From: Lachnospiraceae bacterium
Lineage (GTDB): Bacteria; Bacillota; Clostridia; Lachnospirales; Lachnospiraceae
Length of the DNA stretch: 43,301 bases
Reading direction: 5' to 3'
Assembly: GCA_016287095.1 (NCBI GenBank)
Contig: JAEEVK010000016.1
Coordinates: 1 to 43,301, forward strand
Part shown: positions 1 through 43,301 of the stretch, in pieces
Layout of the letters: every line of letters starts with the position of its first letter
Numbering within the stretch: the stretch's first letter is position 1
Made by a program: the position numbers and the translations under genes
Notes under the pieces: generated by a model
Told to the model about the DNA's origin: nothing
The model's database searches: none
The model's input: the letters and a program-made list of their open reading frames with translations, nothing else

Positions 1-3000
1 ACGGCCGCTCATAAGTTTGCCGTCTGTCTCGATCCTTACTTTATTTCTGAGGCCGTTTGCAACAAGTGTCTGATGGGTCTCAGCCAGACCGAGCTCCCAA
101 GGAAGTCCTGCATTATGTATCGAGCTAAGAGGAGCCGCACCTGTACCACCGTCATAGCCTGATATAAGGATTACGGAAGCACCTGCCTTTGCGACACCGC
201 TTGCGATAGTTCCTACACCTGCTTCAGATACAAGCTTTACAGAAATCCTTGCTTTTTTATTTGCATTCTTTAAATCATATATAAGCTCTGCCAAGTCCTC
301 AATCGAATAAATATCATGATGAGGAGGAGGAGAAATAAGGCTTACACCGGGTGTTGAATGTCTGGTCTTTGCTATCCATGGATAAACCTTCTTTCCGGGC
401 AGATGTCCGCCTTCACCGGGCTTAGCACCCTGAGCCATCTTTATCTGTATTTCTTCTGCGCTTATAAGGTAAGCACTGGTAACACCAAAACGTCCCGATG
501 CTACCTGCTTTATCTTTGAGCTTCTGTCATTTTCGGTACCTGCAGAAGCTATTCTTTCATCACTCTCGCCGCCTTCACCGCTGTTCGATCTGCCCTGCAG
601 ATGATTCATAGCGATGGCTAAAGCTGTATGAGCCTCTTCGGAAATCGAGCCGTATGACATAGCACCGGTCTTAAATCTCTTTACGATCTCATCTTCGCTC
701 TCGACCTCTTCGATGGGCACTGTGTTTTCAGGATAATTGAAATCTATAAGGCTTCTTAAGTATCCTGTCTCTTCCGCATCTACCATCGAGGTATATGTCT
801 TAAACTTATTATAATCACCTTCACGGGTAGCGGTCTGGAGCATATGTATTGTATTAGGATTGTATCTGTGATTCTCTCCCTGGCTCCTCGACTTATGTCT
901 GCCCATAGCGGTCAGTTCATTATTAACTGCGAGTCCTAACGGATCAAATGCTTTACTGTGCTGTGTATCTACTGCTTTACCGATATCTTCCAAAGTGATA
1001 CCGCCGACTCTTGAAACGGTACCTGTAAAATATTTATGTATAACATCCTCTGAAATACCAATTGCTTCAAATATCTTGCTGCCCTGATAGGATTGGATGG
1101 TTGATATACCCATCTTTGAAGCTATCTTTACAATACCTGTAAGAACTGCCTTATCATAATCCTCACATGCTGCATAATAATCCTTGTCAAGCAGTTCTTC
1201 ATCCACGAGCTCCTTGATAGCCGAGTGAGCAAGATAAGGGTTTACAGCCGAAGCACCAAAACCGAGAAGTGTAGCAAAATGATGTACTTCTCTGGGTTCA
1301 CCGGTCTCAACTATGATAGAAAGAGCTGTTGACTTTTTGGTCTCTACCAGATGCTTGTGTACTGCTGCCACAGCCAGAAGTGAAGGCAGAGCCACATGGT
1401 TTTCATCAACTCCCCTGTCTGAAAGTACCAGTATATCGGCACCCTCACGGTAACCCTTATCCACCTGGATAAAGAGATGCTGTAAAACTCTCTTGATAGG
1501 AGTACCCTTGAAAAACAGTGTTGAAACCTTAGCTACCTTAAGTCCGTGATTCTTTAAATGCTCAATCTTTAAGAGATCAAGATCCGAAAGAATAGGATTA
1601 TTTATCTTTAATACATTACAGTTCTCAGGCTTTTCCTCTAACAGATTTCCGTTCTTACCTACATATACGCAGGTAGAAGTAACTATCTTTTCACGCTCGG
1701 CATCTATAGGAGGATTTGTAACCTGTGCAAATAACTGCTTGAAATAATAGAACAGAGGCTGGTACTCTTTTGAAAGCACTGCGATAGGTGTATCAACACC
1801 CATTGCACCGATGGGCTCAGAGCCGTTTAATGCCATGCTCAGGATTGAATCATGGTAATTCTCATAAGAATAACCAAATGCCTTCTGTAAACGCTTCAGC
1901 TCATCCCTCTCATATGATTTAACCTTGATATTGGGGATTTTTACATCCTTTAACTGGATGATATTTCCGTCAAGCCACTCACCGTAAGGTTCTTTGAGTG
2001 CGTATTTTTCTTTTATTTCTTCATCGCTGATAATGCGGCCTTCTTTTGTATCTACCAAAAGCATCTTGCCGGGATGAAGTCTCTCTTTTTTGATGATGTG
2101 CTCTTCATCTATAGGAAGAACTCCGACCTCTGAAGCCAGTACCAGTCTGTCATCATCGGTTACATAATATCTGGAAGGACGCAGACCGTTTCTGTCAAGT
2201 ATAGCACCCATCAGATCACCGTCTGAGAAAACGATGGAAGCGGGACCGTCCCAAGGCTCCATCATGGTTGCATAATACTGATAGAAATCTCTTTCCTCCA
2301 TCGACAGAGTCTCATTGTTAGCCCAAGGCTCCGGGATGGTGATCATAGCTGCCAGAGGCAGATCCATACCGCTCATCATAAGGAATTCAAGAGTATTATC
2401 CAGCATAGCCGAATCAGATCCGCTCTGTGAGATAACAGGTAATACCTTTGTCATATCCTCTTCCGAGAACTCGTTTGTATGCATGGTCTCTTCACGAGCC
2501 AGCATCTTGTCTGCATTGCCCTTTATGGTATTGATCTCACCGTTATGTACGATCAGTCTGTTAGGATGTGCACGGTTCCAACTCGGTGTCGTATTGGTTG
2601 AGAAACGTGAATGTACCATAGCTATGGCAGATTCGTAATCCTTATCCATCAGGTCCTTAAAGAATGTACGCAGCTGACCTACAAGGAACATGCCCTTATA
2701 TACGATGGTCCTGCATGAAAATGAAGGAATGTAAGTGTTTTCGTTACTCTGTTCAAACTCACGGCGTGCAATATAAAGTAATCTGTCAAAATCAAGATCA
2801 ATATTGCCATCAGCTTTATCATTTAAGCTATCGGGTCTCTTAATAAATACCTGCCATATATTGGGCATGCACTCTAAAGCCTTGCTGCCAAGTACGCCGG
2901 GATCGGTATCAACCTTTCTGAAGCCTAAGATCTCGAGTCCGTTTTTCTTTGCTATAACCTCAAACATAGCCTTTGCCTGTCTGGCCTTCAGCTCATTCTG

Positions 3001-3306
3001 AGGGAAGAATATCATACCTACGCCGTATTCTCTTTTACCGGGCAGCTCAACACCCTGCTTCTTTAATACTTTTTTGAAAAACTTGTGAGGTATCTGTGTA
3101 AGTATACCGACGCCGTCACCTGTTTTTCCCTCAGCATCCTTACCTGCACGATGCTCAAGGTTTTCAACTATCGAAAGTGCATCAGCTACAGTTGCATGAT
3201 CAGCTTTTCCCTTGATATTTACTACTGCACCGATACCGCAATTATCATGTTCAAAATCAGGATTGTATAAACCTTTTTTATATACTTCATTTAATGTAAG
3301 TTTCAT
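1..3306 (-). CDS. gltB: Glutamate synthase (GOGAT) large subunit, 3' end cut by window
   Basis: Makes glutamate from glutamine and 2-oxoglutarate in the cytosol, with GltD supplying electrons from NADPH. The 1102 codons visible run from the start into the FMN-binding synthase domain; the rest lies beyond base 1. The N-terminal amidotransferase nucleophile is Cys23 ([10 protein letters not shown]), preceded by a short propeptide of 22 residues that is removed in this family. The amidotransferase domain (about 23-430), the central domain and the start of the synthase domain ([17 protein letters not shown], a conserved GOGAT stretch) are all present. The start at 3306 is supported by GGAAGG about 11 bases upstream and by the Cys23 position. 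It follows gltD by 42 bases, so the two are co-transcribed from the attenuated promoter near 5015-5043. The identification is very secure. Confidence 0.97.
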
Positions 3307-3348
3307 ATTATCAACGACCTTCCGTTTCTATCTCAATCACAGCTTTTG

Positions 3349-4830
3349 TTATAAACTTGAATACCCCATCAGATATTCATCTACTTCTTTTGCTGCAGCC
3401 TTACCTTCTGCTATGGCTCTGACTACCAGTGACTGTCCGATATGCACATCACCTGCCGCAAATACTTTTGCAGATGCCTGATGCTTTCCTTCCTCGGTCT
3501 TTACATTCGTCCTGCCGTCAACCTCTACACCAAAGCTCTCGGTTACGTAGCTTTCACTGCCTAAGAATCCTGCAGCTATAAGTACAAGCTGTGCAGGCAC
3601 TTCCTTTTCAGACCCTTCTACAGGCACCATACTCATCCTGCCGGTCTTCTCATCCTTCTTTGATTCAAGAGAAACCAGGATAACACTCTTAAGCTTTCCT
3701 TTTTTATCCTTCTTGAATTCTTTAACTGTGGTCTTATATATTCTCGGATCGGATCCGAATTTGTAAATTGCTTCTTCCTGGCCGTAATCAACTTTAAGCA
3801 CCTTGGGCCATTCGGGCCAGGGATTTGATGCAAGTCTTTCCTTCGGAGGCTCAGGCATCATCTCCAACTGTGTAACACTCTTTGCCTTAAGTCTTATACA
3901 TGAACCAACACAGTCATTACCCGTATCGCCGCCGCCGATAACGATTACGTCCTTGCCTTCAGCCAGGTCATAAGGGAACTCTTTAAACTCAGAATCAAGC
4001 AATCTCTTCGTTACCTGCTTTAAGAAATCTACTGCAAAATAAATACCGTCCGCATCCCTGCCGGGAGCATTTATATCTCTGGGATGTGAAGCACCGCATG
4101 CTAAAACCACTGCATCGTACTCCTTCTTTATCTCTTCACCCGAAATGTCTTTTCCTATATTACAATTAGTCTTAAAAGTGATACCAGCTTTTTCCATCAG
4201 TGCAACTCTTCTGTCGATCACTGATTTATCAAGCTTCATATTCGGGATGCCGTATCTGAGCAATCCACCCACACGGTCACTTCTTTCATATACTGTTACA
4301 AGATGTCCGCGTCTGTTAAGAAGCAGTGCTGCTGCCAGACCTGAAGGACCGCTGCCGATAACCGCTACCTTCTTACCTGTCCTTACCTTAGGCTCGGGCT
4401 CATCAACAAGACCATTCGCAAATGCATACTCTATAACAGTCTTTTCATTTTCTTTTGTGGATACAGGCTCCTGATGAAGTCCGCATGTACATGCGTGCTC
4501 ACACAAAGCCGGACAAACTCTTGAAGTAAACTCAGGGAAGCAATGAGTGATAGACAAACGTCTGTAAGCTTCTGCAAAATTTCCTCTGTATACCAGATCA
4601 TTTACCTCAGGTACCAGGTTATTTAAAGGACAGCCCGATATCATACCCGATATCTTAACTCCTGCCTGACAAAACGGAACACCGCAGTCCATACATCTGG
4701 CAGCCTGTTTTCTCTGCTCTTCTGCATTCAGCAGCGAATGGAATTCTTTAAAGTTTTTAATTCGGTCTGCTTCCTTTACAACTGCACCATCTTTTCTCTC
4801 ATACTCTAAAAATCCGGTAGGCTTTCCCAT
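3349..4830 (-). CDS. gltD: Glutamate synthase small subunit (NADPH)
   Basis: Flavoprotein of 493 residues that passes electrons from NADPH through FAD and iron-sulfur clusters to the GltB synthase site. Visible motifs are the N-terminal cysteine-rich ferredoxin-like region (RCMDCGVPFCQAG near 45, then CPALCEHACTCG), the FAD dinucleotide fold GSGPSG near 158, the NADPH fold GGGDTG near 300, and the C-terminal AAGDV motif of the FAD domain. Length is normal for the beta subunit. The ribosome site is GGAAG before ATG. It is the first gene of the gltDB unit, and its leader holds two tandem hairpin/terminator elements (4874-5006), so expression is probably set by antitermination according to nitrogen status. 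Confidence 0.97.
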   Translation of the reverse strand: MGKPTGFLEYERKDGAVVKEADRIKNFKEFHSLLNAEEQRKQAARCMDCGVPFCQAGVKISGMISGCPLNNLVPEVNDLVYRGNFAEAYRRLSITHCFPEFTSRVCPALCEHACTCGLHQEPVSTKENEKTVIEYAFANGLVDEPEPKVRTGKKVAVIGSGPSGLAAALLLNRRGHLVTVYERSDRVGGLLRYGIPNMKLDKSVIDRRVALMEKAGITFKTNCNIGKDISGEEIKKEYDAVVLACGASHPRDINAPGRDADGIYFAVDFLKQVTKRLLDSEFKEFPYDLAEGKDVIVIGGGDTGNDCVGSCIRLKAKSVTQLEMMPEPPKERLASNPWPEWPKVLKVDYGQEEAIYKFGSDPRIYKTTVKEFKKDKKGKLKSVILVSLESKKDEKTGRMSMVPVEGSEKEVPAQLVLIAAGFLGSESYVTESFGVEVDGRTNVKTEEGKHQASAKVFAAGDVHIGQSLVVRAIAEGKAAAKEVDEYLMGYSSL

Positions 4831-4873
4831 GTCTCTTCCTTCTTTCTATATACTTATTTATCAACTAAAAACT

Positions 4874-4912
4874 AAAAAAGGGTATCTGAAATAAATCCAG
4901 ACACCCTTGCCT
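4874..4912 (-). terminator. Attenuator element 2 and intrinsic terminator in the gltDB leader
   Basis: RNA AGGC-[AAGGGU]-GUCU (4899-4912) is the second hexaloop hairpin. Its loop bases start the terminator stem AAGGGUGUCUG...CAGAUACCCUU, which ends in six U (4874-4879), about 45 bases before the gltD start. A terminator inside the leader of a biosynthetic gene, overlapping a protein-binding-type hairpin, is the layout of an antitermination switch. Confidence 0.75.
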
Positions 4913-4988
4913 TGACGATGATGTATATTACATGTTATTACAACTTGCTAAAAACCATGATAATAGAAAAGACACCCTTGGTATAACC

Positions 4989-5006
4989 AAAGGCGCCCTT
5001 GTCTTC
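4989..5006 (-). promoter_or_regulatory. Attenuator element 1 of gltDB (ANTAR-like hexaloop hairpin)
   Basis: RNA GAAGAC-[AAGGGC]-GCCUUU: six-position stem (one A.C mismatch) with a hexaloop that has A at position 1 and G at position 4. The loop and its 3' arm are also the 5' arm of a longer hairpin ending near 4965 (GGCGCCUUUGGU pairing with ACCAAGGGUGUC), followed by UUUUCUAUU, so the two folds exclude each other. The same element occurs six more times in this window. The ANTAR assignment is inferred from loop rules, not shown. Confidence 0.6.
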
Positions 5007-5014
5007 ATTTGTGC

Positions 5015-5043
5015 ATTATAAAACTACAAAAGCGATTTGTCAA
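5015..5043 (-). promoter_or_regulatory. Consensus sigma-A promoter of gltDB
   Basis: On the minus strand TTGACA (5038-5043), a 17-base spacer and TATAAT (5015-5020) form a perfect housekeeping promoter. Transcription should begin near 5008, a few bases before the first attenuator element. A promoter this strong needs control after initiation, which fits the attenuators that follow. Confidence 0.9.
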
Positions 5044-5070
5044 GAAAAATTTTTTAATTTTTTAAATTCC

Positions 5071-6060
5071 TTATCCTATTAAGTCATTCTGGAATCTCGA
5101 AAGATGTTCAAACGGCAAGATCTGACGCCCTCTGAATAATCCGCATCCGTCATTTATCAGATGGTTACTGTATGCCTTAAACATGTTTACATCCACAGTG
5201 GACAGATCAAGCTCCTGCAGCTTTATCAGCCTTTCATAAGCTTCATCAAAGTACTTGCATTCTCCGGGACGGATAATATCTGCTCTCGTCCTGTTAAGCT
5301 CCTGGCTTTTCTCATATCCGAAATGATTTGCTTCACCTATCTCAGCGTAATCATCCATATCCTTTGTACGGAGCTGCAGTTCTGTATAACATCTGGTCAG
5401 GTTGTCATAAAATGTGATATGTAACGACCTGTATCCCGAAGGGCGCGGTGTCTGCACATAATCCCTATAATAGGAAATATTATTCTCGTTTAACCCTCCT
5501 GCATATCCTTCATATGATCCATCCGACAACTGAGGAGAAAACCCTTTTTCTTCAAGGAACTCCGGCATCTTGTTTGCTATCTCGTATAAGTATTTGAGCT
5601 CCTGTTCTTCACGGCTTTCATCCTTTTTTACATGACATTTGGGGAGTGAAAGTACAATCCTGTATGCTATCAGATCCCTAAAACAGTTCAGATTATTTTT
5701 TATTTCAGCCTCGTTCGGATATCTGCCGTTTTCCTTATAAAAATCATAGATATACTCCAGGATATAACCGTTAAACTTCTCTTCGGAGCGTATAAGCGAT
5801 TTTATCCTGCCCTTGAAAGTAAAAGCCAAGAACGGATATTTCTGAGTCATATACAGATAAAATTCCTTGATCCTCTGCGACTGTGATGACAGGAAATCAG
5901 TATGTTCCAATAGCTCTATTATCTGCATCAGGAAATTGCTGTGAGCGAGATCAATAGAATTATGTGATTCAATAGCCTCTTTCTTTAAATCCGATGAATA
6001 CTGTAAAAGGATTTTCAATACAGTATTTCCTGAAAATAAATAATCATTTAATGTTATCAT
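5071..6060 (-). CDS. RelA/SpoT-domain protein, probable alarmone synthetase
   Basis: Protein of 329 residues with a (p)ppGpp-synthetase-type nucleotidyltransferase domain. Landmarks in order are RIKSLIRSEEKFNGY (substrate-binding basic segment, about 105), FRDLIAYRIVLS (catalytic Asp and Arg), YRDYVQTPRPSGYRSLHIT and ELQLRTKDMDDYAEIGEANH (catalytic Glu and the closing motif). No HD hydrolase, TGS or ACT domain is present, so it is not a full Rel enzyme. The N-terminal 100 residues are unrecognised. I chose ATG at 6060, with AGGTG 8 bases upstream, over a TTG at 6075 that falls at the terminator U-run. It is a single-gene unit with its own promoter and attenuator, the same leader type as gltDB and amtB, so it is probably expressed with nitrogen status. 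The alarmone product itself is inferred. Confidence 0.8.
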   Translation of the reverse strand: MITLNDYLFSGNTVLKILLQYSSDLKKEAIESHNSIDLAHSNFLMQIIELLEHTDFLSSQSQRIKEFYLYMTQKYPFLAFTFKGRIKSLIRSEEKFNGYILEYIYDFYKENGRYPNEAEIKNNLNCFRDLIAYRIVLSLPKCHVKKDESREEQELKYLYEIANKMPEFLEEKGFSPQLSDGSYEGYAGGLNENNISYYRDYVQTPRPSGYRSLHITFYDNLTRCYTELQLRTKDMDDYAEIGEANHFGYEKSQELNRTRADIIRPGECKYFDEAYERLIKLQELDLSTVDVNMFKAYSNHLINDGCGLFRGRQILPFEHLSRFQNDLIG

Positions 6061-6073
6061 ATTTATCACCTGC

Positions 6074-6151
6074 AAAAAAATATACGGCGCCGAATAAATT
6101 CAGCGCCGTTGCCACAACCTTTTTATAACACATGATAAAATGGTTTGTCAA
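6074..6151 (-). promoter_or_regulatory. Promoter plus single attenuator of the RelA-like gene
   Basis: TTGACA (6146-6151), 18-base spacer, TATAAA (6122-6127), then at once the hexaloop hairpin UGGC-[AACGGC]-GCUG (6101-6114). The loop begins an 11-pair terminator stem (ACGGCGCUGAA with UUCGGCGCCGU) that ends in UAUAUUUUUUU (to 6074). The start codon follows 14 bases later. Only one hexaloop hairpin fits between the transcription start and the terminator. The promoter overlaps the 3' end of the upstream dehydrogenase gene. Confidence 0.75.
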
Positions 6152-6159
6152 TGGTTATT

Positions 6160-7311
6160 TTATCGAAAAGCTTTATTATACAGATCCAAGATATCCTGCC
6201 TTGTTGTCTGCCTGGGATTTACTGCAATATTTCCACTCTTCATGGCATCATCAGTCATAAATTCAAATAGTTCTTCCTTTACACCGACTTCCACAAGTGT
6301 ACCCGGTATATCCAGACTAAGATTTAATACCCTTATCTCCTGTGTAAGCATATGGGGTACAAAATCCTTCTTAGTTACAGGAGCTAATGATATACACCGG
6401 TATATATCATAATACTTACCCTTATCAGATAATTCGTTAAACTCTGTAACAAAAGGAAGCAATATTGCATTTGCAAGTCCGTGAGGCACATCAAAATATG
6501 CACTCACCGGATGACTCATCGCATGAACATTTCCAAGTCTTGCATGAGAAAATGCTATACCGGCATAAAGAGAACCCTGCAGCATCGCATCGGCAGCGAT
6601 TTTATTCTGACGATTGGCAACATAGGCTCTGAGATTCTTACCGATCAATTCCAGAGCTTTTAATGCCATCATATCAGAAAACGGTGAGGCCTTTAAAGAA
6701 ATATAAGACTCTATAGCATGTACAAGTGCGTCCACTCCGCAAGCCGAAGCAGTTTTAACGGGCACCGACATGATCAGCTCCGGATCAAGTATAGCACATT
6801 TGGGTAAAAGATAATTGCTTCCGACTGTAAGCTTATAATTTCTGCTGTGATCGGTAATAACAGAAAATGCTGTAACCTCTGACCCCGTTCCGGCCGTTGT
6901 AGGAATAGCTATAATTGGTATTACCGGTCCCGGTACTTTACCCACTCCTTCATAATCCGTTATAGCACCACCGTAGGTACCAAGTATTGCCACCGCTTTA
7001 GCCACATCTATCGGAGAGCCTCCGCCAAATGCGATTATCAGATCCGAGCCGCTGTCCATAAATAGTTCAGCAGCTTTGTCCACCGTATCCGTTCCCGGAT
7101 TTCCCTCGGTTTCTGTAAATATCCCGCTCTTTATACCTGCTGCCTTTAATGCATCCCTGCATTTATCAACGAGTCCAATCTTTTTCAGATGTGGTCCTGA
7201 AATAATAAATGCTTTTTTACAATCAAGTTTTTTAACATATTCCGGAAGCTTATCCAATGTACCTCTTCCAAAAACAATCTCCTGTGGAACTGAAAATGAA
7301 TATGCAGCCAT
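6160..7311 (-). CDS. Iron-containing alcohol dehydrogenase, possible 4-hydroxybutyrate dehydrogenase
   Basis: Type III (Fe-ADH) NAD(P)-dependent dehydrogenase of 383 residues. Visible are the nucleotide loop FGGGSPIDVAKA, the TTAGTGSE motif, and the metal ligands Asp/His in GVDALVHAIE and the two His of HAMSHPVSAYFDVPHG. The family reduces aldehydes or oxidises alcohols. Its place directly after a class III aminotransferase (18-base gap) and in an operon that begins with an amino acid importer suggests it reduces the aldehyde produced by that aminotransferase, for example succinate semialdehyde to 4-hydroxybutyrate. That substrate is an inference. The start is ATG 7311 with AGGTGG eight bases upstream; a GTG four codons earlier lacks that spacing. 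It is the last gene of the 11781-6160 operon. Confidence 0.85.
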   Translation of the reverse strand: MAAYSFSVPQEIVFGRGTLDKLPEYVKKLDCKKAFIISGPHLKKIGLVDKCRDALKAAGIKSGIFTETEGNPGTDTVDKAAELFMDSGSDLIIAFGGGSPIDVAKAVAILGTYGGAITDYEGVGKVPGPVIPIIAIPTTAGTGSEVTAFSVITDHSRNYKLTVGSNYLLPKCAILDPELIMSVPVKTASACGVDALVHAIESYISLKASPFSDMMALKALELIGKNLRAYVANRQNKIAADAMLQGSLYAGIAFSHARLGNVHAMSHPVSAYFDVPHGLANAILLPFVTEFNELSDKGKYYDIYRCISLAPVTKKDFVPHMLTQEIRVLNLSLDIPGTLVEVGVKEELFEFMTDDAMKSGNIAVNPRQTTRQDILDLYNKAFR

Positions 7312-7329
7312 CCCATATACCACCTGCCC

Positions 7330-8547
7330 TTACTTAAGTATAGCCTCTACTGATTCCTTAATAATATCATATGCCTCATCACAATCTTCCTCTGTTATGA
7401 TCAGTGGCGGAACCATACGTATAACATGCGCCCCTATTGCTGTCAGCAATAAATGTCTGTGCAGGCATTCATGTTTTACATCTACACTGCTAACAGCATC
7501 ATCAAATTCTACGCCAACAAGCAGTCCCTGCCCTCTTACCTCTTTTACATGAGGAAGAGTTTTCAATTTTTCCATAAAATATTTACCCTGCTTTTCAGCA
7601 TTCCCTGCCAGATCCCTGTCAAGCAGCTCACCAACCTGAGCTAATGCCGCAGCACAGCTTACAGGATGTCCGCCAAAGGTTGTACCATGTGAACCCGGAG
7701 TAAACGCCTTTGCTACCTCCGCAGTCGCACATATAGCACCTATGGGCATGCCGCCTCCCAAAGCTTTTGCCATAGAAACGATATCCGGCTTAATGCCATA
7801 ATGCATATAACTCATAATCTTTCCTGTTCTGCACCATCCGGTCTGCACTTCGTCTATTAATAGAAGCATCCCTTTCTCATCACAGAATTTACGCAGGCCG
7901 GTCATAAATTCATAAGTAGCCGGATGTACTCCGCCTTCACCCTGAACAGGTTCTATCATGATAGCGATCGTGTTTTCTGTACAGGCATCTATAAATGCCT
8001 GAAGATCATTATAAGGTGCATATGAAAAACCATAGGTCATAGGTCCGAAACCTACCTGACATCCGTTTCCGGGCTGACCTGTCGCAGACATCGCACCAAA
8101 GGTCCTGCCATGAAATCCCATTTTTGCTGTAACGATATGATATCTGTTGGGTCCATATTTCTCTATTCCGTATTTTCTTGCCATCTTGATCATGGCTTCA
8201 TTCGCTTCTGTTCCGGAGTTTTGGAAAAATATCTTATCCATTCCTATAGCGGTACATACCTTTTCTGCCAAAAGTGCCTGTGGAATGGTATAAGGATAAT
8301 TAAATGTATGCATAAGAGTTTTGGTCTGCTCAATAACAGCTTCCACTACCTTCTCATTACAGTTTCCTGCAGAATTAACTGCTATACCTGCATAAAAATC
8401 AAGATATGCTTCTCCTTCTTCATCATATATATACTGGTTTTTTGCACTTTCCGCCAGAAAATCAAATCTCTCATAGGTCTCAATCATATATTTAGAGACT
8501 TTGTCCTTAATGTCCTGTGCAGTAAGTCCTATTTCCTTCAGTTTCAT
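7330..8547 (-). CDS. Class III pyridoxal-phosphate aminotransferase (acetylornithine/GABA type)
   Basis: About 405 residues, fold type I aminotransferase of the acetylornithine/ornithine/4-aminobutyrate group. Motifs include NSGTEANEAMIKMAR (cofactor phosphate binding), GFHGRTFGA, EPVQGEGGV, LLIDEVQTGWCRTGK and the Schiff-base lysine in SMAKALGGG. It removes an omega-amino group onto 2-oxoglutarate, giving glutamate and a semialdehyde. The nearby iron dehydrogenase and the gamma-glutamyl-GABA hydrolase upstream make 4-aminobutyrate a likely substrate, but acetylornithine or another diamine cannot be excluded. No arginine-synthesis genes are nearby, which argues against argD. The start ATG 8547 follows GGGAG; an ATG at 8556 is an alternative. 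Confidence 0.87.
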   Translation of the reverse strand: MKLKEIGLTAQDIKDKVSKYMIETYERFDFLAESAKNQYIYDEEGEAYLDFYAGIAVNSAGNCNEKVVEAVIEQTKTLMHTFNYPYTIPQALLAEKVCTAIGMDKIFFQNSGTEANEAMIKMARKYGIEKYGPNRYHIVTAKMGFHGRTFGAMSATGQPGNGCQVGFGPMTYGFSYAPYNDLQAFIDACTENTIAIMIEPVQGEGGVHPATYEFMTGLRKFCDEKGMLLLIDEVQTGWCRTGKIMSYMHYGIKPDIVSMAKALGGGMPIGAICATAEVAKAFTPGSHGTTFGGHPVSCAAALAQVGELLDRDLAGNAEKQGKYFMEKLKTLPHVKEVRGQGLLVGVEFDDAVSSVDVKHECLHRHLLLTAIGAHVIRMVPPLIITEEDCDEAYDIIKESVEAILK

Positions 8548-8588
8548 AATTATCATTCTCCCTTCCACTCTATAATTATTTTCACGGC

Positions 8589-9254
8589 TTAAACATCAGC
8601 TGAGGACACTTTAATATCATCTGCTGTAATAAAGCCCTTTATCATCAGATATTGTTCTATTACCTTCACGCAATCCTTGATCCCAACCTTTTCGCTGTTA
8701 AGCGTCATATCATAATTGACCGGATTCGTCCAATAATTACCGTGAGTATAATATGCATAATAGTCTGCCCTGAACTTATCTGTCTGACTGATGGTAGCAT
8801 GTGCTACCTCCTCAGTCACTCCCATATGCTCTATAGTCCTCTGTACACAAAAAGCCCTGGGTGCCTCTATATAAACGCTTACAACATTTTGTCGGTCTCT
8901 GAGCACATAGTCTGCACATTTTCCCACTATCACACAAGATTCCTGATCTGCCAGGCTTTTTATGATCTCACATTGGTATTCAAACAATCTGTCATCAGAA
9001 ACAAATTTTTCATTTCTCGCAATATAATTTCTGGCTCTGGGAAGTCCTTTCATAAAGCTCGAAAACCCACCATTCTTCCTTACCTTTTCATTTACCTCCT
9101 GAAAAAGCTTTTCATCCAGGCCGCTCAGCTGGCTGGCCAGAGTAAGAATACGGTTCTCATAACAATGTATTCCTAAATCCTTTGCCAATATAGAAGCTAT
9201 TTCTTTGCCCCCCGATCCAAACCCCCGGGCAAAAGTAACAACAAATCTCTCCAT
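8589..9254 (-). CDS. Cytidylate-kinase-like family protein
   Basis: 221 residues matching the cytidylate-kinase-like P-loop family: N-terminal FARGFGSGGKEIASILAKDL (modified Walker A) followed by LGIHCYENRILTLAS, and the lid-region arginines near RTIEHMGVTEEVA. The true substrate of this family is generally unknown; many members sit beside transporters in Clostridia. It begins 31 bases after the ABC ATPase, with GGAGG eight bases before ATG, and lies inside the importer-aminotransferase operon. A nucleotide-dependent regulatory role is possible, but nothing in the sequence defines it. Confidence 0.75.
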   Translation of the reverse strand: MERFVVTFARGFGSGGKEIASILAKDLGIHCYENRILTLASQLSGLDEKLFQEVNEKVRKNGGFSSFMKGLPRARNYIARNEKFVSDDRLFEYQCEIIKSLADQESCVIVGKCADYVLRDRQNVVSVYIEAPRAFCVQRTIEHMGVTEEVAHATISQTDKFRADYYAYYTHGNYWTNPVNYDMTLNSEKVGIKDCVKVIEQYLMIKGFITADDIKVSSADV

Positions 9255-9284
9255 ATGTCATGCCTCCGTTCTGTATGATCGGCT

Positions 9285-10025
9285 TTATCCAGCCAGATAA
9301 CGTTTCAAGAATTCTCTGGTACGAGGATTCTTCGGATTTGTAAACAATTGTGACGGAGCCGCATCCTCAGCAACATAACCTCTGTCCATGAAAATGGTCC
9401 TGGTAGACACGTCCTTTGCAAAGGCCATTTCATGAGTCACTATTATCATGGTAAGGCCTGTTGTTGCCAGCTGCTTCATAACCTGAAGCACCTCTCCTAC
9501 CATCTCAGGATCAAGAGCAGAGGTCGGTTCATCAAACAAAAGTACTTCAGGATTCATACAGAGCGACCTTGCTATGGCTACTCTCTGTTTCTGACCGCCT
9601 GACAGCTGCGACGGTTTAGCATGTATAAAAGGAGCCATTCCTACTTCCTTCAAATGTGTGATTGCCCTGTCAAAAGCCTCTTCCTTGGAAAGATGCAAAA
9701 CCTTCCTGGTACATATCATACAATTTTTCAATACCGTCATATTGTTAAACAGATTGAATGACTGAAAAACCATACCCACCTTAGCACGATATTCATTTAT
9801 TTCACGCTGTGAATCGCGAACCTCTTTTCCATGGTATAGTATCTTGCCCGCAGTCTGACGCTCAAGTTTATTAATGCATCTGAGCAATGTGGATTTACCC
9901 GAACCTGAAGATCCGACAATGCATATTATCTCACCCGCATGTATTTCCATATCTATTTTTCTCAGCACCTCATGATTGCCGAAGGATTTGCTTAAATCCT
10001 GAATTCCGATGACAGTCTCTTTCAT
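9285..10025 (-). CDS. Polar amino acid ABC importer, ATP-binding protein
   Basis: 246-residue ATPase of the GlnQ/HisP family. Walker [11 protein letters not shown]-loop FQSFNLF, signature LSGGQKQR, Walker [13 protein letters not shown] and the H-loop THEM are all intact. It energises uptake of a polar amino acid (glutamine, glutamate, histidine, arginine or GABA-like) with the permease and binding protein just upstream. The ribosome site is GGAGG before ATG. Substrate specificity is not readable from the ATPase; the nitrogen-type attenuator ahead of the operon suggests a glutamine-class substrate. Confidence 0.93.
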
Positions 10026-10060
10026 ATAAATTCCTCCTTCGTGATTATTCCAGTGCCGTT

Positions 10061-10831
10061 TTATTCATTGTCCATATACTCAACAGCCAGTGTATAATCG
10101 TTCTTTCCTTTCATACGCTTTTCAATCAGCTTGAATAATTTATTAAATACAAAACACAGAACGAAATAAATAGCCGCTATAACAAGATAACTTTCAAAAT
10201 ACTTATAATAATTTCCACCGACTGTTTTGGCAGCCATAAACAGTTCCTGTACTGCTATTACATTTAATACTGAAGTCATTTTCAGATTTGTCAGGAACGT
10301 ATTTGCCATTTCAGGTATGATATTTTTAAATGCCTGTGGAAGTACTATATACAGCATTGTTTTCATAGGTGACATACCCATTGCCCAAGCACCTTCGCGC
10401 TGTCCCTGATCTATGGATCCGATGCCGCCTCTGACGGTTTCCGCCATATATGCCCCGGTATTTAAAACAGTTACTATAATACCGGCAACTATAGGAGTCA
10501 TATTTACTCCCATCTGTCTTATTCCGTAATATATTATCATCGCCTGAACGATCATCGGGGTATCACGGAAAATCTCTACATATACGGAAGCAATAATCTT
10601 CAGTGTTTTAATCAATATTTTCTTTATAAAGTTATCACCCTGATTAATCTTCAGATCCTGAATGATTCCAACCACGTATCCTAAAACAAATCCCAGGAGT
10701 GTACCCAGCACCGCTATATAAAGCGTAAGCCAGGTACCTTCCAGGAACATATTCAAATACTTATCGGTCAGATAGACCATCCATTCAAGGGAATTCTCAG
10801 GATTTTCAATCGCCCATATGTTAAATCCCAT
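10061..10831 (-). CDS. Polar amino acid ABC importer, permease
   Basis: 256-residue inner-membrane permease of the HisM/GlnP type. It has the family segment [20 protein letters not shown] (first helix, about 35-55), [18 protein letters not shown], and the ATPase-contact EAA loop [20 protein letters not shown] with its conserved glycine. About five membrane helices are expected. It probably works as a homodimer with the ATPase encoded 36 bases downstream and the lipoprotein encoded 30 bases upstream. Confidence 0.92.
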
Positions 10832-10860
10832 ATTCTATCCCACCTTCAATAATCTTAAAC

Positions 10861-11781
10861 TTAGTTTGCTGCAGGCTGCTGTCCGATCACCTTATTCATA
10901 AGTTCATCCATTTTTGCCTTATCATTCCATCCTATAGCTGTCATAGCACCCTGAAGCTTATCTCTTAATGCTGTATCACTCTTTCGTGTTGCGATGCATA
11001 CATTTACCATTTCTTCATCGCCCTTAAATGTATCATCTGCTGCAAAGGTAATGATCTTTAAATCCTTGTTTGTGAGTAATGCTGACTCGGCAGTAGGAAG
11101 ATCGACGATACATACATCAGCTACACCGTTTGAAACAGCCATAAAACACTCTGAAGTTGTTTCATAATTGCTGCCTGTGATGCCACCCTCAATCTGATCC
11201 AAAAGAGGAATCCAGCCTGTACCAAGCTGTGTAGTCACTTTACATCCTTTTCCTGCAAGCTCCGAAAGTCCCTTAACATCTGCAAAAGGTCCGTCGGCTT
11301 TGACTACAACACAGTTATCACGATAGTAATAAGGATCTGTGAACGAATAAGCCATTTCTCTTTCTGCTGTACGTCCCATGCCGGCTATAATACAATCATA
11401 ATCTCCCGCATCCATTGAAATACCGATTGATGACCATTCAACTTTGTGTATCTCCAGATCCATGCCTAATTGATCTGCGAGTTTCTGTGCTACGGCTACA
11501 TCGTAACCATATGCATAAAATTGTGAATCATAAATCTTTACTGCCTTGCTTCCGTCAGGTGTTGTATCCGCATCCTGAGTCCAGTTAAAAGGTGCATATG
11601 CACATTCCATACCAACTCTCAGTACCTCTTTTTTTGTTTCATCGGCCTTAGTCTCATTTGTACTCTGCTGTCCCTGTGTCGGAGTTTCCGTTTTATCCGA
11701 TCCTCCTGAACTGCATCCTGCCATCATCGCCATCGTAAGCAGGCTCACCATCAATGTTACAAACCATCTTCTCTTTTTCAT
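10861..11781 (-). CDS. Polar amino acid ABC importer, substrate-binding lipoprotein
   Basis: 306 residues with an N-terminal lipoprotein signal (KKRR, hydrophobic stretch, lipobox MMAGC at about 22), a Gly/Ser/Thr-rich linker to about 50, then a periplasmic-binding-protein family 3 fold starting LRVGMECAYAPFNW. It captures the amino acid outside the membrane and hands it to the permease. The first half-domain contains YDVAVAQKLADQLG, and DCIIAGMGRT is the usual ligand-contact region; the expected Arg that holds the amino acid carboxylate lies in GMGRT. It is the first gene of a six-gene operon and follows an attenuator. The ribosome site AGGAGGG is strong. Confidence 0.92.
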   Translation of the reverse strand: MKKRRWFVTLMVSLLTMAMMAGCSSGGSDKTETPTQGQQSTNETKADETKKEVLRVGMECAYAPFNWTQDADTTPDGSKAVKIYDSQFYAYGYDVAVAQKLADQLGMDLEIHKVEWSSIGISMDAGDYDCIIAGMGRTAEREMAYSFTDPYYYRDNCVVVKADGPFADVKGLSELAGKGCKVTTQLGTGWIPLLDQIEGGITGSNYETTSECFMAVSNGVADVCIVDLPTAESALLTNKDLKIITFAADDTFKGDEEMVNVCIATRKSDTALRDKLQGAMTAIGWNDKAKMDELMNKVIGQQPAAN

Positions 11782-11824
11782 AAGTCCCTCCTTCTGCTAT
11801 TTAGTAAATAGCAATTAGCTTAAT

Positions 11825-11906
11825 ACAAAAGGCGCCGGTTGAAACTGTTGTTTCCCCAGCGCCTTTGCTTGTGCTACATAATAAGGACTTTTTCCCTGTT
11901 TTGCAA
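11825..11906 (-). promoter_or_regulatory. Promoter plus single attenuator of the amino acid importer operon
   Basis: Promoter TTGCAA (11901-11906), 17 bases, TATTAT (11878-11883). Then comes the hexaloop hairpin AGC-[AAAGGC]-GCU (11858-11869). Its loop starts a long hairpin (AAAGGCGC pairing with GGCGCCUUUU, with inner GAAAC/GUUUC) that ends in UUUUGUAUU (to about 11825). The binding-protein start lies about 45 bases downstream. It is the same element as in the gltDB, amtB, nadE and RelA-like leaders. Confidence 0.7.
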
Positions 11907-11940
11907 CTTGCAATGTGCACAATCTTATTCAACATTATGC

Positions 11941-13137
11941 CTAAACGAACATCCACTGTTTTACTAAAATACAATTTATCAGATCCAGATATTCCACATA
12001 ATCCGTCATTTCCATATCAAGCAATTCCTCAATTTTTTTCAGACGATACAGCAGCGAATTTCTATGTATAAACAAAGCCTCAGCAGTCTTTACGGTATTA
12101 AAGCCATTCATATAATATGTCAGCAGAGTCTCCTTAAGAAAGGTACCGTTTGCATGATCATATTCATCCAGTTTACTTAGTTTGTTATTGCAATATTCAA
12201 GTATTTCACCCTGATTATTACTATGGAACATATATTTATATATCCCCATCGAACTTGCACTTAAAACCTTTTTATGCGAAGGATTGGGCAATTGATCCTT
12301 TTTAGGTATCAGGTTTTTTGCCTCCTGATAGCTCTGTCCGAATTTAGAAGGATCGGTATACGGTGCTCCTAAAATACAAGAGCTTTGGATAACTCCCTTA
12401 AACTGAGGATTATCATCCAGCTTATGAAGCAGTTTTTCCAATTCTTTTTCAATACTTTTGTCCTTTCTTGCCTCAAAAAGCAATACAAATTTGTTAAGAA
12501 AACGCATAAACATGGGATGCCCTTCCATGCTGATTATCTCCTGATTCAGACAATTTGCATAGTATTCATAGATATGCTCATCCTGTTCAAGGTTTACTCC
12601 GTATGTCCTATCAACTGCAATAATACCGACTCTGTAAGGCTTACTGAAATCAATGCCAAACTGGCCTGATATTTTCTCAACATAACGCTCATTCACACTG
12701 TAACCAAAAAGCAGATTATATAGATAATCTCCGGTTCTCTTGTTATGTATATCAGATTCCATGATCAGGCTTCCGACGCTTTGGGAGATATCGACAAAAG
12801 ATGCTCCTTCCCACCTTATATAAAATAACGGGAGACGGAGTTCTTCTGCTCTTTCGATGATTCTTTCCGGTATAGCTTCCCTGTCATTTTCAACAGAAAG
12901 ACCAAGTCCTGAGATCCCCAGTTCATTTAATTCTTCCATTGTTCTTTCTACTTCATCAAAATCAAACCTTACATAGTCTATCACGATCAGAGCAAAATTT
13001 CCCCGATTCATATGATCCTCATAAGGTCTGGTCTGTACGAGGTAAACCCATGAAACGACTCTGCCCAGCCCCGATTCTCCGGCTATGAGTTCCATTCCAT
13101 CCAATTTCAGATTATTTATATCCCTGCAGGTAACCAT
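11941..13137 (-). CDS. PucR-family transcriptional regulator
   Basis: About 398 residues. An N-terminal PucR sensory domain (VTCRDINNLKLDG, then AGESGLGR at about 20, which is typical of the family) is followed by a GGDEF-like middle region without catalytic motifs and a C-terminal PucR helix-turn-helix (NGFNTVKTAEALFIHRNSLL) for DNA binding. Relatives control purine, allantoin, GABA or proline use. It overlaps or abuts puuD, so both are probably co-transcribed, and it lies just upstream of the importer operon, its likely target. ATG 13137 fits the usual PucR start and has GGAG about 11 bases upstream; a TTG at 13161 would overlap the puuD stop codon and has no clear ribosome site. Confidence 0.88.
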   Translation of the reverse strand: MVTCRDINNLKLDGMELIAGESGLGRVVSWVYLVQTRPYEDHMNRGNFALIVIDYVRFDFDEVERTMEELNELGISGLGLSVENDREAIPERIIERAEELRLPLFYIRWEGASFVDISQSVGSLIMESDIHNKRTGDYLYNLLFGYSVNERYVEKISGQFGIDFSKPYRVGIIAVDRTYGVNLEQDEHIYEYYANCLNQEIISMEGHPMFMRFLNKFVLLFEARKDKSIEKELEKLLHKLDDNPQFKGVIQSSCILGAPYTDPSKFGQSYQEAKNLIPKKDQLPNPSHKKVLSASSMGIYKYMFHSNNQGEILEYCNNKLSKLDEYDHANGTFLKETLLTYYMNGFNTVKTAEALFIHRNSLLYRLKKIEELLDMEMTDYVEYLDLINCILVKQWMFV

Positions 13138-13157
13138 AAATATACTGTCTCCATTTT

Positions 13158-13865
13158 TCAATCCATCATAGCAGTTATAAAAGCCTTGAATATCTTTTTA
13201 CTGTTATCGTCTGTAATATATGAAAACTCAGGATGCCACTGTACACCCCAAAGGAAACGATGGCCTGGCATATAAAGAGCTTCTGTCAGCCCGTCCTCCG
13301 ATGTTGCCATTGCCTTTAATCCAGGAGCTATCTGCTTTACAGCCTGATGATGATAACTGTTAACATGTAAGGTATCAGTATTTAGACATTTATGTAATGG
13401 TGAATCCACATTGATCGACACAACATGAACAGGTTTATTGTAAGGTGGATTTTGATGATGTTCTACATTTGACGGATGCTGCAGAGGGATATCCTGGTAT
13501 AGTGTTCCTCCGAGTGCAGCATTTATAAACTGTATTCCCCTACATATGCCAAGTACAGGTTTATCATTCTCTATAGCGTTTTTCAGCATAAATTGTTCCA
13601 TTTTATCACGTCTTCTATTGGAACTTACCTTACCTTCTAAAGGCTTCTCACCATATATATCCGGTGAAACATCATGGCCTCCGGTAAACAAAAAACCATC
13701 ACACAGTTCTGCTGCCTGCTCCAGGTCACCCTTGTCTTCATTAAGCGGTAACATAATAGGAATACCTCCGTTAACGGTTATTCCATCAAAATATCCCGGA
13801 AGCATCCATAAGCTTTCTTTTTCATCATCCCATAGAGGCATCACGCCAACGATCGGTTTTCTCAT
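13158..13865 (-). CDS. puuD: Gamma-glutamyl-gamma-aminobutyrate hydrolase family (peptidase C26)
   Basis: 235 residues, class I glutamine-amidotransferase-like hydrolase. The nucleophile elbow is GICRGIQFIN (Cys near 100) and the catalytic His is in WGVQWHPEF. The best-known member cleaves gamma-glutamyl-GABA to glutamate and GABA in putrescine breakdown; others act on related gamma-glutamyl amides. The rest of the Puu pathway (ligase, oxidase, dehydrogenase) is not in the window. I chose ATG 13865 (GGAG seven bases upstream, protein opening RKPIVGVMP as in relatives) over ATG 13877 or GTG 13901. The region upstream is the IS110-side intergenic DNA, so its native promoter may have been displaced. 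Confidence 0.85.
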   Translation of the reverse strand: MRKPIVGVMPLWDDEKESLWMLPGYFDGITVNGGIPIMLPLNEDKGDLEQAAELCDGFLFTGGHDVSPDIYGEKPLEGKVSSNRRRDKMEQFMLKNAIENDKPVLGICRGIQFINAALGGTLYQDIPLQHPSNVEHHQNPPYNKPVHVVSINVDSPLHKCLNTDTLHVNSYHHQAVKQIAPGLKAMATSEDGLTEALYMPGHRFLWGVQWHPEFSYITDDNSKKIFKAFITAMMD

Positions 13866-14007
13866 ACTAATCTCCATTCCGCCGCCTTCAGCTGGCGGCA
13901 CAAATAGTGATGAAAGTGTTCCAATTCTCTACACTGTGTTTTAAAATAGCTTGTAAGAAGCTACACTACAAAGCACGGGAGGAGGAGTTGTAACAACTTT
14001 CTTCGTT
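13866..14007. other. Intergenic DNA between puuD and the IS element, hairpin-rich
   Basis: No gene seen. It contains three short inverted repeats: GCCGCC/GGCGGC (13881-13899), TAGCTT/AAGCTA (13947-13963) and AGTTGT-A-ACAACT (13986-13998). It may be the original puuD promoter region or part of the left end of the IS110 element, where a guide (bridge) RNA could be encoded. Confidence 0.4.
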
Positions 14008-15486
14008 TTAGACAGCATACTAATCAGTGTAAGTTCTGCCTTTTCAAGCACAAATAAGTGGTATTACGAATCCGTACACTAAGAATTGTTTAAGCACCTT
14101 AGTTTAATTGTGTGGCAGTTCAGTCAATGGCTTCTTATCATATACGAAAGGAGTCTGACTATGAAAGTTACTTATCAAACCTGTTGTGGTGTCGATGTTC
14201 ACAAATCTTTTCTCGTTGCCACAATTGTAAAAACTACTGGTGGTATTGAGCCTTCTTATCAAAAGAAACGCTTTTCTACCTTTAACAATTCAATTCTTGA
14301 ATTCAAGCAATGGCTTCTCGACAATGACTGCCATGATGTCTGTATGGAATCCACAGGTAAATACTGGGTTCCTGTCTTTAATCTTCTGGAAGATGAAATC
14401 AATGTTGTCATCGCTAATCCTAAATGGGTAAAAGCAGTGAAAGGCAACAAAGATGATACCAAAGATTCTAAATGGATTGGAGATTTGTTCCGTCTTGGAC
14501 TTGTCAAAGGCAGTTATATTCCTTGTAAGAAAGTCCGTATTCTCAGAGAATACACTCGCTATAGTTACAAGCTTGTTTCCTGCCGTTCAAGTGAAAAGAA
14601 TAGATATCAGAATGCTCTTACTGTTTGTAATGTTGCATTAGATTCTGTTGTTTCCGATATCTTTGGGAAGTCATCCACATCCATTATCGACTATCTGCTT
14701 GAACAATCGGGTACATCCATTAACCACGAAGAAATCGCATCTAAACTTCTAAGGAGCCTCAAATCCAAAGAAGATGCTGTTATAGAATCCGTCGAAGGAT
14801 ATCAGATGACTGATGCCCAAAAATATCGCATGCGCCTTGTCCGCGCACATATGGATTATATCACAGCTGAAATCAATGATGTTGATAAAATGATTGAAAA
14901 TATGATTTCTTCTAATCCTGATTTTGAAAATGCTGTCCAGTTTCTCTGTACCATTCCGGGTGTAAAACGTGATAGTGCAATCACTATCATCTCCGAAATT
15001 GGTACCGATATGTCTCAGTTCTCGAGTTCCAAACGCTTATGTTGCTGGGCTGGTCTAACCCCCGGCAGCAATGAATCCGCTGGTAAGAAGAAATCTGTTC
15101 GGATTACACGTGCCGGTGTCTACCTCAAACCTGCATTAGTACAGTGTGCTCATGCAGCCGTAAAATCTGACAAATCTCCTTACTACAAAAAGAAATATGA
15201 ATCTCTTGTTAAACGCCGTGGCAAGAAAAGAGCCATTATCGCTATTGCCCGTATGATTCTTACCGCCATCTACCAGATGCTGTCTACCGGTGAGCAGTGG
15301 AATCCGAGCGATCTTTACAAGATTGATATGCCTGAAGCTCTTGTTGAAAAACAAAAGGCAAAAGCTATCAAGCAAGCCAAGAAACTATTGCAACGAGAGG
15401 GATTACTTCCTCCTGATGAACCATTAGCTTCTTGATCTATTTTCCTAACTCTATAACACTTCAAAAAGTTGCCTACCTTAGACAGC
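14008..15486 (+). mobile_element. IS110-family insertion sequence, boundaries tentative
   Basis: One DEDD transposase gene with about 145 bases of left and 50 bases of right non-coding DNA. The limits are set by a 9-base direct repeat, TTAGACAGC, at 14008-14016 and 15478-15486, giving an element of about 1.47 kb, normal for the family. A competing boundary is a 12-base inverted pair, TCAGTGTAAGTT (14024-14035) and AACTTACACTGA (15668-15679), which would suit the IS1111 subgroup with subterminal inverted repeats and give about 1.67 kb. It lies between puuD and amtB, both on the opposite strand. Confidence 0.5.
14161..15435 (+). CDS. IS110-family transposase (DEDD)
   Basis: 424-residue recombinase of the IS110 family. 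The N-terminal RuvC-like domain carries the DEDD residues: Asp in CGVDVHK (about 12), Glu in VCMESTGKYW, and the Asp pair in KGNKDDTKDSKWIGD. The C-terminal Tnp domain begins IPGVKRDSAITIISEIG and contains GLTPGSNESAGKKKSVRIT with the catalytic serine. The family moves by a circular intermediate, and some members are guided by a bridge RNA made from the non-coding ends. AAGGAG eight bases before ATG 14161 supports this start; an in-frame ATG at 14086 would add 25 residues unlike the family. The gene is intact. Confidence 0.93.
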   Translation: MKVTYQTCCGVDVHKSFLVATIVKTTGGIEPSYQKKRFSTFNNSILEFKQWLLDNDCHDVCMESTGKYWVPVFNLLEDEINVVIANPKWVKAVKGNKDDTKDSKWIGDLFRLGLVKGSYIPCKKVRILREYTRYSYKLVSCRSSEKNRYQNALTVCNVALDSVVSDIFGKSSTSIIDYLLEQSGTSINHEEIASKLLRSLKSKEDAVIESVEGYQMTDAQKYRMRLVRAHMDYITAEINDVDKMIENMISSNPDFENAVQFLCTIPGVKRDSAITIISEIGTDMSQFSSSKRLCCWAGLTPGSNESAGKKKSVRITRAGVYLKPALVQCAHAAVKSDKSPYYKKKYESLVKRRGKKRAIIAIARMILTAIYQMLSTGEQWNPSDLYKIDMPEALVEKQKAKAIKQAKKLLQREGLLPPDEPLAS

Positions 15487-15694
15487 TTATTTAAGTGCGT
15501 CCATTTATGGTTTTCCTCTACTTTCTTTCACACTATCCTCCGATATTCAAAGTCAAGGTCACCTTGAAAACGCTTCCAGCGTTTTCCCATTATGGTATAC
15601 CGCTTTTTACTCTGTCAAATGCTGCCATATTCTGCTCCTTTCGACATAAATATAATGTTTGCAAACCAACTTACACTGAGGGCGTTCACTTATC
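15487..15694. other. Intergenic DNA right of the IS, with two adjacent perfect hairpins
   Basis: No gene seen. Two back-to-back inverted repeats occur: TCAAGGTCACCTTGA (15553-15567) and AAAACGCT-TCC-AGCGTTTT (15567-15585). They may belong to an IS1111-type right end (guide RNA region) or be remnants of chromosomal leader DNA. The plus strand repeat AACTTACACTGA at 15668 mirrors a sequence left of the transposase. Confidence 0.4.
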
Positions 15695-15736
15695 AAAAAG
15701 CTCAGAATCCAATGGCAGAAGATTCTGAGCTTTTTT
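15695..15736 (-). terminator. Bidirectional intrinsic terminator after amtB
   Basis: AAAAAGCTCAGAATC and GATTCTGAGCTTTTTT form a 15-pair stem with an 11-base loop. It ends in T runs on both strands, 33 bases past the amtB stop, and also faces transcripts leaving the IS element. Confidence 0.85.
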
Positions 15737-15768
15737 CTATATTATTACGAAGGATTTTAGCTTATTCT

Positions 15769-17526
15769 TTATTCAACATCCTGTAATGCGTCATAACCTT
15801 CTTCACCGGTTCTGACTTTTACTACGTTCTCAACATCGTATACGAAAATCTTACCATCGCCGATATGTCCGGTGTAAAGAACCTTCTTTGCAGTTTCGAT
15901 AACTGTTCTGACAGGTACCTTGCTGACTACGATATCAACCTGTACCTTGGGAAGCAGTGTAGCCTCAACCTGTACTCCACGGTAGTATTCAGGCTTGCCC
16001 TTCTGTAAGCCGCAACCTAATACGTGGGATACCGTCATACCGGTGATACCTACATTCATAAGGGCTGACTTCAGGGACTCGAAACGCGATTCCTTACATA
16101 CAATCTCAATCTTGGTAAACTTGTGGTCGCCTTCTTCAAACGAAGGAACTTTCTTAACCTGTACAGCTTCAGCTACAGGAACATCGCCGTCTACAACTAC
16201 GGGTGCGTTACCTTCTTCAATATATTCAGGGGTCATAGCAAATCCTGCATAAGCTGAAGGAAGACCATGCTCAGTAGCATCAAGACCTGTCATTTCTTCT
16301 TCACGGGTAACACGAAGTCCGATAACCTTCTTTATGATTGTAAATGTAATAGTAATGGTAACTGCTGTCCAGCAGGCAACTGCTGCAAAACCTGTAAGCT
16401 GGATACCAAGAAGCTTAAATCCGCCGCCATAGAAAAGGCCTTCCATCATAACACCATCAGCGTCAGCAATTGAGTAACCGGGTGCTGAAGATGTAGCAAA
16501 CAAACCAACTGCGATTGTACCCCAGATACCGTTTAAGCAATGAACTGCTACAGCACCGACAGGGTCATCAATATGAAGCTTGTGATCAAGTAACCAAACA
16601 CCAAATACAACAAGTAAACCACTAACGGTACCAACCATGATAGCACCGAAGCAATCAGTTACATCACAGGGAGCTGTAATACCTACAAGACCTGCAAGTG
16701 AAGCGTTCAGACACATTGAAACATCGGGCTTACCATATTTGATCCATGTAAAGATCATACAAACAACTGTTGCAACAGCGGGAGCTACGGTAGTAGTAAG
16801 GAAAATAGAACCTAACTGCTCAAGTGATGTAGCTGCGGCACCGTTAAATCCGTACCAGCCAAACCAAAGAATGAATACACCAAGTGCACCGATACAGATA
16901 TTGTGGCCGGGGAATGCGTTAACCTTTGTGATCTTGCCCTTTGCATCCTTAACGAACTTACCGATACGGGGACCTTCCAACTTAGCACCGATGAGTGCGG
17001 AGATACCACCAACCATATGAATAGCTGTTGAACCTGCGAAATCATGGAATCCCATTCCGCTTAACCAGCCGCCGCCCCAGATCCAGTGAGCCTCGATGGG
17101 GTAAATGAGTGCTGAAATCACACCTGAATAAATACAATATGATAAGAACTTTGTTCTTTCTGCCATGGCACCTGATACGATAGTAGCTGTGGTAGCACAG
17201 AATACCAGGTTGAATACGAAGTTAGAAAATTCAAAGTTTTCATAACTGGTAAAAAGATCAAAACCGGGCTTTCCGATAAGACCTAATGCATCCTCACCTA
17301 ACAACAAACTGAATCCGATAAGGATAAATACTACTGTACCGATACAGAAATCCATCAGGTTCTTCATGATGATATTACCTGTATTCTTTGCTCTGGTAAA
17401 GCCTGCCTCTACCATTGCGAAACCTGCCTGCATCCAGAAAACCAATGCTGCACCTATCAAAAACCAAACCGCGAACACTTCGCCTTGAGTTGCCTCTGAA
17501 ATTAAACTTCTGATTTCTTCACTCAT
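15769..17526 (-). CDS. amtB: Ammonium channel fused to a C-terminal PII domain
   Basis: 585 residues. The first about 410 form an Amt/Rh channel: outer Phe region FCATTATIVSGAMAERT, pore histidines in EAHWIWGGGW and AVHCLNGIWGT, and the Amt signature DDPVGA. A loop leads into residues about 467-580, a complete PII (GlnB/GlnK) domain with T-loop GKPEYYRGVQVE, including the Tyr position that can be uridylylated in other PII proteins, and the C-terminal signature TGHIGDGKIFVYDVE. In most bacteria GlnK is a separate protein that plugs AmtB; here plug and pore are one chain, three plugs per trimer. ATG 17526 has GGAGG nine bases upstream and is preferred over TTG 17532. It is transcribed alone from an attenuated promoter, divergent from nadE. 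Confidence 0.93.
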   Translation of the reverse strand: MSEEIRSLISEATQGEVFAVWFLIGAALVFWMQAGFAMVEAGFTRAKNTGNIIMKNLMDFCIGTVVFILIGFSLLLGEDALGLIGKPGFDLFTSYENFEFSNFVFNLVFCATTATIVSGAMAERTKFLSYCIYSGVISALIYPIEAHWIWGGGWLSGMGFHDFAGSTAIHMVGGISALIGAKLEGPRIGKFVKDAKGKITKVNAFPGHNICIGALGVFILWFGWYGFNGAAATSLEQLGSIFLTTTVAPAVATVVCMIFTWIKYGKPDVSMCLNASLAGLVGITAPCDVTDCFGAIMVGTVSGLLVVFGVWLLDHKLHIDDPVGAVAVHCLNGIWGTIAVGLFATSSAPGYSIADADGVMMEGLFYGGGFKLLGIQLTGFAAVACWTAVTITITFTIIKKVIGLRVTREEEMTGLDATEHGLPSAYAGFAMTPEYIEEGNAPVVVDGDVPVAEAVQVKKVPSFEEGDHKFTKIEIVCKESRFESLKSALMNVGITGMTVSHVLGCGLQKGKPEYYRGVQVEATLLPKVQVDIVVSKVPVRTVIETAKKVLYTGHIGDGKIFVYDVENVVKVRTGEEGYDALQDVE

Positions 17527-17535
17527 AACCAAATT

Positions 17536-17609
17536 CCTCCCAATTATCTTTTTTCACTTCTAAACGCTGGGAGACGACCGGCCGAATCAGTCTCAAATTT
17601 TTAGAAGTG
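17536..17609 (-). promoter_or_regulatory. Structured amtB leader that can hide or expose the ribosome site
   Basis: In the amtB RNA a 10-pair stem (CACUUCUAAA with UUUAGAAGUG, 17555-17609) encloses GAGAC/GUCUC. The segment CUCCCA (17568-17573) can instead pair with UGGGAG (17537-17542), which contains the Shine-Dalgarno sequence. The inner stem and the ribosome-site pairing share bases, so only one can form. This could add translational control after the attenuators. Confidence 0.4.
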
Positions 17610-17647
17610 CTTCATTTCTCTTTTAATTTTCACTTTCCGGCAAAGAG

Positions 17648-17687
17648 AAGGGCGTCCAAACTTATTAGTTCAGACGCCCTTGCCCTG
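17648..17687 (-). promoter_or_regulatory. Attenuator element 2 of amtB with overlapping hairpin
   Basis: RNA CAGGGC-[AAGGGC]-GUCUG (17671-17687; an A bulge in the 5' arm), loop A1/G4. The loop starts the stem AAGGGCGUC pairing with GACGCCCUU (17648-17681), with inner GAACU/AGUUU pairing. The tract after it (CUCUUUG) is a weak U-run, so termination here may be partial or need a pause. Confidence 0.55.
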
Positions 17688-17714
17688 CCATACGTTGATA
17701 AATGAAGTATATAA

Positions 17715-17758
17715 AAACAAATCGGCGCCTCTGGATAACCAAAGGCGCCCTTGTCTTT
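17715..17758 (-). promoter_or_regulatory. Attenuator element 1 of amtB with overlapping hairpin
   Basis: RNA AAAGAC-[AAGGGC]-GCCUUU (17741-17758), nearly identical to the first gltDB element, including the A.C mismatch below the closing pair. It overlaps the stem GGCGCCUUUGG with CCAGAGGCGCC (17724-17749), followed by GAUUUGUUUUU. This is one of two tandem copies in this leader. Confidence 0.6.
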
Positions 17759-17767
17759 ATGTGCGAG

Positions 17768-17796
17768 ATTATAACTCGATGATTTTCATTTGTCAA
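17768..17796 (-). promoter_or_regulatory. Consensus sigma-A promoter of amtB
   Basis: TTGACA (17791-17796), 17-base spacer, TATAAT (17768-17773): a perfect match, as at gltDB. Transcription should start near 17761, a few bases before the first attenuator. The about 90 bases between this promoter and that of nadE are AT-rich, with no gene. Confidence 0.9.
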
Positions 17797-17889
17797 GCAG
17801 TTTTTTTAAAATTTTTATATTTTTTTTAGATTTGTTGAAAATAATTAAAATTTATTATAAATATAGATGGTGTTTTTGTTGATTTTTTA

Positions 17890-17966
17890 TTGACATTTTC
17901 CTTAAATATATGGTATATAAAAGTAAAAGCAACGGGGCTGGATTTATCTGCGCCGTTATTTTTTTA
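17890..17966 (+). promoter_or_regulatory. Promoter plus single attenuator of nadE
   Basis: TTGACA (17890-17895), 18 bases, TATATA (17914-17919). Then the hexaloop hairpin AGC-[AACGGG]-GCU (17928-17939), whose loop starts the terminator stem AACGG...CCGUU, ends in UUAUUUUUUU (to about 17965), 19 bases before the start codon. It is the same element as in the minus-strand leaders, here on the plus strand, so the family is tied to the genes and not to one repeat tract. Confidence 0.72.
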
Positions 17967-17984
17967 AGGGATTCGGAGGAAATT

Positions 17985-19901
17985 ATGAGAGACGGATATA
18001 TCAAGATAGCGTGCGCAACGCCGGATCTTAAGGTAGCTGATTGTGAATATAACACCGGCAGGATAATGGAACTGATAAAAGAAGCAGAAGTCAAAGGAGT
18101 AAAAATAGTCTGCTTCCCTGAGCTGTCGATCACGGGATATACCTGTGGTGATCTTTTCTTACAGGAGGCACTGTTAGATTCGGCAAAGAGCGGACTGTTA
18201 AATATTATAGAAGAAACTACAAATATAGATATAGTATCTATAATAGGTATACCGCTTGAGCACGGAGGAAAGCTTTATAACTGTGCCGTAGTAGTAAACA
18301 AAGGAAATATCATCGGAGTTATAGCAAAGAGAAATATACCTAATTATAATGAATTTTATGAAGTACGGCATTTTACACCGGCTGATAAAAAGCTCTGCGC
18401 CGATATTAGGCTCAATGAAAGATACATAGTTCATCTTGAAGAAAAAGTCTTTTCTTGTGAAAAAATGCCGGGATTAACATTCGGTATTGAGATATGTGAA
18501 GATTTATGGGTTAGTTCTCCACCTTCAGAGAGTCTCTCTGCCAATGGAGCTAAAATTATATTTAATCTATCGGCCAGTGATGAGATGATAGGTAAAGCGG
18601 AATACAGACGTACTTTAATAAAAGCCAGGTCGGGGTCATTGGCTTGTGCATACGCCTATGCAGATGCAGGCGTTGGAGAATCGACTCAGGATATGGTATT
18701 CGCTGGACACGATATCATAGCCGAAAATGGTTCTATACTGGCCGAATCAAAGGCATTTTCAAAAGGACTCACAATAGCTGATATAGATATAAGGAAATTA
18801 GAGCACGAGCGAAGGAGAATGAATACTTTTGAAACTGAAAACAATCTAAATTCAGCTTCATTTTCTCTTGATATCACAGAAACAAAACTAAACAGATATT
18901 TCCCCAGGACACCGTTTGTACCTGCGGACAAGGAATCACTCGACAACAGGTGCAGCGAAATACTTACCATGCAGGCTGTAGGACTTATGACAAGACTGCG
19001 TCACATAGGTTGTAAAACTGCAGTTTTAGGATTATCCGGAGGCCTGGATTCCACCTTGGCTCTTATCGTTACAGTTCGTGCGTTTGATATGCTGGGGCTT
19101 GACAGAAAAGGAATACATACCATTACAATGCCATGTTTCGGTACTACCGATAGGACATATAATAACGCTCTTGAACTTTCAAAGGCTTATGGGACTACGC
19201 TATCAGAAATAAACATTGTAAAGAGCGTTACTCAGCATTTTTCAGATATAGAACAATCTTCAGAGATACATGATATAACATATGAAAACTCACAGGCCAG
19301 AGAGCGTACTCAGGTACTTATGGATAAGGCAAACCAGCTTGGCGGCATTGTAATAGGTACAGGAGATCTTTCAGAACTCGCACTGGGCTGGGCTACATAC
19401 AACGGGGATCATATGTCAATGTATGCCGTGAATGCATCCATACCTAAAACACTGGTACGCTGGCTGGTAAAATATGAGGCTGATATATCGGAAGGCCATC
19501 TCAAAAAAGTGCTGATCGATATACTTGAGACCCCTGTAAGTCCCGAGCTTCTTCCACCCGAACAGGATGGTACAATATCTCAAAAAACTGAAGACATAGT
19601 AGGACCATATGAACTGCATGACTTCTTTATGTATTATATGCTTCGTTTCGGTTTCTCTCCATCAAAAATATTCAGGATTGCTTGCATAGCTTTTGACGGA
19701 GCATATTCAAAAGAAATTATTATGAAATGGCTAAAAACTTTTTACCGGAGATTTTTCTCACAGCAGTTTAAACGCTCATGCCTGCCTGACGGTCCCAAGG
19801 TCGGTACTGTTACGCTTTCACCCCGTGGCGACTGGCGTATGCCAAGCGACGCTTCTGTAAATATATGGATGAAGGAATTGGAGCATATTTCAAACAACTG
19901 A
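17985..19901 (+). CDS. nadE: Glutamine-dependent NAD+ synthetase
   Basis: 638 residues, last step of NAD synthesis: nicotinate adenine dinucleotide plus ATP plus glutamine-derived ammonia. The N-terminal nitrilase-type glutaminase domain has the Glu-Lys-Cys triad in FPELSITGY (about 46), IAKRNIPNYNEF and IEICEDLW (Cys near 170). The C-terminal synthetase has the PP-loop LSGGLDSTLAL (about 350) and the GTGDLSELALGWATYNGD region. Length suits the large two-domain class. ATG 17985 has GGAGG six bases upstream; an upstream in-frame ATG at 17910 lies inside the promoter and terminator and is rejected. Use of glutamine as nitrogen donor explains its membership of a nitrogen-responsive attenuator group. 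Confidence 0.95.
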   Translation: MRDGYIKIACATPDLKVADCEYNTGRIMELIKEAEVKGVKIVCFPELSITGYTCGDLFLQEALLDSAKSGLLNIIEETTNIDIVSIIGIPLEHGGKLYNCAVVVNKGNIIGVIAKRNIPNYNEFYEVRHFTPADKKLCADIRLNERYIVHLEEKVFSCEKMPGLTFGIEICEDLWVSSPPSESLSANGAKIIFNLSASDEMIGKAEYRRTLIKARSGSLACAYAYADAGVGESTQDMVFAGHDIIAENGSILAESKAFSKGLTIADIDIRKLEHERRRMNTFETENNLNSASFSLDITETKLNRYFPRTPFVPADKESLDNRCSEILTMQAVGLMTRLRHIGCKTAVLGLSGGLDSTLALIVTVRAFDMLGLDRKGIHTITMPCFGTTDRTYNNALELSKAYGTTLSEINIVKSVTQHFSDIEQSSEIHDITYENSQARERTQVLMDKANQLGGIVIGTGDLSELALGWATYNGDHMSMYAVNASIPKTLVRWLVKYEADISEGHLKKVLIDILETPVSPELLPPEQDGTISQKTEDIVGPYELHDFFMYYMLRFGFSPSKIFRIACIAFDGAYSKEIIMKWLKTFYRRFFSQQFKRSCLPDGPKVGTVTLSPRGDWRMPSDASVNIWMKELEHISNN

Positions 19902-19941
19902 GAATAATAATTGATTATGCTATTATGGAAAGGAGCAGAAT

Positions 19942-22512
19942 ATGGCAGCATTTGACAGAGTAAAAAGCGGTATACCGGAAATGGATGTGGCTCTTGATAA
20001 CATACGTTTGGGTGACAATGTCGTATGGAGAGTTTCCGACCTGGCAGAATTCAAACTTTTCATGGAACCCTATGTCAGACAGGCTATAGAAGATAAAAGG
20101 AACATTATCTATCTTCGTTTTGCCAGTCATGCTCCGCTCATCGATGAATGTCCGGAAGTAAAAACTGTCGAAGTTCCCCTGACACACAGATTTGAAAACT
20201 TCACCGTGGAGATTCATAATATTATAGACCGTGAAGGAAAAGATGCTTTCTATGTTTTTGACTGTCTTTCTGAGCTTCAGGCAGCTTGGGCTACTGACCT
20301 TATGATGGGAAATTTTTTCAGGGTAACATGTCCTTTCCTTTTTATCTTGGATACAGTTGCCTTTTTCCCTATAAAAAGAGGAAAACATTCCGTACAGGCA
20401 GTAAATAAAATACTTAATACCACTCAGCTTTTCTTTGATGTATATTCCGACAGCAAAAACATATATATAAGACCTGAAAAGGTCTGGAACAGAAATTCTG
20501 ATACTATGTTCCTTCCGCATACTTATGATCCGGAAACAGGTCATTTCCGACCGATACTGGACGGTGTAATATCCAGCCGTTTTTATCAAACTCTTGGGCG
20601 GGCCCAGCGCTCAGCCGAAGAACAATATTCGGACTCATGGGACAGATTTTTCAATCGTGTAAAGCTTATGCAGGAATCCGGGCTAAATATCACGGATGAA
20701 TGTTCAAAGATGTGCGATATCATGATGACACGTGATACAAAGATGCGTGAGATGGTAAAGAAGAACTTCACAGCAGAAGATTACTTTGCCGTCAGGGATC
20801 ATATGATAGGTACCGGTATGATAGGAGGCAAGGCCTGTGGAATGCTCCTTGCGAGAGCAATTATCCGTAATAATGAACCCGATATAAGCGAGGTACTTGA
20901 GCCGCATGATTCATTTTATGTAGGTTCAGATCTTTATTATACATATATAGTTGATAATAATCTATGGGATACCAGGATAAAGCAACGTACGGATGAAGGT
21001 TATTTTGAACTGGCAGAAGAATTTGCCTCTAAACTTATGGGAGGCACTTTCTCTGATTCTATGAGGGAACAGTTTGTAAGGATCATAGAGTATTACGGAC
21101 AGGATCCTTATATCATAAGATCCAGCAGTATCCTGGAGGATGGATTTGGAAATGCATTTGCAGGGAAATACGAGTCGGTATTCTGTGTAAACAGAGGCAG
21201 CCTTGAGGAAAGGATAGATGAGTTTGAAAATGCAATAAAGATAGTCTATGCCAGTACCATGAGCCTGTCTGCTCTTGATTACAGAAAAAGACGCGGACTT
21301 GATAAAAGAGATGAACAGATGGCACTGCTTATTCAAAGAGTTTCCGGTTCATACTATGGAGCAAACTATATGCCTTGTGCTGCAGGAGTCGGATATTCCT
21401 ACAGTCCCTATCGCATCATGAAGGACAGTGATCCTACCGCAGGTATGTTGCGGCTTGTAATGGGACTCGGTACATCGGCGGTTGACAGGACCGAGGGCTC
21501 ATATCCAAGGATAGTAAATCTCGATATGCCCGAAAAAACATCATATTCTTCATCAGCTGATAAACATAAGTTTTCGCAGGGAAAGGCTGAAGTTATAAAT
21601 ATGCCCGAACAGGTATTAAAAAGGCTTTCACTTGATGAGATAAGTCCGGATTTACCTGTTTATCTCGATAAGATACTCCTGGAACATGACTATGATGCCG
21701 AGGACAGACTGCGTGAAATGGGCAGAAACAGGGAGGTAAAATTCATCTCATGTAAGGGACTTGTGGCAAATAAGACCTTGATGGAGCAGATGAAGAGGAT
21801 GCTTCACTCTATTCAGAAAGAATACGAGTATCCGGTAGATACGGAGTTTACCATTAATATTTCAGAGAATGGAGAATACTCGATAGATCTGCTGCAGTGC
21901 AGGCCTTTGCAGGTACAGAAAGGAAAGACCGGGACCATGATACCGGCAGATATACCTCAAGAGAAAATACTGCTGGAGAGCAAAGGAGCTTCTATGGGTA
22001 TGTCTAAAGCCTCGGAATTGGATATTATTGTATTGATAGATCCGGTCAAATATTATGAAATGCCTTATAAGGATAAGATCAAGGTTGCAAAACTTATAGG
22101 AAAAATAAATTGGTATTTCCGTGATAAGAATAAACACATGATGCTTATAGTGCCGGGACGTGTTGGGACAACATCCCCTGAACTCGGAGTGCCTACGGCA
22201 TTTTCAGATATAAGTGCATTTGAGATTATTTGTGAGACAGAGGAATCCAAGGCGGGATATAACCCTGAGCTTTCATATGGAAGCCACATTTTCCAGGACC
22301 TTGTGGAAGCGGAGATATTGTATACTGCGGTATTCCATAATGAGAAGACTGTACATTATTCACCAGAAAAACTCGAAGGTTCAAAAAATATCTCAGCAGA
22401 ATTTGATGACAGCTCCGAACTCTTGGATATAGTGCATGTTTATGATGTATCGGACAGAAAATGTGAAGTATATAATGATGTAGCTAATGAACATCTGTTG
22501 ATCACTTGTTGA
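19942..22512 (+). CDS. PEP/pyruvate-binding (PPDK N-terminal) domain protein with degenerate KaiC-like N-terminus
   Basis: 856 residues. Residues 1-200 open like a KaiC/RecA-type ATPase (SGIPEMDVALDNIRLGDNVVW), but the expected Walker A lysine motif is absent. Residues about 290-660 form the ATP-grasp nucleotide-binding domain of PEP synthase and pyruvate phosphate dikinase: GMIGGKACGMLLARAI (292), YIIRSSSILEDGFGNAFAGK (390), a QRVSGSYYG region and the closing DLLQCRPL (650). The phosphohistidine swivel domain and the PEP/pyruvate TIM barrel are missing, so it cannot be a complete PEP synthase. The last 190 residues are unrecognised. It lies 40 bases after nadE with AAGGAG before ATG, so the two are probably co-transcribed. 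Substrate unknown; a phosphotransfer or regulatory role is a guess. Confidence 0.75.
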   Translation: MAAFDRVKSGIPEMDVALDNIRLGDNVVWRVSDLAEFKLFMEPYVRQAIEDKRNIIYLRFASHAPLIDECPEVKTVEVPLTHRFENFTVEIHNIIDREGKDAFYVFDCLSELQAAWATDLMMGNFFRVTCPFLFILDTVAFFPIKRGKHSVQAVNKILNTTQLFFDVYSDSKNIYIRPEKVWNRNSDTMFLPHTYDPETGHFRPILDGVISSRFYQTLGRAQRSAEEQYSDSWDRFFNRVKLMQESGLNITDECSKMCDIMMTRDTKMREMVKKNFTAEDYFAVRDHMIGTGMIGGKACGMLLARAIIRNNEPDISEVLEPHDSFYVGSDLYYTYIVDNNLWDTRIKQRTDEGYFELAEEFASKLMGGTFSDSMREQFVRIIEYYGQDPYIIRSSSILEDGFGNAFAGKYESVFCVNRGSLEERIDEFENAIKIVYASTMSLSALDYRKRRGLDKRDEQMALLIQRVSGSYYGANYMPCAAGVGYSYSPYRIMKDSDPTAGMLRLVMGLGTSAVDRTEGSYPRIVNLDMPEKTSYSSSADKHKFSQGKAEVINMPEQVLKRLSLDEISPDLPVYLDKILLEHDYDAEDRLREMGRNREVKFISCKGLVANKTLMEQMKRMLHSIQKEYEYPVDTEFTINISENGEYSIDLLQCRPLQVQKGKTGTMIPADIPQEKILLESKGASMGMSKASELDIIVLIDPVKYYEMPYKDKIKVAKLIGKINWYFRDKNKHMMLIVPGRVGTTSPELGVPTAFSDISAFEIICETEESKAGYNPELSYGSHIFQDLVEAEILYTAVFHNEKTVHYSPEKLEGSKNISAEFDDSSELLDIVHVYDVSDRKCEVYNDVANEHLLITC

Positions 22513-22525
22513 AAATTATAAAAAA

Positions 22526-22560
22526 CTCAGGATATTTTACTATTTGATCCTGAGCTTTTT
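22526..22560. terminator. Bidirectional terminator between convergent nadE unit and copA
   Basis: CTCAGGAT (22526-22533) pairs with ATCCTGAG (22547-22554), followed by CTTTTT on the plus strand and by TTTTTT on the minus strand. It ends both converging units. Confidence 0.85.
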
Positions 22561-22608
22561 GTTTTTCTTAGATTCTTAATTATGTTCCGAATGATAATAC
22601 AAATAATA

Positions 22609-22818
22609 TCATTCTACTCCAAGTACCTTGTAATCCTGATCCTCTACTGCTTTACGTAAAACATCATCTGCAACCTCGGCATTAAGTGTTACTACAGCAG
22701 TACCTGCTTCATGGTCGGCTACTGCACTCTCCACACCGGCGATAGCCTCAAGTGCTTTCTTTACACGTGCCTCACAGTGCATACACATCATACCTTCTAC
22801 CTTCAAAGTCTTAGTCAT
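22609..22818 (-). CDS. copZ: Possible nested in-frame CopZ-like copper chaperone
   Basis: Inside copA an ATG at 22818 is preceded by GGAGG eight bases upstream (a strong site within coding DNA). It would yield a 69-residue protein, exactly one HMA domain with GMMCMHC. This is the size and fold of free CopZ, which delivers Cu(I) to CopA. It is either an internal translation start or a scar of a recent copA-copZ fusion. Translation of the short form is inferred. Confidence 0.4.
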   Translation of the reverse strand: MTKTLKVEGMMCMHCEARVKKALEAIAGVESAVADHEAGTAVVTLNAEVADDVLRKAVEDQDYKVLGVE

Positions 22819-25194
22819 TTGTTTGCCCTCCGTTATTTTATTATCGTTACTTCTTATTACATTCTCATCGAAAATATCTGTATCCGGTTTGGCCGGATGT
22901 CTCAGCTTACGGTCATGTTTTGCATCATGTACCTTAAAAAGATTTAATCTTAAGGCATTCATACATACAGTAAAACTTGATATTGACATCGCTGCGGCTC
23001 CCCACATCGGGTTCATCTGAATGCTCTTAAATACTCCTGCTGCCATAGGGATAAGGATGATATTATAAGCAAATGCCCAGAACAGATTCTCATGAATGTT
23101 TCTGAGAGTAGCCCTGCTGAGCCTTACTGCTCCCGATACATCCGTCAGCTTCGAATTCATCAGAACTATATCTGCCGAATCGACAGCCACATCAGCTCCT
23201 GCTCCGATGGCTATACCGATATCAGCACGGGTCAGTGCCGGAGCATCGTTTATACCGTCTCCCACCATGGCTACCTTACCACGCTTTTGCAGGTCACGTA
23301 TCACTGCCTCCTTGCCGTCAGGCAGCACACCGGCTATCACCCGGTCAACTCCTGCCTGCTTGCCTATAGCTTTTGCAGTACGCTCATTATCTCCTGTGAG
23401 CATTATTACTTCAATACCCTGGTTCTGAAGTTCTTTAATGCCCAAAGCAGAATCTTTCTTTATTACATCCGCTACCGCTATTATACCTAAAAGTTTTCCC
23501 GACTTGGCAAAAAACAGCGGTGTTTTTCCTTCTTCAGAGAGAGTTTTTTCAACATCTCCCATTTTTGTATCAATATTTGTTACTGTCCTTATAAATTTAC
23601 CCGAACCGGCATATATTTTTTCCCCATTCTGCTCTGCGGAGACACCGTTGCCGGCCAAAGCCTGCCAGTTTAGTACCGGATATGCGGGGCACGGAGGCTC
23701 TTTTACTTTAGATACGATCGCTTTAGCTAAGGGATGCTCGCTCCTTACTTCCAGCAGATAAGCAAAGTTAAGCAGTTCATCATCACTTATACCATCCACG
23801 GGGATAATATCGGTCACTTCAGGCTTTCCCTCTGTGATAGTTCCTGTCTTATCCAGTGCTACGATCTGCACCTTCCCGGCAGACTCCAGAGATTCACCTG
23901 TCTTAAACAGGATACCGTTTTTCGCTCCCATACCGTTGCCTACCATTATGGCAACAGGTGTAGCAAGTCCCAATGCACACGGACAGCTGATAACCAGGAC
24001 GCTTATGGCACGCTCCAGTGCAAACACAGTACCTGACCCGCTTATCATCCATATGATAAATACTATAACAGCAATACCTATAACCGCAGGTACAAAAACT
24101 CCCGATACCTTGTCTGCGATACGGGCGATCGGAGCCTTTGTCGCTACTGCATCACTTACCATTTTTATGATCTGTGAGAAAGTAGTATCCTCTCCCACCC
24201 GCTTCGCTTTTGCACGGATAAATCCCGACTGATTGATAGTAGCGGCACTGATACTGTCGCCTTCTGCCTTATCCTGAGGTATGGACTCACCGGTAAGAGC
24301 CGATTCATCCACTGCAGTGCTACCTTCTATAATGATACCGTCCACCGGGATGGATTCACCCGGTTTTACTACAAATATATCATCAGCCTTTACTTCATCT
24401 ATGCCTACTTCAGTCTGCACACCGTCACGCTCTATCACAGCAGTCTTCGGAGCCATCTTCATGAGGCTTTTTAACGCATCTGTGGTTCTGCCCTTTGACA
24501 GGGATTCCAGCGTCTTTCCTACAGTGATCAAAGCAGGTATCATAGCAGCTGATTCAAAATACAGCTGACTGTGATATATCTCCATGAGCTCCATTGCAGG
24601 CGTACCTGTGGATACCAGATATGTCAGCCGGTAAAAAACATATACCGACCATCCGAATGATACCGACGAACCCAAAGCAACCAGAGTATCCATATTGGGA
24701 CTAAAATGAAACAAAGTCCTAAATCCCGATATAAAGAATGCTCTGTTTATATACATCACTATGACAGCCAGCAACAGCTGTGTCAAAGCCAGTCCTGTAT
24801 AGTTACCCTCCAGGAAGGACGGTACAGGCAGTTTAAGCATGTTGTGGCCCATAGAGAAATACATAAGGACCAACAGAAAACCAACCGACCATAACAGACG
24901 TTTTTTTAACTTAGGAGTTTCATGATCCTTTAATGCCTCTTCTTCAGCCTTTAATCTTTCGGATGCAGATGTCTTTTTAACATCAGAAGAACCGTCATTT
25001 TTAAGTTTTGCACCATACCCGGCTTCCTCTACCGCATGAATGACTTCAGACACAGCAACATCACCTACCACTCCCATGGAGTTGGTAAGCAATGAAACGC
25101 TGACTGATTCAACACCCGGTATTTTGCTTACCGCTTTTTCGACACGCGCCTGACATGCGGCACAGGTCATACCGGTTACTATGTATTGTGTCAT
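22609..25194 (-). CDS. copA: Copper-exporting P-type ATPase with N- and C-terminal metal-binding domains
   Basis: 861-residue P1B-1 ATPase that pumps Cu(I) out across the membrane. In order it has an N-terminal HMA domain (GMTCAACQARV, about 8-18), two leading helices, the actuator motif TGES, the transmembrane SCPCALGLATP copper site, phosphorylation DKTGT, SEHPLAKAI, GDGINDAP, and a C-terminal second HMA domain (GMMCMHCEARVKKAL, residues about 793-861). A C-terminal HMA domain is uncommon; see the nested start at 22818. The ribosome site AAGGAG precedes ATG. It begins 16 bases after a TetR regulator gene, so the two may be co-transcribed; no CsoR or CopY gene is seen. Confidence 0.95.
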   Translation of the reverse strand: MTQYIVTGMTCAACQARVEKAVSKIPGVESVSVSLLTNSMGVVGDVAVSEVIHAVEEAGYGAKLKNDGSSDVKKTSASERLKAEEEALKDHETPKLKKRLLWSVGFLLVLMYFSMGHNMLKLPVPSFLEGNYTGLALTQLLLAVIVMYINRAFFISGFRTLFHFSPNMDTLVALGSSVSFGWSVYVFYRLTYLVSTGTPAMELMEIYHSQLYFESAAMIPALITVGKTLESLSKGRTTDALKSLMKMAPKTAVIERDGVQTEVGIDEVKADDIFVVKPGESIPVDGIIIEGSTAVDESALTGESIPQDKAEGDSISAATINQSGFIRAKAKRVGEDTTFSQIIKMVSDAVATKAPIARIADKVSGVFVPAVIGIAVIVFIIWMISGSGTVFALERAISVLVISCPCALGLATPVAIMVGNGMGAKNGILFKTGESLESAGKVQIVALDKTGTITEGKPEVTDIIPVDGISDDELLNFAYLLEVRSEHPLAKAIVSKVKEPPCPAYPVLNWQALAGNGVSAEQNGEKIYAGSGKFIRTVTNIDTKMGDVEKTLSEEGKTPLFFAKSGKLLGIIAVADVIKKDSALGIKELQNQGIEVIMLTGDNERTAKAIGKQAGVDRVIAGVLPDGKEAVIRDLQKRGKVAMVGDGINDAPALTRADIGIAIGAGADVAVDSADIVLMNSKLTDVSGAVRLSRATLRNIHENLFWAFAYNIILIPMAAGVFKSIQMNPMWGAAAMSISSFTVCMNALRLNLFKVHDAKHDRKLRHPAKPDTDIFDENVIRSNDNKITEGKQMTKTLKVEGMMCMHCEARVKKALEAIAGVESAVADHEAGTAVVTLNAEVADDVLRKAVEDQDYKVLGVE

Positions 25195-25210
25195 TCTCTG
25201 CTCCTTTTGC

Positions 25211-25840
25211 TCACTTCGGCAAACTGTCCTGTAAAATACTCTTTATTATCACAATTATTTCAGACCTCATCACCTCGTTATTTAATCCTTCGTGATGATG
25301 GTAAACAGTTTCGTGGCAATAGTTTTCTATTAGTCCATATATGATATGTATCTTTTCTATCGGATTTTCCAGGATGATATTGTTGCTTTCAAGAAATGCG
25401 ACTATTTTTTTCGTCATGGCCAGTTCCGATGAATTAAAAACTTCTGCAATCTCTTCATCGGCATGAGCCATCATTTCAAGCTCCTCATGTGCCTTCTGAG
25501 TCATCCTATGGCTCTGGACAGTCAATGTTATAATCCTGTCCAGTATCTTTTCTATATCATTCAGATCAATCTTTGCAGGATTAGCACTTGATGCATCCAG
25601 GATATCCATCATCGGAAAGAGGACCGAATTAGCGAAATACTTCAAGCCCTCCATAAATATTTCTCTTTTATCCTTAAAGTATTGATATATGATCCCGGTA
25701 GATACATCTGCAGCTTTTGCAATATCAGGAGTGGTAGTCTTGTAAAAGCCTTTTTCACACATAAGCTCAAAGCCCTTTTCTATTATCCTGGCACGCTTAG
25801 CCACAGCCTTTTCACTTTTTGGAATTCTGGTTTCGGGCAT
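25211..25840 (-). CDS. TetR/AcrR-family transcriptional regulator
   Basis: 209 residues. The N-terminal helix-turn-helix region runs AKRARIIEKGFELMCEKGFY, then TTTPDIAKAADVSTGIIYQYF, the usual TetR recognition helix. The C-terminal ligand domain is divergent, with a HHH cluster near 185 (VYHHHEGL) that could bind metal. It is placed between an FtsX-type exporter (upstream, 90 bases) and copA (downstream, 16 bases), so either could be its target; the paired ATATGAA operators before the exporter favour that unit. Start ATG 25840. Confidence 0.88.
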   Translation of the reverse strand: MPETRIPKSEKAVAKRARIIEKGFELMCEKGFYKTTTPDIAKAADVSTGIIYQYFKDKREIFMEGLKYFANSVLFPMMDILDASSANPAKIDLNDIEKILDRIITLTVQSHRMTQKAHEELEMMAHADEEIAEVFNSSELAMTKKIVAFLESNNIILENPIEKIHIIYGLIENYCHETVYHHHEGLNNEVMRSEIIVIIKSILQDSLPK

Positions 25841-25929
25841 AATGTTACCTTATCTTTCTATTCCTATCCAACTAACTCCACTGTTACATAGCGGAGCCGT
25901 GTCAAACGCTCCTTACGGAGCATTCGACC

Positions 25930-28308
25930 TTACTCATTACTCTTTAAACTTGATACCATATCAATACTGTTAACCTTTCTTCCCAGGAACATTGATACCA
26001 CAAACGATACCAGGAATGTTCCTGCAGCGCCTAAAAAGTAGGTAAGAAAACTAATATATGTATCAATATCAAACTTATCGTCTATACAGATCTTAAACAG
26101 CCATGATGTAAGTCCTCTGCCCAGCGGCAATCCGATGATTATGGCAGCGATGGCTATCCAGTTGTTCTGCTTGATGAATATTCTTTTTATCTTTGAATCT
26201 TCAAATCCTAAAACCTTTAAGGTAGAGAACTGATATTGTTTCTCACTGTATGACAGGATGCTCATACTGTAAATGATGATCACGCCTAATAAAACAGCCA
26301 CAAAGATTATGATAACGATCATTGTTCTCATCATCTCGAGCATACCTGAGATATTTTCCTTCAGGTTACTCTTATCCTGAACTACCTGGACATTTGCTAT
26401 ATCCTTTTTATTTGATAAGTCATCATTAGTATATATTGTATCGGGCATATAGTCAAGTCCCAGACTTTCAATATATGTGCGTGTAGCTGTCACACCCTGT
26501 GTCTGCGGATCCTTATTGTATCCTACTACCTTTGATTCATAATAGTCCTTTGATCCGTATATATGCCAGGTTATAGTATCCCCGATCTTAATATTCTCGT
26601 TTTCCCCAAGCTTATGAGTTATATAAACACCGTCATTCCTATCCAGAGTCATGAAATCATTATCAGGATCTATAAACCTTACAAGATCACCTGCATCATG
26701 AACAAATACCGTATTTGCTGTTCTATTCCCGGTACTGTCCTTTATCTCTATGCCGAGAGTCTGTGAAGTCCTATCCCCGTATGTATCAGTCAATGTCTTT
26801 ATCTCATCACCTGATATACCCTCTTTTAATGACAGACTGTAATTGAAATTGTACAGATCCTCAAATTGTAAATCAATGAAATGATCAATACTGTTAAGCA
26901 TACCCAGCGCACAGACTATAAGTACGCAGCATCCTGTAATACCTACTATTGCGGTAAGGGTTCTTATCTTGTTTCTTATAACATCCCTTATGTTCCACTT
27001 TGTAGCAAACTTCATCTTTTTGAAAACAGATGTAGTTGTGAAGCCCAGAGAACCGGATTTAACTTTAGGAAGTTCTATCCTCAAGGTCTCTGCGGGATTT
27101 TCCTTTAACTGTTTACGGCATGTAAGATAAGTAACAAACGAAATTCCCAGAACTACCGCAAATGCAACCAGATAGTTCAACGGATTCATTACAGAGCCGT
27201 TATTCGGGATTTCAAAGAAATCCATCTCAAGCCCCATGAACACTTCGCCAATAAAGAACTTTCCTGCAAGCAGACCTAAGCCCGCTCCTATGAGGGACAC
27301 CCAGAAACCATAGCCTATATAATGCAGCTGGACCTTCATATCAGAGAAGCCCAGAGCCTTTAATGTACCGATCTGTATTCTCTGCTTCTTTATAACCCTG
27401 GTCATGGTTGTTATAACAGAAAGTATGGCGATAAACAGGAACAGACCTGAGAAAATACCTACAAAGCCCCTGCCCTCATCGATTTCTCCCTGATATGTCG
27501 AATAAGAAAGCGAGTCCTCAATTTTTATGATAGCCATTGCCCCTTCTACGGCATCTTCTATACTGTCCTTCACCGCATCAACATTTGCCTTATCATCCAC
27601 ATCAACCATTATATAATTGAAAGGAAGAAATGTTTTATAATCAAAATCAGGCACTAACATATTGAACAGAAGGTCATTAGCTATACCTGCTTCCTTCATG
27701 ATCATCTCTTTAACATAATCTTCAGGAATTTCGTTTACCGAAAGATACATAAAACCAAATGTTGAATGATCTGGAAGCAACGCAGATTCATCTTTTATGT
27801 CATAGATATGGTCAGGAAGCTTTATTGCTCCGACTACCGTCTCTTCTAACTCCAGAGTATCATACTTAAATTTTATCTTATCGCCTATCTTTAAATTATT
27901 TTCACTTAAGTACCATGCATCAACCCATGCACCCTTGGTATTAACATCAAACGGTACACCTTCTTCAACATAGAATTTTGAAATATCATTTGATTCTATA
28001 AATGAAACCACAAAACCCTTGTCATTATCTTCGCTGTTTATAGCATTGATTACAAGCTTTCTTTCAGCATTCTTTACATGCGCCAGACCTTTTACGGTGT
28101 CAAGATCATCCGATGAAAAACCTGCACCCATAACATCGAGGTCCTGCAGATTATAATTTGTGTAAAAATTGTCGGCGGCTTCTATCATTCCGTCCATATA
28201 TGCTTCTATGCCGGAATAAGCCATAACGCCTATCATTACCATAAGGAGTATCGTGATAAACTGTGATAAGTTCTTTCCGATCTCCCTGAACAGTTTCCTT
28301 CTTAACAT
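25930..28308 (-). CDS. FtsX-type ABC exporter permease
   Basis: 792 residues, with the MacB/FtsX layout. An N-terminal helix (about 15-38), a large extracellular domain, three helices around 285-400 with SVITTMTRVIKKQRIQIGTLKALGFSDMK-type ABC-contact sequence, then a second FtsX repeat with a further external domain and three C-terminal helices ending SMFLGRKVNSIDMVSSLK. It probably moves lipid, peptide or antimicrobial substrates, or transmits force, using the ATPase encoded just upstream. The ATPase stop and this start overlap as TAATG, so translation is coupled; a GTG two codons earlier is possible. Downstream near 25909 a GCTCC/GGAGC hairpin could be a weak terminator. Confidence 0.9.
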   Translation of the reverse strand: MLRRKLFREIGKNLSQFITILLMVMIGVMAYSGIEAYMDGMIEAADNFYTNYNLQDLDVMGAGFSSDDLDTVKGLAHVKNAERKLVINAINSEDNDKGFVVSFIESNDISKFYVEEGVPFDVNTKGAWVDAWYLSENNLKIGDKIKFKYDTLELEETVVGAIKLPDHIYDIKDESALLPDHSTFGFMYLSVNEIPEDYVKEMIMKEAGIANDLLFNMLVPDFDYKTFLPFNYIMVDVDDKANVDAVKDSIEDAVEGAMAIIKIEDSLSYSTYQGEIDEGRGFVGIFSGLFLFIAILSVITTMTRVIKKQRIQIGTLKALGFSDMKVQLHYIGYGFWVSLIGAGLGLLAGKFFIGEVFMGLEMDFFEIPNNGSVMNPLNYLVAFAVVLGISFVTYLTCRKQLKENPAETLRIELPKVKSGSLGFTTTSVFKKMKFATKWNIRDVIRNKIRTLTAIVGITGCCVLIVCALGMLNSIDHFIDLQFEDLYNFNYSLSLKEGISGDEIKTLTDTYGDRTSQTLGIEIKDSTGNRTANTVFVHDAGDLVRFIDPDNDFMTLDRNDGVYITHKLGENENIKIGDTITWHIYGSKDYYESKVVGYNKDPQTQGVTATRTYIESLGLDYMPDTIYTNDDLSNKKDIANVQVVQDKSNLKENISGMLEMMRTMIVIIIFVAVLLGVIIIYSMSILSYSEKQYQFSTLKVLGFEDSKIKRIFIKQNNWIAIAAIIIGLPLGRGLTSWLFKICIDDKFDIDTYISFLTYFLGAAGTFLVSFVVSMFLGRKVNSIDMVSSLKSNE

Positions 28309-29012
28309 TACCACTCCACCTCCTCGATATTCTTAGGATTGGAGTTTACTTCATTGCTGCGTATCTTACCGTTCTTTACACGGATAACTCTGTCCGCTAT
28401 CTCTGCTATCAGGCTGTTGTGAGTTACGACTACGACTGTGTTCGCATCCTCACCGCACTGAGCCTTTAGGAGCTTTAGTACCTCCACACCTGTCTGTGAA
28501 TCAAGCGCTCCTGTCGGTTCATCGCAAAGTAAAAGCAGAGGGTTCTTAGCTATAGCTCTGGCTATAGACACTCTCTGCTGTTCTCCACCGGAAAGCTGGT
28601 TAGGAAACTTTCCTGCATGCATATCAAGTCCGACTCCCTTTAATACCTCCATGGCAGGCTTAGGGTTCTTTACTATATCATTAATGAGTTCAACATTCTC
28701 CTGCACTGTCAAAGTAGGCAGGATGTTATAAAATTGGAAAATGAAGCCTATGTTTTCTGCTCTGTACTTTGTAAGCTCCTTACTTGAGAGCTTTGAGATA
28801 TCCTTTCCGTCAATGATTATCTCACCTGATGTAGCCTTATCCATACCGCCGAGCAGATTCAATATAGTAGATTTGCCCGCGCCGCTGGGTCCGAGTATAA
28901 CTACAAATTCACCCTTGTTAATACTGAAGCTTGCTCCGTTTAAAGCGTCAAAAGACTTCTCACCTATAGTATATGTTTTCTTAACGTTTCTGAAATTAAT
29001 TAATTCTTTCAT
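28308..29012 (-). CDS. ABC exporter ATP-binding protein (LolD/MacB type)
   Basis: 234 residues. Walker [11 protein letters not shown]-loop [11 protein letters not shown], signature LSGGEQQR, Walker [14 protein letters not shown] and H-loop VTHN are intact; the sequence type is that of LolD/MacB/FtsE ATPases. It forms the motor for the overlapping FtsX-type permease. The start is ATG 29012 with GGAGG five bases upstream; a TTG four codons earlier would sit inside the ribosome site. It has a tightly built promoter with two operator-like palindromes. Confidence 0.93.
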
Positions 29013-29025
29013 GTGACCCTCCAAA

Positions 29026-29114
29026 ATGTGAAATATGTTTCATATCTTTTACAAGTCAGCATTATAGAACTAATAATTTCATTTGTCAACAAAAATATGA
29101 ACTTTTTTTCATAT
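29026..29114 (-). promoter_or_regulatory. Perfect promoter flanked by two ATATGAA operator palindromes
   Basis: TTGACA (29084-29089), 17 bases, TATAAT (29061-29066). Upstream of -35 is ATATGAA-N6-TTCATAT (29095-29114), 7-base perfect arms; downstream of the start is a 20-base site (29026-29045) with 16 of 20 positions symmetric and the same ATATGAAA half-site. The layout suggests repression by a dimeric regulator, plausibly the TetR encoded at the end of this cluster. Confidence 0.65.
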
Positions 29115-29171
29115 TTTGTTATTTTTACCAAAATAAGCATGTTTATTTTGTCATAACGGTTTATAGTGCAC

Positions 29172-29199
29172 AAAAAAAGTGCCCTTTACAAGCACTTTT
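29172..29199 (-). terminator. Terminator after the first GGDEF gene
   Basis: On the minus strand AAAAGTGC and GCACTTTTTTT make an 8-pair stem with a run of seven T, about 30 bases past the stop at 29229. Confidence 0.8.
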
Positions 29200-29228
29200 C
29201 CTTTAATAACAATATATAATATATCAAA

Positions 29229-30626
29229 TTAACGTTTGCTATGCCATACATATTCCGGATGTCTTGAATAATAATCGGCTTTGACCTCATACATCCTTGC
29301 ATCGGCTTTCTGCATTGCTTTCAGGATATCATCGGTTTCATCACTATGGCATAATCCGATAGCAAAATGAGCTCTGTCGGGACGTTCTGATTTATCTATA
29401 AGTGACATTTTCATCTTTGCAAACTCATCAAAAGATGTATCCGTAGAGATGACCATAAACTCGTCTCCGCCCACACGGTAGATCTCTTTCTTTTCATTCT
29501 GGTATTCCTTAAGGGTAGATGCCACATCTTTAAGCAGATTATCTCCTGCCAGGTGACCCTTGGTATCATTAACCGTCTTAAGTCCGTTTACATCAATAAA
29601 AAATATTCCGAATGGTTTCTTTATCGCATTATTACCGGTTATCTCATCACTTATCCTGTTATTCATGGCATTACGGTTATAAACACCTGTCAGCATATCC
29701 GTCATGCTCATAACCTTCAGCTTATGTATGTTCTGCTCATTAGCTATTTCGGTCGACAGTATGAAGGATGTAAGACTCAAGGTCTCCTTGATCATAAGTG
29801 TCTTTTCCGGAATGAAGTTTCCTGCCCAGATATATCCGATAGTCTTATTATTTGATCTCAGAGGGAAAATAACAAGGGTATTGACACCATTAGCTTTAAG
29901 GGAATCCATCCACTCCGGAGCAATCTTATGAGCCTCATCCATATCCTTTTGATTTGCAATGATGAAACAATTACTCTTATTCATCAGCCTGGGCCAGGTC
30001 TCAATTACCTTTTTAAAGTGATCGGTAATGAAAAAATCCAGAGGGAACTGTTCCGGATCACCGTCAAAATCCTCCGCCAGCATGGAATAATGTCTGTTTT
30101 CAAAATCTGCAAGCAAAACGCTGCATCTTTTTGCTCCGCACTGCTCACGGATATCCTTGATAACAGAATTCATTGCCTTGTGAAAATCATCGGTTTCCCT
30201 GAGCTTCAAACAGGTCTTGAGAACATTGGTCGCTGTCTCGGATGAAATATCTGTCAGTTTATCAATATCAGCCTTGGGATTCATCTCATAAGAAAACAGA
30301 AGCATCTTCTTATTCGGATTATCGGATTCAAGAGGTGTCAGAAACACCTCCATCCACGCATTATACAGCTCTATATCAAAATATGTATGTATCGGTCTGT
30401 CATCATTGACACAGTTATCGCACAATGCTTCAAAGTTTACAGCCTTTGGGATATACCTTGTATACGGAACATTTTGTTCAAAATCTTCAAGATTCTTAAC
30501 GACTGTTCGCTTATAAGCATCATTTGCATCGACAACATAATATCTGTCGTCGCCCTCTTTATCAAGATTAACAGACATAACACAGGCAATACGCCTGAAA
30601 TTAGATAAGAATTCCTTATAGTTCAT
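29229..30626 (-). CDS. GAF-GGDEF protein, probable diguanylate cyclase
   Basis: 465 residues from ATG 30626. The N-terminal region is a PAS-like domain of about 120 residues, followed by a GAF-type domain (about 150-300, CGAKRCSVLLADFENRHYSM and LVIFPLRSNNKTIGYIWAG) and a C-terminal GGDEF domain (LTGVYNRNAMNNR, then RVGGDEFMV near 384). The active-site GGDEF is intact, so c-di-GMP synthesis is likely. The inhibitory RxxD I-site that normally precedes it is absent (KKEIYRVGGDEF). ATG 30683 would give 484 residues but has GGAGG only one base away; 30626 has AGGA five bases upstream and aligns with the paralogue at 38887. Soluble, no membrane helix. Confidence 0.88.
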   Translation of the reverse strand: MNYKEFLSNFRRIACVMSVNLDKEGDDRYYVVDANDAYKRTVVKNLEDFEQNVPYTRYIPKAVNFEALCDNCVNDDRPIHTYFDIELYNAWMEVFLTPLESDNPNKKMLLFSYEMNPKADIDKLTDISSETATNVLKTCLKLRETDDFHKAMNSVIKDIREQCGAKRCSVLLADFENRHYSMLAEDFDGDPEQFPLDFFITDHFKKVIETWPRLMNKSNCFIIANQKDMDEAHKIAPEWMDSLKANGVNTLVIFPLRSNNKTIGYIWAGNFIPEKTLMIKETLSLTSFILSTEIANEQNIHKLKVMSMTDMLTGVYNRNAMNNRISDEITGNNAIKKPFGIFFIDVNGLKTVNDTKGHLAGDNLLKDVASTLKEYQNEKKEIYRVGGDEFMVISTDTSFDEFAKMKMSLIDKSERPDRAHFAIGLCHSDETDDILKAMQKADARMYEVKADYYSRHPEYVWHSKR

Positions 30627-30697
30627 ATTTTTCCTATCTGTAGATGGTTTATAGTCTTCTGCCACATTTTCTTTAATATACATGCCTCCAAACTATT

Positions 30698-30726
30698 AAT
30701 ATATCAAAATACACTGCGCAAGTCAA
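30698..30726 (-). promoter_or_regulatory. Promoter of the first GGDEF gene
   Basis: TTGACT (30721-30726), 17 bases, TATATT (30698-30703). The flank AAGAAAGGTTTGACTTGC is repeated exactly at a second place in the window (around 36390-36410). Confidence 0.75.
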
Positions 30727-30738
30727 ACCTTTCTTAAC

Positions 30739-30774
30739 AAAAAAATAATGCCGATGTAAAACACCGGCACTATT
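30739..30774 (-). terminator. Terminator after the LURP-one-related gene
   Basis: Minus strand: AGTGCCGGTG pairs with ATCGGCATT, followed by ATTTTTTT, ten bases past the stop at 30784. Confidence 0.8.
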
Positions 30775-30783
30775 ATCAAAATC

Positions 30784-31686
30784 TTAACTTCTGCTCTGAT
30801 CTACAACATTATCGCAGATAATAGCTAATGCTATTACTAAATCCTGCTGACTTTCATCGAGAACAGTAATACGATAAGCATCTGAGAACCACTCACATGA
30901 AGTATCTATATGACCTATGGTCTCTCCACCAACCTGCAGGTCAAAATCAAATCCAAGGAGATCTCCAGCAATCTTAAGTTCCTTGCCGTTCACAGTTCCG
31001 TTAAGCTCAGGACTAGTAAACTTCATTTTCTTCTTAATCTTAGCAATCTCTACGCCGCTCTTCTCTACTGAGTACTCTGACATAATTGCAATTGCCTTTT
31101 TCTTAAGCTTCAGAACTTCAGTCCCATTTTTCTGAATAGAGAAACTAAGTCGTGTGATAGCACCCTCAACATGATATGCTACAGCCTGATTATTATCGAA
31201 TATATCAAATTTAGGCTTTACAGAAAATGCCTTCTGTTTCATATAGAAAGATATTGCTTCACCAGAAAATGTCTTAGCAGGTGCTGCAGCAGCTGTCTCA
31301 GTCACTGTCTCTCCTGCTTCAAACTTCTTTATAACCTCTAAAAGCTCATCAACTGCTCTGTCAGCTTTAGATGTGCCTGCATCCTTATTCCCTGCAAATA
31401 GATCTAATCCTGCACTTAAAGCTGTCTTAGCACTGCTTACACCATCGGCACCAATTTTGCCCATAACAATCTTGTCTTTATCTACTCTTACAAAAATATC
31501 AAATTTTTCAGTCACGTTTTTATACATAACTGACTGTGTGCCCTTGATATCTCCCATTATAGGCGTACCAAAGCTTACCTTGACCTCTGACAATTTTGCC
31601 AGAATATCCTCATTAGTGAAATTTAAAGTGTTTTTTACGCTGGCATATCCCATATTGCCGCCACCTGACATATTAAAAAATCCCAT
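30784..31686 (-). CDS. LURP-one-related (tubby-like) protein
   Basis: 300 residues. The C-terminal half (about 140-295) has the repetitive beta-strand pattern of the LURP-one/YxjI group, a phospholipid-scramblase-like tubby fold: FYMKQKAFSVKPKFDIFDNN, then AYHVEGAITRLSFSIQ. The first 120 residues are unrecognised; an Ala/Thr-rich linker near 125-140 joins them. No signal peptide or membrane helix is seen. The function of bacterial members is unknown. It is preceded 29 bases upstream by a lipoprotein gene on the same strand, so the pair may act together at the cell surface or membrane. Ribosome site AGGAGAAGG. Confidence 0.7.
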   Translation of the reverse strand: MGFFNMSGGGNMGYASVKNTLNFTNEDILAKLSEVKVSFGTPIMGDIKGTQSVMYKNVTEKFDIFVRVDKDKIVMGKIGADGVSSAKTALSAGLDLFAGNKDAGTSKADRAVDELLEVIKKFEAGETVTETAAAAPAKTFSGEAISFYMKQKAFSVKPKFDIFDNNQAVAYHVEGAITRLSFSIQKNGTEVLKLKKKAIAIMSEYSVEKSGVEIAKIKKKMKFTSPELNGTVNGKELKIAGDLLGFDFDLQVGGETIGHIDTSCEWFSDAYRITVLDESQQDLVIALAIICDNVVDQSRS

Positions 31687-31715
31687 AGCACCTTCTCCTT
31701 TTTATAAATTATTTT

Positions 31716-32240
31716 TTATTCCTCGTAGTATTCCTCGTCACCACCTTCATATGACTCTTCGCCACCTTCGGAAGCACCCTCAGAAGCACCGCTCTCAGCC
31801 TGAACAGCTGCAAGAATATCAGTTGCACCCTTTGTAAGGACATATGTCTCAGCATTTCCGTTTGCTCCGGTTGCGCTGTAAGAAAGAGTATTCTTATCGC
31901 TGTCATAAATAAAGCTTACCTTACCACCGTTGCTATCGGTAGCTGTAAAGCCATTTGAAGTAGCTTCAATAGAGAGCTCTGTTGATACTTTAACTTCACC
32001 AGAATTGGGATCATATGTAGAAATTGCAACCTTATCACCAATGCTGTAATTGTTCAGCAATGCATATGAAGGAAGACCAAGCTCAGTGGCTTTGTCAGCA
32101 GGTGACTTGCCATCAATTGAGCTAAGTGTCCAATCACCCTTAACCTTGCTCATATCCATTCCACCACCACATGCTGTAAGGCAGAACATCAAAACGCCTA
32201 CCAATACTACTGCTAAAAACTTCTTTGATACTTTTTTCAT
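31716..32240 (-). CDS. Small lipoprotein with acidic Gly/Glu/Tyr tail
   Basis: 174 residues. Signal with lipobox LTAC (Cys about 24), then a compact beta-rich domain of about 110 residues (KGDWTLSSIDGKSPADKA, resembling small lipocalin-like or extracellular DUF domains, uncertain), then a low-complexity tail from about 148: SGASEGASEGGEESYEGGDE and more acidic Tyr/Glu. The tail has many Glu/Asp residues and no Lys or Arg. It would be anchored outside the membrane. No family is recognised with confidence. It is divergent from the channel gene and shares its upstream region, which holds four GGCACAAA repeats. Confidence 0.75.
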   Translation of the reverse strand: MKKVSKKFLAVVLVGVLMFCLTACGGGMDMSKVKGDWTLSSIDGKSPADKATELGLPSYALLNNYSIGDKVAISTYDPNSGEVKVSTELSIEATSNGFTATDSNGGKVSFIYDSDKNTLSYSATGANGNAETYVLTKGATDILAAVQAESGASEGASEGGEESYEGGDEEYYEE

Positions 32241-32343
32241 TTCTTTTCACTCCTCTTTAGATAGTCTTTTTTGTTATTATAATATATTTTATCACACAAC
32301 CGCCGTTTTTATAACACATTATAATTGGAAATGCAATATGATT

Positions 32344-32422
32344 GGCACAAACAAACTTTTTTTGGCACAAAAAATTATCTACAATATTTCTGCTGGCACA
32401 AAAGAGCCTTTTTGGGCACAAA
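32344..32422 (+). repeat. Four helically phased GGCACAAA repeats upstream of the channel gene
   Basis: GGCACAAA begins at 32344, 32364, 32395 and 32415: spacings of 20, 31 and 20 bases, close to 2, 3 and 2 turns of DNA, so all four lie on one face. They sit between the divergent lipoprotein and channel genes, ending just before a candidate promoter of the channel (TTGATG near 32426 and extended -10 TGTTATACT near 32450). This looks like an activator or repressor array. The binding protein is unknown; LytTR-type regulators use repeats with similar spacing. Confidence 0.6.
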
Positions 32423-32491
32423 AAGTTGATGAATATAACAGAAAATATGTTATACTAAATTTTGTATGTAGATTTTTAAGAAAGGCATGCT

Positions 32492-33322
32492 ATGAAAAAA
32501 CTAAAAGAATTTGTTGAGGGTAATTTTTTTCAAGGTTTTATCCTGATAGTCATTATCATAAACTCCACTGTTTTAGGTTTACAGACATCCGAGGCTGTTA
32601 ATAATTCTATAGGGAATGTCCTTTCTGTAATTGATACCATATGTCTGGGTATATTTATTATAGAAATGATACTTAAAATGATAGTCAATCATTTCTTTGG
32701 TTATTTTAAGAACCCTTGGAATGTTTTTGATTTTTGCATCATCCTGATGTCTGTACTATCCGGACTATCAGTATTATCATCACTCCGAGTACTCAGAGTG
32801 TTCCGTGTATTCAGGTCTCTTAAAGGCTTAAGGGGCTTCAGGATGGCAAGTTCGCTCAAGCCTTTGCAAATCATTATTTCAGCGATTGGCAAATCACTAC
32901 CCGGTATTTCCTGGGCTATGCTCCTGATGGTCATTGTATATTATATTTTCTCCATCATAGGGGTTACAATATTCGGAGAGACCTTTGATGAATGGTTCGG
33001 CAATATACCTAAGGCTATGTATACTCTGTTCCAGGTTATGACGTTGGAGAGCTGGTCAATGGGCATAAGCCGTCCTGTAATGGATGTGTTCCCTTATGCC
33101 TGGGCATATTTCGTACCCTTCGTGCTCACATCTTCATTCATAATGATGAACGTAATAGTCGGTATCGTCGTAAATGCAATCAGTGAGGTAGCTGAAGGTA
33201 AGAAAAAGAATCAGAAAGAAAGTGAAGTCACTAGCGATAAAGACCGCGATACTTTATTAAAGGAAGAAATAGCGTTAGTTAAGGAGCATCTAGAACAGCT
33301 TGAAAAAATGCTCCAAGAATAA
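32492..33322 (+). CDS. Voltage-gated cation channel, NaChBac (BacNav) type
   Basis: 276 residues, one six-helix subunit that would form a tetramer. S1 starts near 12; the voltage sensor S4 is LRVLRVFRVFRSLKGLR (about 98-115) with Arg every third residue; the pore loop has TLESWSM (about 183-189), matching the TLESW sodium-selectivity signature of NaChBac; S6 follows (ILTSS-like to MMNVIVGIVVNAI), and a C-terminal coiled coil (about 240-276, EEIALVKEHLEQLEKML) is typical of tetramer assembly. BacNav channels are best known from alkaliphiles and marine bacteria, so a gut-type anaerobe is notable. The start has AAGG upstream. Confidence 0.92.
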   Translation: MKKLKEFVEGNFFQGFILIVIIINSTVLGLQTSEAVNNSIGNVLSVIDTICLGIFIIEMILKMIVNHFFGYFKNPWNVFDFCIILMSVLSGLSVLSSLRVLRVFRVFRSLKGLRGFRMASSLKPLQIIISAIGKSLPGISWAMLLMVIVYYIFSIIGVTIFGETFDEWFGNIPKAMYTLFQVMTLESWSMGISRPVMDVFPYAWAYFVPFVLTSSFIMMNVIVGIVVNAISEVAEGKKKNQKESEVTSDKDRDTLLKEEIALVKEHLEQLEKMLQE

Positions 33323-33349
33323 ATAACTATACAATTTTAGGAGGATTTT

Positions 33350-34084
33350 ATGTCAGAAGAAGTAAAAGACAAAACAAAGGATGAGAAAGAGACCGCAAAG
33401 AAAGGCCTTTTCTCCGAATCAAAAATTGAGATGATAGTAGCAATCTTTCTCGGTATTACCGCCCTTCTTACAGCATGGGCTACTTGGATTGGATCACTGC
33501 ACGGTGGCAACCAGTCTACAAACTACACCAAAAGTAACAACATAGCTTCGGAAGGAAATTCAGAGTATAACTCAGGTCTTCAGACCTATCTCTCAGACCT
33601 TATGGCCTGGAATGAGATGATGAATTACTATTTTGATATTGAAATAGCTAATCTTAATGGGCGCGATGACGAGGCAGAACTCATTCAGGAAAAACTTGAT
33701 GCTTACGTTGAACAGAACTGTAGCGATATTCTGGCTGAAGGATTAGACTGGATTGCTCAAGAAGGAAATGGAGCTGAATCACCTTTCGAAATGCCCGGAC
33801 TTGTTGATAAATACTTTGAAACTGCTAACGATTTGTTAGCTGAATCACAAGAGCTCTTAGAGCAGGGTCAGAGAGATAACGCAAATGGTGATAAATACGG
33901 TCTCGTAACCGTAATTTATTCATTAGTTCTCTTTATGCTCGGTATTATCGGCGTATTCAAAAAGCTTCCTAACAGGAAAATCGTGCTGCTTATCTCCATA
34001 ATAGGCCTCGTACTTGCAACGATTTATATGCTGACAATCCCTATGCCCACCGATTTCAGTTTAACAAGTTATTTCAAAAGCTAA
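33350..34084 (+). CDS. Three-helix membrane protein of unknown function next to the channel
   Basis: 244 residues. A Lys/Glu-rich cytosolic N-terminus (1-27), helix about 29-50, an acidic external segment (55-180, rich in Glu/Asp/Asn) with a possible coiled-coil stretch, then two helices about 185-205 and 212-235. No family recognised. It begins 27 bases after the channel stop with AGGAGG upstream, so the two are co-transcribed and end at the terminator at 34108. An auxiliary-subunit role for the channel is an inference from position only. Confidence 0.8.
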   Translation: MSEEVKDKTKDEKETAKKGLFSESKIEMIVAIFLGITALLTAWATWIGSLHGGNQSTNYTKSNNIASEGNSEYNSGLQTYLSDLMAWNEMMNYYFDIEIANLNGRDDEAELIQEKLDAYVEQNCSDILAEGLDWIAQEGNGAESPFEMPGLVDKYFETANDLLAESQELLEQGQRDNANGDKYGLVTVIYSLVLFMLGIIGVFKKLPNRKIVLLISIIGLVLATIYMLTIPMPTDFSLTSYFKS

Positions 34085-34107
34085 TTCTTTAAAATATTAA
34101 TCATTAT

Positions 34108-34148
34108 GCTCTTAAGCCCTTTACCATTAGCTTAAGAGCTATTTTTTT
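34108..34148 (+). terminator. Terminator of the channel operon
   Basis: GCTCTTAAG (34108-34116) pairs with CTTAAGAGC (34131-34139), followed by TATTTTTTT. Confidence 0.85.
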
Positions 34149-34149
34149 A

Positions 34150-34215
34150 TTGACATTTTAAGCTACTTGTACTATTACTATTATAAGGGTATCATTGGTT
34201 TTACTGCCCTTATAA
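34150..34215 (+). promoter_or_regulatory. Promoter and 9-base inverted repeat before the LytTR regulator
   Basis: TTGACA (34150-34155), 17 bases, TATTAC (34173-34178), then TTATAAGGG (34181-34189), 17 bases, CCCTTATAA (34207-34215). The repeat overlaps the expected transcription start and would fold as a hairpin at the 5' end of the RNA, or serve as an operator. Confidence 0.55.
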
Positions 34216-34242
34216 CAAACTGAGGAGGCTATAGACTGTATT

Positions 34243-35007
34243 ATGATTGTAAAAATAGCTATAGTCGATGATATGTGTGAAGAATCAGGCAAGCTTAAAG
34301 ACCTGCTTTCAGAATATAGTAATTACAAGGACATTATGTTTTCTGTTGATGTTTTTCAAAATGCTGAAACTTTCCTGAACAGTTTTAGCTCTTCCAAATA
34401 TGACATAATATTTATGGATATTTATATGACAGGTATGACCGGCATAGAAGTAGCTGAAAAAATTTCAGGTTCACTAGAGACTACGCTTCTTATTTTCCTG
34501 ACCCAGAGCAGCGAGCATATGCCCGAAGCCTTTCATCTGCATGCCTATGACTATCTGCTAAAACCGATAGATAGGTCTAAGCTTTCCAAGCTACTTAATG
34601 ATGCTGTTGCAAAATTGACGACTTCTGAGCCCCGTCCAGAACTAACGTTCTATTCTGACAAAAATGAATATCATTTGCCTTTCGATATGATAATGGCCAC
34701 TAAAAGTGAACGGCATTATCTATATATCTGTTCACTGTCAGGTGAAACCTACAAGACACGTACGACCTTCTCTGATATCAGTACCCAGCTTCTTTCTGAC
34801 CCCAGATTTCTAGTCATACTGCGAGGCATCATCGTCAATATGGACTACATAAAAGAGATTCACGACGGAAGCTGCCTACTCGAACATGACCTGAGGCTTC
34901 CTGTACATTTAAAAAAATCCAAGGAAATTGAACAGACGTGGTATACGTATATGTTTAATAAAGTAAAAAAAGAAACGCTTGAAAGGTTAAAGGCTCGCAA
35001 TTCATGA
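34243..35007 (+). CDS. LytTR-family response regulator (AgrA/VirR type)
   Basis: 254 residues. The receiver domain (1-125) has acidic pocket IAIVDDM, the phosphoacceptor Asp in IIFMDIYM (about 64), the FLTQSSE switch Thr and the conserved Lys in YLLKPID. The C-terminal LytTR DNA-binding domain (about 140-240) contains LRGIIVNMDYIKEI. The AGGAGG (34223-34228) is 14 bases before ATG 34243, longer than usual, so initiation may be weak or use a nearby rare codon. It overlaps the sensor gene by ATGA, indicating coupled translation. Confidence 0.92.
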   Translation: MIVKIAIVDDMCEESGKLKDLLSEYSNYKDIMFSVDVFQNAETFLNSFSSSKYDIIFMDIYMTGMTGIEVAEKISGSLETTLLIFLTQSSEHMPEAFHLHAYDYLLKPIDRSKLSKLLNDAVAKLTTSEPRPELTFYSDKNEYHLPFDMIMATKSERHYLYICSLSGETYKTRTTFSDISTQLLSDPRFLVILRGIIVNMDYIKEIHDGSCLLEHDLRLPVHLKKSKEIEQTWYTYMFNKVKKETLERLKARNS

Positions 35008-36317
35008 ATTTTAAGGATTACATTATTGAGATATCTTCCTTTATAGTAATTATCCCGGCAGCGATTTTATGCCTGCTGCCTATGAAAAACCAGTTTAGAT
35101 TTTCTGCCTTTGGAATGGCACTTCGGACAGCATTAGTAATGGTTATAGCCATACCTATCTTATCACTAATCTCCTGCCTCATTGCTGGCAATTCTACAAA
35201 TACAGTACTGTTGCCATCTATGGTTTTATTCTATTTTTTGTATCACAAGAGTTTAAAAGTATCATATAGTAAATCCATCGCCATCTTTTTATATGTGATG
35301 GCTTATTTAGCTATCCTTTCTGATATTGCGCACGGCATCATTGCATTAGTTTACCAGAGTCTTAATTTTCACCAGGAAAATCTCTATTTTGCTCTTATTC
35401 AGGTAACAATTTTTATAATTTTCACTGTCTGTACATGGTATTCATTTTCTAAATATGGCTCAGAACTTATTGACAGCCTTACCATAAATAATGTATGGCT
35501 TGCTACCCTGCCTATCTCAATTATGATTATTCTGCTGTCTCTAAGAACCATACCGCAGAAATATGAAACTCTTTATGTTAACAACGTATTTAAGGCATTC
35601 TGGTTTGTTGTCATAGCAATGCTTCTCTTTCTCGTCTTCTGGTCGATCGTCTTTTATTATGTTTTTACTCAAATCAGGCACTCCCATGACCTGGAAAATA
35701 AAAATAAGATGCTTGAGTTTCAAGAAAGCCTTTTTATCCGAACTCAACAATTCTTAGATGAAACTGCTGAAACCAGACATAATTTCAAGCAGACCATATA
35801 TACTCTTAAGGGTCTGGCCGATGAAAACAACTTGGAAAGCATTAAAGAATATCTTAGCGCTTATTCCCAGAATCTTCCACAAAACGATATAGTTTCCTAT
35901 TGTAAAAATCGTCCGTTAAATGCCCTTTTAAACCATTATATTGCTGAGGCTGATTTTAACAATATCAAGATAAATCTGGGTATCGATCTTCCTGATGAAC
36001 TCAACATCTCGGATATTGATCTTTGCAGTATCACGGGTAATATTCTCGACAATGCCATTACAGCTAACATTAAGGTGGATATACATAAAAGATTCATCAA
36101 TTTTGTAATCTCTCAAAATCAGAATTCTCATATATACATAATGGCTGAAAATAGTTTTGACGGTAAGCCTAAAAAGAAAAAAGGCCACTACCTTTCCACA
36201 AACAGGAAAGGTAACGGCATAGGTCTAGCTTCAATAGATGCAGCAGCAAAGCGATACGGTGGAACCTCAAGATTTTATAACGATGATGAAAAATTTTATA
36301 CCGAGGTTATGCTTTAA
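35004..36317 (+). CDS. GHKL sensor histidine kinase (AgrC type)
   Basis: 437 residues. About six membrane helices in the first 215 residues form the sensing part; a coiled linker leads to the phosphoacceptor ETRHNFKQTIYTLKG (His near 260), then a GHKL ATPase with the N-box ITGNILDNAI (about 355) and KGNGIGLASIDAAAKRYGG (G-boxes, about 400). AgrC relatives sense processed peptides, but no agrB or agrD-like gene lies beside it, so the signal is unknown. It begins with an ATGA overlap on the response-regulator gene. No hairpin terminator is obvious after it, only a T-rich tract. Confidence 0.9.
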   Translation: MNFKDYIIEISSFIVIIPAAILCLLPMKNQFRFSAFGMALRTALVMVIAIPILSLISCLIAGNSTNTVLLPSMVLFYFLYHKSLKVSYSKSIAIFLYVMAYLAILSDIAHGIIALVYQSLNFHQENLYFALIQVTIFIIFTVCTWYSFSKYGSELIDSLTINNVWLATLPISIMIILLSLRTIPQKYETLYVNNVFKAFWFVVIAMLLFLVFWSIVFYYVFTQIRHSHDLENKNKMLEFQESLFIRTQQFLDETAETRHNFKQTIYTLKGLADENNLESIKEYLSAYSQNLPQNDIVSYCKNRPLNALLNHYIAEADFNNIKINLGIDLPDELNISDIDLCSITGNILDNAITANIKVDIHKRFINFVISQNQNSHIYIMAENSFDGKPKKKKGHYLSTNRKGNGIGLASIDAAAKRYGGTSRFYNDDEKFYTEVML

Positions 36318-36369
36318 GTACTTAAAAATTTTTTTGTTTTTAATTTTTGTTTTTATCATCTTTCTTATT

Positions 36370-36398
36370 TGTATATCAAAATTCCTTCTGCAAGTCAA
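36370..36398 (-). promoter_or_regulatory. Orphan leftward promoter resembling the GGDEF promoter
   Basis: Minus strand TTGACT (36393-36398), 17 bases, TATACA (36370-36375), within a stretch sharing AAGAAAGGTTTGACTTGC and ATTTTGATATA with the GGDEF promoter at 30698. It points into the 3' end of the sensor kinase gene, with no gene of its own. Confidence 0.45.
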
Positions 36399-36458
36399 AC
36401 CTTTCTTGTTATAAAAAAATCCTGATTTGTAAGTTTATAATATTTTTTAATTGTGGTC

Positions 36459-36509
36459 TTCACAAAAACGGTCAATGGAGTATAATTATCATTAACCGGA
36501 GCGGTCAAT
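36459..36509 (+). promoter_or_regulatory. Promoter and operator half-sites of the ABC-2 exporter operon
   Basis: TTCACA (36459-36464), 16 bases, TATAAT (36481-36486). CGGTCAAT (36469-36476) and ATTAACCG (36491-36498) form an inverted pair around the -10, with a third CGGTCAAT at 36502-36509; ACCGGAGCGGT is itself a palindrome. The TetR gene at the end of the operon is the likely binder. Confidence 0.6.
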
Positions 36510-36532
36510 AAAAACAAAAAAGGGAAAACACT

Positions 36533-37354
36533 ATGAATTATGCAATAGAAACTGACAGACTAACCAAAACATACGGCAAAAACAGAGGGATCAACGAATT
36601 AGAGCTTAAGGTTGAAGCCGGTGATTTCTTTGGCTTCATCGGTCCGAATGGTGCCGGCAAGTCAACAACCATCAGAACGCTGCTGGGACTCATCAGCCCT
36701 ACATCAGGCAGCGCCAAGGTACTGGGATATGATATTGTCACTGAAAAAGAAAAGATCTTACAGAACATAGGTTATCTTCCGTCAGAAATAAACTTTTATC
36801 GAGGCATGAAGGTAAAGGATATAATAAAATACTCTGCTGACTTAAGAAAAACCGACTGTTCCAAAAAGGCAGGCGTGCTTTCCGAACGGCTCGGTCTCGA
36901 TCTTAACAAAAAAGTCGACGAGCTCTCGCTGGGTAACAGAAAGAAGGTAGGTATAGTATGTGCCGTCCAGCATTCACCAAAGCTGCTTATCCTCGACGAG
37001 CCTACCTCCGGACTTGATCCTCTGATGCAGAGAGAATTCTTCAACATATTAAATGAGGAAAACAAAAACGGAGCAACAATATTCTTCTCCTCTCATATTC
37101 TCTCGGAAGTTCAGAATTATTGTAAATCTGCCGCGTTCATCAAGGACGGCAAGATAATTATAGCCGATAAGGTTGAACAGTTAGAGGAAACCGGAGCCAA
37201 AAAGGTGACTGTTAAGACAGAATCAGGTACTGAAGAATATCTGTATAAGGGCGACATCAAGGAACTGCTAAAAGACCTATCCGGTAAAAAACCTTTAGAT
37301 GTAACCATTACAGAGCCCAGTCTTGAAGAAATATTTATGAACTATTACGAGTAA
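36533..37354 (+). CDS. ABC-2 exporter ATP-binding protein
   Basis: 273 residues. Walker A GPNGAGKST, Q-loop GYLPSEINFY, signature LSLGNRKKVG (Gly kept, variant of LSGGQ), Walker B LLILDEPTSGLDP and SSHIL H-loop. The C-terminal 60 residues (about 210-273) are the regulatory tail ending EPSLEEIFMNYYE, typical of CcmA/NatA-like drug exporters. It works with the permease encoded 15 bases downstream. AAGGGA lies before ATG. Substrate unknown; drug or peptide resistance is common. Confidence 0.92.
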   Translation: MNYAIETDRLTKTYGKNRGINELELKVEAGDFFGFIGPNGAGKSTTIRTLLGLISPTSGSAKVLGYDIVTEKEKILQNIGYLPSEINFYRGMKVKDIIKYSADLRKTDCSKKAGVLSERLGLDLNKKVDELSLGNRKKVGIVCAVQHSPKLLILDEPTSGLDPLMQREFFNILNEENKNGATIFFSSHILSEVQNYCKSAAFIKDGKIIIADKVEQLEETGAKKVTVKTESGTEEYLYKGDIKELLKDLSGKKPLDVTITEPSLEEIFMNYYE

Positions 37355-37369
37355 TAAAAGGAGTCTCAC

Positions 37370-38155
37370 ATGACCATATTAAAACAGGAAATAAAATCAC
37401 AAAAACTATCAATTACCATCTGGAGCCTTTCCATAGGCCTGCTCATCGCCGCATGCGTCCTCATGTATCCCGAGATGAAATCAGAGATGGGAAATGTTAA
37501 TGAAATGTTCTCTGCCATGGGTAACTTTACAGCTGCTTTTGGCATGGACAAGTTAAATTTCGGTAGTATTCTCGGTTTCTATGCTGTCGAAGCAGGAAAC
37601 ATCCTTGGCATAGGCGGAGCATTCTTTGCAGCCATCACCGCTGTTTCTGCACTCATGAAAGAGGAAAAGGAACGTACCGCAGAATTTCTGATGACTCACC
37701 CTGTATCACGTACAAAAGTGGTATTAGAAAAGCTTTTAAGTACATTCGTTATAATCCTTATCCTCAACATTGTGGTATTTCTTTGCTCAGCTTGTTCAAT
37801 ATTGATCATCGGCGAAGAAACCGATTGGGGCATTATGGTACTTTTCCATTTAGCCGCACTCCTCATGCAGTTTGAGATTGCCGGTATATGCTTCTGTATA
37901 TCCGCATTCCTGACCAGGTCCGGCATTGGCATCGGTATCGGTATTGCAGCCGTTATGTACTTCTTAAACATCATTGCCAATATCTCAAGCAGTGCAAAGG
38001 GATTAAAATACTTTACTCCGTTCGGTTATACCGAAGGGGCCGATATCATAAACGACAGAACTCTTAATATAGGCTATCTCATCCCCGGAATGGTTATCAT
38101 GGCAGCCGGTGTAATTGTAGCATTTTGGAATTATAACAGGAAAGACATAAAGTAA
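37370..38155 (+). CDS. ABC-2 exporter permease
   Basis: 261 residues, six predicted helices, beginning MTILKQEIKSQKLSI with a cytosolic start, an extracytoplasmic loop after helix 1, and helix segments near 18-35, 75-98, 120-142, 150-175, 180-200 and 238-256. The ABC-contact sequence KEEKERTAEFLMTHPVSRTK is the usual coupling helix. It forms the membrane part of the exporter with the preceding ATPase. Confidence 0.88.
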   Translation: MTILKQEIKSQKLSITIWSLSIGLLIAACVLMYPEMKSEMGNVNEMFSAMGNFTAAFGMDKLNFGSILGFYAVEAGNILGIGGAFFAAITAVSALMKEEKERTAEFLMTHPVSRTKVVLEKLLSTFVIILILNIVVFLCSACSILIIGEETDWGIMVLFHLAALLMQFEIAGICFCISAFLTRSGIGIGIGIAAVMYFLNIIANISSSAKGLKYFTPFGYTEGADIINDRTLNIGYLIPGMVIMAAGVIVAFWNYNRKDIK

Positions 38156-38184
38156 TATCCCATGCCTATAAAACAAGGCGTCAC

Positions 38185-38211
38185 ATCGTAGTTTGCTTTG
38201 CAGACAACGAT
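38185..38211 (+). other. Hairpin between the exporter permease and its TetR gene
   Basis: ATCGTAGTTTGC-TTT-GCAGACAACGAT, 11 pairs with one mismatch. There is no T-run, so an RNA-processing or partial-termination site in the operon is more likely than a terminator. Confidence 0.4.
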
Positions 38212-38254
38212 ATATCTCAGAATGACATGAAAAATCAATAATCTAACATAACAG

Positions 38255-38869
38255 GTGAAATTTATGAATGAAAAATTTTACGCACTCTCAGAAGAAAAGC
38301 AGAATGCAATAATAAACGCCGGATTCAAGGTCTTTGCCAGAAACTCCTATAAAAGAAGTCCCGTCAACGAGATTGCCATCGAAGCCGGGATCAGTAAGTC
38401 CCTCCTGTTCTTTTATTTCAGGAACAAGAAGGAATTATATATCTTCCTCTTAAAGAAATCGGAGGAACTGACAAAAAGGACCTTGATGGAATCAGGCGTA
38501 ATGAACGGGACTGATATATTTGATATTATGTATCGCGGACTTCTCGCAAAAGCATCCATGATGAAAAAATATCCGGATATGGGGAACTTCTCTATCAAAG
38601 CATATTACGAAAAGGATCCGGAGGTTGTAAAGGACGTACAGAAAATCGTAGCCCCCTATACCAAAATGGAAACCAATATGACCTTGCCTCCGCTTGACAA
38701 GTCAAAGTTTAAGGAAGACCTTGACCTAAACATGATGTATCAGGATATGTATCTTGCGTCCGAAGGTTATCTTTGGCGCATGCAGCAGACCGATAGGCTC
38801 GATATCGATAGAATGGTTGCCGACTACAAAAAGATAATCGATTTTTGGAAATCCATATACCTAAAATAA
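38255..38869 (+). CDS. TetR/AcrR-family transcriptional regulator
   Basis: 204 residues. HTH: KQNAIINAGFKVFARNSYKR and NEIAIEAGISKSLLFFYF. The C-terminal domain has no recognisable ligand motif. It lies last in the ABC-2 exporter cluster, probably acting as its repressor at the CGGTYAAT sites. The GGDEF gene converges on it with only 17 bases between stops and no terminator in the gap. Confidence 0.88.
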   Translation: MKFMNEKFYALSEEKQNAIINAGFKVFARNSYKRSPVNEIAIEAGISKSLLFFYFRNKKELYIFLLKKSEELTKRTLMESGVMNGTDIFDIMYRGLLAKASMMKKYPDMGNFSIKAYYEKDPEVVKDVQKIVAPYTKMETNMTLPPLDKSKFKEDLDLNMMYQDMYLASEGYLWRMQQTDRLDIDRMVADYKKIIDFWKSIYLK

Positions 38870-38886
38870 TATCGATATGGGTGGTG

Positions 38887-40296
38887 TTAACTCCTTGGCC
38901 TGTATCTTGGATCCTGTTCTTTCAAGTAGTACTCCTGTTTATTCTTATACATATCTTTATCAGCATCCTGTAAAGCTTGGCGTATATTTCGACTATCCTC
39001 TAAATAGCAGGATCCGTATGCAAAGCTTATGCCGTTTTCTTTCAGCTCTATAACTCTGTCCAGTTCTGAAACCAGCTTTTCAAATTCTTCTTTACTTACG
39101 CAGTCAACAAGTACGACGAATTCATCGCCACCGGCTCGGAATACATCACTGCCGATAAAAACATTTTGAAGCTTCAAGGCCGCATTTTTCAGCAAAAGAT
39201 CTCCGACCAGGTGCCCTTCACTGTCATTCAGATATTTTAAGCCATTAAGATCGGCAAATACAACGCCCAAGGGCTTTCCTACTTCATCATCAGCCAGATC
39301 CTCAACCCTATTGTTCATCTCATTCCGGTTATATATACCCGTTAACAGGTCAATTGAACTCAGATACTTTAATCTGTCGAACATCTGACGGTTTGAAAGA
39401 TCCGATGAAATAAAATATGAAGTAAGTTCAAGTATCTCTTTTATCCTATCGGCACTTTTGATCTCAAAATTCGTAGCCCATATATAACCCAATAGCTCCC
39501 GTCCGTTTTTCAAAGGTACCAGCACCATGCTTTCAACCGATGAAGCCTTGATCGACTCATACCATACCGGATTTTTCTCTTTAATAAGCAGCATATCCTG
39601 TTCATTTTTTAGAACCAGACAATTACTTCCGGCTATGATATCAGACCATGTCACAGCTATATCATAGAAGTTTTCAAACCAGTTATCATTTGTCACAAGA
39701 GTCGTGTTTTCAGCCTTGTCTTCGCATAACAGCTCACAGCTCTTTTTCAGAAAATCCATAGTCAGTATGCAGCAGTAGCTCGCTTTACATACTTCACGTA
39801 TATCCTTTATGATAGAATTGATGGTTTCTTTATAATCCTTTACTCCATGTAACTTAATACACGTGTTTAATACTCTGTATGCAGTATCGGCTGATACGGT
39901 TGCCATTACTTCCGGACTTGGCTCATCGGATATTTCATGTGTATAAAGACAATAAGTAAATCTGTCATCCTCAAAATCAATCGGGATAGCAAACATATTA
40001 AACCAGTAATCATAACGCTCAGGAGTTATATAAGTCTGCATGCAGCGCTTTAAAACAGCACTGTTATATATGAAATGCTCAAAATTCAGATCTCTGTCAA
40101 GATATAATCTATAATCACTGTTCGGAACGAATTTATTATTCTTGTGGAGATTTCGCGGATTACTTTCTATAGATTCTACATATGCTTTATTGCCTGCTAC
40201 AATCCGTATGGTTCCGTATGAATCACCCGTAATCTTTTCAACTGAAATTACGCAAGCTATTCCTTTTATGGCATCAACAATTCTCTGAAAATTCAT
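38887..40296 (-). CDS. GAF-GGDEF protein, paralogue of the gene at 29229
   Basis: 469 residues, same layout as the first: N-terminal PAS-like part (MNFQRIVDAIKGIACVISVE aligns with the other), GAF-type domain (about 155-300, SYCCILTMDFLKKSCELL), GGDEF domain with LTGIYNRNEMNNR and FRAGGDEFVVL (about 390). The active-site motif is intact; the I-site RxxD is not (IGSDVFRAGGDEF). It probably makes c-di-GMP in response to an unknown signal. The start at 40296 has GAGG eight bases upstream, and an extended -10 (TGTTATACT) lies near 40350. The two paralogues are about 9 kb apart. Confidence 0.88.
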   Translation of the reverse strand: MNFQRIVDAIKGIACVISVEKITGDSYGTIRIVAGNKAYVESIESNPRNLHKNNKFVPNSDYRLYLDRDLNFEHFIYNSAVLKRCMQTYITPERYDYWFNMFAIPIDFEDDRFTYCLYTHEISDEPSPEVMATVSADTAYRVLNTCIKLHGVKDYKETINSIIKDIREVCKASYCCILTMDFLKKSCELLCEDKAENTTLVTNDNWFENFYDIAVTWSDIIAGSNCLVLKNEQDMLLIKEKNPVWYESIKASSVESMVLVPLKNGRELLGYIWATNFEIKSADRIKEILELTSYFISSDLSNRQMFDRLKYLSSIDLLTGIYNRNEMNNRVEDLADDEVGKPLGVVFADLNGLKYLNDSEGHLVGDLLLKNAALKLQNVFIGSDVFRAGGDEFVVLVDCVSKEEFEKLVSELDRVIELKENGISFAYGSCYLEDSRNIRQALQDADKDMYKNKQEYYLKEQDPRYRPRS

Positions 40297-40420
40297 ATTA
40301 AAGCCTCATGTTAAATACGATTCAAAAGTTCTTTTTATATTGTTTTTCAGTATAACACATATTTAACAAGAAATAAATACAAAAATTTCAAAGTATTGGG
40401 TAAATAATTACATAAATTAT

Positions 40421-40455
40421 GCAAGGCATGGTTAACTATAAGTTCCCTGCCTTGC
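40421..40455 (-). terminator. Probable terminator after the ABC half-transporter pair
   Basis: GCAAGGCA (40421-40428) pairs with TGCCTTGC (40448-40455); on the minus strand it is followed by an AT-rich, not purely T, tract. It is weaker than the others. Confidence 0.5.
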
Positions 40456-40469
40456 AATACAGTTCCAAG

Positions 40470-42203
40470 TTACATTGCCCAGTTTTGTGATATCATCTGC
40501 TGTTTTGTCATCCTGCTGTAAATGCTGTCTGTCTGAGAAAGCTCTGACGGTCTGCCCTCTTCAGCTACCACACCGTCCTTCAGTACCACAATGTGGTCTG
40601 CATTGGCAATGGTTCTCATACGGTGTGCTATGATAAGTACTGTCTTATTCTTTATAAGCTTCGACAGAGCTTCCTGGATAGCAGTCTCATTTTCTGCATC
40701 AAGAGAAGCTGTTGCCTCATCAAGCAATATGATAGGTGCGTCTTTTAGGAAAGCTCTGGCTATAGATATTCTCTGTCTTTCGCCACCGGATAACTCACTT
40801 CCGTTTTCACCTATAGGAGTATTATATTTGTCAGGCAGCAAGTTAACAAACTCATCACAGTTTGCCATCCTGGCCGCTGCCATAACCTCTTCGTCTGTAG
40901 CGCCCTTTTTACCTATACGTATATTCTCCATAACAGTATTGTTAAACAGCGTAACATCCTGGAATACAATGGAATAGTTCATAAGAAGTGTCTCAGGATC
41001 TATGGATGAAACATCAACTCCTCCCAATCTTATCTTTCCTTCGGTTACATCCCAGAATCTGGCTGCAAGTCTTGATATAGTTGTCTTTCCACCTCCGGAA
41101 GGTCCTATAAGAGCCGTAACCTCACCCTGTTTTGCTGTAAAGCTTACATCCTTTAACACATCTGTATCATCTGAATATTTAAATCCCACATGATCAAACT
41201 CTATATCATACCCCTTATTTGCCATATTTGTACTACCTGTTTGAACATCATGTGACAAAACTTCATCCAGTCTCTCGCACTGTATTCCACAGGCTATTAT
41301 AGCAGCAAAGTTCTGCAAGGTTATCTGCATAGGATCGTAAAGACGGGCTACAAGCATAAGGAACATAAAGAAAGTCAGGATATCGATGGATCCGCTTGCA
41401 AATAATGCTCCACCAACAAGTGCTGTGGTACCTATACCTATTTTAAGGATAATGGCTGCCGAATTAACATATACTGCCATCTTAAGTTCTGTATACAAAG
41501 CTTCCTTTTCAACAGTTCTGATCTTTCCTTCCAGTTTATCCATATATCTGCCTTCGGCACTGTTTGCTCTTAAGTCCCTAATGGATTCCAGACACTCCTG
41601 TATACCGTCAGCCATATCAAGCTTTATGGCAGAGTTTTTACGTACCGCTCTTTTTTCTGCTCCCGAGCATGTGATAATGATAATGAATGCTACAGGTATA
41701 ACCCAAAAGCTCGCAAGCACCATCCTCCAGTCAAAGAAGAAGAATAAACTGATGCCGACAAGACTCGTAGAAATAACCGCTCCGATAAGTTCAGGTATCC
41801 AATGGCTTGAAGCAGTTTCTATCTGTGCACAATCACCCATAATATTGGTAGTCAGATCAGTCAGATTTTTCTTTCCAAAAAATGACAGTGGCAGCTTACG
41901 CAATGTTTCCGCGAGCGTTGTTCTTCTTCTGCCGCTTTCACGATATGTAGAAAGGAATGTAGCATTATACTGTATAAAATTCGTTACAGCTATAAGCAAT
42001 ATCACTCCCACACTTGCCACTGCATATATCCATATCCTGTCCGAAGTGAGATTCCTATCCAACAGATCTTTGATCAGCATATATAAAATACCTGATGACA
42101 TCATCAGTACTATGTTAGTACATGTAACACTGATGCATGCCTTTATCATATCCTTTGCACCCTCTTCAGAAAGAGCGTATTTATGTTTTAGCCAATTTTT
42201 CAT
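40470..42203 (-). CDS. ABC transporter, fused membrane and ATPase half (second of a pair)
   Basis: 577 residues. The N-terminal six-helix type IV exporter-fold domain (about 15-320) is followed by an ATPase with Walker A GPSGGGKTT, signature LSGGERQR, Walker B IILLDEATASLD and IAHRM. The start ATG 42203 overlaps the upstream stop as TAATG, with GGAAGG upstream, so the two halves are made together and form a heterodimer. Partner and D-loop features are discussed under the upstream gene. Confidence 0.92.
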   Translation of the reverse strand: MKNWLKHKYALSEEGAKDMIKACISVTCTNIVLMMSSGILYMLIKDLLDRNLTSDRIWIYAVASVGVILLIAVTNFIQYNATFLSTYRESGRRRTTLAETLRKLPLSFFGKKNLTDLTTNIMGDCAQIETASSHWIPELIGAVISTSLVGISLFFFFDWRMVLASFWVIPVAFIIIITCSGAEKRAVRKNSAIKLDMADGIQECLESIRDLRANSAEGRYMDKLEGKIRTVEKEALYTELKMAVYVNSAAIILKIGIGTTALVGGALFASGSIDILTFFMFLMLVARLYDPMQITLQNFAAIIACGIQCERLDEVLSHDVQTGSTNMANKGYDIEFDHVGFKYSDDTDVLKDVSFTAKQGEVTALIGPSGGGKTTISRLAARFWDVTEGKIRLGGVDVSSIDPETLLMNYSIVFQDVTLFNNTVMENIRIGKKGATDEEVMAAARMANCDEFVNLLPDKYNTPIGENGSELSGGERQRISIARAFLKDAPIILLDEATASLDAENETAIQEALSKLIKNKTVLIIAHRMRTIANADHIVVLKDGVVAEEGRPSELSQTDSIYSRMTKQQMISQNWAM

Positions 42204-43301
42204 TATGCACTCACCTTCCAATCAATTGATTTAGAGTATTCATCAAACAATCTTCTGTACAGTCCGTTATTTGCCATCAGTTCTTCATGCTTTCCGCTCT
42301 CTATAAGCTTACCGTCATCAAGCACAAATATCTTATCTGCATTTACAACAGTACTGAGTCTATGCGCTATCATGATCAACGTCTTATCTTTGGAAAGCTC
42401 CTCAAATGCAGCCTGTACCTTAGCCTCGTTATCAGGATCGGCAAATGCTGTGGCTTCATCAAGGATCAATATCGGAGAGTCTTTAAGTACCGCTCTTGCT
42501 ATAGTAATTCTCTGCTGCTCACCGCCTGACAGATAAGTTCCCTTCTCTCCTATAACGGTATCAATACCGTTAGGCAGCTTATTGATAATATCCATGCACT
42601 GTGCCTTTTCCAATGCTTTCATAACTTCTTCCCTTGATGCATCAGGCTTTGACATTTTTACATTCTCAAATATCGAAGCCTTGATCAAACGGCTGTCCTG
42701 GAATACAAATGAAACCATATCCATCAGCTTTTTCTGAGGCAGATCCTTTATATTCACACCGCCAACCTTTATCTCTCCTGCGGTTACATCAAAGAATCTG
42801 ACTATTAGCTCTGCAAGTGTAGTCTTGCCTGAACCTGACGGACCGACAAAAGCTACATGCTCGCCCTGCTTTATATTTAGAGACACATTGCTCAAAGCAT
42901 CCCTTGTTGCATCCTTGTATCTGTATGTTACCTTGTCAAGTTCTATGCTATTATCCTTAGCTGTTACATTTGTTTTACTCTCACTTAAAGGTTCCATGCT
43001 CATAATACCTTCCACACGCTTCATCGCATCAATCAGAGTCATTTCAGCTTCGCCTGAATATGCAATTTTTGTAAGAGTTACAGTTACAAGAGGTGTAACT
43101 ATGATATAATACATAATATCCAGGATATCTGAATTAAGCACTCCGTCTCTTGTAAACAGATATGCAGCTATTACTATAAAGATAAATACTGCATTAATGC
43201 ATGTCATAAATCCCATCATAGGAAATCTCAAATGCATGGTATAATCCGTGGTCCATTTTCCATAACTGTCTATAGAAGCTTTAAATTTCTTGAATGAAAA
43301 G
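42203..43301 (-). CDS. ABC transporter, fused membrane and ATPase half (first of a pair), 5' end cut by window
   Basis: The open frame continues to the window edge, so the start lies beyond base 43301. Visible are the last membrane helices and the complete ATPase: Walker A GPSGSGKTT, signature LSGGEQQR, Walker B ILILDEATAFADPDNE and IAHRL. The D-loop AFAD replaces the usual ASLD; this variant is seen in exporter-fold ABC proteins that import siderophores (YbtPQ and IrtAB group). So an iron- or metallophore-uptake role is possible, but an exporter cannot be excluded. Confidence 0.9.
   Translation of the reverse strand, partial: FSFKKFKASIDSYGKWTTDYTMHLRFPMMGFMTCINAVFIFIVIAAYLFTRDGVLNSDILDIMYYIIVTPLVTVTLTKIAYSGEAEMTLIDAMKRVEGIMSMEPLSESKTNVTAKDNSIELDKVTYRYKDATRDALSNVSLNIKQGEHVAFVGPSGSGKTTLAELIVRFFDVTAGEIKVGGVNIKDLPQKKLMDMVSFVFQDSRLIKASIFENVKMSKPDASREEVMKALEKAQCMDIINKLPNGIDTVIGEKGTYLSGGEQQRITIARAVLKDSPILILDEATAFADPDNEAKVQAAFEELSKDKTLIMIAHRLSTVVNADKIFVLDDGKLIESGKHEELMANNGLYRRLFDEYSKSIDWKVSA

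Follow-up and report, generated by a model that had tools for sequence, protein, structure and literature searches.

ANTAR control of nitrogen regulons and the A1/G4 hexaloop of ANTAR sites have been described (Ramesh 2012, PMC3369931), as has the control of nitrogen genes by NitR (PMC6316151), the ANTAR antiterminator of the GS/GOGAT genes in Clostridium saccharobutylicum (PMC6316151, PMC4676874). In the eut genes of E. faecalis, linkers of 5-12 nt lie between the paired hexaloops (PMC3369931). According to Walshe 2022 (PMC8934654), the ANTAR site can in principle be reduced to one hexaloop, and termination is prevented only when a dimer touches the two loops one after the other; the same paper called for work on the role of single-hexaloop sites. 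On the regulator side, AmiR is an ANTAR protein with a non-phosphorylated pseudo-receiver (PMC3369936), and TnrA in Bacillus is controlled by glutamine synthetase (PMC6316151).

Seven hexaloop units were found in the window (the whole 43,301-nt stretch analyzed here), which we consider quite probably to be ANTAR-dependent single-hexaloop transcription attenuators forming one nitrogen/glutamine regulon. As gltD and amtB-PII carry tandem units, the seven are distributed over five leaders:

4995..5043, minus strand: gltD leader from promoter to first hexaloop (-35 TTGACA at 5043-5038, -10 TATAAT at 5020-5015)
4962..5008, minus strand: gltD unit 1, hexaloop AAGGGC at 5000-4995 overlapping its own terminator-like hairpin
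4872..4916, minus strand: gltD unit 2, hexaloop AAGGGU at 4908-4903 with terminator
-35 at 6151-6146 and -10 at 6127-6122, minus strand: relA-like leader promoter
6077..6118, minus strand: relA-like leader unit, hexaloop AACGGC at 6110-6105 with terminator
11822..11874, minus strand: amino-acid importer leader unit, hexaloop AAAGGC at 11866-11861 with terminator
-35 at 17796-17791 and -10 at 17773-17768, minus strand: amtB-PII leader promoter
17715..17760, minus strand: amtB-PII unit 1, hexaloop AAGGGC at 17752-17747 with terminator
17642..17689, minus strand: amtB-PII unit 2, hexaloop AAGGGC at 17681-17676 with terminator
-35 at 17890-17895 and -10 at 17914-17919, plus strand: nadE leader promoter
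17923..17963, plus strand: nadE unit, hexaloop AACGGG at 17931-17936 with a weaker terminator

The genes behind these leaders are:

1-3306, minus strand: gltB, 3' of gltD and running off the window, identified by likeness to a glutamate synthase
3349..4830, minus strand: gltD, glutamate synthase small subunit (TIGR01317, 628 bits)
5071..6075, minus strand: RelA/SpoT-like protein of 334 aa (PF04607, E 3e-12)
9285..11781, minus strand: amino-acid ABC importer operon (binding protein 10861-11781, permease 10061-10831, ATPase 9285-10025)
15769..17532, minus strand: Amt-PII fusion protein (PF00909 and PF00543)
17985..19901, plus strand: nadE, glutamine-dependent NAD+ synthase (NF002730, 864.8 bits)

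All seven copies announced by the first-pass annotation were read directly with the loop sequences it had given, and A1, A2, G4 and G5 were invariant among them as it had stated. The short stem it saw in each unit is present in the others but imperfect in gltD-1 and amt-1, where an A.C mismatch stands beside the closing pair; its five near-consensus promoters were all read, that of the importer being judged by eye weaker than the rest. Folding agreed with its view of the loop as the 5' arm of a terminator-like hairpin, which was predicted in 7/7 units, six of them strongly (z -3.6 to -7.0), the nadE fold being weak (z -1.97, equalled by 9/200 shuffles). RNA model R1 matched gltD units 1 (E 3.3e-8; fold -22.2 kcal/mol, z -5.75) and 2 (E 2e-8; z -5.56), the relA-like unit (E 7.3e-7; z -3.64), amtB-PII units 1 (E 1.2e-8; z -7.02) and 2 (E 3.1e-9; z -6.83) and the nadE unit (E 1.8e-6), all being members of its training set, as well as the importer unit, which lies outside that set (E 0.0011 with filters off; z -5.31). 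As to the genes, gltB follows gltD, so the earlier name gltDB is right, and the best match of nadE is the long glutamine-dependent form. The RelA-like label stands with the match extending over only part of PF04607, while the proposed amtB and PII genes are both present as domains, but of one fused protein. The nadE start was placed at 17985 by reading; the ORF list has 17910.

The same element occurs elsewhere in the genome, on the leaders of the glnA-ANTAR operon, GSIII (two copies), gdhA and pyrG-purF-carA. A whole-genome R1 search missed three units found by eye (importer, glnA and second GSIII). Searching the genome with a simple pattern proved overly strict, giving 5 matches of which 3 were known units. 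In relatives, where the element had been predicted to precede nitrogen genes, R1 matches at E <= 0.1 were present in 24/24 same-genus genomes searched, and 83 of 85 units pooled from the own genome and relatives precede nitrogen/glutamine genes of the reference set (the remaining two precede guaA-like genes), in a pool of which 82 units were model-picked, which favours such loops, and most came from contigs selected for an ANTAR gene or R1 matches. An order-wide RNA-model search gave a similar picture: 35/40 units in the best loci precede reference-set genes. Among the members are the glutamine users pyrG, purF, asnB, guaA and nadE. Eubacterium sp. 14-2 and Mediterraneibacter glycyrrhizinilyticus are examples of cultured bacteria that have the system.

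The 80 named loci contained 67 strict matches, 31 of them without a good promoter; some of the promoterless ones are second tandem units and others look like chance matches in coding sequence. A strict unit lay immediately upstream of glnA in 6/71 assessable leaders of these loci. In many loci glnA is immediately preceded by the end of an ORF, with units found further upstream or on a divergent gene. Also rejected was a GAATACTGNG hexaloop that recurs ahead of glnA in many relatives, where it appears to lie in the 3' end of an upstream ORF.

Across the pooled loops, conservation was nearly complete: A1 in 84/85, A2 in 85/85, G4 in 85/85, G5 in 79/85 and the closing C-G pair in 85/85, with 18/62 leading units having the closing pair only, followed by an A.C mismatch. 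A promoter scoring at least 9/12 preceded 61/62 leading units, as compared with 5.7% of 3000 random positions, and the distance from the -10 box to the loop was 14-16 nt in 52 of the 61 promoter-bearing leading units, transcription starts being predicted from the promoters. In the order-wide set, 15/37 leading units had no promoter scoring >=9 at 9-21 nt.

This geometry bears on the possibility that the units are ordinary dual-hexaloop sites, in which P1 has diverged or the first tandem unit serves as P1 for the second. The gltD, amtB and GSIII leaders do hold two hexaloops, and a canonical dual-hexaloop site was detected in the eut operon of one relative. However, a loop 14-16 nt after the -10 box leaves no room for P1 in most leading units, and P1-like hairpins were at background frequency (3/62 leading and 0/23 second units, against 4.35% of 2000 positions) in a search that detected the dual-site control. 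Moreover, both hexaloops of each of the three tandem leaders come with a terminator of their own, their starts being 65-92 nt apart as against the 5-12 nt linkers of E. faecalis eut (PMC3369931). The relA-like, importer, nadE, glnA, gdhA and pyrG leaders of the own genome showed a single unit each. We thus regard dual sites as very unlikely; the paired P1 hairpin appears to be absent, leaving one hexaloop per terminator, in keeping with the earlier suggestion of a new variant of the RNA site. Since known terminator-linked sites pair two hexaloops close together, this architecture appears to be new: in the open-licence literature we recognized among the matches listed no report of single-hexaloop terminator-linked ANTAR sites, nor any of these elements in Lachnospiraceae.

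The proposed check for covariation came out in favour of the terminator helix: over 98 distinct rows, pairing was kept in 93.9% of cells, 13/14 pairs had changed on both sides, and covariation was 0.637 versus 0.255 in shuffles (0/500 as high). In 83/83 distinct units the 60 nt from the loop were more stable than the hexaloop hairpin (medians -21.7 and -4.5 kcal/mol). On the other hand, the small antiterminator stem did no better than shuffles in an eight-unit set (107 to 233 of 500 reached the observed values) and showed a modest gain in a larger set (86.9% vs 81.4% paired), one of its strands being shared with the terminator; an antiterminator stem is thus weakly supported. Three first alignments, with the 3' arms out of register, did not enter the model.

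That promoter-proximal terminators contain AANGG by accident has practically no likelihood. The motif is short, and plain terminators match the model weakly: for example, window positions 30738-30782, before a GGDEF gene (R1 E 0.0011), hold a plain terminator without a hexaloop and were rejected as a unit. Against this, a strict scan of the window (C-AANGNN-G, hairpin and T tail), which yields a count and not positions, gave 6 matches versus a mean of 0.27 and a maximum of 2 in 60 dinucleotide shuffles, and the elements are conserved across genera with compensatory change and share one gene theme (83/85).

The genome contains one ANTAR match (PF03861, 56.7 bits vs cut-off 27.3), in a gene directly behind glnA, the vicinity in which the first-pass annotation had expected it. 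Among the best 80 related loci, 76 have GlnA directly upstream of ANTAR, and the remaining 4 begin no more than 95 nt from the edge of the locus, so that all 76 assessable ones adjoin GlnA. The EutV RNA-contact positions K149, E160 and M172 are kept in 20/20 ANTAR proteins and Tyr164, which stacks on G4, is replaced by His in 20/20. In the own protein, whose predicted structure is closest to RNA-bound EutV (6ww6, TM 0.77), I stands at the place of Arg142 and E at that of Arg168. The receiver phosphoacceptor Asp is missing in 20/20 aligned relatives, with N, S or V instead, whereas two true receivers in the alignment keep D, and the protein does not have the acidic pair and phosphoacceptor Asp together that mark a phospho-activated response regulator. 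Given this loss and the adjoining GlnA, the degenerate receiver may be controlled by a partner protein; more speculatively, that partner would most likely be the co-encoded glutamine synthetase.

A non-ANTAR agent, be it a riboswitch, another RNA-binding protein or a constitutive terminator, would have to account for several observations: i) Rfam covariance models gave 0 matches in the window at gathering score and, at E<=5, none over the units in window 4300-18300 or locus L002 6200-14619, and a known Rfam riboswitch or leader was rejected as their identity; ii) an A1/G4 hexaloop over a terminator is an ANTAR signature, and the ANTAR operon itself bears a unit; iii) R2 matches occurred in 60/129 order genomes with ANTAR versus 7/66 without (p 2e-7, uncorrected for kinship; 30 candidates scored per genome, ANTAR presence by cut-off). 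With the same 30 candidates, no R2 match was seen in 69/129 ANTAR-bearing genomes. In favour of such an agent are the matches in the 7/66 genomes and in 4/24 same-genus genomes without an ANTAR match despite units (three 81-83% complete, one 93%), and ANTAR binding to the units is itself inferred. We rate it highly improbable.

The preferred reading, one ANTAR antitermination regulon as the first-pass annotation had proposed, is supported by features legible in the sequences: architecture, terminator covariation, regulon membership, the ANTAR gene with its co-occurrence, P1 absence and phosphorylation-site loss. On this model a single RNA-binding protein seems to activate at least nine nitrogen/glutamine transcripts in Lachnospiraceae-type bacteria of gut and rumen, acting at one small 5' hairpin on each, a site less elaborate than the hairpin pairs of this protein family. 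A housekeeping-type promoter would start the transcript, and the first ~20 nt of the RNA would form a small hairpin whose AANGGN hexaloop sits on a C-G closing pair; as the loop, together with the 3' strand of this hairpin, would double as the 5' arm of the more stable intrinsic terminator, transcription would by default stop after about 50 nt. The glnA-linked, NitR-like ANTAR would grip the nascent hexaloop and stabilize the small hairpin, binding thereby antiterminating, and RNA polymerase would then continue into gltDB, the relA-like gene, the importer operon, amtB-PII and nadE, and likewise into glnA-ANTAR itself, GSIII, gdhA and pyrG-purF-carA. Two units in series (gltD, amtB, GSIII) should tighten the off state.

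We infer low nitrogen or low glutamine as the activating state. An ANTAR active at plentiful glutamine or ammonium, or answering a non-nitrogen signal, seems unlikely, although polarity is not readable from sequence and the regulon holds the users pyrG, purF, asnB, guaA and nadE, which need glutamine. Ammonium transporters and GS usually rise on nitrogen limitation, which speaks against the opposite sign. So does the account of NitR, which is described as an inducer of the GS/GOGAT genes when nitrogen is limiting (PMC6316151).

More tentatively, and with considerable doubt, 5'-terminal single-hexaloop attenuators without the recruiting P1 hairpin on which EutV depends might be widespread across Lachnospiraceae and related Clostridia, an ANTAR dimer catching a lone nascent loop while the ~25 nt ahead of terminator formation are made, and the phosphorylation-independent regulator being gated by co-encoded glutamine synthetase as glutamine sensor. 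The units provide dozens of natural terminator-linked single-hexaloop candidates of sharp geometry, making the question raised by Walshe 2022 testable in vitro. They also outline what may be the master circuit for nitrogen in Clostridia of gut and rumen, one that extends unusually far, to enzymes using glutamine, and comes with a simple sensor hypothesis.

Compared with known systems, the units resemble EutV sites in the A1/G4 hexaloop, short stem, overlap with the terminator 5' arm, conserved closing pair and ANTAR protein (PMC3369931, PMC8934654), and share nitrogen themes with the 2012 genome survey of ANTAR sites (PMC3369931). From the dual sites as described there they differ in having one hexaloop per terminator at the RNA 5' end with no P1 and no linker, an invariant A2 and nearly invariant G5, and a regulator whose receiver has no phosphorylation site. 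Of the dual-hexaloop definition they thus keep the A1/G4 hexaloop on a stem of at least 3 pairs, apart from the 18/62 leading units with an A.C mismatch after the closing pair, and, by prediction, the terminator overlap, without the second hexaloop P1; the single A1/G4 hexaloop is a candidate for the minimal site of Walshe 2022, at which an ANTAR dimer binds one loop. As with NitR, the ANTAR is encoded with glutamine synthetase genes (GlnA upstream at 76 of those 80 loci), while the targets extend beyond GS/GOGAT to amidotransferase, importer and relA-like genes, a likeness drawn by description and not by sequence identity. AmiR of Pseudomonas, solved in complex with AmiC (PDB 1qo0), also has His at the G4-stacking position; its partner is an amide receptor, whereas the present ANTAR is encoded beside glutamine synthetase, a putative partner. 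GlnR in Bacillus is, like TnrA, under glutamine synthetase control. A GS-ANTAR contact, hypothetical here, would follow the logic of TnrA, with GS as glutamine sensor for a nitrogen regulator, but TnrA binds DNA, whereas the ANTAR protein would act on RNA.

Seven units, each a small hairpin with an AANGGN hexaloop overlapping a terminator-like hairpin, had been proposed on five leaders of the window, and direct reading found all of them in place: two ahead of gltD, which has gltB behind it, one each ahead of a relA-like gene, amino-acid ABC importer genes and nadE (glutamine-dependent NAD synthase), and two (amt-1 and amt-2) ahead of amtB-PII. The gene calls of the first-pass annotation held likewise, except that the ammonium transporter and PII, both present, form one fused protein and not two. 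Genes of the region include:

5071-6075, minus strand: RelA/SpoT-like protein by profile match (PF04607 positions 53-112 of 113 only), putative activity
11941-13901, minus strand: PucR-type regulator and peptidase C26/glutamine amidotransferase-like protein, beside the importer; by reading, no unit was seen before either gene
14086-15435, plus strand: IS110-family transposase (PF01548 and PF02371), inserted between regulon gene clusters
15769-17532, minus strand: Amt-PII fusion, ammonium transporter and PII in one 587-aa protein

Six window units folded far better than their shuffles and the nadE unit marginally so, while a strict scan of the window returned 6 units versus a mean of 0.27 and a maximum of 2 in 60 dinucleotide shuffles. 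Covariance model R1 was trained on six window units plus two units of another contig; the importer unit, when held out of training, was recovered at E 0.0011. A candidate at window 30738-30782 was rejected as a plain terminator, yet R1 gave it the same E value as the importer unit.

The regulon extends beyond the window in this genome (217 contigs, 85% complete). A search for ANTAR, which the first-pass annotation had suggested might lie near glnA, gave one match genome-wide, directly behind glnA on contig 52, in a neighbourhood of glnA, gltB, asnB and type III glutamine synthetase (GSIII). The glnA-ANTAR operon leader carries TTGACA, an A-T-rich -10, one unit (GAGC-AAAGGC-GUUC) and a terminator; the GSIII leader has two units, and at the end of contig 52 one unit precedes the glutamate dehydrogenase gene (gdhA). 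On contig 30 (locus L090, stretch 4479-8837, plus strand) one unit lies upstream of genes for CTP synthase, a PurF-like protein and a carbamoyl-phosphate synthase small-chain (CarA-like) protein; all three products are glutamine amidotransferases. The genome total is at least nine leaders and at least 12 units, the window accounting for five and seven of these and the others being those of glnA, GSIII (two units), gdhA and pyrG. Run over the whole genome, R1 returned nine of the twelve (E <= 2.4e-4) and missed the importer, glnA and second GSIII units.

When R1 was searched in relatives, as had been advised, matches (E <= 0.1) appeared in all 24 same-genus genomes and in 29/41 overall, while ANTAR was found in 20/24 and 29/41 respectively. 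Order-wide (196 genomes sampled, own genome left out of these counts), a second model, R2, matched 60/129 ANTAR-bearing genomes versus 7/66 without ANTAR, kinship not being corrected. Covariation, on which the initial reading had been made to depend, was evident in the terminator helix: in an alignment of 107 matches (98 distinct, some of them reverse-strand matches) 13/14 pairs changed on both sides, and the score exceeded all 500 shuffles. Support for the small stem was less clear: i) in this larger set both-side changes occurred in 4/6 pairs, a level reached by 183/500 shuffles; ii) in the same set its covariation score and paired percentage were above all 500 shuffles; iii) the eight-unit training set gave no excess over shuffles. 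Moreover the evidence for the two helices is not independent, because the matches were aligned by their fit to the terminator, and one strand is common to both.

A pooled set of 85 units (82 model matches from 40 sources and three seen by eye) was then assembled from loci chosen partly by ANTAR neighbourhood. In it, 83/85 units were upstream of genes matching a nitrogen/glutamine reference set (GSIII 26, GltD 18, Amt-PII 17, GdhA 7, AsnB 4, PurF 4, RelA-like 2, NadE 2, and PyrG, importer and GlnA 1 each); the other two (loci L083, 6072, and L087, 18955, both plus strand) preceded GMP synthase-like proteins, that of L083 being confirmed. Since pooled loci were partly ANTAR-chosen, a fairer figure comes from the order-wide search that used only the RNA model: among its best loci the same target classes were downstream of 35/40 units, and for four of these 35 the gene is class-II glutamine amidotransferase-like and heads a glnA-ANTAR locus. 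The targets of the regulon are ammonium assimilation or glutamine-using functions, together with importers and the relA-like gene.

The pooled units share a compact architecture, 62 of them leading a transcript and 23 following another unit. A sigma-A-type promoter (score >=9/12) preceded 61/62 leading units, versus 5.7% of 3000 random positions, and only 1/23 second units; in 52 of the 61 the loop starts 14-16 nt past the -10 hexamer. If transcription starts ~7 nt after the -10, the hairpin is predicted to begin at +1 to +3, leaving no room for P1, the first hairpin of dual-hexaloop ANTAR sites. A test that does not depend on the start site found a P1-like hexaloop <=26 nt upstream in 3/62 leading and 0/23 second units, against a background of 4.35% at 2000 positions. 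It did pick up the P1 of its positive control, a eut operon leader from another genome of this order (locus L201, 9218, minus strand). That leader is a canonical dual-hexaloop site, and its operon encodes EutA, a EutP-like protein, a microcompartment shell protein, a kinase and a receiver-ANTAR protein whose receiver is intact. In the order-wide sample, a promoter at 9-21 nt was present in 22/37 leading units and absent in 15. Both amt-1 (17752-17747, minus strand) and gltD-1 (5000-4995, minus strand) have an A.C mismatch adjoining the loop-closing pair; this GAC-loop-GCC form accounts for 18/62 leading units of the pooled set, as if a weaker antiterminator had been selected.

The candidate regulator bears an ANTAR domain (PF03861) at residues 137-188; the profile search reported no receiver family at E <= 0.001. 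Its predicted fold is receiver-like, followed by a long helix and ANTAR, and the closest structure to the model is RNA-bound EutV (TM 0.77). A profile search of named genomes supplied relatives, of which the best 80 of 583 were used: this set included Mediterraneibacter, Merdimmobilis and Eubacterium sp. 14-2, and its closest members, at 96% and 84% identity, were MAGs of rumen Lachnospiraceae. GlnA was directly upstream of ANTAR in 76 of these 80 best loci, and the other four begin <=95 nt from the locus edge. At the phosphoacceptor position 20/20 glnA-type relatives carry N, S or V, and two true receivers aligned alongside carry D. With EutV numbering matched to the chain by an inferred shift of two, the RNA contacts named for EutV divide: K149, E160 and M172 are retained in 20/20 glnA-type relatives, whereas Tyr164, which stacks on G4, is His in all 20, a residue shared with AmiR; in the protein of this genome neither Arg142 nor Arg168 is retained.

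In predicted folds, the 60-nt stretch beginning at the loop was more stable than the small hairpin in 83/83 distinct units, and the default state is therefore taken as off. Most likely, the terminator would keep transcription off by default, and an ANTAR dimer would capture the first hexaloop emerging from RNA polymerase and so block the terminator; tandem units may multiply the effect, and the unit on the glnA-ANTAR leader would create an autoregulatory circuit. As the regulator lacks the phosphorylation site and has GlnA as its constant neighbour, the simplest hypothesis is that a glutamine-sensitive GlnA-ANTAR contact may serve as the sensor. For the polarity of the nitrogen response, what is described for NitR would apply here by analogy.

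ANTAR control of nitrogen genes is already known and not new here: a 2012 survey reports it for genes such as those of PII, ammonium transporters and glutamate synthase (PMC3369931), and NitR was reported earlier still (PMC6316151). As described for E. faecalis eutP, P1 deletion lowered inducibility, linker-length changes caused drastic reductions and full binding needed both stem-loops (PMC3369931). A 2022 structure paper redefines the minimal ANTAR site as one hexaloop, states that the dimer must contact the hexaloops in turn to prevent termination, and expects single sites in settings where no moving polymerase sets a time limit (PMC8934654). Unlike EutV-type dual sites, the present units have a single hexaloop and are yet terminator-linked, and would thus represent a new form of ANTAR site.
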